Origin: Pisaster brevispinus
Taxonomy: Eukaryota > Echinodermata > Asteroidea > Forcipulatida > Asteriidae
Direction of reading: 5' to 3'
Length of the DNA: 64,000 nucleotides
Assembly: GCA_023634235.1 (NCBI GenBank)
Contig: JAMKCF010000008.1
Coordinates: 17,357,558 to 17,421,557, forward strand
A program made the translations under genes and the position numbers. Under the pieces are notes generated by a model. The model was not told the origin of the DNA. It made no database searches and saw only the letters and a program-made list of their open reading frames with translations. Position 1 is the first letter of the stretch. The number at the start of each line of letters is the position of its first letter. This document shows, in pieces, positions 1-64,000 of this stretch.

Positions 1-30
1 TTGTGTGGGGGAGGGGGGGGGGGGGGGGGT
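1..30. repeat. Poly-G tract at window edge
   Basis: Nearly uninterrupted G run (first bases ttgtgtggggg, then about 18 G). Similar C or G homopolymers of 10-15 bases occur at about 1018-1030, 2722-2740, 5038-5051 and 25314-25324. Low-complexity DNA with no gene evidence. Confidence 0.8.
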
Positions 31-89
31 AAATGCAAAAGTGATGATTATCATTATATGTTTCTGGAACTGAAACAAGAATGTCTCCT

Positions 90-375
90 AAGTGAACTTT
101 AATCACTGCAGCTCGCAAGTTTGAGGAAACCTGTCAACAAGTGTGCTTGCTATGTGAACCAGAAACACCCAGGGGGCTGTTAACCCCTACTCTTACACCA
201 GTGTTCAGGGTTGGTTCACGAGTGCTACCAATCCTAGTGCACGTGACCTATATGGCTTATAATGTCCCATCCGTAGGACAAGGCCTTGAAATTACACAAG
301 TGCCATGACCAGGACTCGAACCCACACTCTGCTGATCAGAAATGCCCAGAGCTTGTGAGTCTGGTGCTTTGCCAC
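90..375 (-). repeat. tRNA-Leu-derived SINE (reverse copy)
   Basis: The right end, read on the minus strand, resembles a class II tRNA-Leu head, with a B-box-like GGGTTCGAGTCC near 310-320 and a conserved GATCAGCAGAGTGTGGG block. The body up to position 90 aligns by eye with the reverse-oriented copy at 1375-1625: shared ctcgcaag, caacaagtgt, taacccctact and tgcccatc-like blocks. Same family as 20112-20395 (+) and 34742-34915 (-). Degenerate and not a functional tRNA. Confidence 0.7.
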
Positions 376-1374
376 GATGACACACATTGTAAAGAAAGGT
401 AGGCCTACCTGACTGTTTGTGTTCTAGCCTCAGTTTAGGCCGTGCCTGAATTGCTAGCTGCTGCTAGATCAACAAATTAACATGAATTCTTCTGAACACG
501 ATCAGAGCACACTGACCGAAATGCTGAGCTGTTAAACCACAGATTCTTTTCAATACCAACACAACTCATACATGTCATAGAGAGAGTTTTTATGTACTTC
601 CTCACCAGTTAAAGCTGTAGTATCCATTTGCTTTTCTCTTAAACAAGCCCATCTTCAGCACTACTATTTTAAATAAAGATGTAAAAACATGACATGTGTG
701 TTAAAACAAAAAACACTGTCCGCATGTAAATTAAAAATTACTTTTAGAACATTGAAATTATAATTCTAAAGCTTATAAAGTAATACACTTTACTCTGGTA
801 ATTTTTAATCTCAAAAGTCCAGATTTCAAAATGGGAAGGGGGGCACGTACATGCCCAGTTTGCCCACCCCTAGTTATGCCACTGATGGGTGGGTCTGCCT
901 AACTCATTGCCCATTTGGCAATAGGGCCTACAGCAACTGTGACTACTTCTATTCCAGTAAACCTGATCCAAGGGACTTTACTAGACTTTTCTGAAACTGT
1001 AACCAGCTCCCCACCACCCCCCCCCCCCCCGAAAATAGCAAATGGATTGCACATGGGGAATGAGTCAACAGTTTCATAATACCCACAGAGACTGGTAGTA
1101 ATAGTTACAACGCTGCAATAAACACATGAACTATAAAGGGATATAAATATGGCGCGCTGTTTCTGTCGCTGAAGATATCTCTGCAGTATTTCCTGTGGAT
1201 TTCACAACGCAACTGACTTCAGGAAATGAAGAGGACAAGAGAAGGGGTTTGTGAGAGATGGACTGCTTAAAGGGGGAGGCGTTAGACAGGCACGGAGTTA
1301 CAGCCGCCTGGGGTTCTATTATTGTATATTTATTATTACACATTTCTGGTAATGGAACCGAGGATGACTCATAA

Positions 1375-1735
1375 GTGAGCTTAATCGCTCGCAAGCCTGA
1401 GGAACTTTACCCTTCAACAAGTGTTCTTACAATGAATCAGAGACACTGGGGTATAACCCCTACTTTTCCCAGGGATAAGTGTCCTGGGTTTCTTTGTTGG
1501 TGCTGCCAACTTTGGTACACAGGACCTACGGCTTAATGGCCCATCTGAAGGACAACCGGACTTGAAACCACACTCTGCTGATCAGAAATTCAGAGCCGAG
1601 TCCGGTGCTCTTAACCACTCAGGCACAACACATCACGCCCCATCCATGTAATATGCCTGTGAGTTGTTTTCACAGGACTCTGAAAAGTACTGAGTAAACA
1701 GTGCTTAACACACATGGGTAAAACCAAATACTATT
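1375..1735 (-). repeat. SINE copy plus tail of a second SINE family
   Basis: 1375-1625 is a second copy of the 90-375 element in the same orientation, with the same tRNA-Leu-like head. 1640-1735 carries the segment 'ttttcacaggactctgaaaagtactgagtaaacagtg' in split form; this is the body of the SINE family best seen at 11112-11290 (ttttacaggactcaggaaag, then tactgagtatacagtg). Two unrelated SINE fragments therefore abut here. No gene is seen between them. Confidence 0.65.
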
Positions 1736-1937
1736 CTTTATCCCCGATGCAAATTTAACATCTATTATAACACCGCCATCTTGTTTTTCTTCCATTGGAA
1801 TCAATGACATTAAACAGACACCGGAAGAGAGCAGAGATCATCGCCCCTCTTTATGGATGGTTAGACCAAGCACGACATTGCTTTGACTGGTGAAGGAAAC
1901 AAAATTCAAATATGTGCAAGAATCGCACTACTAGCAT

Positions 1938-2195
1938 GTGGCGTAGCTTAGGGTTTGTGGCACTCTGGGGCAAGGCGTGACATAATTGGTGCCCCTCTAC
2001 TCACTTTGTCTTTGAAAATCTTGGCATTATTTTAAGCTATTAGTAATAATAACCTAGGCTTTCAGATTGTCACAACCCACCGTTTTACAGGGGAAAAAAA
2101 CAACAACTATTTTTTAAATGGTCATCAATTTGGCAAAAGACATAAGGCCATGATAGGGGGCACTTGCCCCTCCCCCTCCCCTAGCTACGCCTCTA
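1938..2195. mobile_element. MITE-like element with 'GTGGCGTAGCT' ends
   Basis: Left end GTGGCGTAGCTTAGGG and right end CCCTAGCTACGCCTCT are imperfect inverted repeats about 260 bp apart. G-rich/C-rich subterminal DNA (ctggggcaagg; gcccctccccct) lies just inside. No open frame of note, so non-autonomous. Related degenerate copies appear at about 42490-42715 and at the right edge of 17880-18015 (gttacgccgctgc). Confidence 0.6.
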
Positions 2196-2254
2196 ATTAC
2201 AAGCAGGGAATACAACATCATAAATGAAGATTATGGTAGCAAGGTCTATTTAAA

Positions 2255-2370
2255 TCGAACAAATAAACAAACAAACAAACACCCCAACACCCCAACAAAC
2301 AACCTAACAAACAAACAAACAAACAAACAAACAAACAAACACCCCAACACCCCAACAAACAAACAAACAA
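2255..2370. repeat. (AAAC)n microsatellite with interrupting CCCCAACA motifs
   Basis: Runs of 'aaac' repeated many times, interrupted twice by the same 'accccaacaccccaac' segment (about 2278-2294 and 2338-2354), so a roughly 60-bp segment has itself been duplicated. Confidence 0.85.
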
Positions 2371-2453
2371 AAACAAAGGGTTTTCAGGCAATGGAGACTG
2401 CTCTGTATTCCATCACTCCTGTAATGTTCCAATTACCCCTTGTGATCTACATG

Positions 2454-2514
2454 CTAGGTTTAGGGTGAGGGTTAGGGCTAGGTTTAGGGTGAGGGTTAGG
2501 GTTAGGATTGGGAA
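2454..2514 (+). repeat. Short interstitial TTAGGG-like tract
   Basis: Imperfect tandem of GGTTTAGGGTGAGGGTTAGGG, seen twice with a gctaggt spacer, then ggttaggatt. It matches degenerate animal telomeric hexamer TTAGGG but is only about 60 bp long and impure. No subtelomeric context is visible. Confidence 0.6.
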
Positions 2515-3046
2515 CACACATTTCTAAGGGTGTTGGGACATAGGGGTGTAATTACCGTATATATAGTACATACTATTAATACATACGTGAATATTCCCAT
2601 ATATTTATCTGAAGTGCTGGGGCTTACTTGGACACAATATACGACTATTTGGATGGTTAGATGAATGTAAAAATTATCTCATCTGAAGTTTTTTCATCAT
2701 AAAGGCCCCCGAATTTTCATTATCTCCCCCCCCCCCCCACAACGTCCCATTGAAGGATGTGGTTTTGAATATAGCAGGGTTTATGGCCACATTCATTTTT
2801 TATACGCTACATTTCAGTGCTTTTTAATGTTTATCATATTAAAAAAAAAAATAACTGTTCAATTCTGAAATGAATAAATAAAAACTGCACGGCCCTTTAA
2901 GTTTTGTGTGAACCTTGATCTATGGGGGAAAAGTCCCAGAGAATAAAACAACATGAGGAAATGGTGGGAAATGATAAGGGAATGTAATTTCAGCCAAGCT
3001 CTTGGCAGCAGACAAAAGATTCAAAAGAAAAGTTTAGCAAAATAGT

Positions 3047-3403
3047 TTAAAGGGACATGTTGCCTTTGGATTGGGTGCTTTAGGCTATAAAAAGTGTTTG
3101 TTATGAAATGAATATAGTTGGAAAGTTTTTTGACAGTAGATTATAATGATCACACAAAAAACCCTCGGTATAGTGTGGTTTTACTTTTACTTCATGAAGT
3201 GACACGGCCCATCATTTTGTAGAGTCAAAAATTTAGCTCTACAAAATATTAGTTCACGAAGTAAAAGGAAAATCCCATAATTTCGAGGGATGTGTGTGAA
3301 TCATTATCTACTTTAAAAAAAAATCTTTCTAACTGTATTAATTTCATAACAAACACTTTTATAGCCTAAAGTGCCTAATCCGAAAGGCAATGTGTCCCTT
3401 TAA
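3047..3403. mobile_element. TTAA-flanked MITE with very long inverted repeats (Kolobok/piggyBac-like)
   Basis: TTAA at 3047-3050 and again at 3400-3403 flank a 349-bp element. The left end AGGGACATGTTGCCTTTGG and the reverse complement of the right end (AGGGACACATTGCCTTTCGG) match, and the similarity extends for about 80 bp (TTTAGGCTATAAAA.GTGTTTGTTATGAAAT on both sides). Much of the element is therefore a foldback. No coding potential. TTAA duplication with AGGG termini suits Kolobok or piggyBac-type non-autonomous elements; I cannot choose between them. Confidence 0.8.
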
Positions 3404-3746
3404 TATCATACAAACATTGTGACCTTTGATTCATTTATGGATTTTAGACAAATAGGGCCTATCACAATTGTTCTTATTTGTATATAAGAGTTAATATTTG
3501 GCAGAGCTTTGATGTTATCAGAAGGAAAAAGAATCATGTTTTTAATCTGAAAGCTTACTTAATGTAAAAATTGTGCTGTTGCCAATCAATACCGGTAATT
3601 TTTCACATTTGAGTTCTTTGATCTTTGATCTTTGTGATCTTTGAGGAATTTTGTTTTAATCCATCCAAGGGCAAAATATATTCAAATTTATTCCTCTATA
3701 CTGCACAGGTTCCATTTGAATATGTTCAAATGAGTATCTTGTAAAT

Positions 3747-3880
3747 TAGGCCGTGTCCGAAACGGCGACTTCGGCTACAGCTAGAGCTAGATCAGCGCGT
3801 CTGCCAGTGTTGAAGAATAGGCAGACGCGGGCAATATAGCCGTAGCTCTAGCCGAAGTCGCCGTTTTGGACACGGCCCTA
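3747..3880. mobile_element. 130-bp foldback MITE flanked by TA
   Basis: Between TA dinucleotides at 3747-3748 and 3879-3880 lies an almost perfect inverted repeat. The left arm begins GGCCGTGTCCGAAACGGCGA; the right arm, read in reverse complement, begins GGGCCGTGTCCAAAACGGCG. Both arms continue through CTTCGGCTA..GCTAGAGCTA. TA flanks suggest a Tc1/mariner-superfamily MITE. Confidence 0.75.
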
Positions 3881-4439
3881 TACTCCAAACATGCTCATAG
3901 AGGGCACATTATGCAGCAATCCAGAAACACCAGGGAAATCCCGATCTCTTTCATGATAGATATCCCGAGTGTTTTTCAGTGCAATACATAATGCTCAGGA
4001 CCTACAACTTTACATCCCATTGGCAAGATGCTGGCTTGATGTTAAGGAGCCGTATCATGTCCCAGACAAGCCACCAACCATGGCAATACAAGGAGGGGGT
4101 CTCCCATCCAATTACTGATCACCGTCAATGGGGCATATCTTAAGCAACCAGCTCTTCATTTGAGCTGACTGTTTAAAAGTTATAGCTTATATGCAAAATG
4201 TTTGCATAATAGGCCGCTAGGCGCAAGACTTGCAGAGTCTATTCTGAAAAATATATTGCCAAAGTTCTAGTTCTTCTGGTACTGAATTTAAAGATACTTT
4301 ACATAAACCTAGTTCATCATTTTTCAAACAGAAACTTTTCACTGATTCTTTGAATGAATATTTTTTGGGCGAGGGCTTTAAATTAAAAATTGAGTCTTGT
4401 AATGCACATATCCACAATAAGGTGCTCTTGATGCTGGAA

Positions 4440-4725
4440 AGTTTATTATCCCTGGTCATCAGGCATACTCAACTCCCTTGGGAGTAAACAACCTTGGCAG
4501 CCTCTTAGGCACTCAGGGGTTGATCAAACACATTACCACTTCAGCCCTGGCAGGTCCCCCTTTTATACTCCTGGGTGAAGAGAAGCAAATTATGATCAAC
4601 TGTCTTGCTCAAGGACACAAGTGCTATGTTTGACCAGTCTGGGATTCAAACCAACATGCTGACGACTCAGCCAGAATTTGAGTCTAATGTACCAGACCGC
4701 TCAACCATTCCACTCCACAAATTCA
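4440..4725 (-). repeat. Partial SINE ('TACCCATTTATAC...AAGCAATTATGG' family)
   Basis: Contains the recognisable chain cttgggagt-aaac, ccctggcaggt, ttttatactcctgggtgaagagaagcaa, ttgctcaaggacacaagtg, gggattcaaacca, gaatttgagtc. These occur in the same order in the better copies at 33505-33895 and 37012-37355. The tRNA-like head is on the minus strand. Degenerate. Confidence 0.6.
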
Positions 4726-5234
4726 CAAAAATATCATCAAACCATTGCCCAATAAAATGGCCAAGTTGGTTGATTTTGCTTACAATTGCCAGCAAAAATG
4801 TTCAGACAAACAGTGAAGACAACAGTTATATTCTGGCCTGTTAGGATAAAATGGCTGCTCAAATCTGGGGGACTTTTAGTGCCTAATACTAGGTATTTCA
4901 GTGACAGTTATCCGGTCTCTGAGTTGCTAAATAGCATAATTAGTGTTACGTTACAGTAAGGAAACATACCATTGCCGGTGATTCATGAACAATTCCACAT
5001 GTACACATTTCCTCTTTAATAATATCATTTCACAACACCCCCCCCCCCCCCACAAAACCACATGCTAGGTGGTGATGTGGAACTTACAATCAACCACATT
5101 GAAAGCTGTTTTTAAAATTACACACAGCAGGCATTAAAATCCTACAATGCTTCAAACCCCGGAACTCTGTATTCCGATTTTGTTTAATTTCAATGGACAC
5201 CAAAACCCTGGCCCTCAAAATGTTCTCGCCATCC

Positions 5235-5527
5235 CCCCCAAAAGCATCATAGAGCAACTGGTTCCCTCTCATTCTTTGATCTTGTGGCATGTGTAACTGT
5301 ATGCAGTTTAGGGTGATCGTGTAAAAACATGATTTATTTGAAGTGGAATGCGTCAAAGTATGTGCATTTTGACATGGTGCCCTACAAGCGTTCCCAAAGT
5401 TCTTAACAAGCTTGCGAGAAAAGCAGACATTTTGGCCAGCAAATCAAATTTTTCAGTGCTTCCCTTCCAGGGGTTAGTGGCATAGGTATAGATGTGGCAC
5501 GCTGTCCCTGGTAGTGAGGCAGCTGGG
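5235..5527 (-). mobile_element. Partial copy of the hAT-like MITE found in NAPG intron 4
   Basis: Shares 'agagcaactggt', 'ccctctcattctttgatcttgtg', 'aactgtatgcagtttagggtgatc', 'gtaaaaacatgatt' and an end 'ctggtagtgaggcagctg' (split here) with the copies at 25726-26232 and 26758-28099. One end is missing, so this is a truncated copy. Confidence 0.65.
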
Positions 5528-5820
5528 CCCGGGGGCCAATTTCATTGCACTGCTTATCGGTAAGCAAATTTTCATGCTAACTATAGCAGAAAAATTGGCT
5601 TAAGCGTAAGCGTATTTCCCAGGTTAGCAAGAAAATTAGGCGGTCAGCTTGTGTGTTCACTATGAACTTGCATTGTTACGTCATTCATTTGCGTACAGTA
5701 AGCACCAGAAGGTTAGCATAATGCCTTTTTGTGTGCTTCAGTTAGCAGTGCTATGAAATGGAAACTTGCGCAGTAAGCACAAAATAAGCCATTAAGCAGT
5801 TCTATGAAATTCGGCCCAGG
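5528..5820. mobile_element. MITE with 'AATTTCAT..CTGCTTA' inverted ends
   Basis: The left end (ggccaatttcattgcactgctta) and right end (taagcagttctatgaaattcggcc) are inverted copies about 290 bp apart. The interior is rich in 'agcaaa/gttagca' motifs. Partial relatives occur at 33898-34085 and 39975-40090. Non-coding. Confidence 0.65.
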
Positions 5821-6060
5821 TCTTGAGTTGAGGGTGGATCAAGAAGGTTCAGTAGAGCCATGAACATTGCAAACAAGCCTTAGATTTATGTGCTGCAGTT
5901 TCAACTGCTGACGGAATGTGTTTGTGTGTTTTCACTTTTCACTGTCATTGACTTCCAGTTTCCATTGAAAAATTATACCCTGCTTCAATTTTCATTGTTC
6001 AAGCTGGAGGTGTTACAGTCTGTACCTGTTGATTAATTATGTTTCACTATCGCTAAGCTG

Positions 6061-6433
6061 TTAAAGGTATCATGCAGGAGTGGTTTAAAGATAAAATTCA
6101 TCATTGTTTAATTTTAGAATAAAAGCTTACTGATTATGATACACAAGAACCATTTTCTTCTGTGAAATATTTCCCTCAGAAATGAAGTCATATTCGAGAA
6201 AACTGTATTTGAAACCTAAAAAAACCAGCTGATTTTGGTTTATATTACAACCAAAATTAAGGACAATGTGTTTTACATGCTGAAAATTGTGCCAGGATTT
6301 TCAACATTTTCTCCTGTTTCACAGCCCAAAATGTCAAAGGTTTGTTATTTCATATACATGGTTCATCACACAAAACATGAACACTGTATGCAACTACTTT
6401 ATAAGCTCTACCAACCCTGCAAAATACCTTTAA
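6061..6433. mobile_element. TTAA-flanked MITE, AGGTAT termini
   Basis: TTAA at 6061-6064 and 6430-6433 flank a 365-bp element. The left end is AGGTATCATGCAGGAGTGGT and the reverse complement of the right end is AGGTATTTTGCAGGGTTGGT. A diverged, reverse-oriented relative lies at 23690-24010, and a third copy, split by another transposon, starts at 25644. The 77-aa frame inside (6235-6468) recurs in diverged form in the 23.7-kb copy, so it is repeat sequence and not an exon. Confidence 0.75.
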
Positions 6434-6892
6434 GTATAGCTCAAGGTAGATGTAACTTTTACTTTTAATTTAATTAAAATTTTGTCTATTATATGAAAAT
6501 CTGTTTGTTGAATTTCAGAGAAAATAGTATGACTGTGTGGGTAGAAAATGTCGAAAGGTTTGGCAGGAAATGTGTATTTCCTTAATCTCCAATGGTACTG
6601 TTTGTGCTACATAAAATGTGCATACTCGGAACTACGTAAACAATGGAAATTTACCCAAAAGTTGTAGATTTCGAGAAGCTTTTAGAAACAGTATCCACAG
6701 TACTGGAGAAGTAGATCAAAGAGCAGGATTTCTTTCTAAAAAAAATAGTGTATTTTTTCTACACCAGGCAGGGAACAAAAAAAGTCTGAATTTAGATAAA
6801 AGTCTCAAACTTCTCATCTCTGCAGACATTATAACTACACCAGTTCATCAGGTCGTGAGCACTCCTGAAACCATCTCAACTCCTTAACCTTA

Positions 6893-7005
6893 TGCAGCGC
6901 CGGCAGCCAAATGAGTGCACAGGTTGCTAATCCTTCACATTCAATAATCTCTACCCTCACCTGTACCCATTTACTCCGGGTTGATGAGAAGCAACTATGT
7001 ATGTT
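6893..7005 (-). repeat. Fragment of the long SINE family
   Basis: Carries 'aatctctaccctcacctgtacccatttactccgggttgatgagaagcaa' in degenerate form, matching the centre of the 33505-33895 element. Both ends are lost. Confidence 0.5.
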
Positions 7006-7779
7006 ATCCAGGCAAATTTATAGAAACTTTAATGACATTACAAATATTGCATCTGCCTTCAAAAGTATCAGACTTTCAAGAAAGTGTCTGATGATTCTTA
7101 TGTTTCTCAAAGGTGTCTGATAATTCTTATGTTTCTCAAGTAAACATTAAATTTTGGTGATTTATGTTCCCTATGTGGTAACACCATGGAGATGTTCTCC
7201 ATACAAATTGTGGTTGTTGTAAAGTTTATTTGTAAACAAGATTTTTGAACATAAATGAAATACGTATTATAGTTGTATTTCCCCTGAATGCAAATTATAC
7301 TGTTTTTATTTATTTGTAAATTACACAATGTCTTTACAAGTTCGACGAATGATGAAAATCTTTTGTTCGTTATGTCTACTCAAGAAAAAAGACTTGTCAC
7401 TTGGGATTCAAACATATTCTGTTCAGTGAGCTGAAAGACAGGCAAAATGTTTAAAAGTATTATGAGTTTATTAAGCAATGGTTCCACTTTACTAACAAGT
7501 AAAAATCCACTTATTGCTTAACGTTGTTATGAAGCTATTCCATGCCAGTAGAACAAATAGCAAGAAAAGTTTTCAAGCACAAATCTACACAGCAAAGTAG
7601 ATATACACACATTGTGTTTATTATCGCAAACTGAATATACATTGACACCTCACCATGCAATGCCTCAAAACCCAAACATTTCACTGTTGTTGCCCTTTCC
7701 TGGGGTTATGGGGAGTATGTTCTTGAATTTGGATTAATACAGTCAGTTTAATTATTACACTTGCCATATTATTATGAAT

Positions 7780-8020
7780 CTATAGCATTGTTTCTAATTT
7801 TGTGCTAGAATTGAGAATGACAAAACATGCACTGCATCTCTTTGGAACTCCTTGCCTGGCGCATGTTTCTCTCCATCCTACAATCTGGACTGTTTTAAGA
7901 GGGATATCAATTCCTAATCAGCTCCCCTGAGTTATTTTCATCTTAAATATTGTCTTCTTGTAGCCCCTTACCAAGAGTGGCTTTTAGCCTTGTTTAGGGT
8001 GAAAAAAATAAAATAACAGA
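7780..8020 (+). mobile_element. 3' end of a non-LTR retrotransposon (LINE)
   Basis: From 7840 one frame reads LWNSLPGACFSPSYNLD, then CFKRDIN, then stop. This is the typical tail of a CR1/L2/Jockey-type reverse transcriptase (the 'LWNsLP...S.s...FK..i' region). It is followed by about 100 bp of 3' sequence ending in an A-rich gtgaaaaaaataaaataa tail. It is strongly 5'-truncated and lies just 3' of the COQ9 stop, so it may sit in the COQ9 3' UTR on the opposite strand. Confidence 0.65.
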
Positions 8021-8106
8021 GTTTAACACAATGTAGGTTGTTATTGATGTACCTTCCCTCACGTCATCAACTTGCGCAAGTCTCTCTGGTCATTTCAAGC
8101 CCAACT

Positions 8107-11100
8107 TCATCTGTTTCTATTGTTAACACCAGCTATGTTTCGTCCCTGAACAGGAATGGAGAGAAAGAAGATAGATACTGTGAACATTGAGAGTGAAAGA
8201 ACATCAGAACTAGAATTTGTATGGCTGATGTACAAGAATTTGCATAAAATTGCTTTCATTTCTGTTCTTTATCAAAATAAAAACAAAGATACAATCGGAT
8301 TACAATACTAAAGTTTTATAGCTGATGTACATGTACAACAATTTGCATAAATTTGCTTTTGTTTCTGTCCTTTGTCAAAAGAATTAGACAAACAATCTTA
8401 TAGCAATAGTAGAGTTCAGGGTATCACCATGGAAGTAACTCTCTCTACGAGTTGCGGTGAATGTGAAAAGAACCGGCGCAGTGGTGTAACAACTTGCTGT
8501 TTCAATCGGTATGGTCTGACTGTCTTCAGGAGAATTAATTTGTGAAAGTATTTCTGATACATGTAATGCATGTGAATAGATGCTGACTTGCGCAAGGTTT
8601 AGCATAGGGAGACTGTGACGTGTACTTCACTGGTAACAAAATGCAGTCAGTGACCTCCCTATAATGTCAGCATTGAAAATTAAAACAACGGACGCCGAGT
8701 ATATCATCGTGTCAGTTTCGGTTGTTTTGATGACGTTTTAAACAATCATAAGTTGTTTAAGATAAAGACAAAACATTAAAAGTGTAGGTATGACCTTGTT
8801 GCACGGACACTACACACGGTTTTAGACTGGTCAAAGGTCGTGTCTTGGAGCAACAACCTTGTTGCACAAACCTGCATCTCATGCAATCAGTGCAACAAGG
8901 TCGTATGTGTGAGATACAACTTTGCTGCTCGGAACACCTGAACGAAGTCTGACGCCATTTATTGTTAATGACGTGCATCTTCTAAGTTACTTTTTGGACA
9001 AACTTGTAACCTTTAAAGTTTATTCAGACAAAAATAAAGCACCTTTTGTATATTCTTACCCAATTTCACAAAAAATGTGACATACGACCTTCTTGCACTG
9101 ACACAACGATATGTAAATCTCTCCCTGCCCATGCTTTCCCTTTTTGCTACAAAGACCATATCCATCTTAAAAATATACTGCAATGCATCTTGGAAAACCA
9201 AACACAGTTAAATAACAAATCAAGCTGCTAAGATGGACTTCATGCTGTAATTAACATGTAACTATGCCAAGTTTTATATGTACCACATTGCTTCAATCAA
9301 ATGGTTGCCAGTGTTGCTTGGACTCAGATTTCACCCATAATTCTTTGCACGCTGATCATGTGCACTGGGACATGCATGCGGGCTATTAACGTTATGCAAT
9401 CACACGCATCAGAAATGACAGAGACAGTGGCCTGCACATCCACCTTGATGCATTTGCTGTGTGATTTTCATTGTGTGTTTGATGTGTTTACACAGCATAT
9501 GCTGTCTAACTGCGTTAGTGCCCTCTGTTGGTGAAGTGTGCATGTTATTTCTGTTTCGCACGTACTAGCGCTAAAATTAAATAACAAAACCAAGCAGAAT
9601 AACTCAAATATTAGAAATAGGATTTTGCCACAGTCCTTGTCAGACCTAATATGTATTGTTCCTCAAGTGAAATGTTAAGTTGGTGTTTACCCATTGAAAC
9701 CGAGGACTTTAACAAAAGGGATCCGGGTGTTTTCAAGTTCAATCCAAATTGGAGAACAAAGAAGTCCTTGATTTATGAGTTGACAAACATGTGTTTTCAT
9801 CAATACTAAGTTCAGGTGTAAGTATCCTTCATTGGAAGAAACTATAACCACTAAAGTGAATAACACAGTACCACAGACTTTAAAACTAGAAAACATTGTC
9901 ACCTTCTTCAACCACAAACAATCCAGGCCCAAATCACCCATGTCCCCTCATCAAACCCCAATCAACTCCAACCCCCACTAACCCAGTCCCCCTCCAACAG
10001 TGGTCTCTCTTAACAGTGGGCCACTGGCCAGATGCCGGTTAGGTCATCTGAGGACCAGTCAAAGTTCTGTCCAGCTAGTCTGGCTGGCTAGTTTATTGAG
10101 CTCCCACTGCTTCATGTGAATCACTGACTGCTCATATTGTTTCAAATTAGTAGTCCCACAGTGTTGAAAGGGAACCATAAAAATATGGACCAGTGAAAAA
10201 GCTGGTAGACTTGTGAAACGACACTTGAGCTAACTGGTCCCCAGGCTAGTCACTTAGGCAGTTAAGAGTGAAGCCTGTCCAACCCCAGTGTTAAGTTCTC
10301 TTCACGTTAGTCTGCACCTGAGAGTGACACTACTTATTAAAAGACAACCCCAATACATTAATTCAGGTCAACATACTTTGACTTACCACAGTGTAAGCTG
10401 CAGACATTAATGACGAGAGGCTACCAACAGTTTGACCAATCTGTGATGGAGAGCGAGAGAGAAAAAAAGAAAAAAAAGAAAGAATATTACTTTTCAAAGA
10501 TATCTCAAAAGTCCTATTTCAAGATTTTAATCTTATATTTATAATAAGTGCTTGTAGGAAAACATGGAAAACAGGACTTTGAAATGGTTTCCAACAATCT
10601 GATTACGACAAAATGAATCCCAAGCAAAATCTCACTGAGCTGCTTAGGCAGAAAATATTGTGTAACATTTTTCTGCTAAGCACAAATAAGCAGTACAACA
10701 GATAAATCAGTACATGTAACATAGGACGTTGGCACCACACACAACTTTCAGCCAATGGTGTTTCTTTGACCTCAATGAGGGCGCTGTTTTGAACTTGTGA
10801 TATAACCTGTATGCAAATGATCCTTTTTAGCATTGGGTCAGTTACCCCACAGGTGAAAAAGTCTTGCAGTCTATTGTTTTTCAAAATTTACCTTAAATAT
10901 TTAATAATAATAACAACAACAATACTACATTTATTGTGCGCATTTCACTATAATTGTTTTTATAAAGTACATTACAATAATCTACAATAATGGTTAAAAG
11001 TCAGCACAATGAAGTAAAACAGCAAAGAGTAAAAACAATATTATTACATTTATTAACTGTTGCGGTACTCCCTGCTAAAATATAGGATTCAAACTGCCTC

Positions 11101-14100
11101 TAACTACCGGGCAATCTTGGTGGCCTATTTGGTAAGACATCTGCTTTTAAATGGCAGAGGTCGTGAGTCGAATCCCACCCAAGTAATTTGCCTGTGGATT
11201 TTACAGGACTCAGGAAAGTACTGAGTATACAGTGTTTTACACACATCGATGTACAGGTGTAGGGTAAAACCAAATAATATAGCAATATTACACACATTTA
11301 CTAATCCATACTTTAGCTTTTCAATTCCATAACTATTTAGCAAATAGTAACACTAACATGGGAGGCTCATCATCCTCACAGCTGAGAAGCTGAATTGCGC
11401 GGCTACAGCGCGTTCCAGCCCCAGGCATGCGAGGGCGCCATCGACCCATACATGATCACATTGACCCGTATATAAACACGGAGCACAGCCAGGGATCCAT
11501 AGTGTTTGGAGAAAGGAAAACCAGAGGGCCCGGAGAAAAACCCTCGCAGCATAGGAGAGAACCACAACTCTACTGACATATGGCCCTAGCCAGGAATCGA
11601 ACCAGGGCGATAGTGGTGAGAGGAAAGTGCTTTACGCATTAGATATCCATACACAAATATAATAAAACAGAGGAATATTTTTGGTCTTGTAAAACTTTGT
11701 CAGTGAAAATTGTGATCTACACGACATTATGTAAAGTTGAGATATTCTTAAAATTCCAGTCTTCTTGTATCATGGCCTATAGGATACCATTCAATGGAGC
11801 AATTCCAAAATCAAAACAACAATCGTCGCTGATTAATTACAAAAACTTACATCTGATCGTAATTTGTACATCCTTGAGAAGTCTGCAAGTCGTCTGTCGA
11901 TAAACATCCACGTTTCTTGGAAGTCCATGGACTTGTCCTGTACAAGGGTCAGCTCAGCACTCTTGTATATGGCAAGCAATGCAACTCGCTTTGTATACCA
12001 GTTAAACTACAGAAGGAAGAAAACAAAACAGCTGTAATAGTTAATAATACTATGCAGTTCATATGCAGCACACATATCCTAGTTGATAGATCAAGGTGCT
12101 TTACAACATTATTATTACTGTCCATCGGGCATTCTGAAATCATTCTGCTCATATCAGCACTGAGGGCTTAATCCAACTCAATAGTACCTCAGCCCTAGCA
12201 TGTTCCAATTTATACAACTGGGTTAAGAGAAGCAATAATGGTTCAGTCTTGCTCAGGGACACAAGTGTCATGACCCAGATCCCAGCTGATGCAGTTGACT
12301 GCTTGGCCTAGTCAGACATTAGGTGCATGCATAAACATACCTAGACCATGTCCATGTTTATCTACACTAGGAAAGCCCGTAAAGCTGGCTGACAGACACA
12401 AAATACCTGTAGCTAGTGCCGCACGCACGCTGTGTGGTATGGACTGAGATGAATGTCTTAAGCGACTCAGGTTGTAGCACCACAGTGGAATAATATTCAA
12501 ATACAACAAAGTTGAAGGGTGGACAGTGGATTTTAGCTCCCCACGGTATTTGAAGTTGACAAACTAGTTCCCGAGGCGAAGAATAATCCAATGCCGAAGG
12601 AAACTGATATCGACCGTCTGTGAAATAAACCTGGTTATATTTGCATTACTGCCGACATTTTTTTAACTATAAGCCGCCCAGAAAAATAAGCAGCAGCACT
12701 AGAAAATCTCTTGACAGTGTATAAGCCACTCAGAATATAAGCGTCATCAGAAAGTGCAAGATCTTTATATCACATGCACAGAAGACAGGGTTTGAAGCAG
12801 GGGGGGGTTGAAAACCATTCCCTTTGAAGTCTTTCTATTTGATTTATTTGCTAGATTTGTATGTGTCCACGAAAGTTAGCTACAAATACATACACAAATC
12901 ACGTAGGGACACCATCTATACTCACATCTGCTGATCGATCACCGGCATAGTACCAGATATCGTCCATTAACTGAGACAAGTTACTAAAATGCTCCTTGGT
13001 GTTGGATGGGATTGCCATAAGAGCCATGGCTTGGGGCCAGTGCTCTATGAAGGGGACGGTCATACGCAGACGTGCCTCCAGGGCATCTCGGATCAAGGGA
13101 ACTGCCCTCCTGCTTCTGTTGATAAGACAATTGATTGATAAATGATGGCGCTGTCCAATTCAGTCACACTCCAAGACTAGTTGACTTTAAAAGCATGAAT
13201 CCGTAAAATTATTATTACATGTTTTATGGAAGTGGCTCATGTCGGGGTATTATATTCATAATGTGTCATACTGACTGTTTTTTTTTAATGAATATAATGT
13301 GACCAGGAACAAACAAGACTTTTTTAGTCAATGGTTATAACTGGTGTAATGAGACTGAGAATATTTTTTTCAGATTCTCGGGTAGCAATAAGTAATTCTT
13401 TAATAGTAAAGAATTCTTAAGAGATTTGATAAGGTCTTTAGGGAGAATTGTAAGTTTTGAGACTGCCAACATTAGGGCTAGATAGCTCAGTTGGTAGAGG
13501 GCAGGCATGTTTATCCAGAGGTCTAGTCAGTTTGTCATTGTTCAACCCCAAATTATTCAAAAATTTACCAAGTCATTTTACAAACATCACACCAAGTCAC
13601 TAAAATCAAAATAAAACAGGCTGTCGATTGATACAAATAAAAGCCATGTGTAAAAATTCAGGCCTTCTAAAAAACAGGGATGACTCCATGTAGACACAAA
13701 CCATGTCCGCTGTGACACGACCTTGCCTTGTTTGGACAAACGGGGAATGATTATTTAGAAAACAACACTGTGAAGTGCCTTAAGCGTCCAATATTTATCA
13801 ATACAGGACTCTATATTAAATTTTGTGAGTGCCAAGCATCGGGGCAGTAGAAACATGGCAAAATAACGTATGACAGGTGACGCGATGGCAAAAATAAAGT
13901 AAGACATGTGACCAGGTTCCTCCAATCAAATGCGAGGATCTACATGTATGTATGCGATACATAAAAGGTGTGATGGGAAATTCTTTTCCCAAGGATCTTA
14001 CAGTTGGTTTTGACAGGGAGGGGAGGGGGGGGGCAGGGGACAGCTGGGGGGAGGAGGCAATTATTCTCAGGTTAAAGGAAGCTTAATGGGGAAATGTAAA

Positions 14101-17100
14101 CTTGTATTGGTGAGGCAACGTGGAACATTAAGGAAATCATTGGCAATACAGAAACCTCTTCCTGCCTTGTTCTTCTTCTGCCGTCTCCTCCTGCACTTCC
14201 CTCGCCAGCTTCTCAGCCAACTGGGTGTTGCATTCTCTCACAAAGTGATGGACGAGGTCCCCACCTCCCCTGGGGAACATTCCATGAGCCACACCTGGGA
14301 ATCCCTCAGCCATCGCCCCCTCTGAGAGGGCGTCGACTGACCAGCCGAATGCAGGGACAAATTCTAGCGCCGAGTTAAGAACACGCTGCCTGACTGCGGT
14401 GTCTGATTCTTCGGACTGCTCTTCTGAGAGAGGCTCTTCGGCTTCCCGAGAGTTACCATGGTCCTTCTGTGTTTGACTTTAAAGAAGGAATAGAAAAAGA
14501 TGTGATGTAGAATCCAGTGATACCATCAGTTGTCCCCAACTCTATGCATTTAATTATTTGTGTTTTACCCTTACACCAATGTGTGACAAGCGCTGTACAC
14601 TCGGTACTTTTCACTCAGGCGGGAATTCAACTCACAACCTTTGTGACTCTTGAGCAGGATTCTTACCACTAGAACACCGTGCTTTCCCGGTAGCTAGAGG
14701 CAGTTAGAATCCTATATTTCAACAGCAGGTACCACAGTGATGCATTTTCTTTTATATATTTTCTAAGAACCATCATTTGCTTCAGTTCAATAATTCTATT
14801 TGATCATAGGCCTTGAAAATTCCCAACTCATTTTTAGTTTTACTGCCGTGAATGTGTTATGTTTACTATTCTAATAGAGCCCAAAAGGTTCACTCAAAGA
14901 GATGTATTCAAATTTGTAAGGAAGTGGAACTCACTTGAATGTTTGCTTTCCAGAGTTTGACGTTGAGCACTGTCTCAAGAGATGCCCCCAGGCATAGCGT
15001 CCAGGAGTCTGTGCACCTAGAATCAGTCAAATTGTGTACACGTTTACAACTAGACTATAGGCCTAACACTTTTCCGCAGACCTAAATATAGATTCATAAA
15101 GTACTGTCACGACTGCGAGCCATGGACGCAGTTGCCCCTTGTCTTGTCCTCTGTACCCCCTTGCAATGAACATGCCCTTTGAAAATTTTAAATGGCTTTG
15201 CATTTTAAAAAGAGCATCCAGGCCCTTGACAGTAAAGACAGTAAATGTGACTGAAGAAAAGTACACAGTAAGTGATAACACCATCAGTCAAATATTTGAA
15301 TGGTAAAAGAAAAATCAATAATATTAGTAATCACAAGTGCTGGTTGAATATGGAAAAATATAGCGTTTCTGCGTCCCATATTGTTCGAGGCTGAGGGTCG
15401 TGTTGGATATTGGACGCGACAGCACGTGTGATAAAAAATTTATCTTCAAGCAAACTTGACCTGCAGCTTAACGCAATATGCTGTGTTGGAACAGCTGTAC
15501 TTGGGTTTAGCTTAAAAAGAACCCAGTACACTTATTGTTAAGAGAAGGGGTTCACCCCAGTGCTTTTTGGTATGGCTGGCTGCAGATTGCTTGAAACATG
15601 AACAAGCCTGACGAACTTGCTCCACGAGTATTGCGAGTGCCTGCACGCAAGTTTTCACAAACGGAGTCAGTGCAGAAAGTAACAACAGAGACATCAATTG
15701 TTGTTTCATTTTTTAACTTGTCATCCCGCAAGTATAAAATTAACTGTTTTGAACCCAGCACTCCAGCAGACTTGGAATTCTGGACATAATAACATGTGAA
15801 CTAAGCTTCAGCTTCGTCCATGGAAATGTAAAAAAAATTGCAAAGCCAACGGTAGGGGACCTTTGTTTACCTGGACTCTGTCGCATTGGAGTAGACCTGG
15901 GGTGCTGTACTCCTTTAAATTTTTAGCTAAGATTAAGAATCAAACTCACTTTTTAGACCCTGCAACTGGGGCGATGTACTACAATTTTGTTGTTGTTGAC
16001 ATCTGCAGCCTTATATTTTCATATTTATTATACTAAAAATAGTTAAAATACGACCGCCGCAGATGTCGGAAGTATCAGCAGTCACATCACTTTTGTAATG
16101 ACTTTTTGTTGATGTTGAATGATATCACTCACTTCGTCCGGTTCGGTTACTAAAAAAATAATTACTAAGCAGTCATTTGACCAGTTCGGGATCACTTTTT
16201 GAATTCACATTGTTTTTGGTTGCAATCTCTTTGACATTTTAAACAAAAAAGTTTATCAGTTTACCTAAAAATGTTATAAAACTCACCAAGTATCCACTGA
16301 CAAAAAAGATTAGTACTTTTGAAGAGGCTTTGAGAAAAGTATTGTCACCTGTTTGACCAGTTCAGGATCAGTTGATTCTATTCTGAATCAGTAGCTTGCC
16401 CTCTATTGCAAACCAATACTCCCATTCATAAAACTGTCTCTCAAGGACACAAACTTCACAAGTGTGTTGGCATGGACATGGACTTCCTTTCTCCAGAGAA
16501 TTTTATGCAAGTGTATTCAACAGCAGCGCAAAAATCCAGCAACAAAAACACAAAACAACAGCAAAGGCAAATGAAAAGGTGAAGCACGCTTAAAAGCAAC
16601 ATTGACCCAAATATCTATTCTTACAGTCGCAATTTCCTCCTCCAAGTTTCATTTTCTCACAAAAAAACAATATTCCTACAAGAATTTGTTGAAGAAATGT
16701 ATCTTAAAAGCAACAAATAAACTTTCGACTGCAGCAGTAAGATTTTACCTCACTGAGTGCGGCACCATTTGACGCAATGAGAGATGCTGAGTAGTGAGTG
16801 ATCCCGAACTGGTCAAGGGTATGATGCCCCCCAAAAGACGATTTCGGTAATTTCGTCTCCTCAAAAAAACAAGACGACTGCTCAGTATTTACCTGAACTA
16901 TTTTTTACACATTCTAAGCATTTAACATAAATGTTATTCGCCCTGGCGTTCAAATTTTAAAGGTGAGAAGTTTTAACAGCGTTTTTCAACCAACATTTTT
17001 TTAAAAAATAATGATCAAAATCGCAGACAAACTTCAAGAAAATGGCCATAATTTATTTGTTGATGAAGTTTGGAACCTTATTTTGGGTTTGTTGGTTTAT

Positions 17101-17440
17101 TGCATGTTGTTCTTCACATGTATCAACAGAAATTGGTAATGTGAGAAGTAACTTAATTATGGGGTTATTGCAAAGTTGAAGTGATTCCGAACTGGTCAAT
17201 GATCCCGAACTGGTCAAATGACTGTACTACTATGAGTATTTATTACTATACTAGCTTATTTTAGATTGATGTTCTTGTATATCCTCTACGATTTATAGCG
17301 CAATAAAAACAAACATTGCAAACAAAAATTCCCTCAAACAAACATGTACCTTTCAGTAGAATCCGTGCTCTCTGTTTAGGTGAAAACAGCGATCGAATCG
17401 GTAACCTTGTTGCATAACGAAGTTCCCTGTAGGCTGCCAT
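8107..17440 (-). CDS. COQ9: Ubiquinone biosynthesis protein COQ9, mitochondrial (7 coding exons)
   Basis: COQ9 is a mitochondrial lipid-binding protein that presents ubiquinone intermediates to the hydroxylase COQ7. Coding exons, minus strand: 17440-17350, 15016-14935, 14476-14156, 13115-12926, 12006-11851, 10440-10387, 8145-8107. They join in phase to 933 nt (310 aa; human is about 318). Exon 1 (MAAYRELRYATRLPIRSLF) and exon 2 are Arg/Ser-rich without acids, as expected for a targeting presequence. Exon 3 is an acidic linker followed by 'ALEFVPAFGWSVDAL'. Exon 4 carries the hallmark 'LRMTVPFIEHWPQAMALM' and 'WYYAGDRSAD'; exon 5 'NWYTKRV..LAIYKSAELTLVQDKS.DFQETW.F'; the tiny last exon ends GRNIAGVNNRNR. 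Acceptors and donors are GT-AG; the exon 3 donor (gtttct) is weak. Start chosen as the first ATG, matching the family N-terminus. The identity is family recognition; the phase joins are read directly. Confidence 0.95.
8640..9540. other. COQ9 last intron: no gene, repeated 'CGACCTTGTTGCAC' motif
   Basis: This part of the intron between 8146 and 10386 holds no exon I can support. The motif gACCTTGTTGCAC occurs at about 8790 (+), 8857 (+), 8893 (inverted, GTGCAACAAGGTCGTATG) and 9084 (CATACGACCTTCTTGCAC). The last two form an inverted pair about 190 bp apart, possibly the ends of a small unclassified element. Confidence 0.4.
9995..10290 (+). repeat. Interspersed repeat ('ACCAGTGG...CTAACTGGTC' family)
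   Basis: Ordered blocks: cttaacagtgg, ccactggccagatgccggtt, gaggaccagtcaaag, tctggctggctagt, aaatatggaccagtg, gctaactggtcc. The same order recurs at 19905-20095 (+), at 38790-38806 plus 39423-39630 (+, interrupted by a transposon) and at 43445-43615 (-). This copy preserves the uninterrupted TTAA that is occupied in the 38.8-kb copy. Family not recognised. Confidence 0.65.
11112..11290 (+). repeat. tRNA-derived SINE ('TTGGTAAGACATCTGC' head)
   Basis: The tRNA-like head 'ggtggcctatttggtaagacatctgc ... ggtcgtgagtcgaatcccac' shows degenerate A and B boxes. It is followed by a body with 'ggattttacaggactcaggaaagtactgagt' (split). Other copies: 14560-14702 (-), 22425-22575 (-), head only at 18985-19030 (+). 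It lies in a COQ9 intron. Confidence 0.7.
12060..12310 (-). repeat. Degenerate SINE of the long family, COQ9 intron 4
   Basis: Contains gcactgagggctt, cctcagccctagca, tttatacaactgggttaagagaagcaata, ttgctcagggacacaagtgtcatgacc, in the order of the 33505-33895 element but strongly diverged. Confidence 0.5.
13477..13590 (+). repeat. tRNA-derived SINE ('TAGCTCAGTTGGTAGAG')
   Basis: gctagatagctcagttggtagagggc is a good Pol III A box. The B-box region is decayed, followed by the family tail tttgtcattgttcaaccccaaatta. It lies in COQ9 intron 3. Sibling copies: 18535-18720 (+), 21570-21725 (-), 24925-25115 (+), 39720-39915 (+). Confidence 0.7.
14560..14702 (-). repeat. tRNA-derived SINE, reverse copy
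   Basis: The minus strand shows the ggtaagaatcctgctcaagagtcacaaaggttgtgagttgaattcccgcctgag head and the body with gtgtacagcgcttgtcacac, matching the 11112-11290 family. It sits in COQ9 intron 2. Confidence 0.6.
16170..17224. mobile_element. Candidate 1.05-kb non-autonomous DNA transposon in COQ9 intron 1
   Basis: Perfect terminal inverted repeats: left CAGTCATTTGACCAGTTCGG, right, in reverse complement, the same, extending to ...GGATCA. The 18-19-bp motif TTGACCAGTTCGGGATCAC recurs inside at 16352 (+, one change) and, inverted, at 16798 and 17181, next to the terminal inverted copy at 17200. That makes five copies. The flanks share TACTA (16163-16167; 17225-17229). No open frame resembling a transposase. 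Family not recognised. Confidence 0.7.
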
Positions 17441-17520
17441 CTTGGTCGATACGCCCTCTACGACAAAGGAGGGGCGGGCCCCGGGGGGAGACGATTCCCC
17501 CCCCCCCCGTAACACGCGCC
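17441..17520 (-). promoter_or_regulatory. COQ9 5' UTR / probable promoter-proximal G+C-rich segment
   Basis: Immediately upstream of the COQ9 ATG (17440) is a compact G+C-rich stretch: cgatacgccc, then ggggcgggccccggggggag and a run of C. GGGGCGGG resembles an SP1/KLF-type GC box. The association with transcription is inferred only from position. Confidence 0.4.
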
Positions 17521-17879
17521 TACGGCGGGGTATAGTCTCGATTGGCGACGTTCCTTTTAACTACGAAGTAATTACTATTATTCCAACACGAAATACTGGA
17601 GAAGAGATATCTGGTAACACAAGACTAGCGTCTCCAATCATGACTAACTGTAAGGGGGGGGGGGGGATTGGCATTACCATGGAAAATTTGATAATGGTTG
17701 AAATTATGAGACACGTGCCCCCCCACAAATTTCCAGTGCACCCCCTCCCCTACACAAACATCGCGAGAGTGCTCACAAAAAGAAAAAGAAAAAGAAGAGA
17801 AAGGAAAATGCGTGTTTGTATAATCAAAATCGATTGCAATCGGGATCCCCACGGCCACAAAATGCCATAAGAGGATGGT

Positions 17880-18015
17880 GGCCCCCTGCAGTGTCCCCCT
17901 TCCAAAACAAAAGCATACCCCACCCCCCTGACAAACCCATTCACCCTGGCCCCCACCCCACTTAAAAGCGATGCCCCCTCCCCCCACTACAAAAGTCCTG
18001 GTTACGCCGCTGCAC
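17880..18015. repeat. C-rich interspersed repeat fragment
   Basis: A C-rich run (ccccctgcagtgtcccccttcc; cacccccctgac; ccccctccccccac) ends in ggttacgccgctgca. It looks like one half of the 'GTAGCTACGCCAC'-ended MITE family seen at 1938-2195. The overlapping frames on both strands here have repeat composition and are not genes. Confidence 0.45.
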
Positions 18016-18534
18016 TCTTCCACCTCCCAGGGTTGTTTTATAAAATTAAAATGTACCAAGTCATGTTTCCCTTGTGGTTTTCATATGAGTTATAAAAATG
18101 TTTGTTCCTGAAAGTATTGTGAAATTCTGCCCATGTGCAAAAACAACACAAGAATAAAAATGAACATTAGCATAATTTGCCAAGTATATTAACATTGTAT
18201 TTTAATGTACTTGTATCGGTAAACAAGAAAAGTATTTACATAAAATGTAGTTATAAAAACAAACACTTTTTATGTGACTGACAATGCTATCATAGCTTCT
18301 ATCAATATCAATCGATGCAAGATAATCTATACTAGATAATCAATACCAGATAATCAATTGATTGGCAATACTAGAAAATTAATACTTGATAATCAAATGA
18401 TAACAAGTCTTACCCAATTGTGAGAGTTGTTCATAAGACCTAACATGGCGTTTACAGACACAATAGTTTTAACAATAAATATTATACACAAAATTATCAC
18501 AAATTGTTATATTTTTATTTATTTGGCGTAAACT

Positions 18535-18720
18535 TGGTTGTGTTGTGATCCCTAGCTATACAACAGTTACAGGTTGAAAGGCTTCTAACTGACCCAACCC
18601 CAAAAAGACTTTGACAATAGATAGCTCAGTTGGTAGAGCGCCGGCGTGTTAACCCGGGCGTCACAGGTTCAAGTCTGTCTCTAGTCAATTTGTCTTTGTT
18701 CAACCCTAAATTATTTGAAA
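18535..18720 (+). repeat. tRNA-derived SINE, well-preserved head
   Basis: The head has A box TAGCTCAGTTGGTAGAGCG and B box AGGTTCAAGTCTG with correct tRNA spacing. It is preceded by the family leader gtgatccctagctatac..cagttacaggttgaa and followed by tttgtctttgttcaacccta. It lies between COQ9 and NAPG. Confidence 0.75.
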
Positions 18721-18984
18721 TGTACTCCCTCAGTTTTCCTTGCGTTTATTATTTTAACATTCAACTTTTGAAAGTATTTCTTTGTGTATTGGAATTAAAC
18801 CTTTTTTTAAATGGATGGCCTTGAATGATAACATTTTCAGATTTCAATTAAAACTGGAATTTTGTTTTTACGGAATGCTGATTTTCAGATGCCTCCATCA
18901 GACATATTTTTTTTTTTTTCACAGAAAAGCTCTCCTGTTTCATGCTGTCGTAGTGGTACCTGCTGCTTTGACCTCCCTATAGCT

Positions 18985-19030
18985 ACTAGCTGGTCTAGTG
19001 GTAAGACATCTGCTCGAGTTCCACCCGAGT
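18985..19030 (+). repeat. Fragment of the 'GGTAAGACATCTGC' SINE
   Basis: agctggtctagtggtaagacatctgctcgagttccacccgagtaat: the A-box half joined directly to the end of the B-box half, with the middle of the tRNA-like head deleted. Confidence 0.55.
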
Positions 19031-19904
19031 AATATTTACAGTCTGCTGGCGGCAGCATATAGGGGTGTCAGAACGTGTGTAACTGGCTGAGTGGTGTAAT
19101 TTACCGACTTTGAGTTTTGTCAGAGTGGGAACCTTTGGGGAGGGGGTTCCCTCTGCCATATACAAGGCATGGTATAATATACAAAGACACACCTTACAAC
19201 TTGTAAAATTGTTAACAATGTTATAATCAAAGATATAATAATACAAATTATGATTTTAAGTTCTATGATTACAATGACTCAGCCTAAAGGTAAGCTTTTA
19301 TAAACAATTCGACATACAGTATTGCACGTTGGTAATTTGACAAAATTAACTTCAGATTAGATGTTCAAAGAATAGAATGAAAGATGGTGGAAGGTCTTTA
19401 AGTATAACAAGGGTTGGGGGAAGTAAGTAAAGATATAACTCTTAGTGTTCTCCCTAAATACTAGCTGCATGGCCCAATTTTTGCTGGAAAAAAGGAAAAC
19501 AAAAAAATCTGAACAAATACTAAAAAGAGATTTTCACATGGTGTTACCGCAAACCTCTCTTAGTCATACTATGATACTTCCACTATGCAAAGTTTCAAAT
19601 CCTACAAATAATATTCACAAATGATGCTGTGTAAAAATGGAAAACATACAGAAACTTTCCCATATGACACAGACAAAGCAAAAAATATATAACATGCAAG
19701 ACTGTTTGTTCATGGTTGATGGACATGAGATAATGTCGGGCTCCTACACTTATTCATTCTTATTTTTTTGTTATTGACTAGACTACCACTTAATTGTTTG
19801 TGCAATACCGTTAATGAAAGCTTGTAACTTGTAACTTTCTCAAATCTATAAAAATAACTATTGACAAAATTGGCAATCTCCATTTTGGGGTCAAATCAGC
19901 CAAA

Positions 19905-20095
19905 AATCGGACCTAGCAGGTAGCAGCTTTAAAACACCTGAGGACCAGTAAAAGTCTCTTGCTAAACCAGCAATGAACCCTTTGTTATTATGAAATATGG
20001 ACTAGGGCAAAAGCTGGGGGACTAGTAAAATGACAAGATAACTGGTTTCGCTGGCTGGTCACTGAAAAAGTTAACAGCAAACCCTGCTTCTGAAA
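19905..20095 (+). repeat. Interspersed repeat, third copy of the 'ACCAGTGG' family
   Basis: Blocks aaaacacctgaggaccagt, tatgaaatatggact, gctgggggactagt, gataactggttt, gctggtcactgaaaaagttaacagcaaaccctgc match 39440-39630 closely. Intergenic, between COQ9 and NAPG. Confidence 0.6.
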
Positions 20096-20111
20096 CCTTC
20101 ATATAATTTTT

Positions 20112-20395
20112 ATGGCATGCCGTGGCCAAGCGGATAAAAACACCGGAGTCAAGCTCTGGTGTTTCTGATCAGCAGAGTGTGGGTTCGAGTCCCGGTCATG
20201 ACACTTGTGCCCTAAAGCACGACACTTAACCATTATTGCTTCGTCCTTCGGATGGGACGTAAAGCCGTAGGTCCCGTGTGTTGTGTAATGAACGTTAAAA
20301 AAACCCAGTGCGCTTATCGCAAAGAGAAGAGGGTTCACCAAGGTCTTCCAGGTTTGATTGGCTGCATATTGCACCACAGCACCTTGTAAACCATT
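20112..20395 (+). repeat. tRNA-Leu-derived SINE, best copy in the window
   Basis: The head reads as a class II tRNA: gccgtggccaagcgg (A box), an anticodon-arm-like ccggagtcaagctctgg, a variable arm tttctgatcagcag, then gtgggttcgagtcccggtcatgaca (B box plus acceptor-like end). The body has gcttcgtccttcggatggga, cgtaaagccgtaggtccc, aacccagtgcgcttatcg. The anticodon loop and B box are tRNA-Leu-like, but the stems are imperfect. This is a SINE head, not a tRNA gene. Confidence 0.8.
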
Positions 20396-21280
20396 ACCGA
20401 CACACACTCGGCTACTACCTGGGAGTGCAGAGTAACACACAGTCTTGACTCCCAAAATGATGCAGACAAGATTTATCATGAGTGATTGCGTCAAGTGAAT
20501 TGGGTCAATCGACCCTTCTCAAATGAAGTCACTATTTTTACCGCTGGCCATGCTGAAGTCCTTAAATGCGAACATCACGCACACACGTTACTAGAAGTGA
20601 ATGAGCTGCAAAACGCAACGCTGGGTGGCACTAATCCGTACGCATCCTATATAGCATATTACTCCAGCACGGCAGACCTCCAAAGATGCTGTAGAAATGT
20701 GACATCAGTAAAAAGGCTCTACAGAACTGTTCCTACAAAATAAGCCTAGTTTGCTAGATATCGTTGTCTGCCAGGGAGACAGACGTAATGAAAAGTTACT
20801 GGAGACCTCTGTGATTGACTGGTCACAAAGCTCAGTTTTCGATACTTCAACGCAATATGTAACAGGCAGTTGAAGTCAATAATTGTATGACTCTATGTAC
20901 TGATCATGAACTGTAAGTTTACCAATTAAACCACTCAAAACCTTCTCTCATAAAAAAACCCCACCATTTTGGCCAACAAAACTGAAAATGTAATTCCACA
21001 GACTATTGGGCTGCAGAGATTCAGTAAATTCAGTAAACTAAGCTTCAAAAGGCAAACAAAAACTGAAAAAAAAAAAAAATGTAAGTAGGATTTGCAAAAA
21101 TAAAAAACGTAGAGATGCTCATAATGCGTGTCATGTGATATCATTTTGCCACACACCTTTGTAGTGTGGTATTATTGACACAGCGTCCACAAAAAACACA
21201 GAATGTGGTCGAGCTCAGCATTCTATTCCTAAAGAAAGATATTCAAAGTGACACCTCTTGCTGGATTGTCTTGACGTGTC

Positions 21281-24200
21281 TCAAAGGAGTCCACCGGCGT
21301 ACTCATCCTCCTCGTCCTCCTCATCTCCCTCCATATCCTGTCCTCCTGATGCACCCTCGGCAGTCTTCCTAGGCCGACTTCCTCCACCACCAATACCTCC
21401 TGGTACACGCAGCGACCTGGCAAGCTTCACATACTGGATGAGATGGGATGAAGGTTAACAACAAATTGTGTTTTACTAAAAAGGAATCTAATACAAATTC
21501 AAGTAATAAACCACAAATGAAACTTTGACTGGGTAAATTTAAAATAATTTTGGGTTGAACAAACAAAAGTGAGACATGAACCTGCGACCTCCAGATTACC
21601 GTGCTGGTGCTCTACCAACTCAGCTATCTCGCCCTAATTTTGGCGGTCTCCCTATTTCGTCAAGAACTTTGTTCGAAGGTGCCAGTCAGAATCAGTTCAA
21701 CCTGTAACTGTCGTATTGCAAGGGATCACAGCCAAGTTTGGTGAGGCTAGTGAGGCATGATCTACTTTCAACGACCAGGCCAACATTGATTTAAAGCGGT
21801 CACGTACGTCATTATCCAGATAGGTGAAGTAGGGCATCAAGAGGACCTTGTTGATGGCTTCTTGATCCTGTTGGTCGAAGCCTTCCAGAAGCTCCTCTAG
21901 AAGAACTGAGCATTCATCCATGGCGTAACCATCAACACTGCATCAATCAAAGATTCAGATCAAACATAAAACTGATTAAAAATAATGTAACAAAGACAAC
22001 AAGTATCTTTATCTATTAGTGTTATGTATTTGCCCAAGACAAACATCATACAAAAAATAAAAATGTAAACATAAAAGAACACTAACGATGTAAGGTCAGA
22101 TACGTGGCCGCTTTGACCCTTTATTTTAAACTAAAATAATTAAAATTTAGCTATAGCTATAGCTAAATGTTTTTTTGTGCACCATCTGTAGCATACACAA
22201 AAGTTGTCTGCTTTTTTCTTTTCAAAATGTTTTTCCATTTGAAACAGTATCATCTGTCAAAATTCGTTCACAGAACCCTTTTTTTAAAAGATACATTCGA
22301 CAAAAAATGGGCCATGCAAACAACTACTTAAAGTAGCCATGCCTTAAGAAGGAAACACTACCAAAACAGGATAAGAGAGTTTCTTAGATGTAATAAGTTG
22401 GCAGTAAAGAAGAATATTTTTACCGATGAGTGATAAGCACTGTGTACCCAGTGCTTTCCAGAGTCCTCCAGAAAACTAAAATCCTTATGCATTTTACGCA
22501 GTCGGGATTCGAACCCACAGCCCCTGCATTCGAGAGCAGATATCTTAACCACTAGACCACCTAGTAGGCTCGGTGACGAGAGGCCAGTGTGAATCTTGAA
22601 ATGAACGGTGGGTACCGCAATTCCGCAAACAATTTCTTTTATGTAATAATTGCACCTGGGATGAAGATTTTGTTTTATTGTACATTGATGAGTGAGAAGC
22701 ACTTTATACTCTGAGCTCTCCTGAGTCTTGCAGACTGAGATTGCACCATGTTTGAGGGCTCCATTTTTAACCTTTTCAAACTAAAGAAACTTTAAGTCGG
22801 AAAAGAAAGCCCTCATTTTAATGAAATCATTTCTAACAAACAAATTCATATTTACCTCATGGCTACCTGACAGACCTTGCTAGCAGCAACGAAGTCGTTA
22901 CGGTGTAGATGGATGAGCACAGTTACGGCTATTAACTGAAAACAGAGTCAAATTTATCATGTTTTAGTCACATTCATCCTATCTATACTACCTGCCTATT
23001 GTGACAGAAAGGAAGTATCGTAAGTTTAATTTAAAGAAAGGCTCCAAGGTCAAAGTTCAGTTTTGTGATGCACTCATTTTTCAATAGATAGAGTCCTCAT
23101 GAAAGTTGCGCAACAATTACAAGTCTCTAACCTCACATCAAAATGGTGAAAAATGTCTATTTGATGCTCTTTCATAGCAAAATTTAAACGTGACATCATC
23201 GAACATCAAGAACAAAAGGTCAAATTCAATACTGCTTTCATTGAATATCATCGAAATTCAGGAATGAACTAAAAATTCTCTGTGACTCATACAGCGAAGG
23301 CCCCAAGATACTGTGACTAGAAGATGACGAAGAAATTTTAGTTTGAGACATGGGAGAAAAACTCCAAATAGGGAAACCCATGCAATCAGGTAGGGACTTT
23401 AGCCCAATCCACACGTAAGAACGAGACGGAGCCAAGAACTGTTTCAGCTGATAAAGACCCATCTCATTAAGAGTTTGTCTGAAGACATTAAAACCCACCT
23501 TATAAACAGCTCCTAAGTTCTCCACAACGTCGTACATATTTCTCGTTTTGTCAAGAAGTTGGAGAGCCTTGTCAAAGTCTCTGGCCTTGACAGAGAGTCT
23601 GGCTGCTTTACTCAACAACTCCACGGCTTGTCTTAACCTGTCCTCGTTCTACGGGGAAACATAGAAACAAGGATATTCTTTAGTAATATGAGAGTGCGAA
23701 TGCAGGATTGGTAGAGGTGACAAAATAGTCGCAGGCAGTGTCCATGTTTTGTTTGATCAACCATATACATGAAATAGCAAACCTGTGAAAATTTGGGCTT
23801 ATTCCGTTGTGTGAATCTGGAGAAAAACACATTGTCCTTAATTTGGGTCGCAACTATCGAAATCAGATACAGTTTTCTCGAATATGACTTCATTTCAGAG
23901 TGAAATAGTTCACAGAAAGAAAAATGGTTCTAGTATGAACTTTGCGAATCGGTAAGCTTTCAGACTAAAATTAAACAATGTTTTTTATCTTTACAAATCC
24001 TGTATAAAAACTTTAAGTTTCCATCTGAGATTGTCTAAAAAGCTCTTTTAAAAGTAATACCAAACTTGTTAGTTTTTAAAATTCAATCTTTAAGCAGAAA
24101 TTGACTTTCACCATGATTCATTCTCACATTACAGTAAATGTAAACAAGTTTCCCTTGTGGTTCATTACTAGTTATTTCAAAAAAAGAAGAAGTTGCATCT

Positions 24201-27200
24201 CCTTCAGTGCTGCTTCCCAGGTTGTAAAGTGGGCGGGATAACCGACTATACGGTAATTTCAATTTGTATGACTTCTGAATGGCAACCACAAACAAAGATA
24301 TTGAAAAAATAAAGAGACCGCCAACAAAGAGGTAGAAATAACTCAGTTAATGTAGCACCGGCGAAATTTCTCCGGAGGTGGCCGGTTTAAATCTCGTTCC
24401 AGTAAAAATGTTCTTTGTTCGCCCAAAAAAGTTATAAATTTCAATGAAGTTCTTGGAGCAGTAAACTCAGTGCTAGAGAAGTACATGTAGATCAAAGAGC
24501 ATGGCTTTTGTATACATACAGAAAACAAAAGCTTTTCATTTCACCAAGTAGAAATTAAAAAAAAAAGTCGGAGTTCAGGAAAAAGTATCAAATTTCTCAT
24601 CCCCGAGTAATAGACTGTGTAGTTCCAGAAAATTTGCTGTAACTGGGTGAGAGTTCATAATTCCATGTACAGCCACAGGCCAGCTTTGATCATGAAGATT
24701 TATCGGATATTTTTTACAGCCACCCTGTGTATTACAGCTTACCTCTGCTATTTCACTGGCCGAGATGTACAGATTGCAAGCTTCAGAGGCATTTATCGTC
24801 TCAATCATTCTATCAACAAAGGAAAATGAATCATTCTTAATTACATTAATTATCAATCTTTAAGAGATTGGAAAGAATTAATTTGTGTTAATCATCATGA
24901 AGTCAGGGATCACCCCAAGTTTACGATAGAGCCTGGCTAACTGGCAGTTAAAGGTTGTATGGCTTCTGACTGGCATCCCGGAACAAAAGTATTGACAAAA
25001 TGGGGAGACCGCTAACATATGGCTAGATAGCTCAGTTGGTAGAGCACCGGCACATTAATCTAGAGGTCATTGATTCGAATCCCGCTCTTGTGAATTTTTC
25101 TTTGTTCAACCCCAAATTACAGAGTTTCTACCATTGTTAGGGATTTTGTCCAAGAAACAAACAACTGTTACATTTTATACTGTAAAATAATCTTTTTGTT
25201 TATCCAGGGTATCCTACATGGCGCAATGGAGCAGAATCTAGTCCACATTTGGTGGGGATTATATTCACGAAAACCCAACTTTTTTTTAAATCAAGCCAAA
25301 CAGAGAGGCTTGCCCCCCCCCCCCAAAAAAAAATAAAAACAAAAACAAAAATTGAAAGGAAGAAAATCTAAAATAAGGTTTTGTTCTGAGTCAGGACAAA
25401 TTGGCACTTACTTTGCTGCTTTTTCCAGTGTGATTGCCGCTGTATCCCCAGTGCCGTGCTCTCTGTACAGCATGGCGGCTCGTTTGATCAGATGCACTGC
25501 TTCCTCGTACTCCTTCATATCCTGAGATTCATGAAATAAAATGCACCCAGCGTCAAACTTCCTCAACAAACTTTCAAATGTAATAACGAGAAAATTTAAA
25601 ATGACTGATGTTTATCGTATGAGAAATAATCACATGTATTTAAAGGTATTATACAGGATTGGTGGAGCTGAAAAAGTAGTCGCAGACAGCGTTCATGTTT
25701 TGTCTGATCAACCATAAACATGAATCAGCCTCGCTACCATGGGCAGCGCGCCGTATCGATACCTCTCGTCGCTAAACCCCTGGGAGGGAAACACTGAAAA
25801 TCAATGCTGATTGGCTAACCAAAAAGTACTGCTTTGCGTGCACGCTTGTTAAAAACATTCGAACGCTTGTAGGGCGCTTGTCGGATCCCCCCGGGCGCTT
25901 AGCACGCGCGTGTAAAAATGCACTTATTTCGACGCAATACGTTTCAAATGAATCATGTTTTTACATGGTCCCCCTAAACTGCATACAGTTAGACGAATCA
26001 CAAGATCGAAAAAGAATGAGAGGGACCAGTTGCTCCATGACTTAATGCATCCTTTGACAGCGCGTTCAGCAAAGTCTCTAACACAGAATGGGTCAGCCAC
26101 AGGACTAATTAAAATATCCAATATATTTGGATATTTTAAAGTCACACTTCCAGGGGTTACAATCGAGCAAGGCATTCTGGGAAAGAAAACAAAATGGCGC
26201 GTCGAGATCGTACACCACTGGGAACGAGGTTGACATGAAATAGCCAACCTGTGAAAATTTGGGCTTAATCCGTTGTGTCAGTCAGCAGAAAATAGTGAAC
26301 AACCATGCACTATTTTCAGCATGTAAACACACTGTCCTTAATTTGGGTTGTAACAACCAAAATCAGCTGTTGCGTTTTGTTAGGTTTTCAGGTACAGATT
26401 TCTTGATTAAACCTTCATTTCAGAAGGAAATTTTTCCCAGAAAAAAAACCCAAGTTCTACTATGAACTTCATAATCAGAAAGCTTTCAGACTAAAATTAA
26501 ACAATGTTTTGTATCCTTACAAGACAGGTTGCCAGGGTCGGCCATTCAAGTGTTAAAAGATCACCAATAAATCCCCAGGATTCTCCCAGGAAATGTGTCA
26601 AGTGTGAAAGGAACAAACATAGGAACTTGAGCGAGACAGAACCTCAACTAGACACCAACAGTCACAAATCTAACCAAAACAGACCTTAGATTGTGCTGAA
26701 CCGCTTTATACAGTTCTGAGTAGGAGCTCAGAGTTTTCAGCTCCTTGAGGGAAACCCCCAACCTCGTCCCCATTTCAAAAAAATTCCCAAAAGTGCCTCG
26801 CTCGATTGTAACCCCTGGAAGTGTGACTTTAAAAATATCCAAATATATTGGATATTTAAATTAGTCCTGTGGTTGATCCATACGTTTAGAGGAATGCCTG
26901 GCTGAAATTAAAATTTGGATGTCACGCAAAAATCTTAAACTCAATGGGCTCAAGACGGAGTTCATGCTGTTAAGCTCGAAGGGGATGCTCAACAAGGTCA
27001 CTGAGCCTGTCTTCACAACTGACGAAGCAAACCACAGCCCGAAACACAAATGCAGGAATCTTGGAGTAGTCTTCGACTCTACTTTGATGTTCAACAACAA
27101 CATATCACATATCGCTAAATCTGTCAGGTACCAGCTTCGCAATCTCTCCCACATTCGAAAGTTCCTCTCTCGCAAAGCTACAGAGCAGGTTGTGTATTCT

Positions 27201-30200
27201 CTCATAACATCACGACTTGACTGCAATGCCATTCTCAGCAATATGCCAGAGTATCAGATCAAGCGTCTCCAACGACTCCAAAATTCGGCTGCCCGACTTG
27301 TCACCCTTACTAAAAGATCAACACACATCTCTCCAATCCTCAAGGCTCTGCACTGGCTCCCGGTTCAAAAGCGCATCGACTTCAAAATTCTCCTTCTGGT
27401 GTATCAGTCTCTCCAGGGCACGGCACCAACATACATCCAGAACCTGCTACATCTTCATGCACCACCCAGGCAGCTCAGATCATCTGACACCAAACTTCTA
27501 CACATTCCACGCACACGCCATTCATGGGGAGCTCGATCCTTCTCACACTCTGGCCCATCACTATGGAATGAACTCCCCCCTAAACTCCGACAAATTACTA
27601 CCTATTCCAGCTGAGCTTCAAAACCCATTTGAAAACTTATTTTTGTGCTTAACTATACTCTTTGCAATCTGGTTTTCGGCATCTCTCCTGCGCCAGGAGT
27701 GTCTTTTAAACAGACATGGCGCATTATAAATTGCCACTATTATTATTATTATTCTGTGTTAGAGACTTCGCAGAGCGCGCTGTCAAAGGACGCATCAAGT
27801 CATGGAGCAACTGGTCCCCTCTCATTCTTTTTCGATCTTGTGAAACGTCTAACTGTATGCAGTTTAGGGTGATCACGTAAAAACATGATTCATTTGACAT
27901 GTATGTTGTCAAAATCATTTTTACACCCGCGTACTAAGTGCCCGACAAGCACCCCACAAGTACTTGAATGTTTTTAACAAATGTGCACGCAAAGCAGTAC
28001 ATTTTGGTTAGAAAATCAACGTTGATTTTCAGTGTTTCCCTACCAGGGGTTAGCGACGAGAGGTATCGATACGGGGCGCTGCCCATGGTAGCGAGGCTGG
28101 GAAGCCCCCCATCATTTGTTATCTTACCTTCAATGCAACGGCTGCTTGCTCATATGCTTTGCCTGCATGGAACAATCTGAATCAATGTGTTAAGTGAAAA
28201 AACAAAAAACAGGATGTACTGAACTGAGGAACTAATTTATCATAAAACCCGTTCAGTTGGGTTTCTTGGTGAGGAATCTTGAAAAGGGACACAAATTTCA
28301 AACTTAACCAGTTAAGGCCGGTGATCTTCCTTTTTTTGTTTCACTTCCATCTTGGCGGGATTATTTTCTCGGAATTGCCGGCATCATTTTTCTTTGAGAG
28401 TACTGCGAGCACAGCGAAACCATGACTTAACTAAGTCAAGAGAACAGAGATTCTAACTCACAATGCAAATGCAACAAGCAAACTTTGTCACTCAAAAACA
28501 AAAAGTACATTTGTACTTTTGACCATTATCTGTTATCAAATCCATCGTGACAGTAGACCAAAACAGTTTGCTACTCATTGCCTGTCTGGTTCCCAATCAC
28601 ATTGCTATTTTAAACCACAAATCTGTGAATTCCATGACCGGTGCACCAGTGAGTCCAATGCGTAACTACCCAAAGTGCGCCCTGAAGTTGCAGATGTTAC
28701 TACAACTTAATTGGTCATAGTATCAAACACTTGCTGAAAGTTGAACATTGCTCAACTGAGGTGGAAAGTGCTTGCGAAGCGAATAATTTACGTGACCGGT
28801 CGATATTTCGCTGTGGAGTTTGCAAGTTGCTTCACTTTCGCACTTCGCATGCAGTATGAACCACATTCAGCCATCATGAACCTAGGACCATTAAAAACTC
28901 CTACAGTCACTCAAGCCTTGAATTACATGGAGGCCACAAAGGCCTAACAAGTTAACATCAAAGGATACGCCTTGCACTGTCGATGGCAATCTGCTGCCTT
29001 AAGATACATCTCCTTAGCATTTTCATATGACTTGGCATGTCGATAGCAAAGGCCTGTTTCAAACAACAAAAAGAAGAAACCGCTCAATAGATTTACAACT
29101 TTCAATATTGATTCATTCTTTTTTTTGCATAATGAACCAAGAAAAAAGGCAAGAAATAAGATATTCAGCAAAGAACCTGGGTTACTGATCGGTTTGGTTA
29201 AGTTGCACTTATATTACCAAAAATTATATCAGATAAAGAACAACAGGAATAATGGTTTACAAAAACTGTGGTATTTGGCTAACTTGACCATGACTGACCA
29301 AAAAAAAAAGAAAAAAAAAAGAAGAAACAAAATTGCGACCGACTCTTACGCTGAACATATACTTTGTTTTATTGTATGGAAAACATTGGTTTTGTCAAAA
29401 CCAAAATCCGCACTTTATGCGAACCCAACACATACATGAAATAACACACCTGTGCACAGAGTCACAAGAAAACAGTGAAAAAACCCCATGGTATGGTCTT
29501 ACAAGATCAAAACTAATTGTTATACTCATTTCTTGAAAACTACAGTAATTACAAGCAATTAGTATTTCAAGGGAAGCTTTCCCATCATGACCATCTCTAG
29601 ATCGTATATTAAGTTATGTGCAAATCTGTGAACATCGTTTTTGTTCAACCTTGCCAATGGTGTGCACACCTTTTCAGGCCTGATGCAGAGCACAAAGAAA
29701 TTCTGACTTCAGAAGAATCCTTACCTGCTTTTTCATATTCATGAGCAGCACCGTCAAAATCAGCCTTCCATTTTGTCCACGAAGTTTTCAGGCTGAAGAT
29801 ACATGATAGAATAAATAGTATACAAGGTTTTAAATACCTGTGAAGTAATAGGTTTAACACCAAGATAAGGCAGTTCTCAAAAACTGTAAAAAAGGCATTC
29901 AAAGTGATTTCAACCGGAACATAAATTGTGATCTTGATGATGTCTAAAACATTCTATATGTTGAGAAATACTTACCTTTTTAGGCCTGAATTAGGTGTTG
30001 TTTAAAAGCTTGATTATTTGATGAGCAAATAAACCCAGTTATAAACCACAAGGGAAACTGACTGGGATAAATTTTTTATAAATCATTTTGGGTTGAGCAA
30101 AGAGAAATTGACAAGAGCGGAATCTACGACCTCTGGATTAATGTGCCGGTTCTATACTAGCCCTATGTTGCAGTCCCGCCCTATTTTGTTGGTGTCTTTG

Positions 30201-31956
30201 TTCGGGGGGTACGTTAATCCTGAGGTCGCGGGTTCAAGTCCCGTTCTAGTCAATTTTTCTTTGATCAACCCAAAGTCAAATAAACCTGGTTTGGAGTTTT
30301 GGTAGGCAGTTTCTCGCTTACTGATTTTGGCTTGGAACGTCACAAATTAATGAAAAAAGAAATGGTTGGTACAAAGCCCTACGGAGCTGCATGGTATTGA
30401 ATTTTTAGAAGATTACATTCTCTGCAATTTAAATGTTAAACCCTAAATCAAGCCTAACAACACACAACTTAGATTTGAAAAAGATTTTGTTTAGCCTATT
30501 TAAGTAATTAACAAATTGACAATAGCACTCTGCACTAATTACGTCACATTTCCTTAAAATGCCTGGCTGTCAGACAAATATTCCTTCACTTGCACATCCA
30601 ACACATCATCAGCGCGCCAAACTGTACTAAAAGTGTAGTCGGTACACGCGAGTGAACATAAAACTTGGACATGCACGCGCGAAAGTTTTAGTGAATTTAG
30701 TGACTTTTGTCCGAGATCCCGATACTTAGCTTAGATTTTTAGCATTAGTGCGGAGTACTAATTGTCAACTGAGTTTCCTTGTAGTGCTTGCTTTAAAAAG
30801 CAAGGGCCATACTGCCTGGTAAAAGGTACTGCAGCAAGTGCGCACGTTCAATCATGAGCAACGTAACTTCTACCAAACCAGACACGTGATGTGACCACTA
30901 CACACCATGACGACGAGGCAACGGCAGGGCACCTGTCTTATTGATAGCCCAACATGAGGAGGCCAGACTTATTGACATCGTTTCTCCGATTGTGGACTTG
31001 AAAAAATTATCGCGAGTACAAAAACCTGATGTTGCATCTTTGACGTATTGATTATCTGGTAGGCGATTTTTTGAGCTATTTGTTTGGTCTTTTTGTCATT
31101 TTGAAGCTTTTTTGTGGCTGGACATTCGGAAAATCAAAGCAAATTGACGATTGGTTGTGAGAGTGAGAACTTATATATCTATCTATCTATCTATATGGTG
31201 TAGTACATCCCTCTTGTAGTAGAGTATAGTCATACTGTAAGGTGCAAAGTGCGCAATCAGGAACACGATATCCTCTATTTACAAGTTAAAAAAGTGCAAG
31301 TAAAAAACGCCACCCATCTGTCCTAACGTAGGGTCAGTGGACTCAGCCTGCTCCTAAACTGCTCCATGGTTTGGGCAGTCACAGCTGATGCTGGCAGGTT
31401 GTTCTAGTAGTGGTGCTAGTAGTACTCACTCTTACAGCTTACAGTACATGACTGAAGACTTCAACACCAACAAAAGGGGGAAAACAAAAAGGAGTACAGC
31501 ACCCAAGGTCATGAAGGTGAGTTATACCGAGCCAAACAATACGGGTGCTAGCTGTCGGTTGTTCTGCCTATCCCTGCGGAATCCTGCCATGCATATCGTT
31601 AAACTGAGTGGTAATTACCGAACTTACTACCATTTTAGAATTATTGATCAGTTGAAAGGTTCCGGACTTTCGGTTGATATGACTATGGGCCGAGATTGAG
31701 TCATGTTAATGCAGTGATTTCAGACTAGAGTTGAGTCGGTTGACCCAGTCCGAGACAAGAGCAAATCGATTAAAAAGAGAGCAACATTTGTGACACTTAA
31801 GAGGTTCTAAACTATAATGTTAATCAGAATAGGTACCCCCTGTGTTAACGCTCAATTCCCATCCGTACTTATTATTGGTAAACCATTATTTTCATACCAT
31901 TTTTCTGCCTGTCGGACGTGTTCTTCTGCCTCAGCTGTCTTCTTGTTTGTTGCCAT
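21281..31956 (-). CDS. NAPG: Gamma-soluble NSF attachment protein (gamma-SNAP), 10 coding exons
   Basis: Gamma-SNAP is a cytosolic TPR-like adaptor that links the ATPase NSF to SNARE complexes for disassembly after membrane fusion. Coding exons, minus strand: 31956-31898, 29792-29725, 29053-28969, 28176-28128, 25521-25412, 24809-24743, 23648-23499, 22935-22856, 21937-21808, 21433-21281. They join in phase to 951 nt (316 aa; human 312). Landmarks: MATNKKTAEAEEHVRQAEK (exon 1), 'LKTSWTKWKADFDGAAHEYEKA' split over residues 21-42, 'ALFHAGKAYEQA', 'YEEAVHLIKRAAMLY', 'NEDRLRQAVELLSKAARL', 'IAVTVLIHLHRNDFVAA', 'LLEELLEGFDQQDQEAI', 'YLDNDYVKLARSLRVPGG'. The tail is glycine-rich then acidic (GDEEDEEDEYAGGLL); the human tail also ends in an acidic stretch and EYSGGLC. 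Exon 1 was found from its phase-2 donor (TG|gtatga), which completes the Cys codon before LKTSW. Exon 3 uses a weak donor (gtatcc). Confidence 0.95.
21570..21725 (-). repeat. tRNA-derived SINE in NAPG last intron
   Basis: On the plus strand: gacatgaacctgcgacctccagattaccgtgctggtgctctaccaactcagctatctcgccc. The reverse complement is the TAGCTGAGTTGGTAGAGC head with its B box, followed by the leader ggtctccctattt. It lies between coding exons 9 and 10. Confidence 0.7.
22425..22575 (-). repeat. tRNA-derived SINE in NAPG intron 8
   Basis: The minus-strand head is ggtggtctagtggttaagatatctgctctcgaatgcaggggctgtgggttcgaatcccgac, with good A and B boxes. The body aaggattttagttttctggaggactctggaaagcactgggtacac (split) matches the 11112-11290 family. 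Confidence 0.7.
23690..24015 (-). mobile_element. Copy of the AGGTAT-type MITE in NAPG intron 6
   Basis: Reverse-oriented, diverged relative of 6061-6433. Shared blocks: atgcaggattggtagag, catgttttgtttgatcaaccatatacatgaaatagcaaacctgtg (split), acattgtccttaatttgggt, attaaacaatgttttttatcttta, atcctgtataaa. The TTAA ends are not clearly kept. The uninterrupted 'atacatgaaatagc' here is the empty-site counterpart of the insertion at 25726. Confidence 0.6.
24215..24420 (+). repeat. Degenerate SINE, 'TAGCTCAGTTGG' family, NAPG intron 6
   Basis: Contains cttcccaggttgtaaagtggg, tgaatggcaaccacaaacaaag, gaccgccaacaaag, aactcagttaatgtagcaccggcg and ttcgcccaaaaaa. This follows the block order of 39640-39915 but with decayed A and B boxes. 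Confidence 0.5.
24925..25115 (+). repeat. tRNA-derived SINE, intact-looking head, NAPG intron 5
   Basis: ggctagatagctcagttggtagagcaccggc is an A box and D arm; aggtcattgattcgaatcccgctc is a B box at normal spacing; tttttctttgttcaaccccaaatta is the family tail. The leader includes aactggcagttaaaggttgtatggcttctgactggca. Confidence 0.75.
25640..26525 (+). mobile_element. AGGTAT-type MITE split by a second transposon (NAPG intron 4)
   Basis: TTAA at 25640-25643, then AGGTATTATACAGGATTGGT, running to 'caaccataaacatgaa' at 25724. The sequence resumes at 26233 with 'acatgaaatagccaacctgtgaaaatttggg' and continues to 'attaaacaatgttttgtatccttacaa' near 26521. The join matches the continuous copy at 23690-24015. 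The right TTAA end is degraded or missing. Confidence 0.75.
25718..26240. mobile_element. 507-bp hAT-like MITE with 8-bp target duplication
   Basis: Element 25726-26232 has ends CAGCCTCGCTACCA and, in reverse complement, CAACCTCGTTCCCA. Flanking 8-mers are acatgaat (25718-25725) and acatgaaa (26233-26240). An 8-bp duplication and CA(G/A)-type ends suit a hAT-superfamily non-autonomous element, inferred without transposase. It contains a 20-bp AT palindrome (atatccaatatatttggata). Frames on both strands here are incidental. Confidence 0.75.
26750..28107. mobile_element. Second, reverse-oriented copy of the hAT-like MITE, split by a LINE
   Basis: Left part 26758-26881 (CCAACCTCGTCCCC ... ctgtggttgatccat) and right part about 27753-28099 (tctgtgttagagacttcg ... 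ccatggtagcgaggctg) join exactly as in the reverse complement of 25726-26232. Flanking 8-mers are ggaaaccc (26750-26757) and ggaagccc (28100-28107), one mismatch. The right end is only about 20 bp from the exon 4 splice donor of NAPG (28127). Confidence 0.75.
26882..27752 (+). mobile_element. 5'-truncated L2/CR1-like LINE, C-terminal reverse transcriptase plus 3' UTR
   Basis: From 26883 a single frame continues to 27614 (ATG at 26919): 'CLAEIKIWMSRKNLKLNGLK' then TEF (RT thumb), 'LGVVFDSTL', 'LRNLSHIRKFLS', 'LITSRLDCNAIL', 'LQNSAARLV', 'LHWLPVQKRIDFKILLLVYQ', 'SLWNELPPKLR'. A stop then falls where the family normally continues; the expected continuation lies in another frame, so a frameshift has occurred. 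The 3' end is ggcgcattataaattgccac plus (ATT)n, typical of L2/CR1 tails. No endonuclease or RT catalytic core: a dead 5'-truncated insertion. Confidence 0.85.
30035..30290. repeat. Head-to-head pair of tRNA-derived SINEs, NAPG intron 1
   Basis: 30035-30165 is a reverse copy (accacaagggaaactgactggg ... tttgggttgagcaaagagaaattgac ... acgacctctggattaatgtgccgg). 30175-30290 is a forward copy (ttggtgtctttgttcgggg ... gttaatcctgaggtcgcgggttcaagtcccg ... tcaatttttctttgatcaaccc). The two heads face each other about 30 bp apart. Confidence 0.65.
31170..31196. repeat. (ATCT)n microsatellite
   Basis: atatatctatctatctatctatatgg, about five tetramer copies, in NAPG intron 1. The 300-700 bp on either side show no exon, SINE or inverted repeat I can support; the 103-aa frame at 31388-31699 has no family features. 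Confidence 0.8.
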
Positions 31957-32399
31957 TTTGTCGAATGAAGTGCGCCCTCAGTGGTCATATTGTTCACAGC
32001 GCCCGGGGGGCGGTACGATGGGGGCGGGACATTGGGGGGGGGGGTGCACGTAGGTCGTCCCGTGCGTGCGTGACTCAATCGAAAGTGACGTGGCCTGTTA
32101 TGATGATGCTATAAAAAAAATGTGCAATTACTTTTGTCTTTCTCAATTGAATAAATTTGATATTATGTATTCATCACTTTTATTTTTACTATTTTAGAGG
32201 GAAGCTAAATGATATCCCAAAAGTCCTCAAATTTGTTGACTTCCCGGTAGGTAAAAGTGAAAAGGTGAAAACAATGGTATGTAAATTGTATTCAGGGAAC
32301 TTATGCATATTTTCAAATCAGGCTTATTTTGATTGTGGTACTTACAATAAGCAACCATGATTTGGAAGGTTTTCAAACAGCAGCATAACTAAAGTAGTT

Positions 32400-32625
32400 T
32401 TTAAGGGGGGGGGGCACCACTGGGGGGCACCAGGGGGGGGGGGCACCAGGGGGGGCACCAGGGGGGCACCAAATTTTCAAGGGGGACACTGCTGGCAAAT
32501 CAGTCATAGATTCCATTAATTTGCACTTTAAAAAAACTGGATCTTGATCTACGTAATGGCGGGTTCCAAATGGGGGGGGGGGGGCACTGACATCAATTGG
32601 GGAGGCACGGTAGTTAGGCCACTGT
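32400..32625 (+). repeat. G-rich tandem 'GGGGGGCACCA' tract
   Basis: Five or more copies of GGGGGGCACCA with G runs of 6-12, then a second cluster at about 32570-32586. On the plus strand these are strong G-quadruplex candidates. Intergenic: about 440 bp upstream of the NAPG start codon, on the opposite strand. Confidence 0.7.
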
Positions 32626-33504
32626 TTTCAAATGCTATTTTCATGACTTGGACAATATTTTACGGCAACATTTTCCCGAAGGCCTACAACTACAACAAAC
32701 TTTATAACCTCTGAGCTTTCACATTGAGACCATGGAGGAGGGAATATGTCCACTAAAGTATATGGCTAGACATGGTGAGGTCTAGCTTGCAATAGTAACA
32801 AAGGATGGAACGAAAAATGAAGTGCTAGGAACAACAAATGCATTTTGTTAAATGACGTAGACTATGGAATGGTTTTATTTTTTTCCCAGTGACCTACAAT
32901 CCTTCAATCAAATGGCACAGATCAAGTAGGGTGTTATATAATACTGGTAGCAGTAATGTGACTAATAATCAAGACATTGCCATAATAATTATTTATACAG
33001 AAAATGTATGAAGAGGACTAAAAACCACACCCTTATTTTCCTTCCTCAATTCTTGCACATACTTTAGTGTTGAGAATGGCAGGGGTGGAGATAATGGACC
33101 CTTTAATTTAAAAGATGCTGCCCATTAAGTAATAAACAAGAAAATAGGGAACCTGATAAGGGATAAAAAGGTCAATCAATGAAACTAAAGTGAGTGACAA
33201 TTAGTTGGTTATACTTTCTACAAGTAAACATAATAGAAAATGCTAAAAGGAAATGTTTTTGTTTTCAAAATGTTTACAGACAAATCCATCAAAACAAAAA
33301 TCAATATCTTATCCAACAAAAAATGACAAAATTTATTTGTTTACAAGACAATAGCATAAACTTTCTCTAATAAATACATGTATAAACTTTTTAACCAGTT
33401 TCCATATCTAGAACCCTGAAAAATGCCCCGAATAAATGTTAAAGTCCTTCTTACTGTTGAAATCAGGATTTCAAAATCAACGCTTTAGATTGTCTTTGAT
33501 TAAT

Positions 33505-33895
33505 AATAATAATAATTACTAGTTCTTATATTGTGCGTTTTACAATAATGTATCAATGCGCTTTTAGTGCCCTGGTCATTGGGTCAATAGCATTCCTTTT
33601 TAATCTTTCTCAGCTCCCTGGGGTCATTGGGTCAATAGCATTCCTTTTTAATCTTTCTCAGCTCCCTGGGGAGTATACAGCCCTGGGCTGCAGTGGCACT
33701 CCGAAGGATTTTTCAAACACAATATCAATCTCTACCCTCGCAGGTACCCATTTATACCCCTGGTTGAAGAGAAGCAATTATAGTAAAGTATCTTGCTCAA
33801 GAATACAAGTGTCATGACCGGGATTCGAACCCCCACTCCGACGACTTAACCAGAACTTGATTTCGATGCTCTAAACCACTCGGCCATGATCAAGG
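33505..33895 (-). repeat. Full-length-looking long SINE with internal 48-bp duplication
   Basis: It starts (plus strand) with (taa)n and ttcttatattgtgcg, then ccctggtcattggg, cagctccctggggagtatacagcc, ctcgcaggtacccatttatacccctgg, gaagagaagcaattata, ttgctcaagaatacaagtgtcatgaccgggattcgaaccc, and ends accactcggccatgat. Read on the minus strand this is a tRNA-Leu-like head (ATCATGGCCGAGTGGTTTAG ... GGGTTCGAATCCCGGTCATGAC), the body, then a poly(TTA) tail. The 48-bp segment at 33574 is exactly repeated from 33622. Confidence 0.8.
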
Positions 33896-33897
33896 CC

Positions 33898-34085
33898 TAA
33901 TTACGTAACGCACATAAAATTTGCTTAGCATATAGAACATTCCTGCTCAGCACCAATCAGTTACCAGCCCAAATGCCATGCAATGTACATTGCTCATGAC
34001 CGGTTCCCTGCTACTTTTTGCTAATCAATTACATTCGTTGAAGCAAACATTTTCTGCTAACAGGTTTTTTGAATGGGACCTTGCT
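33898..34085. mobile_element. Degenerate 'AATTTCAT/GCTTAGCA' MITE fragment
   Basis: Abuts the SINE and contains aaaatttgcttagcatatag, cctgctcagca, ctactttttgctaat, cattttctgctaacaggttttttgaa. These are the motifs of 5528-5820, much diverged. 34100-34600 is AT-rich with nothing I can identify. Confidence 0.45.
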
Positions 34086-34611
34086 GATAATAAATCTTAA
34101 TTACATTAAATTAACTAGCTAACTGCAATTGTTGAGTAAATAAAAAAATATATATAATTATACATCTTCTCACACAACTGTGATTTGAACAACTTTTGAC
34201 ACCGATTTAGTCACATATGTAGGAGTTGTCTGGCATCATATAAATTATCAAAAAAGACAACACAATGAACTTAAAAAGAATATTTAAAAAGAACCGTAAG
34301 GATACCTGAAACAAAGAGCTGAAAAGAAACTGTTAAGATAAACAGTTTATAAGACGGGCAAATTTAACAATGTGAAATAAGAATTTAAGACAAAGTGCAA
34401 TAACAAAGAAATTGTGAATTTAAAAAAAAGAAAACAAAGAAGAAATGTTTACTTTGAATCAGACAGCTCACTGATTAAGTTTATACCAGTAGCAATCCTC
34501 TTGAGAAATATTTCAGTCTAAGAAACTTTCAAAGTCAAGGAAATAGCATTTAAAGACCCGTGAGTCAAATAAAAACATGAGTAATAACTAGTTTTGTATA
34601 GGGCTTTATGG

Positions 34612-34700
34612 GCCTTGTCACACGAGGCAACTTTTACAGGCAACACGGAGGCAACCAACTGCAGTGCATGCTACAGGATCACTTTGGTAGCACATGAGTA
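34612..34700. mobile_element. Partial copy of the 'CCTTGTCACACGAGGCAA' MITE
   Basis: ggccttgtcacacgaggcaa, acaggcaaca, gaggcaaccaactgcagtgcatgctacaggatc (split) and tttggtagcacatgag match the left half of 43616-43836. The right half is missing. Confidence 0.65.
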
Positions 34701-34741
34701 GATAAGTGTAACTTGGTTCTTTTATGTTCATTTTATACACA

Positions 34742-34915
34742 AAACATGGAACCTATGGCTTTACGTCCAATCTGGAGGACGAAGCAATAATGGTTAAGTG
34801 TCTTGCTTAAAAAGGACACAAGTGTCAACAGCGGGACTCGAACCCAGACTCTACTGATCAGAAACACCAGAGCTTGATGAGTCCAGTGTGCTTGACCTCT
34901 CGGCCACAACACACC
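34742..34915 (-). repeat. tRNA-Leu-derived SINE, reverse copy
   Basis: The minus-strand head is ggccgagaggtcaagcacactggactcatcaagctctggtgtttctgatcagtagagtctgggttcgagtcccgctgttgac. The body is cacttaaccattattgcttcgtcc then tccagattggacgtaaagccatagg. It lies 3' of MEAK7. Confidence 0.75.
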
Positions 34916-35197
34916 AATGCTGCAACCAGAATAGTTCAGATATGGACGTGCACAAAATCCCTGACAAAATGTAGACCACATTTCGCTGTTTTTGCTATAG
35001 TATGATCACATAATTTTATGAACTTTCCACATGTTACTTGTATTTTTGTTTATTAAATTGTTGTTGTTGAAAAATACAGGATAGGAATGAATTAACTAGT
35101 CCCAAAAAACAATGATCTGGTAGGCATTTTCATGATGATATCACAAAGCCCCCTTCTATCTGGTCGGCACTTTCATGATGACATCACAAAGTGCCCT

Positions 35198-38100
35198 CTA
35201 TCTGGTCGGCATTTCGTGTATGGCTGGAATGTCGGCAGTGGGATCTTCCTCTCTGAGTCCTTCACTCTTTCTCTCTTTTCCGATCAGCTCAAGTAGAGCC
35301 TGGGCCTCGGGGTCCTTATCCAGCACACTCTTCTTTTCATCTTCGTCGTCCTCCTAAGAAGAAGAGACAGAAACCAGAAACATAAAATCTCTTTTTTAAG
35401 CACCATTCAGCAAAACAACGAAAAGGACAACTACTACTACTAGTAGTACTACCCAACTTCAAGTTCTTGTGACAGACACAGGGTTCGTACACTTATAATA
35501 GCTATAAATTCAAGGACTTTTCAAGGACTTTAAAGGTCCAGAAATCCCATTATCAAGGACCAAAATCCAGCAAATATTGATGGTTTATTTGAGACTTGTA
35601 TATAAAATGCTTGGTGTAGGGTGATTTGATTCTGTCCAATTAGTTAAAGTTTGAAGGTTGGCTGGTCACTTAAACTTAAACTTGATGAAAAAACACAACA
35701 TTACTCTGCATGATTAAATACTTTAATTACAAAAAGTGAATTTTCAAGGACTTACAAGGACCTAAGATAAATCCAAGGACTTTCAAGGCCTTGAAAAACA
35801 GATTTTCAAATTCCAGGACTTTCAAGGATTTTCAAGGACCGTACGAACCCTGCAGACAGAGAACCCAACACTACCAAAAACAACACCAATCAACCATCCT
35901 ATTTGTGGTTTCTTTGCTCGTGGTCAAAACACTACAGCCCACATTTGAACTATTAGACCTAGGTGCAGACAGAGAGCCGCCCAACACAGCAACGACCTCA
36001 CAGTAAGCCATAACTGAGGTTTCTTGGGGGACGGGGCGGACCAACAGCCCACACCTTAGCCACATTTATAGTAAACACCTAGGGACAGACAGCGAGACAA
36101 CACAAAAACAGACCAACAAGCCGACAACCCCTAACTGAGGTTTCTAGGGGAGTGGTCCGACAGCCCACACCTCAACCATATTGAAACACCTAGGGACAAA
36201 CAGAGTTCCAAACAGAGAAACAAACCAACAAACCGACCACTCTTAACTGAGGTCTTTAGGGGAGTTGTCAACCAACCTAAACTTTGACATAAAACATACT
36301 TAAAATAAAGACCGAGGGACAGACAAAAAGCCCAACACAGAAACAAACCAACAGACCAACCAACAAACACCCCAACACTCCCCCACCTTACCTGTGGTTT
36401 CTTTGGCAGTGGTCCAACAGCCCACACTTCAACTGTATCAATAGTAAAGTCCTCCTTGGATGATAACTGAGGGCTGTCATACGTGGTGCATTTAGGCCTG
36501 GCACGGCTATGCCCTTCACCAAACTCCTGATTTATCCACAGTCCAAAGTAGTCAAACTGACCACCCATACCCTGTTATTGTAAAAACAGAAGTGATTAAA
36601 AAAAAACCTCTGCAAAGCGACACTACCGTAGTTAACCATATGATTAAACAATCTTTTAAAATAATTTCACTCATCAGTATACAAAAAAAACACAACGATC
36701 TTCTGTGACAACCAACCCTGTGTATGTCTTACCAGACCATTGGGCAGTGTCTGCTGGTCAATGTTGAGATACATGTAGTGGTCATTCTGTGCGCTGGGTT
36801 CATAGATATCAACTTTGGGAGCTAGACTGAACAAGAAGCAGCTGCTAGAGCCTGAAATACCACAGGGGAAAAGCACAAACAAAAAAATCATTACAGACAT
36901 CCAAATAAATAGCAACAGTATTTAAACCATGCCTGATGTGGCAGAGGGTGTTCTCCCCCCCCCAAAAAAAATGTTCCCATACTTCAACAAACTCTTTTCC
37001 TCTTGTAATAATAATAAATAATAATAATCGATTCTTATATAGCGCTTTATCACAGCCCGAATGCCGTATCAAAGCACTTCTGACATTATTACCCCTGGTC
37101 ACTGGGCCATATATTTCATTCCTTAAACCATCTCAGCTCCCTGGGGAGTATACAGCCGGTGCTGCGAGTTTACCGCGCTCCAAGCTAATCATTCACATAA
37201 ACCATCTCTGCCCTCACAGGTACCCATTTTACCCCTGGGTGGAGAGAAGCAATTATGGTTAAGTGTCTTGCTCAAGGACACAAGTGTCACGACCGGGATT
37301 TGAACCCACATCCCGATGACTTAACCACCAGAACTTGAGTCCACGACACCCTAAAATTCTTTAAAGAATTCCTGAGACTTCCAGACCACAATGAAGACAC
37401 AATAGACCGTATTGAATATGACGTCACCATTCAAATATCTGCCCTACATTATGGCGTCTAGCGTGTGTGTGATGGTGTGCGTGCATGTGCCGTAGAAATC
37501 AAACCGGGAACGCTGCGTACTTCATTGATGTACGCGTTTAGATGCGCACACGGTTTGCCCTACAAGATGGTGACTTTCATAGCAACAAAGGGGTTATTCA
37601 ATACGGTCTATAGGAAGGGGGTACATCATGCCACATAACGAGCACCAAATGATAATAGGTTCATTGGGGTCTTATACAATGCACGTATCTACCAATAAGG
37701 TACTCAAGTTGCTGGAACAAAAAGAAATACGGTAAGCAGGTGAAGGATTTGTTAAGAAGGAACGATAATGTGAACCATCAAAATGCCATCTAGGGAAGCA
37801 CAGTATTATAATTTGCTGCTAAACCATACCATAAATACTGGCAAAATACCACTGGGAAGAAAATGCAACAAAACTTCATTACAGGCGTCTAAGTAGGTAG
37901 TAATAATATTGGATTATACAAAGAGCAGTAACTGTTAACAGTTATGTTGCCAGTATACTGTTTATCCGATTAGTGCCAGGTTACTCCGCTTATCTACAAG
38001 GGTTTAAGGTGTCTGGGGTTATAACACATGGTCCAGGGCAGACCCTGGGCTCTGGGACAATACAGCTGCAAAACTATTTTTTATTTCTATGGTTCAAGCA

Positions 38101-41100
38101 GGATTTGAAAACCAAGGATTACTTTTGGACTTCCATATTTATGACGGTTGTCCTGGAAGTCAGGGCTATAAAAAAAGGGAGGAATCTTTTGAAGCTTCTA
38201 TTGACAAAAGATGCAAACATTTTCACCAAGCGCTCAGGGAGATTTTGTACAACAATTAGGGAGATACTTAGAATTACATTCAATATAATAGAGTTTCCAT
38301 AATCAGGGAGATTGTCAAATTTGTTCATCAGAACATGGAAAGATTGGTTTATTTTCATGGAATTTTTCTGCAGAATCAGGGAGAGTTGGCATCTCTGCTA
38401 TTGATAACCTACCAACAAAGCTGGGGCCAAGTTCCCAACTCTGTGACGCGAACCCCCCAAAGACATTCCCGTCCGTGTCCCGCACCAGCACAACCGTGGG
38501 ACCCTTGTTCTTGATGTGGGACAGCAATGTGGCAAAGCTAGCACCATGGAGGTTGGAGGAGAAACAGAAACGCCACTGGTCTTGCAGGTGCCGAGGTAGA
38601 TGATGGTTGAGAATGAGGAGAGTAGGAATGTGGAGCTGGCTGCGCACTCTGCGCCAGTTGATATCCAGGCAGGCCGGTAGGCATGGCATGTGGAAAAGAA
38701 CAGATGCGTCTGACGAGTCATCAGATGATGCCGCCTAGGGGAAGGATAAGAAGATCAGTTCAACCAAAAATCATTTAAAAAGCTATTACCCAGCAGCGTT
38801 CTCCCTTAACCCTTTCGTTACCATAGGCGACTTTAGTCGACTGCACTCATACCCCCTCTTCCTTACCATTGGCGACTTTAGTCGACCAAGCTTGCACACA
38901 AAAAGGCACTCAAGCCTGAGCACAAAGGCCATTTGTAATAAAGTTGTAGTTTTGTCCATGTTCACCCTCCATACCCAAGCTTACCATCATTGGAAAGAGA
39001 GAGATCGGATCTTTCCAATGGTGGTAAAATAAAATAAGGTTGCTATTATGCAATCTCTTCAAATTGGAGTTGGAAGATCCGAAATGCCAAACACCTACGG
39101 AGCGCCATATGGTTGTGTACAAAAAAGTGTTTGGGATTACAGATTGCACCGAGGAAAGAATGACCAAGAACTTTGACATTTATTGGACCAATCTCAATGA
39201 GTTTTGGATTATATGAAAGGGAATTCAATAAGGAAGAACTTTTTTATTACTTATTTTGCTGTAAAACAATATCTTCAAGGAGATAATGGAGTTTGTAAAA
39301 GTGGCCTTTGAACGAAAGCTTTCTGTTGTACAAGAATGTGTGCTTCACGCTTGAGTGGTCAAACAAAGCGGTCACCAGCGGACGTTGTTTATGTCCAAAC
39401 AATTCGGTAACGAAAGGGTTAACAGTGGTCCGCTGGCCAAATGCCAGTTAAAACACCCAAGGACCAGTCAAAAATTCACTCCAGTGGTCTGGCTGGTAAG
39501 TTCAATGATGAAAGGAATCCCTATTTAATATGAAATATGGACCAGTGACAAAGCTGATGGACCAGTGAAATGACAAGCTAACTGGTCCTGCTGGCCGGTC
39601 ACTGAAAAAGTTATGAGCAAACCCTGCCCACTCAGTTTCCTTTGTGGTTTATTACTTGATATTTGAAATAAAAAGTCGCAGGCCCTCATCAAGATGATCC
39701 CCTGGCTGCCACTTCCCAGGTTGTATCCTAAACTTGGATGTGATCCCTGGCTATACGGCAGTTACAGGTTGAATGGCTCCCTACTGGTACCCCTGAACAA
39801 TAGGGAGACCGCCAACATTTCGGGCTAGATAGCTGGTAGAGTGCCGGCACATTGATCCGGAGGTCGCAGGTTCAAGTCCCGCTGTAGTCAATTTTTCTTT
39901 GTTCAACCCAAATCTATTTGTGCAAATTTACCAGTTATTTTTCCTCATGGTTTAAAAAAATGACATGATCTAGGCCCACTTTTATGAAGCTGCTTACCAC
40001 AAAATTCTGTGCTTACAGCGCACTGTAGAGTGCATGATTCTATGGGCCTTGAGTGCAGAACTCTGCGCAAAGCAAAATCTTGATTGAGGTACTGGTCGCG
40101 ACAATCAAAACTTTACGAAATATTGGCTGGTAGCCTAGTTTTACTTAGCAAGTTTTTTTCTTTTCTTAGCAAGTTTTTTTGGCTTATTTAGAAATTTGGG
40201 CCCCAGTGTTACACTACGGCAGTGAGACGGCAGCATGAATGAACTTACAGCGGCAGGTGTTTTAGAAGAGTCAACGAAGCAGAGATGAAACACAGCTGTG
40301 AAGACTTTCTGCATGAGTGGAGTTTGTTGAAGCCAACGCCCAAACTCATCCGTACTCACTGGTGAGGCTGTCGTCTTTCCTCCTGGGAAGTGGACATCGG
40401 AAAGTGAGTTAAGGTCAACTGAGTCTGTAATCAGTTGATTATAAATTAATTTACAGTTTCATTTGCAGTGGCTGTAATCTGGCCCATGTGTCTACTCAAA
40501 GGTATCTGTTAAAGGTTGGGGCATAGATCCGTTTTTTGTCAACGTAATGTTTATTTATAGGCAAAATAAAAGAAAGATACAATAAAAGACACATGTGAAA
40601 ATTTCAGTTGATTACAGTGCCTGCTTGTTGAGAAAACACTAGCACCTACCTTTAATGAGTGAAAGGAAGACACTGAAATACCTGAAAACTCTTACCAGCA
40701 CTAAAAATCCGCATGACCAGGTCAATGAAGTTCTGGTTGGATTCTGGTGTGCAGACTAACTCCCAATTCTTCATCTGATTACAGGTTTGTAATGCTTCTT
40801 CGTAAGACTGTAGCAAGGAGCCTATGAGCTTCAGTGGTAAAAAATAAATAAATCAATACATATTCATATGATTATTTAGGGTACACCGTGATGACGGTCC
40901 TAATGATAAACTCCAGTGGGTTGAGTCATTGCTGACCAAAAAAGGATCTGTCACTAGAACTTTAGGAGGTTAGGGCCTTGAATTTTACTGTTCCACTGGC
41001 CTGAGGCCAGTGATTTAAGTGTTACACCAGTAAACGATCCACTGGCCTGAGGCCAGTGATTTAAGTGTTACACCAGTAAACGGGACAAGTCCAATGGTCA

Positions 41101-44100
41101 TGTTTTTTTCTTTCAATTCAACATCTTTGTCTGATGAAAAGAATGATGTTCAAATGTTGAGTTTGAATCTCATAAATATTTCCAAACTCTGCTGAGTATC
41201 ACCCATAAACAGAAGGGATAAATCTTCTCTTAGTGTTTGTTCAAATAAAACAGTTTGTGTGATAAAAACTGTGTTCTCATTTTGATTCTAGTCTCTTCCC
41301 CTTTTGATTCTGATCTTGTAAATAAAATTCCTGTCCAGTAAAGATTCTGAGCTACAAGTCCTGCGGATTTGTGGATTTTTCCACCCAATTCGAGCCCTAG
41401 AGGTATGCTGAAATGATGGCATTTCCAACCTGTTAGTAACCCCTGGAGTTGGATATTTCAAGGATCATTTGGGGATCAAGGCCCAATTCCAAAGAGCTGC
41501 TTAAAACCATGTACAGACAGTTCATTTCCGAAAAATCATCCCCATATGCCCATACATTGGTGATCTTGTTATTTATTTGCCCTGTCATTTTCAGGAAATT
41601 TCAGGAACTTATTAAAAAACTAACACTGATTGTTTTACTCATTTCTCAAAAGCAAGAGCATTTCAGGCAAAAATATTTCAAGGGAAGTTTTACATCATGA
41701 CCTCCATTATACAAAAGTAATGCGCAATTTTGTAAATACTTCTTTTTCAATCTAACACCAATGCTGTGCACACCCTCTAGGCCTGTTCCTCCAAAATACA
41801 AAATAAATAAATAAAAAACACACCAAACAGAAACTAAACAAGCAAGCAAGCAAACAAACAAACAAACAAACAACAAGTAAAAATCCGTTACCTTTGATAG
41901 ATGGCCGACAGACACAGCGTTTGTCCCCTCATCAGCAAACAACGAAAACATCAATCTACTCTGTTGGTCCACAGTTCCGTTCATCAAATAACCCAACGTC
42001 GTCATAAAGGCGTTCTGAGATATTTTGATCTCGCCTGGAATGTTTTTGGCCTTCATCTCTTTGTGGAGTTGTATTACTATCGAGGATGGGAGCTTGCCCC
42101 CAATGAAGCCCTGAAAGTAGAGAAAAGAAGCAACAAATTAAGGGAGAAAACTAAAACCCATTTATTATGAAACCCTGCAACAAGTTAACTCAGAACAGCT
42201 GAACAGGGATGATATTTGACAAACGCGAACATTCCTGAAAAAATGGCATGTGGGCCTGGGTTACCCGCTTATTCTAGACCCAGAACATCCAAAGTGTTAC
42301 AATACAGGAGATTTACAGACTCTGTGTGCCACCAGAAATACAGAACTTCAGGTTTGGACACAGTGTGGACTATTTCTTTCTCCTTTTGGCGATTTCTTTA
42401 CTTGTCTCAAGAAAAATTAAAGGGTCAGGAAAATTCCTGAGAAATCACATGCCTAAACTGAGGGGAAAAAACTATAATTGTTGAAAAACAGTAGCAAAGC
42501 TGGGGTTCGTGGCACCCATGGCAAGGTTTTTTAGATGGTGCCCTTCACTTACTTTATCTCTGAGTCTTTAAAAAATAGATGAGGTAACACTAATAACGAC
42601 GACTCACACACCACTTAAAAAACATCAAACAAACACACCTTGGTCGGTTTGGCTACCCTCTTAGGCAGTACCTGGGGGTGTACATGCCCACCTTGCCCCC
42701 TGCTTCTGCCACCGTCTAAAGCCCAAGTTGTTCGAAACTGAGATTTGTATCAACTTTATGTCAATTCCGGCCTAAAACTTGTAGCCACAATTTTCAAGTC
42801 TATTGTTATGACTAAATGGTGTGTCTTGACCAAGTCGTCTTGCACACCCAGGGCTCTGGCTCTGGTGTTGTCTGTGTAGAGTCTGTTGGTTCAGGTCTGA
42901 GTCGTGACATTTTTGCCATTAACAGTTTAACTGTATTTGGCTTCCTCCTTATGATGGAATGTAAAGCCGTAGGTCCCATTTGTAAATGCACGTACAAAAA
43001 AACATTACACTCATTGTTAAGAAGAGAGGTTTGCCCCAGTGTTTCCGGTATGGTTGTCTAGAGATTGTGCAGTCATCACCTGGTAAGAGGCACTTTGCAT
43101 TGAGTTTCATAACTCATAACAGCTCTGTATAATAAAAAGAAAAATCTATTTCAAGCCAATATGGCTCACCAGGCTGGTGTTATCTGGTGTCATTAAATGA
43201 CTTGGAATATTTCTATTCCCCGTGGACAGGATGCCAGTCCATCCCAGGTTACTCCCCAACTCTTGCCATTACCCATTTGAACTCCTGGGTGGAGAGAAGC
43301 AATTAGGATTAAAGTGCCAGGCTCAAGGACACAAGTGTCCGACCGACTTATGCCAGGGTTCAAACACACATTCTGTAAATCACAAAAATTGAGTATGCCA
43401 GCGTAGACCCCTCAGCCATGACAACCACGACTAAATCATTGAGATACATAGTACAGGGTTTAGCAGGACCAGTTAGCTTGCCATTTCACTGGTCAATCAC
43501 CTTTTCCACTGGTCCATATTTTTGTCAACACTGAACTAGCCAGTCAGACCGCTTCGAGTGAATGTTGACTGGTCATCTGGTGTTTCAACTGGCGCATTTG
43601 GCCAGGGGACTACTGTTAGAGCCTTGTCACACGAGGCAATTTTTCCAGGCAACTTTGAGGCAACCAAGTGCAGTGCATGCTACAGGACCTTTTTGGTAGC
43701 ACAGGAGTCATTTTTCAAACAATGTCTTATGATCCCCAAGAAAAATATATGAACATTGAAATGTGAATGCCTTTTCTTCATGGAGATTGCCTGGAGCTGG
43801 TTGCCTGTAAATTGCCTCGTGTGACATGGCCCTTAAGGTGAGAACTCTGCAAGTGTAGATAAACTATAAAGTGCCATCACAAACTATACATGCGATCAGC
43901 AACATGACATAAAGTATTGGGATCTCGTGTCTCCTAACCTGAAGCTGTGGCAGGGTGAAACCATCTTCCACCTTGTTAGGTTGACATATTTTCTTGAAGG
44001 TTTGGCTGAGTTCTTCAACTTCATGCTCCGAGAAGAGACTTGACGACCCCTTCCCAGGAGTCCCTTTCACTTCCTGGTCTACGGCTGAGCTGGGCGACTG

Positions 44101-44106
44101 TCCCAT
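35198..44106 (-). CDS. MEAK7: MTOR-associated TLDc-domain protein MEAK7 (TLDC1), 8 coding exons
   Basis: MEAK7 is a lysosome-associated TLDc protein linked to mTOR signalling in mammals. Coding exons, minus strand: 44106-43939, 42110-41892, 40828-40696, 40382-40249, 38734-38413, 36851-36733, 36571-36392, 35353-35198. They join in phase to 1431 nt (476 aa; human 456). The N-terminus MGQSPSS fits an N-myristoylation signal (Gly2, Ser6), as in human MGNSRS. Exons 2-4 are the helical EF-hand-like region ('LMNGTVDQQSRLMFSLFADE'). Exons 5-7 form the TLDc domain: 'WRFCFSSNLHGASFATLLSH', 'VFGGFASQSWE', 'NDHYMYLNIDQQTLPNGLGM', 'FDYFGLWINQEFGEGHSRA', 'CTTYDSPQLSS', 'DTVEVWAVG'. The last exon has 'SVLDKDPEAQALLEL', which matches the human C-terminus. 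A pyrimidine-rich acceptor (ttttttttcag|GTAT) at 44175-44176 suggests a 5' UTR intron upstream. Confidence 0.95.
35475..35856. mobile_element. hAT-like MITE, 'CAGGGTTCGTAC' ends, MEAK7 intron 7
   Basis: Left end CAGGGTTCGTACACTT (35480) and right end GGACCGTACGAACCCTG (to about 35852) are inverted. Subterminal 'tcaaggacttt' repeats fill both sides (about four left, six right). CAGGG termini of this form are common in hAT-type MITEs. The interior (35570-35720) is unique-looking and non-coding. Confidence 0.75.
35853..36391. repeat. Degenerate tandem copies of the MEAK7 exon 7/intron 7 junction
   Basis: Plus-strand chain at the real exon end (36388-36455): acctgtggtttctttggcagtggtccaacagcccacac ttcaactgtatcaatagtaaa. 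Diverged copies: about 36245-36330 (taactgaggtctttaggggagt), 36128-36200 (taactgaggtttctaggggagtggtccgacagcccacacc), 36006-36090 (taactgaggtttcttgggggac, accaacagcccacacc), 35898-35965 (tttgtggtttctttgctcgtggtc, acagcccacat). Between them is a repeated 'cctagggacagacag...aacaaaccaaca' filler. Spacing is about 110-145 bp. Confidence 0.75.
37012..37355 (-). repeat. Long SINE copy, MEAK7 intron 5
   Basis: Starts aataataataatcgattcttatatagcgc, then cccctggtcactgggcc, catctcagctccctggggagtatacagccgg, ccctcacaggtacccattttacccctgggtggagagaagcaattatggttaagtgtcttgctcaaggacacaagtgtcacgaccgggatttgaaccc (split). The tRNA-like head is on the minus strand; its 3' A-box end is lost after gacaccctaaa. Confidence 0.75.
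38806..39422. mobile_element. 609-bp TTAA-flanked transposon inserted in another repeat (MEAK7 intron 4)
   Basis: TTAA at 38806-38809 and 39419-39422 flank CCCTTTCGTTACC ... GGTAACGAAAGGG, a perfect 13-bp terminal inverted repeat. Inside the left end, TTACCAT(A/T)GGCGACTTTAGTCGAC occurs twice, 51 bp apart. No transposase frame. TTAA with CCCT termini is piggyBac/Kolobok-like. Flanking sequences join to restore the repeat seen uninterrupted at 9995-10290. Confidence 0.8.
39423..39635 (+). repeat. Interspersed 'ACCAGTGG' repeat, right part of the interrupted copy
   Basis: cagtggtccgctggccaaatgccagtt, aaacacccaaggaccagtcaaa, ctggtctggctggtaagt, tatgaaatatggaccagtg, gctaactggtcctgctggccggtcactg. 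The left stub (cagcgttctccc) precedes the transposon at 38796-38805. Confidence 0.65.
39640..39915 (+). repeat. Long tRNA-derived SINE, near-complete, MEAK7 intron 4
   Basis: Leader: cagtttcctttgtggtttatta, cttcccaggttgtatcc, gatccctggctatacggcagttacaggttgaatggc, agggagaccgccaacattt. Head: cgggctagatagctggtagagtgccggc (four bases of the A box, tcagt, appear deleted), then aggtcgcaggttcaagtcccgc. Tail: tcaatttttctttgttcaaccc. Confidence 0.75.
39975..40100. mobile_element. Degenerate 'TTATGAAGCTGCTTA' MITE
   Basis: Left gcccacttttatgaagctgcttaccac and internal gattctatgggcc, ctctgcgcaaagcaaaatc recall the 5528-5820 family. The right end is poor. Confidence 0.4.
40992..41082. repeat. 46-bp tandem duplication with perfect palindrome
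   Basis: tccactggcctgaggccagt, then gatttaagtgttacaccagtaaacg, occurs twice in direct tandem (40992-41037; 41038-41082) with near identity. Each copy contains CACTGGCCT-G-AGGCCAGTG, a perfect 9-bp-arm hairpin. It lies in MEAK7 intron 2. Confidence 0.85.
41838..41876. repeat. (CAAA/CAAG)n microsatellite near MEAK7 exon 2
   Basis: acaagcaagcaagcaaacaaacaaacaaacaaacaac, about nine tetramers, 16 bp from the exon 2 donor (41891). Confidence 0.8.
42490..42720. repeat. Degenerate copy of the 1938-2195 element
   Basis: agcaaagctggggttcgtggcacccatggcaaggttttttagatggtgcccttcacttactttatctctgagtc (in part) follows the order of 1940-2025, and the right side has cctgggggtgtacatgcccaccttgccccctgcttctgccac. 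Inverted ends are eroded. Confidence 0.5.
42818..43090 (+). repeat. Decayed tRNA-Leu-derived SINE, MEAK7 intron 1
   Basis: ggctctggctctggtgtt, ggttcaggtctgagtcgtgacattt, cttcctccttatgatggaatgtaaagccgtaggtccc, cattgttaagaagagaggtttgccccagtg follow the block order of 20112-20395 with many substitutions. Confidence 0.55.
43190..43615 (-). repeat. Long-SINE fragment followed by reverse 'ACCAGTGG' repeat
   Basis: 43190-43425: gaactcctgggtggagagaagcaatta, ctcaaggacacaagtgtcc, tcagccatgac (long SINE, decayed). 43445-43615: ggaccagttagcttgccatttcactgg, ccactggtccatattttt, ctggtcatctggtgtttc, atttggccagggga, which is the reverse of the repeat at 39423-39635. Confidence 0.55.
43616..43836. mobile_element. 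MITE with 'CCTTGTCACACGAGGCAA' inverted ends
   Basis: Left gccttgtcacacgaggcaat and right attgcctcgtgtgacatggccc are inverted repeats. A TTAA borders the right end (43833-43836) and TTAG the left (43616-43619). Inner blocks ccaggcaac / ttgcctgg are also inverted. About 100 bp from MEAK7 exon 1. Partial relative at 34612-34700. Confidence 0.7.
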
Positions 44107-44309
44107 GCTGGTTGGAGGTCGGACTACTTCAAATATCTGTTGAATTTTTGCAAGTAAATGTCAAATCGTTATACCTGAAAAAAAAAAGGACATTTTAAAT
44201 TATAGTATTTTGTGAAATGTTTTGGAAATGTTTTTAAACGACTTTTTTGTAGGTGAGCAAGATTGCCGCTGCTCAGGGTGAGCTTGATTGGGGGCGACAT
44301 AGTTGGAGC

Positions 44310-45480
44310 GGATGCTGGTCATCTCGCCCCCTAGCAAGCTCGCCCCCAACAAAGTTGCCCCCTGCAAAGTCGCCCCCCTACCCGGCTCGCCCCGGGTTGT
44401 TGCAAAGTTGCCCCCTGACAATGTCGCCCCCTGACAATGTCGCCCCCTGACAATGTCGCCCCCTGACAATGCGCCCCCTAGCAAAGTCGCCCCCAGATGT
44501 TATTTAGTTCGGAAAATAATTAAGGCTTCTTATGGTAACGGTTTTGAATTGGCCAGACCCAGAAAGATCCACTGTAGCAGCTGTGAACAAAAGATATAGT
44601 TAAAACCATTTTCAGAAAAGATTCCATTTGAAGTAATGTGCTTGTGAAAGGTCTAAATAGGGCCTATATCGTTTTTCATCCCCCCCCCCTCCAACATTGA
44701 AAATCTACTCTATAAATTGAATGTTAAATTTACTACAGGTTTTCCTGGTCATTGTCGGCCACATTTAGTATTTTTATACAAAAGGTGACTCTTTCGAACG
44801 ACTAATTTGAATAGACTGGCGTGCCAGACCCCTGGATCGTCCCCAAATGGGGGAGGCTATTTCTAGTTTTGAACTTCAGAAACCCTAATAAAATATGTAG
44901 CTTTCCACCGAGTATCCACTATAAAAAAAAATTAAAAGGATGAAAAAAATAACGATGTCAATAATCATTAAATTTAATGATTGTTTTGTTTTAATTTTTA
45001 TGTATTATTTATTTGCAAAAAAAAAAAGTCTATTAGTAACAAGTAGGCTAACGATTTTTTAAATGTTATATCTGTAATTCAGTAATTGCTAGGTATTATA
45101 TTTGTACAAAAAATGTCTATAAAGTTTATTAAGTATTTGTTGGGTGTTATAATTTACGATAAATTGAGCGACGTTAATAAAATCATTGACAAATTTGGGG
45201 CATGGAGTTTATTATTTGATGACGTTTTTTTACCCAAGCACAAACTAAACATACAAGCTATAATTAGGCTTTACTCAATATTCCTTTCAATACGATTACC
45301 ACCATAAGAAGCCTTATTTCCAAACTAAATAACATCTGGGGGCGACTTTGCTAGGGGGCGGCATTGTTTGGGGGTGACTTTGTAACAACCCGGGGCGAGC
45401 CGGTTAGGGGGCGACTTTGCACGGGGCGACTTTGTTGGGGGCGAGGTTGCTAGGGGGCGAGATGATTAGCCTCAGTTGGA
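44310..45480. mobile_element. Inverted-repeat element with 'GTCGCCCCC' arms, upstream of MEAK7
   Basis: Left arm 44310-44545 (tctcgccccctagcaag ... aaagtcgcccccagatgttatttagttcgg..aataattaaggcttcttatggt) and right arm 45296-45480 (accataagaagccttatttcc..aactaaataacatctgggggcgactttgctaggggg) are inverted. The left arm holds four tandem copies of a 16-bp unit, gacaatgtcgccccct (44409-44470). The 750-bp interior is AT-rich with no recognisable protein. Related in form to foldback elements; family unknown. Confidence 0.65.
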
Positions 45481-45523
45481 GCATGCTCGCTAGGTGGGCC
45501 CCCCCCCACCTAGAGAGCATGCT
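45480..45523. repeat. 19-bp-arm hairpin with C-run loop
   Basis: AGCATGCTC-GC-TAGGTGGG (45480-45498) pairs with the segment 45505-45523 with a single mismatch; the loop is six C. It is followed by an 18-base G run. It borders the right arm of the inverted-repeat element. Confidence 0.85.
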
Positions 45524-45559
45524 AGGGGGGGGGGGGGGGGATGGGCGGCAGGGGGACAA

Positions 45560-46820
45560 GATGACTGGCTTCCTACCAGGGCTAGTTCAGAAAAACTTCC
45601 GCCACTTTTTCACTCAGACTTAGAGTTCATGACATTGTTACCCAAAAGCAATATTTCATTTTAGTAAATAAGATGAATATAAGTATTAATACTTAGTTAG
45701 GGGGGGCCTATTTTTTATAAAAAAAAAAAGTGGCGGCCGATACAGAAATTTTTCTAATGTCTTATCTCCTTGCTTTTGAAGTCTGTTTCTACCTTGAGTT
45801 AAAGTTCATGCGTGATCAAACAAAAATTCTAATGAAAATGTCAACAAACAAATTGTTTCATTAGGCCTAGCACTGTAGCAAATAGCAGTGCAGTAGCAAT
45901 AGCAGTAGCGCATATTGTTTTGAAATTTTATTGTGAAATTGTTAATGTTATGTAGCTCTAAAATCGATTGTTTTGCGATAAATTAAATGACAATCTTCTC
46001 AATAAAACAACCCCAGACTTACCGATATGGAAAAATGACTTCTTTCCTGTCAGCTTTGTTTTATTTGTTACGCCTTTATCTTATGACAAACTGCAAAGCC
46101 AAACCATTTGCCTAAAGACGACACCCATTAAAACCAAGTCCAAGGACGGTCTATTTCGATCACCTGACTGCACTAAAATTAAAATCCATTTCACGCAAAC
46201 TGGACATTTAATAAGTTTTTATTTCCTAGGGCACTAACGTCGAGTTTTTTTTGTTTTACCTCAATCAATGCTCTAGACTAATAAAACTGATTGTCGTGAA
46301 TTGCTAACTTATAGGGGTATTTCAGGTGTTAGGGCGAATGCGAATTTAGAGTGTTGATTAAAAACACAATATTCTCTGAACTTCGCTGTAATGTCACGCT
46401 AAAAAGGCTTTCTTGAGCAAGGAAGTTTGGTTTCTTCATGTATTTCTGCGGTATAAAAACGCAGACTACCCTTTCCAGTCCTAAACAAAAAAGAAAACTC
46501 ACCGGACTGAAGCCTAGCCGCTTATTGGGTCAGATTTCCCATCCGCGTATTCAAGGGACGGCCAGCCGAGTCTTCAGGAAAATTAGAATCCATGCAGTAA
46601 AAGGCGGTGAAATTTCTGTGTCCCTTCTTTTTTTATTTTAACGAATTTTCGAATAATTTTGCTTTATCAGTATAATTTTTCAATACTTTTCACTAACATA
46701 TCAATGGCCATACTCGTAGACCAAATTAGCTCACTTAGTTGCATAATAAGTGAGTAATTAGCCGCCACAATTAAGACCTCATCATCAAGACCATATAACG
46801 CAACTGCTAGAAAACTTGCA
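45560..46820. other. Intergenic AT-rich DNA, no gene supported
   Basis: Short frames at 45968-46237 and 46438-46641 show no family features, no flanking splice sites worth noting and no similarity to anything I recognise. No SINE head or inverted repeat was seen. Confidence 0.5.
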
Positions 46821-46824
46821 CTCA

Positions 46825-47115
46825 CCCCAAAAGTAAATGTACCCTTCGTGTCGCAAAACAGATGGAATTTTGTTATTTAATCCGATGGACCATACCACTG
46901 GGCACACTTAATTTTGGAGGTGGCTAATTCGGATCACTAATTAATACCTAAATTGCCGCTACAATACACGCCATTTTCTGTGAAACTTTAATGTATGGCA
47001 CTTGTTACAAATACTTACTATTATGAATGCACTCGCCGTAAAGTAAACGTACCCTTCATGTTGCATAAAAGATGAAATTATTCCTTAGTCCGATAGACCA
47101 TACCACTGGGCACAC
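46825..47115 (+). repeat. Two direct copies of a ~90-bp segment, 208 bp apart, at the edge of the satellite
   Basis: Copy 1 (46825-46912) and copy 2 (47033-47115) share cactc.cc..aagtaaa.gtacccttc.tgt.gca, then agatg.aatt, then tccgat.gaccataccactgggcacact. In copy 1 the sequence continues ttaattttgg; in copy 2 it runs straight into the first degenerate satellite units. Confidence 0.75.
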
Positions 47116-47117
47116 TG

Positions 47118-47230
47118 GGCATTGCCCTGCTGCAAGGCCTTGGTGCAGCAAGGCAAGGCCCTGCCTGCAGCAAGGCAAGGCCCTGCCTGCAGCAAGGCAA
47201 GGCCCTTGGTGCAGCAAGGCCTTGGTGCAG
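47118..47230 (+). repeat. Degenerate left border of the minisatellite (22-bp progenitor-like units)
   Basis: gggcattgccctgctgcaaggccttggtgcagcaaggc, then a 22-bp unit (ctgcctgcagcaaggcaaggcc) about two and a half times, before the regular 16-bp spacing starts. The 22-bp unit contains the 16-bp unit's core plus an extra 'gcaagg'-type insertion. Confidence 0.8.
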
Positions 47231-50200
47231 CAATGCCTTGGTGCAGCAAGGCCTTGCTGCAGCAAGGCCTTGGTGCAGCAAGGCCTTGGTGCAGCAAGGC
47301 CTTGGTGCAGCAAGGCCTTGGTGCAGCAAGGCCTTGGTGCAGCAAGGCCTTGGTGCAGCAAGGCCTTGGTGCAGCAAGGCCTTGGTGCAGCAAGGCCTTG
47401 GTGCAGCAAGGCCTTGGTGCAGCAAGGCCTTGGTGCAGCAAGGCCTTGGTGCAGCAAGGCCTTGGTGCAGCAAGGCCTTGGTGCAGCAAGGCCTTGGTGC
47501 AGCAAGGCCTTGGTGCAGCAAGGCCTTGGTGCAGCAAGGCCTTGGTGCAGCAAGGCCTTGGTGCAGCAAGGCCTTGGTGCAGCAAGGCCTTGGTGCAGCA
47601 AGGCCTTGGTGCAGCAAGGCCTTGGTGCAGCAAGGCCTTGGTGCAGCAAGGCCTTGGTGCAGCAAGGCCTTGGTGCAGCAAGGCCTTGGTGCAGCAAGGC
47701 CTTGGTGCAGCAAGGCATTGGTGCAGCAAGGCCTTGGTGCAGCAAGGCCTTGGTGCAGCAAGGCCTTGGTGCAGCAAGGCCTTGGTGCAGCAAGGCCTTG
47801 GTGCAGCAAGGCCTTGGTGCAGCAAGGCCTTGGTGCAGCAAGGCCTTGGTGCAGCAAGGCCTTGGTGCAGCAAGGCCTTGGTGCAGCAAGGCCTTGGTGC
47901 AGCAAGGCCTTGGTGCAGCAAGGCCTTGGTGCAGCAAGGCCTTGGTGCAGCAAGGCCTTGGTGCAGCAAGGCCTTGGTGCAGCAAGGCCTTGGTGCAGCA
48001 AGGCCTTGGTGCAGCAAGGCCTTGGTGCAGCAAGGCCTTGGTGCAGCAAGGCCTTGGTGCAGCAAGGCCTTGGTGCAGCAAGGCCTTGGTGCAGCAAGGC
48101 CTTGGTGCAGCAAGGCCTTGGTGCAGCAAGGCCTTGGTGCAGCAAGGCCTTGGTGCAGCAAGGCCTTGGTGCAGCAAGGCCTTGCTGCAGCAAGGCCTTG
48201 CTGCAGCAAGGCCTTGGTGCAGCAAGGCCTTGCTGCAGCAAGGCCTTGCTGCAGCAAGGCCTTGCTGCAGCAAGGCCTTGGTGCAGCAAGGCCTTGGTGC
48301 AGCAAGGCCTTGGTGCAGCAAGGCCTTGGTGCAGCAAGGCCTTGGTGCAGCAAGGCCTTGGTGCAGCAAGGCCTTGGTGCAGCAAGGCCTTGGTGCAGCA
48401 AGGCCTTGGTGCAGCAAGGCCTTGGTGCAGCAAGGCCTTGGTGCAGCAAGGCCTTGGTGCAGCAAGGCCTTGGTGCAGCAAGGCCTTGGTGCAGCAAGGC
48501 CTTGGTGCAGCAAGGCCTTGGTGCAGCAAGGCCTTGGTGCAGCAAGGCCTTGGTGCAGCAAGGCCTTGGTGCAGCAAGGCCTTGCTGCAGCAAGGCCTTG
48601 CTGCAGCAAGGCCTTGGTGCAGCAAGGCCTTGCTGCAGCAAGGCCTTGCTGCAGCAAGGCCTTGGTGCAGCAAGGCCTTGGTGCAGCAAGGCCTTGGTGC
48701 AGCAAGGCCTTGGTGCAGCAAGGCCTTGGTGCAGCAAGGCCTTGGTGCAGCAAGGCCTTGGTGCAGCAAGGCCTTGGTGCAGCAAGGCCTTGGTGCAGCA
48801 AGGCCTTGGTGCAGCAAGGCCTTGGTGCAGCAAGGCCTTGGTGCAGCAAGGCCTTGGTGCAGCAAGGCCTTGGTGCAGCAAGGCCTTGGTGCAGCAAGGC
48901 CTTGGTGCAGCAAGGCCTTGGTGCAGCAAGGCCTTGGTGCAGCAAGGCCTTGGTGCAGCAAGGCCTTGGTGCAGCAAGGCCTTGGTGCAGCAAGGCCTTG
49001 GTGCAGCAAGGCCTTGGTGCAGCAAGGCCTTGGTGCAGCAAGGCCTTGGTGCAGCAAGGCCTTGGTGCAGCAAGGCCTTGGTGCAGCAAGGCCTTGGTGC
49101 AGCAAGGCCTTGGTGCAGCAAGGCCTTGGTGCAGCAAGGCCTTGGTGCAGCAAGGCCTTGGTGCAGCAAGGCCTTGGTGCAGCAAGGCCTTGGTGCAGCA
49201 AGGCCTTGGTGCAGCAAGGCCTTGGTGCAGCAAGGCCTTGGTGCAGCAAGGCCTTGGTGCAGCAAGGCCTTGGTGCAGCAAGGCCTTGGTGCAGCAAGGC
49301 CTTGGTGCAGCAAGGCCTTGGTGCAGCAAGGCCTTGGTGCAGCAAGGCCTTGGTGCAGCAAGGCCTTGGTGCAGCAAGGCCTTGGTGCAGCAAGGCCTTG
49401 GTGCAGCAAGGCCTTGGTGCAGCAAGGCCTTGGTGCAGCAAGGCCTTGGTGCAGCAAGGCCTTGGTGCAGCAAGGCCTTGGTGCAGCAAGGCCTTGGTGC
49501 AGCAAGGCCTTGGTGCAGCAAGGCCTTGGTGCAGCAAGGCCTTGGTGCAGCAAGGCCTTGGTGCAGCAAGGCCTTGGTGCAGCAAGGCCTTGGTGCAGCA
49601 AGGCCTTGGTGCAGCAAGGCCTTGGTGCAGCAAGGCCTTGGTGCAGCAAGGCCTTGGTGCAGCAAGGCCTTGGTGCAGCAAGGCCTTGGTGCAGCAAGGC
49701 CTTGGTGCAGCAAGGCCTTGGTGCAGCAAGGCCTTGGTGCAGCAAGGCCTTGGTGCAGCAAGGCCTTGGTGCAGCAAGGCCTTGGTGCAGCAAGGCCTTG
49801 GTGCAGCAAGGCCTTGGTGCAGCAAGGCCTTGGTGCAGCAAGGCCTTGGTGCAGCAAGGCCTTGGTGCAGCAAGGCCTTGGTGCAGCAAGGCCTTGGTGC
49901 AGCAAGGCCTTGGTGCAGCAAGGCCTTGGTGCAGCAAGGCCTTGGTGCAGCAAGGCCTTGGTGCAGCAAGGCCTTGGTGCAGCAAGGCCTTGGTGCAGCA
50001 AGGCCTTGGTGCAGCAAGGCCTTGGTGCAGCAAGGCCTTGGTGCAGCAAGGCCTTGGTGCAGCAAGGCCTTGGTGCAGCAAGGCCTTGGTGCAGCAAGGC
50101 CTTGGTGCAGCAAGGCCTTGGTGCAGCAAGGCCTTGGTGCAGCAAGGCCTTGGTGCAGCAAGGCCTTGGTGCAGCAAGGCCTTGGTGCAGCAAGGCCTTG

Positions 50201-53200
50201 GTGCAGCAAGGCCTTGGTGCAGCAAGGCCTTGGTGCAGCAAGGCCTTGGTGCAGCAAGGCCTTGGTGCAGCAAGGCCTTGGTGCAGCAAGGCCTTGGTGC
50301 AGCAAGGCCTTGGTGCAGCAAGGCCTTGGTGCAGCAAGGCCTTGGTGCAGCAAGGCCTTGGTGCAGCAAGGCCTTGGTGCAGCAAGGCCTTGGTGCAGCA
50401 AGGCCTTGGTGCAGCAAGGCCTTGGTGCAGCAAGGCCTTGGTGCAGCAAGGCCTTGGTGCAGCAAGGCCTTGGTGCAGCAAGGCCTTGGTGCAGCAAGGC
50501 CTTGGTGCAGCAAGGCCTTGGTGCAGCAAGGCCTTGGTGCAGCAAGGCCTTGGTGCAGCAAGGCCTTGGTGCAGCAAGGCCTTGGTGCAGCAAGGCCTTG
50601 GTGCAGCAAGGCCTTGGTGCAGCAAGGCCTTGGTGCAGCAAGGCCTTGGTGCAGCAAGGCCTTGGTGCAGCAAGGCCTTGGTGCAGCAAGGCCTTGGTGC
50701 AGCAAGGCCTTGGTGCAGCAAGGCCTTGGTGCAGCAAGGCCTTGGTGCAGCAAGGCCTTGGTGCAGCAAGGCCTTGGTGCAGCAAGGCCTTGGTGCAGCA
50801 AGGCCTTGGTGCAGCAAGGCCTTGGTGCAGCAAGGCCTTGGTGCAGCAAGGCCTTGGTGCAGCAAGGCCTTGGTGCAGCAAGGCCTTGGTGCAGCAAGGC
50901 CTTGGTGCAGCAAGGCCTTGGTGCAGCAAGGCCTTGGTGCAGCAAGGCCTTGGTGCAGCAAGGCCTTGGTGCAGCAAGGCCTTGGTGCAGCAAGGCCTTG
51001 GTGCAGCAAGGCCTTGGTGCAGCAAGGCCTTGGTGCAGCAAGGCCTTGGTGCAGCAAGGCCTTGGTGCAGCAAGGCCTTGGTGCAGCAAGGCCTTGGTGC
51101 AGCAAGGCCTTGGTGCAGCAAGGCCTTGGTGCAGCAAGGCCTTGGTGCAGCAAGGCCTTGGTGCAGCAAGGCCTTGGTGCAGCAAGGCCTTGGTGCAGCA
51201 AGGCCTTGGTGCAGCAAGGCCTTGGTGCAGCAAGGCCTTGGTGCAGCAAGGCCTTGGTGCAGCAAGGCCTTGGTGCAGCAAGGCCTTGGTGCAGCAAGGC
51301 CTTGGTGCAGCAAGGCCTTGGTGCAGCAAGGCCTTGGTGCAGCAAGGCCTTGGTGCAGCAAGGCCTTGGTGCAGCAAGGCCTTGGTGCAGCAAGGCCTTG
51401 GTGCAGCAAGGCCTTGGTGCAGCAAGGCCTTGGTGCAGCAAGGCCTTGGTGCAGCAAGGCCTTGGTGCAGCAAGGCCTTGGTGCAGCAAGGCCTTGGTGC
51501 AGCAAGGCCTTGGTGCAGCAAGGCCTTGGTGCAGCAAGGCCTTGGTGCAGCAAGGCCTTGGTGCAGCAAGGCCTTGGTGCAGCAAGGCCTTGGTGCAGCA
51601 AGGCCTTGGTGCAGCAAGGCCTTGGTGCAGCAAGGCCTTGGTGCAGCAAGGCCTTGGTGCAGCAAGGCCTTGGTGCAGCAAGGCCTTGGTGCAGCAAGGC
51701 CTTGGTGCAGCAAGGCCTTGGTGCAGCAAGGCCTTGGTGCAGCAAGGCCTTGGTGCAGCAAGGCCTTGGTGCAGCAAGGCCTTGGTGCAGCAAGGCCTTG
51801 GTGCAGCAAGGCCTTGGTGCAGCAAGGCCTTGGTGCAGCAAGGCCTTGGTGCAGCAAGGCCTTGGTGCAGCAAGGCCTTGGTGCAGCAAGGCCTTGGTGC
51901 AGCAAGGCCTTGGTGCAGCAAGGCCTTGGTGCAGCAAGGCCTTGGTGCAGCAAGGCCTTGGTGCAGCAAGGCCTTGGTGCAGCAAGGCCTTGGTGCAGCA
52001 AGGCCTTGGTGCAGCAAGGCCTTGGTGCAGCAAGGCCTTGGTGCAGCAAGGCCTTGGTGCAGCAAGGCCTTGGTGCAGCAAGGCCTTGGTGCAGCAAGGC
52101 CTTGGTGCAGCAAGGCCTTGGTGCAGCAAGGCCTTGGTGCAGCAAGGCCTTGGTGCAGCAAGGCCTTGGTGCAGCAAGGCCTTGGTGCAGCAAGGCCTTG
52201 GTGCAGCAAGGCCTTGGTGCAGCAAGGCCTTGGTGCAGCAAGGCCTTGGTGCAGCAAGGCCTTGGTGCAGCAAGGCCTTGGTGCAGCAAGGCCTTGGTGC
52301 AGCAAGGCCTTGGTGCAGCAAGGCCTTGGTGCAGCAAGGCCTTGGTGCAGCAAGGCCTTGGTGCAGCAAGGCCTTGGTGCAGCAAGGCCTTGGTGCAGCA
52401 AGGCCTTGGTGCAGCAAGGCCTTGGTGCAGCAAGGCCTTGGTGCAGCAAGGCCTTGGTGCAGCAAGGCCTTGGTGCAGCAAGGCCTTGGTGCAGCAAGGC
52501 CTTGGTGCAGCAAGGCCTTGGTGCAGCAAGGCCTTGGTGCAGCAAGGCCTTGGTGCAGCAAGGCCTTGGTGCAGCAAGGCCTTGGTGCAGCAAGGCCTTG
52601 GTGCAGCAAGGCCTTGGTGCAGCAAGGCCTTGGTGCAGCAAGGCCTTGGTGCAGCAAGGCCTTGGTGCAGCAAGGCCTTGGTGCAGCAAGGCCTTGGTGC
52701 AGCAAGGCCTTGGTGCAGCAAGGCCTTGGTGCAGCAAGGCCTTGGTGCAGCAAGGCCTTGGTGCAGCAAGGCCTTGGTGCAGCAAGGCCTTGGTGCAGCA
52801 AGGCCTTGGTGCAGCAAGGCCTTGGTGCAGCAAGGCCTTGGTGCAGCAAGGCCTTGGTGCAGCAAGGCCTTGGTGCAGCAAGGCCTTGGTGCAGCAAGGC
52901 CTTGGTGCAGCAAGGCCTTGGTGCAGCAAGGCCTTGGTGCAGCAAGGCCTTGGTGCAGCAAGGCCTTGGTGCAGCAAGGCCTTGGTGCAGCAAGGCCTTG
53001 GTGCAGCAAGGCCTTGGTGCAGCAAGGCCTTGGTGCAGCAAGGCCTTGGTGCAGCAAGGCCTTGGTGCAGCAAGGCCTTGGTGCAGCAAGGCCTTGGTGC
53101 AGCAAGGCCTTGGTGCAGCAAGGCCTTGGTGCAGCAAGGCCTTGGTGCAGCAAGGCCTTGGTGCAGCAAGGCCTTGGTGCAGCAAGGCCTTGGTGCAGCA

Positions 53201-56200
53201 AGGCCTTGGTGCAGCAAGGCCTTGGTGCAGCAAGGCCTTGGTGCAGCAAGGCCTTGGTGCAGCAAGGCCTTGGTGCAGCAAGGCCTTGGTGCAGCAAGGC
53301 CTTGGTGCAGCAAGGCCTTGGTGCAGCAAGGCCTTGGTGCAGCAAGGCCTTGGTGCAGCAAGGCCTTGGTGCAGCAAGGCCTTGGTGCAGCAAGGCCTTG
53401 GTGCAGCAAGGCCTTGGTGCAGCAAGGCCTTGGTGCAGCAAGGCCTTGGTGCAGCAAGGCCTTGGTGCAGCAAGGCCTTGGTGCAGCAAGGCCTTGGTGC
53501 AGCAAGGCCTTGGTGCAGCAAGGCCTTGGTGCAGCAAGGCCTTGGTGCAGCAAGGCCTTGGTGCAGCAAGGCCTTGGTGCAGCAAGGCCTTGGTGCAGCA
53601 AGGCCTTGGTGCAGCAAGGCCTTGGTGCAGCAAGGCCTTGGTGCAGCAAGGCCTTGGTGCAGCAAGGCCTTGGTGCAGCAAGGCCTTGGTGCAGCAAGGC
53701 CTTGGTGCAGCAAGGCCTTGGTGCAGCAAGGCCTTGGTGCAGCAAGGCCTTGGTGCAGCAAGGCCTTGGTGCAGCAAGGCCTTGGTGCAGCAAGGCCTTG
53801 GTGCAGCAAGGCCTTGGTGCAGCAAGGCCTTGGTGCAGCAAGGCCTTGGTGCAGCAAGGCCTTGGTGCAGCAAGGCCTTGGTGCAGCAAGGCCTTGGTGC
53901 AGCAAGGCCTTGGTGCAGCAAGGCCTTGGTGCAGCAAGGCCTTGGTGCAGCAAGGCCTTGGTGCAGCAAGGCCTTGGTGCAGCAAGGCCTTGGTGCAGCA
54001 AGGCCTTGGTGCAGCAAGGCCTTGGTGCAGCAAGGCCTTGGTGCAGCAAGGCCTTGGTGCAGCAAGGCCTTGGTGCAGCAAGGCCTTGGTGCAGCAAGGC
54101 CTTGGTGCAGCAAGGCCTTGGTGCAGCAAGGCCTTGGTGCAGCAAGGCCTTGGTGCAGCAAGGCCTTGGTGCAGCAAGGCCTTGGTGCAGCAAGGCCTTG
54201 GTGCAGCAAGGCCTTGGTGCAGCAAGGCCTTGGTGCAGCAAGGCCTTGGTGCAGCAAGGCCTTGGTGCAGCAAGGCCTTGGTGCAGCAAGGCCTTGGTGC
54301 AGCAAGGCCTTGGTGCAGCAAGGCCTTGGTGCAGCAAGGCCTTGGTGCAGCAAGGCCTTGGTGCAGCAAGGCCTTGGTGCAGCAAGGCCTTGGTGCAGCA
54401 AGGCCTTGGTGCAGCAAGGCCTTGGTGCAGCAAGGCCTTGGTGCAGCAAGGCCTTGGTGCAGCAAGGCCTTGGTGCAGCAAGGCCTTGGTGCAGCAAGGC
54501 CTTGGTGCAGCAAGGCCTTGGTGCAGCAAGGCCTTGGTGCAGCAAGGCCTTGGTGCAGCAAGGCCTTGGTGCAGCAAGGCCTTGGTGCAGCAAGGCCTTG
54601 GTGCAGCAAGGCCTTGGTGCAGCAAGGCCTTGGTGCAGCAAGGCCTTGGTGCAGCAAGGCCTTGGTGCAGCAAGGCCTTGGTGCAGCAAGGCCTTGGTGC
54701 AGCAAGGCCTTGGTGCAGCAAGGCCTTGGTGCAGCAAGGCCTTGGTGCAGCAAGGCCTTGGTGCAGCAAGGCCTTGGTGCAGCAAGGCCTTGGTGCAGCA
54801 AGGCCTTGGTGCAGCAAGGCCTTGGTGCAGCAAGGCCTTGGTGCAGCAAGGCCTTGGTGCAGCAAGGCCTTGGTGCAGCAAGGCCTTGGTGCAGCAAGGC
54901 CTTGGTGCAGCAAGGCCTTGGTGCAGCAAGGCCTTGGTGCAGCAAGGCCTTGGTGCAGCAAGGCCTTGGTGCAGCAAGGCCTTGGTGCAGCAAGGCCTTG
55001 GTGCAGCAAGGCCTTGGTGCAGCAAGGCCTTGGTGCAGCAAGGCCTTGGTGCAGCAAGGCCTTGGTGCAGCAAGGCCTTGGTGCAGCAAGGCCTTGGTGC
55101 AGCAAGGCCTTGGTGCAGCAAGGCCTTGGTGCAGCAAGGCCTTGCTGCAGCAAGGCCTTGCTGCAGCAAGGCCTTGGTGCAGCAAGGCCTTGGTGCAGCA
55201 AGGCCTTGGTGCAGCAAGGCCTTGGTGCAGCAAGGCCTTGGTGCAGCAAGGCCTTGGTGCAGCAAGGCCTTGGTGCAGCAAGGCCTTGGTGCAGCAAGGC
55301 CTTGGTGCAGCAAGGCCTTGGTGCAGCAAGGCCTTGGTGCAGCAAGGCCTTGGTGCAGCAAGGCCTTGGTGCAGCAAGGCCTTGGTGCAGCAAGGCCTTG
55401 GTGCAGCAAGGCCTTGGTGCAGCAAGGCCTTGGTGCAGCAAGGCCTTGGTGCAGCAAGGCCTTGGTGCAGCAAGGCCTTGGTGCAGCAAGGCCTTGGTGC
55501 AGCAAGGCCTTGGTGCAGCAAGGCCTTGGTGCAGCAAGGCCTTGGTGCAGCAAGGCCTTGGTGCAGCAAGGCCTTGGTGCAGCAAGGCCTTGGTGCAGCA
55601 AGGCCTTGGTGCAGCAAGGCCTTGGTGCAGCAAGGCCTTGGTGCAGCAAGGCCTTGGTGCAGCAAGGCCTTGGTGCAGCAAGGCCTTGGTGCAGCAAGGC
55701 CTTGGTGCAGCAAGGCCTTGGTGCAGCAAGGCCTTGGTGCAGCAAGGCCTTGGTGCAGCAAGGCCTTGGTGCAGCAAGGCCTTGGTGCAGCAAGGCCTTG
55801 GTGCAGCAAGGCCTTGGTGCAGCAAGGCCTTGGTGCAGCAAGGCCTTGGTGCAGCAAGGCCTTGGTGCAGCAAGGCCTTGGTGCAGCAAGGCCTTGGTGC
55901 AGCAAGGCCTTGGTGCAGCAAGGCCTTGGTGCAGCAAGGCCTTGGTGCAGCAAGGCCTTGGTGCAGCAAGGCCTTGGTGCAGCAAGGCCTTGGTGCAGCA
56001 AGGCCTTGGTGCAGCAAGGCCTTGGTGCAGCAAGGCCTTGGTGCAGCAAGGCCTTGGTGCAGCAAGGCCTTGGTGCAGCAAGGCCTTGGTGCAGCAAGGC
56101 CTTGGTGCAGCAAGGCCTTGGTGCAGCAAGGCCTTGGTGCAGCAAGGCCTTGGTGCAGCAAGGCCTTGGTGCAGCAAGGCCTTGGTGCAGCAAGGCCTTG

Positions 56201-59200
56201 GTGCAGCAAGGCCTTGGTGCAGCAAGGCCTTGGTGCAGCAAGGCCTTGGTGCAGCAAGGCCTTGGTGCAGCAAGGCCTTGGTGCAGCAAGGCCTTGGTGC
56301 AGCAAGGCCTTGGTGCAGCAAGGCCTTGGTGCAGCAAGGCCTTGGTGCAGCAAGGCCTTGGTGCAGCAAGGCCTTGGTGCAGCAAGGCCTTGGTGCAGCA
56401 AGGCCTTGGTGCAGCAAGGCCTTGGTGCAGCAAGGCCTTGGTGCAGCAAGGCCTTGGTGCAGCAAGGCCTTGGTGCAGCAAGGCCTTGGTGCAGCAAGGC
56501 CTTGGTGCAGCAAGGCCTTGGTGCAGCAAGGCCTTGGTGCAGCAAGGCCTTGGTGCAGCAAGGCCTTGGTGCAGCAAGGCCTTGGTGCAGCAAGGCCTTG
56601 GTGCAGCAAGGCCTTGGTGCAGCAAGGCCTTGGTGCAGCAAGGCCTTGGTGCAGCAAGGCCTTGGTGCAGCAAGGCCTTGGTGCAGCAAGGCCTTGGTGC
56701 AGCAAGGCCTTGGTGCAGCAAGGCCTTGGTGCAGCAAGGCCTTGGTGCAGCAAGGCCTTGGTGCAGCAAGGCCTTGGTGCAGCAAGGCCTTGGTGCAGCA
56801 AGGCCTTGGTGCAGCAAGGCCTTGGTGCAGCAAGGCCTTGGTGCAGCAAGGCCTTGGTGCAGCAAGGCCTTGGTGCAGCAAGGCCTTGGTGCAGCAAGGC
56901 CTTGGTGCAGCAAGGCCTTGGTGCAGCAAGGCCTTGGTGCAGCAAGGCCTTGGTGCAGCAAGGCCTTGGTGCAGCAAGGCCTTGGTGCAGCAAGGCCTTG
57001 GTGCAGCAAGGCCTTGGTGCAGCAAGGCCTTGGTGCAGCAAGGCCTTGGTGCAGCAAGGCCTTGGTGCAGCAAGGCCTTGGTGCAGCAAGGCCTTGGTGC
57101 AGCAAGGCCTTGGTGCAGCAAGGCCTTGGTGCAGCAAGGCCTTGGTGCAGCAAGGCCTTGGTGCAGCAAGGCCTTGGTGCAGCAAGGCCTTGGTGCAGCA
57201 AGGCCTTGGTGCAGCAAGGCCTTGGTGCAGCAAGGCCTTGGTGCAGCAAGGCCTTGGTGCAGCAAGGCCTTGGTGCAGCAAGGCCTTGGTGCAGCAAGGC
57301 CTTGGTGCAGCAAGGCCTTGGTGCAGCAAGGCCTTGGTGCAGCAAGGCCTTGGTGCAGCAAGGCCTTGGTGCAGCAAGGCCTTGGTGCAGCAAGGCCTTG
57401 GTGCAGCAAGGCCTTGGTGCAGCAAGGCCTTGGTGCAGCAAGGCCTTGGTGCAGCAAGGCCTTGGTGCAGCAAGGCCTTGGTGCAGCAAGGCCTTGGTGC
57501 AGCAAGGCCTTGGTGCAGCAAGGCCTTGGTGCAGCAAGGCCTTGGTGCAGCAAGGCCTTGGTGCAGCAAGGCCTTGGTGCAGCAAGGCCTTGGTGCAGCA
57601 AGGCCTTGGTGCAGCAAGGCCTTGGTGCAGCAAGGCCTTGGTGCAGCAAGGCCTTGGTGCAGCAAGGCCTTGGTGCAGCAAGGCCTTGGTGCAGCAAGGC
57701 CTTGGTGCAGCAAGGCCTTGGTGCAGCAAGGCCTTGGTGCAGCAAGGCCTTGGTGCAGCAAGGCCTTGGTGCAGCAAGGCCTTGGTGCAGCAAGGCCTTG
57801 GTGCAGCAAGGCCTTGGTGCAGCAAGGCCTTGGTGCAGCAAGGCCTTGGTGCAGCAAGGCCTTGGTGCAGCAAGGCCTTGGTGCAGCAAGGCCTTGGTGC
57901 AGCAAGGCCTTGGTGCAGCAAGGCCTTGGTGCAGCAATGCCTTGGTGCAGCAATGCCTTGGTGCAGCAATGCCTTGGTGCAGCAATGCCTTGGTGCAGCA
58001 ATGCCTTGGTGCAGCAATGCCTTGGTGCAGCAATGCCTTGGTGCAGCAATGCCTTGGTGCAGCAATGCCTTGGTGCAGCAATGCCTTGGTGCAGCAATGC
58101 CTTGGTGCAGCAATGCCTTGGTGCAGCAATGCCTTGGTGCAGCAATGCCTTGGTGCAGCAATGCCTTGGTGCAGCAATGCCTTGGTGCAGCAATGCCTTG
58201 GTGCAGCAATGCCTTGGTGCAGCAATGCCTTGGTGCAGCAATGCCTTGGTGCAGCAATGCCTTGGTGCAGCAATGCCTTGGTGCAGCAATGCCTTGGTGC
58301 AGCAATGCCTTGGTGCAGCAATGCCTTGGTGCAGCAATGCCTTGGTGCAGCAATGCCTTGGTGCAGCAATGCCTTGGTGCAGCAATGCCTTGGTGCAGCA
58401 ATGCCTTGGTGCAGCAATGCCTTGGTGCAGCAATGCCTTGGTGCAGCAATGCCTTGGTGCAGCAATGCCTTGGTGCAGCAATGCCTTGGTGCAGCAATGC
58501 CTTGGTGCAGCAATGCCTTGGTGCAGCAATGCCTTGGTGCAGCAATGCCTTGGTGCAGCAATGCCTTGGTGCAGCAATGCCTTGGTGCAGCAATGCCTTG
58601 GTGCAGCAATGCCTTGGTGCAGCAATGCCTTGGTGCAGCAATGCCTTGGTGCAGCAATGCCTTGGTGCAGCAATGCCTTGGTGCAGCAATGCCTTGGTGC
58701 AGCAATGCCTTGGTGCAGCAATGCCTTGGTGCAGCAATGCCTTGGTGCAGCAATGCCTTGGTGCAGCAATGCCTTGGTGCAGCAATGCCTTGGTGCAGCA
58801 ATGCCTTGGTGCAGCAATGCCTTGGTGCAGCAATGCCTTGGTGCAGCAATGCCTTGGTGCAGCAATGCCTTGGTGCAGCAATGCCTTGGTGCAGCAATGC
58901 CTTGGTGCAGCAATGCCTTGGTGCAGCAATGCCTTGGTGCAGCAATGCCTTGGTGCAGCAATGCCTTGGTGCAGCAATGCCTTGGTGCAGCAATGCCTTG
59001 GTGCAGCAATGCCTTGGTGCAGCAATGCCTTGGTGCAGCAATGCCTTGGTGCAGCAATGCCTTGGTGCAGCAATGCCTTGGTGCAGCAATGCCTTGGTGC
59101 AGCAATGCCTTGGTGCAGCAATGCCTTGGTGCAGCAATGCCTTGGTGCAGCAATGCCTTGGTGCAGCAATGCCTTGGTGCAGCAATGCCTTGGTGCAGCA

Positions 59201-61388
59201 ATGCCTTGGTGCAGCAATGCCTTGGTGCAGCAATGCCTTGGTGCAGCAATGCCTTGGTGCAGCAATGCCTTGGTGCAGCAATGCCTTGGTGCAGCAATGC
59301 CTTGGTGCAGCAATGCCTTGGTGCAGCAATGCCTTGGTGCAGCAATGCCTTGGTGCAGCAATGCCTTGGTGCAGCAATGCCTTGGTGCAGCAATGCCTTG
59401 GTGCAGCAATGCCTTGGTGCAGCAATGCCTTGGTGCAGCAATGCCTTGGTGCAGCAATGCCTTGGTGCAGCAATGCCTTGGTGCAGCAATGCCTTGGTGC
59501 AGCAATGCCTTGGTGCAGCAATGCCTTGGTGCAGCAATGCCTTGGTGCAGCAATGCCTTGGTGCAGCAATGCCTTGGTGCAGCAATGCCTTGGTGCAGCA
59601 ATGCCTTGGTGCAGCAATGCCTTGGTGCAGCAATGCCTTGGTGCAGCAATGCCTTGGTGCAGCAATGCCTTGGTGCAGCAATGCCTTGGTGCAGCAATGC
59701 CTTGGTGCAGCAATGCCTTGGTGCAGCAATGCCTTGGTGCAGCAATGCCTTGGTGCAGCAATGCCTTGGTGCAGCAATGCCTTGGTGCAGCAATGCCTTG
59801 GTGCAGCAATGCCTTGGTGCAGCAATGCCTTGGTGCAGCAATGCCTTGGTGCAGCAATGCCTTGGTGCAGCAATGCCTTGGTGCAGCAATGCCTTGGTGC
59901 AGCAATGCCTTGGTGCAGCAATGCCTTGGTGCAGCAATGCCTTGGTGCAGCAATGCCTTGGTGCAGCAATGCCTTGGTGCAGCAATGCCTTGGTGCAGCA
60001 ATGCCTTGGTGCAGCAATGCCTTGGTGCAGCAATGCCTTGGTGCAGCAATGCCTTGGTGCAGCAATGCCTTGGTGCAGCAATGCCTTGGTGCAGCAATGC
60101 CTTGGTGCAGCAATGCCTTGGTGCAGCAATGCCTTGGTGCAGCAATGCCTTGGTGCAGCAATGCCTTGGTGCAGCAATGCCTTGGTGCAGCAATGCCTTG
60201 GTGCAGCAATGCCTTGGTGCAGCAATGCCTTGGTGCAGCAATGCCTTGGTGCAGCAATGCCTTGGTGCAGCAATGCCTTGGTGCAGCAATGCCTTGGTGC
60301 AGCAATGCCTTGGTGCAGCAATGCCTTGGTGCAGCAATGCCTTGGTGCAGCAATGCCTTGGTGCAGCAATGCCTTGGTGCAGCAATGCCTTGGTGCAGCA
60401 ATGCCTTGGTGCAGCAATGCCTTGGTGCAGCAATGCCTTGGTGCAGCAATGCCTTGGTGCAGCAATGCCTTGGTGCAGCAATGCCTTGGTGCAGCAATGC
60501 CTTGGTGCAGCAATGCCTTGGTGCAGCAATGCCTTGGTGCAGCAATGCCTTGGTGCAGCAATGCCTTGGTGCAGCAATGCCTTGGTGCAGCAATGCCTTG
60601 GTGCAGCAATGCCTTGGTGCAGCAATGCCTTGGTGCAGCAATGCCTTGGTGCAGCAATGCCTTGGTGCAGCAATGCCTTGGTGCAGCAATGCCTTGGTGC
60701 AGCAATGCCTTGGTGCAGCAATGCCTTGGTGCAGCAATGCCTTGGTGCAGCAATGCCTTGGTGCAGCAATGCCTTGGTGCAGCAATGCCTTGGTGCAGCA
60801 ATGCCTTGGTGCAGCAATGCCTTGGTGCAGCAATGCCTTGGTGCAGCAATGCCTTGGTGCAGCAATGCCTTGGTGCAGCAATGCCTTGGTGCAGCAATGC
60901 CTTGGTGCAGCAATGCCTTGGTGCAGCAATGCCTTGGTGCAGCAATGCCTTGGTGCAGCAATGCCTTGGTGCAGCAATGCCTTGGTGCAGCAATGCCTTG
61001 GTGCAGCAATGCCTTGGTGCAGCAATGCCTTGGTGCAGCAATGCCTTGGTGCAGCAATGCCTTGGTGCAGCAATGCCTTGGTGCAGCAATGCCTTGGTGC
61101 AGCAATGCCTTGGTGCAGCAATGCCTTGGTGCAGCAATGCCTTGGTGCAGCAATGCCTTGGTGCAGCAATGCCTTGGTGCAGCAATGCCTTGGTGCAGCA
61201 ATGCCTTGGTGCAGCAATGCCTTGGTGCAGCAATGCCTTGGTGCAGCAATGCCTTGGTGCAGCAATGCCTTGGTGCAGCAATGCCTTGGTGCAGCAATGC
61301 CTTGGTGCAGCAATGCCTTGGTGCAGCAATGCCTTGGTGCAGCAATGCCTTGGTGCAGCAATGCCTTGGTGCAGCAATGCCTTGGTGC
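47206..61388. repeat. 14.2-kb minisatellite of a 16-bp nearly self-complementary unit (~886 copies)
   Basis: Plus-strand unit GGTGCAGCAAGGCCTT (type A) from about 47.2 to 57.93 kb, about 670 copies; type B, GGTGCAGCAATGCCTT, from 57938 to 61388, 216 copies without exception seen. Variants inside A: GCTGCAGC units at 47257; at 48185, 48201, 48233, 48249, 48265; at 48585, 48601, 48633, 48649; at 55145, 55161; one early B unit at 47238; one unit with AAGGCATT at 47716. The type A unit matches its own reverse complement at 14 of 16 positions, and the GCTGCAGC variant at all 16. The unit contains no CpG. Since 16 is not a multiple of 3, every frame reads the same 16-residue cycle and none has a stop. 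Confidence 0.97.
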
Positions 61389-61441
61389 ATGCCGCGGACA
61401 CGCCGCGCACCTGCGTTTCCAAAGTTTCCCTATTTCGCGGT

Positions 61442-61525
61442 GAGCAGTGTGCTGTGTGCTGTGTGCTGTGTGCTGTGTGCTGTGTGCTGTGTGCTGTGTG
61501 CTGTGTGCAGTGTGCAGTATGCAGT
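61442..61525 (+). repeat. (GTGTGCT)n 7-bp microsatellite
   Basis: About nine copies of gtgctgt with the last two decayed to gtgtgca. It is separated from the 16-bp array by about 50 bp of G+C-rich unique sequence (tgccgcggacacgccgcgcac). Confidence 0.9.
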
Positions 61526-61534
61526 TAAAAAAGA

Positions 61535-61610
61535 TTTGCACGAGCGTGATTCGAACCTCTCCCCTTCTCTCTTCAAGTCGGCCGTCTTACCTCTGCGCTA
61601 AATTACTGCC
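61535..61610 (-). repeat. tRNA-Ser-like sequence
   Basis: Minus strand: taatttagcgcagaggtaagacggccgacttgaagagag, then gagaggttcgaatcacgctcgtgc. A box TAGCGCAGAGGTAAG, an ACTTGAA anticodon-loop-like segment and B box GGTTCGAATCACG are recognisable. A second copy is at 63570-63640. Acceptor stems do not pair well, so it is tRNA-like, not a confident tRNA gene. Confidence 0.55.
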
Positions 61611-61679
61611 CACCACCACCCTTTCGTTTTTCCAATATATAGTATTTACTTAATTTCTTAAGAAGGTAAAAGGAAATAT

Positions 61680-62035
61680 GTTGCTTTTTTTTCCAACCAG
61701 TACTCGAACCCGGGTCTTAGGATATGAAAGACCATCACCTATCCAGTTGTGCTAACCGACTGATATACTGGAAGTGTTGTTTATTGTAGAGATATATAAT
61801 TCTTCACTTCCTTTGTAAGATAAAAAACACAACCCCACTGGGGATCGAACCTGGGTCTTGCGATTTACAAGACCATCACCGATCCAGTTGTGCTAACCGA
61901 CTGATACACTGGAAGCGTTGTTTATTTTAGAGATATATAATTCTTCACTTCCTTCGTAAGATAAAAAACACAACCCCACTGGGGTTCGAACCCGGGTCTT
62001 GCGATTTGCACATACATAAACTATTAACTGTCCAG
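61680..62035 (-). repeat. tRNA-like units, older divergent part of the tandem block
   Basis: Three units carry cgaacc(c/t)gggtctt on the plus strand; two of them also carry ccagttgtgctaaccgactgat. On the minus strand this is box A TTAGCACAACTGGAT and box B GGTTCGA. The spacer has gttgtttatt(g/t)tagagatatataattcttcacttcctt(t/c)gtaagataaaaaacacaaccccactgggg, repeated about 140 bp apart. Confidence 0.65.
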
Positions 62036-62089
62036 CTCATAAAGGTTGCTGTATATTTCAGATATTAATAATATTGTCTACCACCACCT

Positions 62090-63160
62090 TTTGGTTTTCC
62101 ACTATATAGTATCTACTTAATTTCCTATGAAGGTAAAAGGAAATTTGTTGCTTTTGTCATATCATCCAACCAGTACCCAAACCTCCGTCTTTCGGTATGC
62201 AAGACCATCACCTATCCAGTTGTGCTAACTGACTGATCTACTGGACGTGTTCTTTATTTTAGATATAGATATTAGTTTTTTCCAATATATAGTGTCTACT
62301 TTATTTCCTATGAAGGTAAAAGGAAAATCTGTTGCTTTTGTCATCCAACCAGTACTCAAACCCGGGTCTTTCGGTATGCAAGACCGTCACCTATCTAGTT
62401 GTGCTAACCGACTGATATACTGGAAGCGTTGTTTATTTTAGATATAGATATTGTTTTTTCCCAATATATAGTGTCTACTTAATTTCCTATGAAGGTAAAA
62501 GGAAATCTGTTGCTTTTGTCATCCAACCAGCACTCGAACCCGGGTGTTTCGGTATGCAAGCCCATCAACTATCCAGTTGTGCTAACTGACTGATCTACTG
62601 GACGTGTTCTTTATTTTAGATATAGATATTAGTTTTTTCCAATATATAGTGTCTACTTTATTTCCTATGAAGGTAAAAGGAAAATCTGTTGCTTTTGTCA
62701 TCCAACCAGTACTCAAACCCGGGTCTTTCGGTATGCAAGACCGTCACCTATCTAGTTGTGCTAACCGACTGATATACTGGAAGCGTTGTTTATTTTAGAT
62801 ATAGATATTGTTTTTTCCCAATATATAGTGTCTACTTAATTTCCTATGAAGGTAAAAGGAAATCTGTTGCTTTTGTCATCCAACCAGCACTCGAACCCGG
62901 GTGTTTCGGTATGCAAGCCCATCACCTATCCAGTTGTGCTAACTGACTGATCTACTGGACGTGTTCTTTATTTTAGATATAGATATTGTTTTTTCCAATA
63001 TATAGTGTCTACTTAATTTCCTATGAAGATAAAAAGGAAATCTGTTGCTTTTGTCATCAAACCAGAACTCGAACCCGGGTCTTTCGGTATGCAAGACCAT
63101 CACCTATCCAGTTGTGCTAACTGACTGATCTACTGGACGTGTTCTTTATTTAATAAAATT
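62090..63160 (-). repeat. 178-bp tandem repeat with tRNA-like core; 357-bp dimer repeated
   Basis: Six units, marked by ccaatatatagtgtctac at about 62099, 62281, 62460, 62639, 62817 and 62995 (spacing 178-182). Each has a minus-strand tRNA-like core: cggttagcacaactggataggtg (A box/D arm), ggtcttgcataccgaaagacc (6-bp-stem arm), cgggttcgagtactgg (T arm with 4 of 5 pairs). 62247-62441 and 62604-62798 are identical in translation, so the last duplication copied a two-unit block. Confidence 0.8.
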
Positions 63161-63179
63161 CTTTACCTTGTATAGTAAT

Positions 63180-64000
63180 ATGAAAAACAACAACCCGCTG
63201 TGGTTCGAACCCGGATCTTATGGACTGCACAGTCATAAACTATCTAGTTGCGCTAACTGTCCAGCTATCTAAGGGTGTCTTACATTTAAGATATAAACAG
63301 TACTTTACATTAATTTAGTCTTAAATAATAAATTTTTTTAAAAACCAACAACAACAATATGCTGCGATTTGAACCGGGGTTTTGCACTGTGCACTTCCAC
63401 GAACTACTCTTCGTATCCAGTTGTGCTGACTATCCTCCCGGTAAAAAAAATAATCTTGTTTTGTTTATTGGAGAACATAATTCTTTTTACAATTAGTTTT
63501 TTTGATCTAACTTGTATACCAGGATTTAAACCCCGGCCCTGTGGTTTCGGAGTTTTCAGTTATAAAAGTTCGTGTTTCGAACCTTTCGCCTTCTCTCTCT
63601 TCAAGTCGCCCGCCTTACCTCTGCGCTAAGTTACTGACAACCACCCTTTGGTTTTTTCAATACATAGTGTCATTTTCATTTCTTATGAAGGTAAAAAGAA
63701 ATCTATTGCTTGATCTGATCCAACCTGGATTTGCACAACAGTCATAAAATATCCAGTTGCGTTAATTGTCCAGCTAATTAAGGGTGTTTTACATTTAAGA
63801 TATAAATAATAGTTTACATTTATTTAGAGTCAGGCCTAAATAAATAATTAAAATTATAATAATACAACAAGCTGCCCATCGTACCGGGGTTTTGCACTAT
63901 GCACTTCCACGAACTACTCTTCGTATCCAGTTGCGCTGACTATCCTCCCGGTAAAAATAATAATAGTGTTTTGTTTATTGGAGAGCATTACTTTTTTACC
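63180..64000 (-). repeat. ~510-bp repeat with further tRNA-like segments, running off the window
   Basis: The block gaac(c/t)ggggttttgcact(g/a)tgcacttccacgaactactcttcgtatccagttg(t/c)gctgactatcctcccggtaaaa (split here) occurs at about 63371-63445 and 63880-63952. The block gt(c/t)cagct.a(t/c)(c/t)taagggtgt.ttacatttaagatataaa occurs at about 63259 and 63767. Several carry the ttcgaaccc / gttg(c/t)gctaact A/B-box pair. The array continues beyond the window. Confidence 0.7.

Follow-up and report, generated by a model that had tools for sequence, protein, structure and literature searches.

The window, the whole 64-kb stretch of Pisaster brevispinus DNA that was analysed, encodes a TLDc domain (PF07534, E 2.6e-17) for which mEAK-7 is the closest among solved structures. 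The corresponding mEAK-7-like gene lies on the minus strand, where a 419-aa protein aligns in six pieces from 44106 to 38122, with identities of 94-100% over five pieces and 78% in the last (87% for the joined query). Residues 1-56 of this protein correspond to 43939-44106 (98% identity), which places the left edge of a long tandem array (47132) ~3.0 kb upstream of the first coding exon. This position could speak for a functional element, such as a regulatory repeat acting on the expression of the mEAK-7-like gene via structure or chromatin. However, what is observed is proximity alone, and such a role is considered very improbable. No host function is indicated, and the array is viewed as an ordinary product of repeat turnover. 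The window also contains a gamma-SNAP-like exon and a LINE-like reverse transcriptase piece with 582 matches; among the 120 matches listed, the first to name an organism came from Asterias amurensis, a sea star (64% across 71% of the query).

Unit-by-unit reading resolved the region 47214-61389 into 886 consecutive units, every one of which (886/886) is exactly 16 bp long, with zero indels. Tandem Repeats Finder called 47197-61389 with a period of 16 (887 copies, 99% matches, 0% indels, score 26767). As a tandem direct repeat of 886 x 16 bp, the array falls within the minisatellite or VNTR class (unit roughly 10-60 bp). Four unit types were found, namely A (GCAAGGCCTTGGTGCA, n = 656 of 886), B (GCAATGCCTTGGTGCA, n = 217), C (GCAAGGCCTTGCTGCA, n = 12) and D (GCAAGGCATTGGTGCA, n = 1), and the GC content of the A regions is 62.5%. 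With each type followed by its number of adjacent units, the order is A1 B1 C1 A28 D1 A28 C2 A1 C3 A19 C2 A1 C2 A405 C2 A173 B216 (Table 1). The 670 units before the switch to B form 16 runs, and the B block, which begins at unit 670 (0-based) and has its first variant T at 57938, makes up the final 216 units (216/216 B). D is the reverse complement of B inside the 10-bp core CAATGCCTTG, a likeness from which, with a single D unit, nothing can be concluded.

Table 1. Coordinates of the array, its edges and its variant units within the window.
Feature	Position	Strand	Method
First A-type 16-bp unit, left edge	47132..47147	+	
Three related 22-bp units, the last with a 16-bp-unit-like end	47148..47213	+	
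670 units before the B block, mostly A (656 A, 12 C, 1 B, 1 D)	47214..57933	+	unit-by-unit reading
Isolated B unit, variant T at 47234	47230..47245	+	unit-by-unit reading
Single D unit	47710..47725	+	unit-by-unit reading
C cluster CC-A-CCC	48174..48269	+	unit-by-unit reading
C cluster CC-A-CC	48574..48653	+	unit-by-unit reading
405 identical A units	48654..55133	+	unit-by-unit reading
CC pair	55134..55165	+	unit-by-unit reading
216 identical B units	57934..61389	+	unit-by-unit reading

A preliminary description of this DNA had reported about 886 copies of a 16-bp unit over 14.2 kb and a switch at 57938 followed by 216 units all of type B, and both statements were confirmed. Its figure of about 670 A units to the left of the switch is right as a count of all units there, but the stretch is not uniform. 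Likewise, the two unit types that it named are real but belong to a set of four, C and D having been overlooked, and its lone B unit at the far left exists but starts at 47230 rather than at 47238.

At the left edge of the array, the last of the 22-bp units differs from the 16-bp unit by six bases. Further out, a segment is duplicated at a spacing of 208-211 bp (copies 81.5% identical over 92 bp), and its second copy stops 15 bp short of the first A unit. The right edge is abrupt, with unrelated sequence directly after the last B unit, then a 7-bp repeat (GTGTGCT) at 61447-61515 and, past this, tandem units of ~141-178 bp with tRNA-like sequence. ARAGORN made 0 tRNA-type calls, and Rfam at gathering thresholds matched nothing in the array and gave three marginal tRNA hits in other parts of the window. 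A mobile element carrying the array was also considered; when the right flank was compared by BLAST with the remainder of the window, no match fell outside that flank, leaving such an insertion unsupported.

Relatives of the unit were sought within and beyond the window. No second array of the unit was found elsewhere in the 64 kb, where the rest of the sequence holds four 16-mers, overlapping or single, that differ from the unit at no more than 3 positions (20332-20336, 36484). Another 16-bp repeat, at 44410-44494, was rejected as a relative, given a unit that is not self-complementary (8/16) and shows no likeness by eye; this repeat sits inside a 1.1-kb element with inverted arms. Searches of viral_contigs and of the prokaryotic genome_contigs, neither of which collects animal genomes, gave 0 exact 22-mer matches, and the unit taken as two 13-mers had no match at any position in the searched literature. 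All six reading frames through the array are open, over 4783-4834 codons, as they might be if it were a coding repeat within a giant protein. However, six open frames follow from a stop-free 16-bp unit and none of them is favoured, and repeat peptides from both strands gave only two weak matches (43-48% identity), with scoring restricted to the 7997 candidates that had the most words in common. The chance that the array is coding is therefore put close to nil.

The near-palindromic nature of the unit is a feature absent from the preliminary description. Compared in the best register with their own reverse complements, the unit types agree at 14 of 16 positions for A, 16/16 for C and 12/16 for both B and D; shuffles of A with the same composition average 8.7 self-matching positions, and 0/200 reach 14. 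Aligned with its own reverse complement, the array as a whole shows 84.6% identity, and its A-rich part (10,672 bp), treated likewise, 87.7%. The array is thus a direct and an inverted repeat simultaneously. Single strands of ten A units are predicted to fold at -95.2 kcal/mol (plus strand) and -68.0 kcal/mol (minus strand), values that were equalled by 0/200 and 1/200 controls, respectively (n = 200; mean -30.6, sd 14.2). The corresponding ten-unit energies are -54.7/-36.0 kcal/mol for B, -65.7/-24.3 for D and -117.6 on both strands for C. Single 20-base units fold at -5.5 (A), -5.8 (B), -6.1 (D) and -7.8 kcal/mol (C), and of 200 dinucleotide shuffles 16, 4, 1 and 12, respectively, fold equally well. 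On the opposite strand, A reaches -2.2 kcal/mol (equalled by 134/200 shuffles) and B -2.8 (80/200). The single-unit and ten-unit orders agree only in C being lowest, B and D lying slightly below A when folded singly. A lone 20-mer A unit is not a strong hairpin, and it is only the multi-unit fold-back that is exceptional.

The types differ in how far they have spread, C (16/16) forming runs of at most three adjacent units (<=3), A (14/16) a run of 405 and B (12/16) a run of 216. Two of the 48 possible single changes of A yield a perfect palindrome, of which C is one and the second is absent from the array, and C has the lowest ten-unit energy among the 48 mutants; these comparisons, like those of palindromy and folding between unit types, were chosen after the variants had been seen. 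It is conceivable, though doubtful, that self-complementarity sets which variants can grow, in which case the array might preserve traces of selection, exerted by the replication machinery, against perfect inverted repeats. A further, speculative part of this reading is that C arises when the G-G mismatch of folded A units is repaired. Such repair would predict C or its mirror from A, and C alone was found, so the idea stays a speculation. Mismatch repair in cruciforms was judged unlikely for the human Y-chromosomal minisatellite MSY1 by its authors (PMC2599865).

The arrangement of the units is far from random. The array comprises 17 runs of unit type, whereas 2000 permutations of the order of units gave 348 runs on average and never fewer than 309; the types are therefore in contiguous blocks, as in MSY1, and not interspersed. 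CC adjacencies occur six times, as opposed to <=3 in 20,000 permutations. The clusters CC-A-CCC and CC-A-CC look like C blocks in which one unit was overwritten, and the similarity of the two, which lie 25 units apart, could also stem from a single duplication of 400 bp. Variants are concentrated at the left, where the first 90 of the 670 units ahead of the B block hold 12/14 of the non-A units and 7/8 of the variant runs (binomial p ~6e-6, with the events defined after the map was seen). Zero variants in 3456 bp limit the divergence of the B units from their common ancestor to less than ~0.09% per site under a star model (rule of three), a bound that holds if consensus building erased no variants.

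Such uniformity may in part reflect assembly, and the long identical runs (405, 173 and 216 units) may be partly due to consensus polishing. In the stronger form of this explanation, the array is real and its length or uniformity was altered during assembly or polishing, and two haplotypes or two reads may meet at the A/B switch. Only four sequences occur among the 886 units, the 796 units from unit 90 onward form just four runs (A, C, A, B), and reads inside such long uniform runs cannot be placed by an assembler. However, the rare C, D and edge units survive, which indicates that the consensus left some variation intact, and the flanks on both sides are ordinary sequence continuous with the array. 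An artefact of this kind is considered rather unlikely.

The preliminary description had taken the sharp A/B boundary, with no mixing zone, as an argument for two expansion waves. This was examined by simulating growth to 886 units with mutation, starting from ABCA (the observed leftmost order) or AAAA, where a match was defined as a last run of at least 150 units, another of at least 300 and 8-25 runs in total. These are crude simulations judged by hand-chosen criteria, and growth halting below 886 units went unrecorded. From ABCA, the best settings gave 10 matches per 200 for unit steps and 14 for bursts from one unit, with block copying at 3 (~4-unit blocks), 1 (~20-unit blocks) and 0 (uniform blocks). 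A separate ABCA set gave, per 150, 9 matches for unit steps, 23 for unit steps confined to the right end, 1 each for ~20-unit and uniform blocks, and 0 for ~100-unit and end blocks. From AAAA, matches per 200 were 18 for unit steps, 27 for ~4-unit blocks, 8 for ~20-unit blocks, 3 for uniform blocks and 9 for bursts. Continuous single-unit copying therefore also yields contiguous, sharp-edged blocks, bursts from one unit do about equally well, and the boundary does not require two waves. From AAAA, ~4-unit blocks did better than unit steps and ~20-unit blocks also matched. In these models the sharp boundary follows from contiguous copying as such and is compatible with various step sizes and numbers of waves.

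In a history of separate waves, one A unit and, at a later time, one B unit would each have been amplified in a large burst, for example by rolling-circle copying and reinsertion or by break-induced replication. The variant-free runs of 405 and 216 units agree with this, as do the burst simulations, which match in up to 14/200 (ABCA) and 9/200 (AAAA). However, unit steps match in up to 10/200 and 18/200, respectively, making waves superfluous for the sharp boundary, and the small C clusters indicate that small-scale copying occurs as well. Separate waves are considered unlikely, though they deserve some weight. The earlier derivation of the B block from one unit is retained in so far as a local origin from one B unit fits, but its amplification as a separate wave is not required.

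The array is probably a hairpin-prone, non-coding minisatellite with an imperfectly palindromic 16-bp unit, which would grow by copying adjacent units, as has been described for MSY1. The evidence is the static sequence of one allele, from which we infer the dynamics of turnover. Strands exposed during replication or repair would fold back on themselves, and forks would stall or break at these fold-backs. Repair off a misaligned sister chromatid, by synthesis-dependent strand annealing or slippage, would then add, remove or overwrite one to a few whole units. As the copies would remain beside their source, each new variant would expand as a sharp-edged block, and B would be one such block, situated at the right end. 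From this one allele, the types of the units, how strongly they fold back and the lengths of their blocks can be read directly. If reads confirm the array, it would serve as a natural experiment on whether the spread of a repeat variant is governed by hairpin stability. Block lengths could be measured on a gel, given a StuI/HaeIII site that is present in A and absent from B and a PstI site that is created by C; the predicted fragments are 5.9 kb (StuI) and 3.7 kb (HaeIII) for the B block and 6.5 kb (PstI) for the 405-unit A block.

Long homogeneous tandem arrays, as seen here, are also typical of satellite DNA with homogenised blocks. A possible difference from that class is that the window shows one 14-kb array near ordinary genes. 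Variants crowd at one end of the array, much like the polarity known from GC-rich autosomal minisatellites (for example MS32 and CEB1), and the GC-rich tandem unit is a further likeness to loci of this type. MS32 and CEB1 are named in the MSY1 report, which describes many autosomal loci as highly interspersed (PMC2599865), whereas the variants here lie in blocks and the unit is palindromic.

The closest parallel is MSY1, for which the same source describes a 25-bp unit of 75% A+T, 77 repeats in the studied allele, a predicted hairpin in the unit, sharply bounded blocks of variants, a unit length that never varies and interruptions of blocks by single units (PMC2599865). The present array resembles MSY1 in the last four respects. 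Its unit length is constant throughout the 886 units, with three 22-bp relatives at the left edge, and the predicted hairpin resides in the multi-unit fold-back, far below the controls, a single A unit being unexceptional. Unlike MSY1, the unit here is 16 bp long, has 62.5% GC and is near its own reverse complement, and there are 886 of them. Mutation was measured for MSY1, where sperm mutants involved 1-3 units, boundary switches and single-unit type changes, and the mechanism preferred by its authors is synthesis-dependent strand annealing between sister chromatids, where forks stalled at cruciforms may promote the breaks (PMC2599865); the present array is known from the sequence of one allele. 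Unit-length constancy, blocks, fold-back and the interruptions of the CC-A-CCC kind are static signs shared with MSY1, from which we infer that new alleles would form with similar dynamics. This long and very uniform minisatellite of palindromic units looks like a large member of a known hairpin-forming class rather than a new kind of element.

All six reading frames are open across the minisatellite of 16-bp units and its immediate margins, for 4783-4834 codons, and such frames could mislead automatic gene callers into predicting a false giant protein. When translated, the repeat has weak matches to two database proteins (P0122 and P0123), in both of which a period of roughly 16 residues was judged by eye. 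This period is expected from a 16-bp repeat, and the two proteins could be diverged arrays elsewhere.

Features of the window in and around the minisatellite
Feature	Position	Strand	Remarks
Interstitial TTAGGG-like telomere repeat	2453-2506		short run
mEAK-7-like (TLDc) gene	38122-44106	-	exons matched by a 419-aa protein
Element with inverted arms	44311-45473		1.1 kb
Duplicated flank segment	46817-47116		two copies, spacing 208-211 bp
Six open reading frames	47056-61601
Translated repeat	47214-61389		886 units of 16 bp
Tandem units with tRNA-like sequence (TCGAACCCGGG)	61704-63151		141/178/357 bp

The array lies ~3.0 kb upstream of the first coding exon of the mEAK-7-like gene. The element with inverted arms, left of the array, resembles a non-autonomous DNA transposon whose ends contain repeats; its arms comprise pieces of 72-77 nt that are 86-89% complementary, and are built from GCCCCC-containing tandem repeats of ~16 bp. 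Closer to the array, the two copies of the flank segment share 81.5% identity over 92 bp, and the second copy stops 15 bp short of the first 16-bp unit.

To the right of the array, sequence similar to the tandem units continues beyond them to ~64000. Neither ARAGORN nor Rfam reported a tRNA in the tandem-unit region, and the units possibly represent a tandem array of tRNA-derived SINEs.
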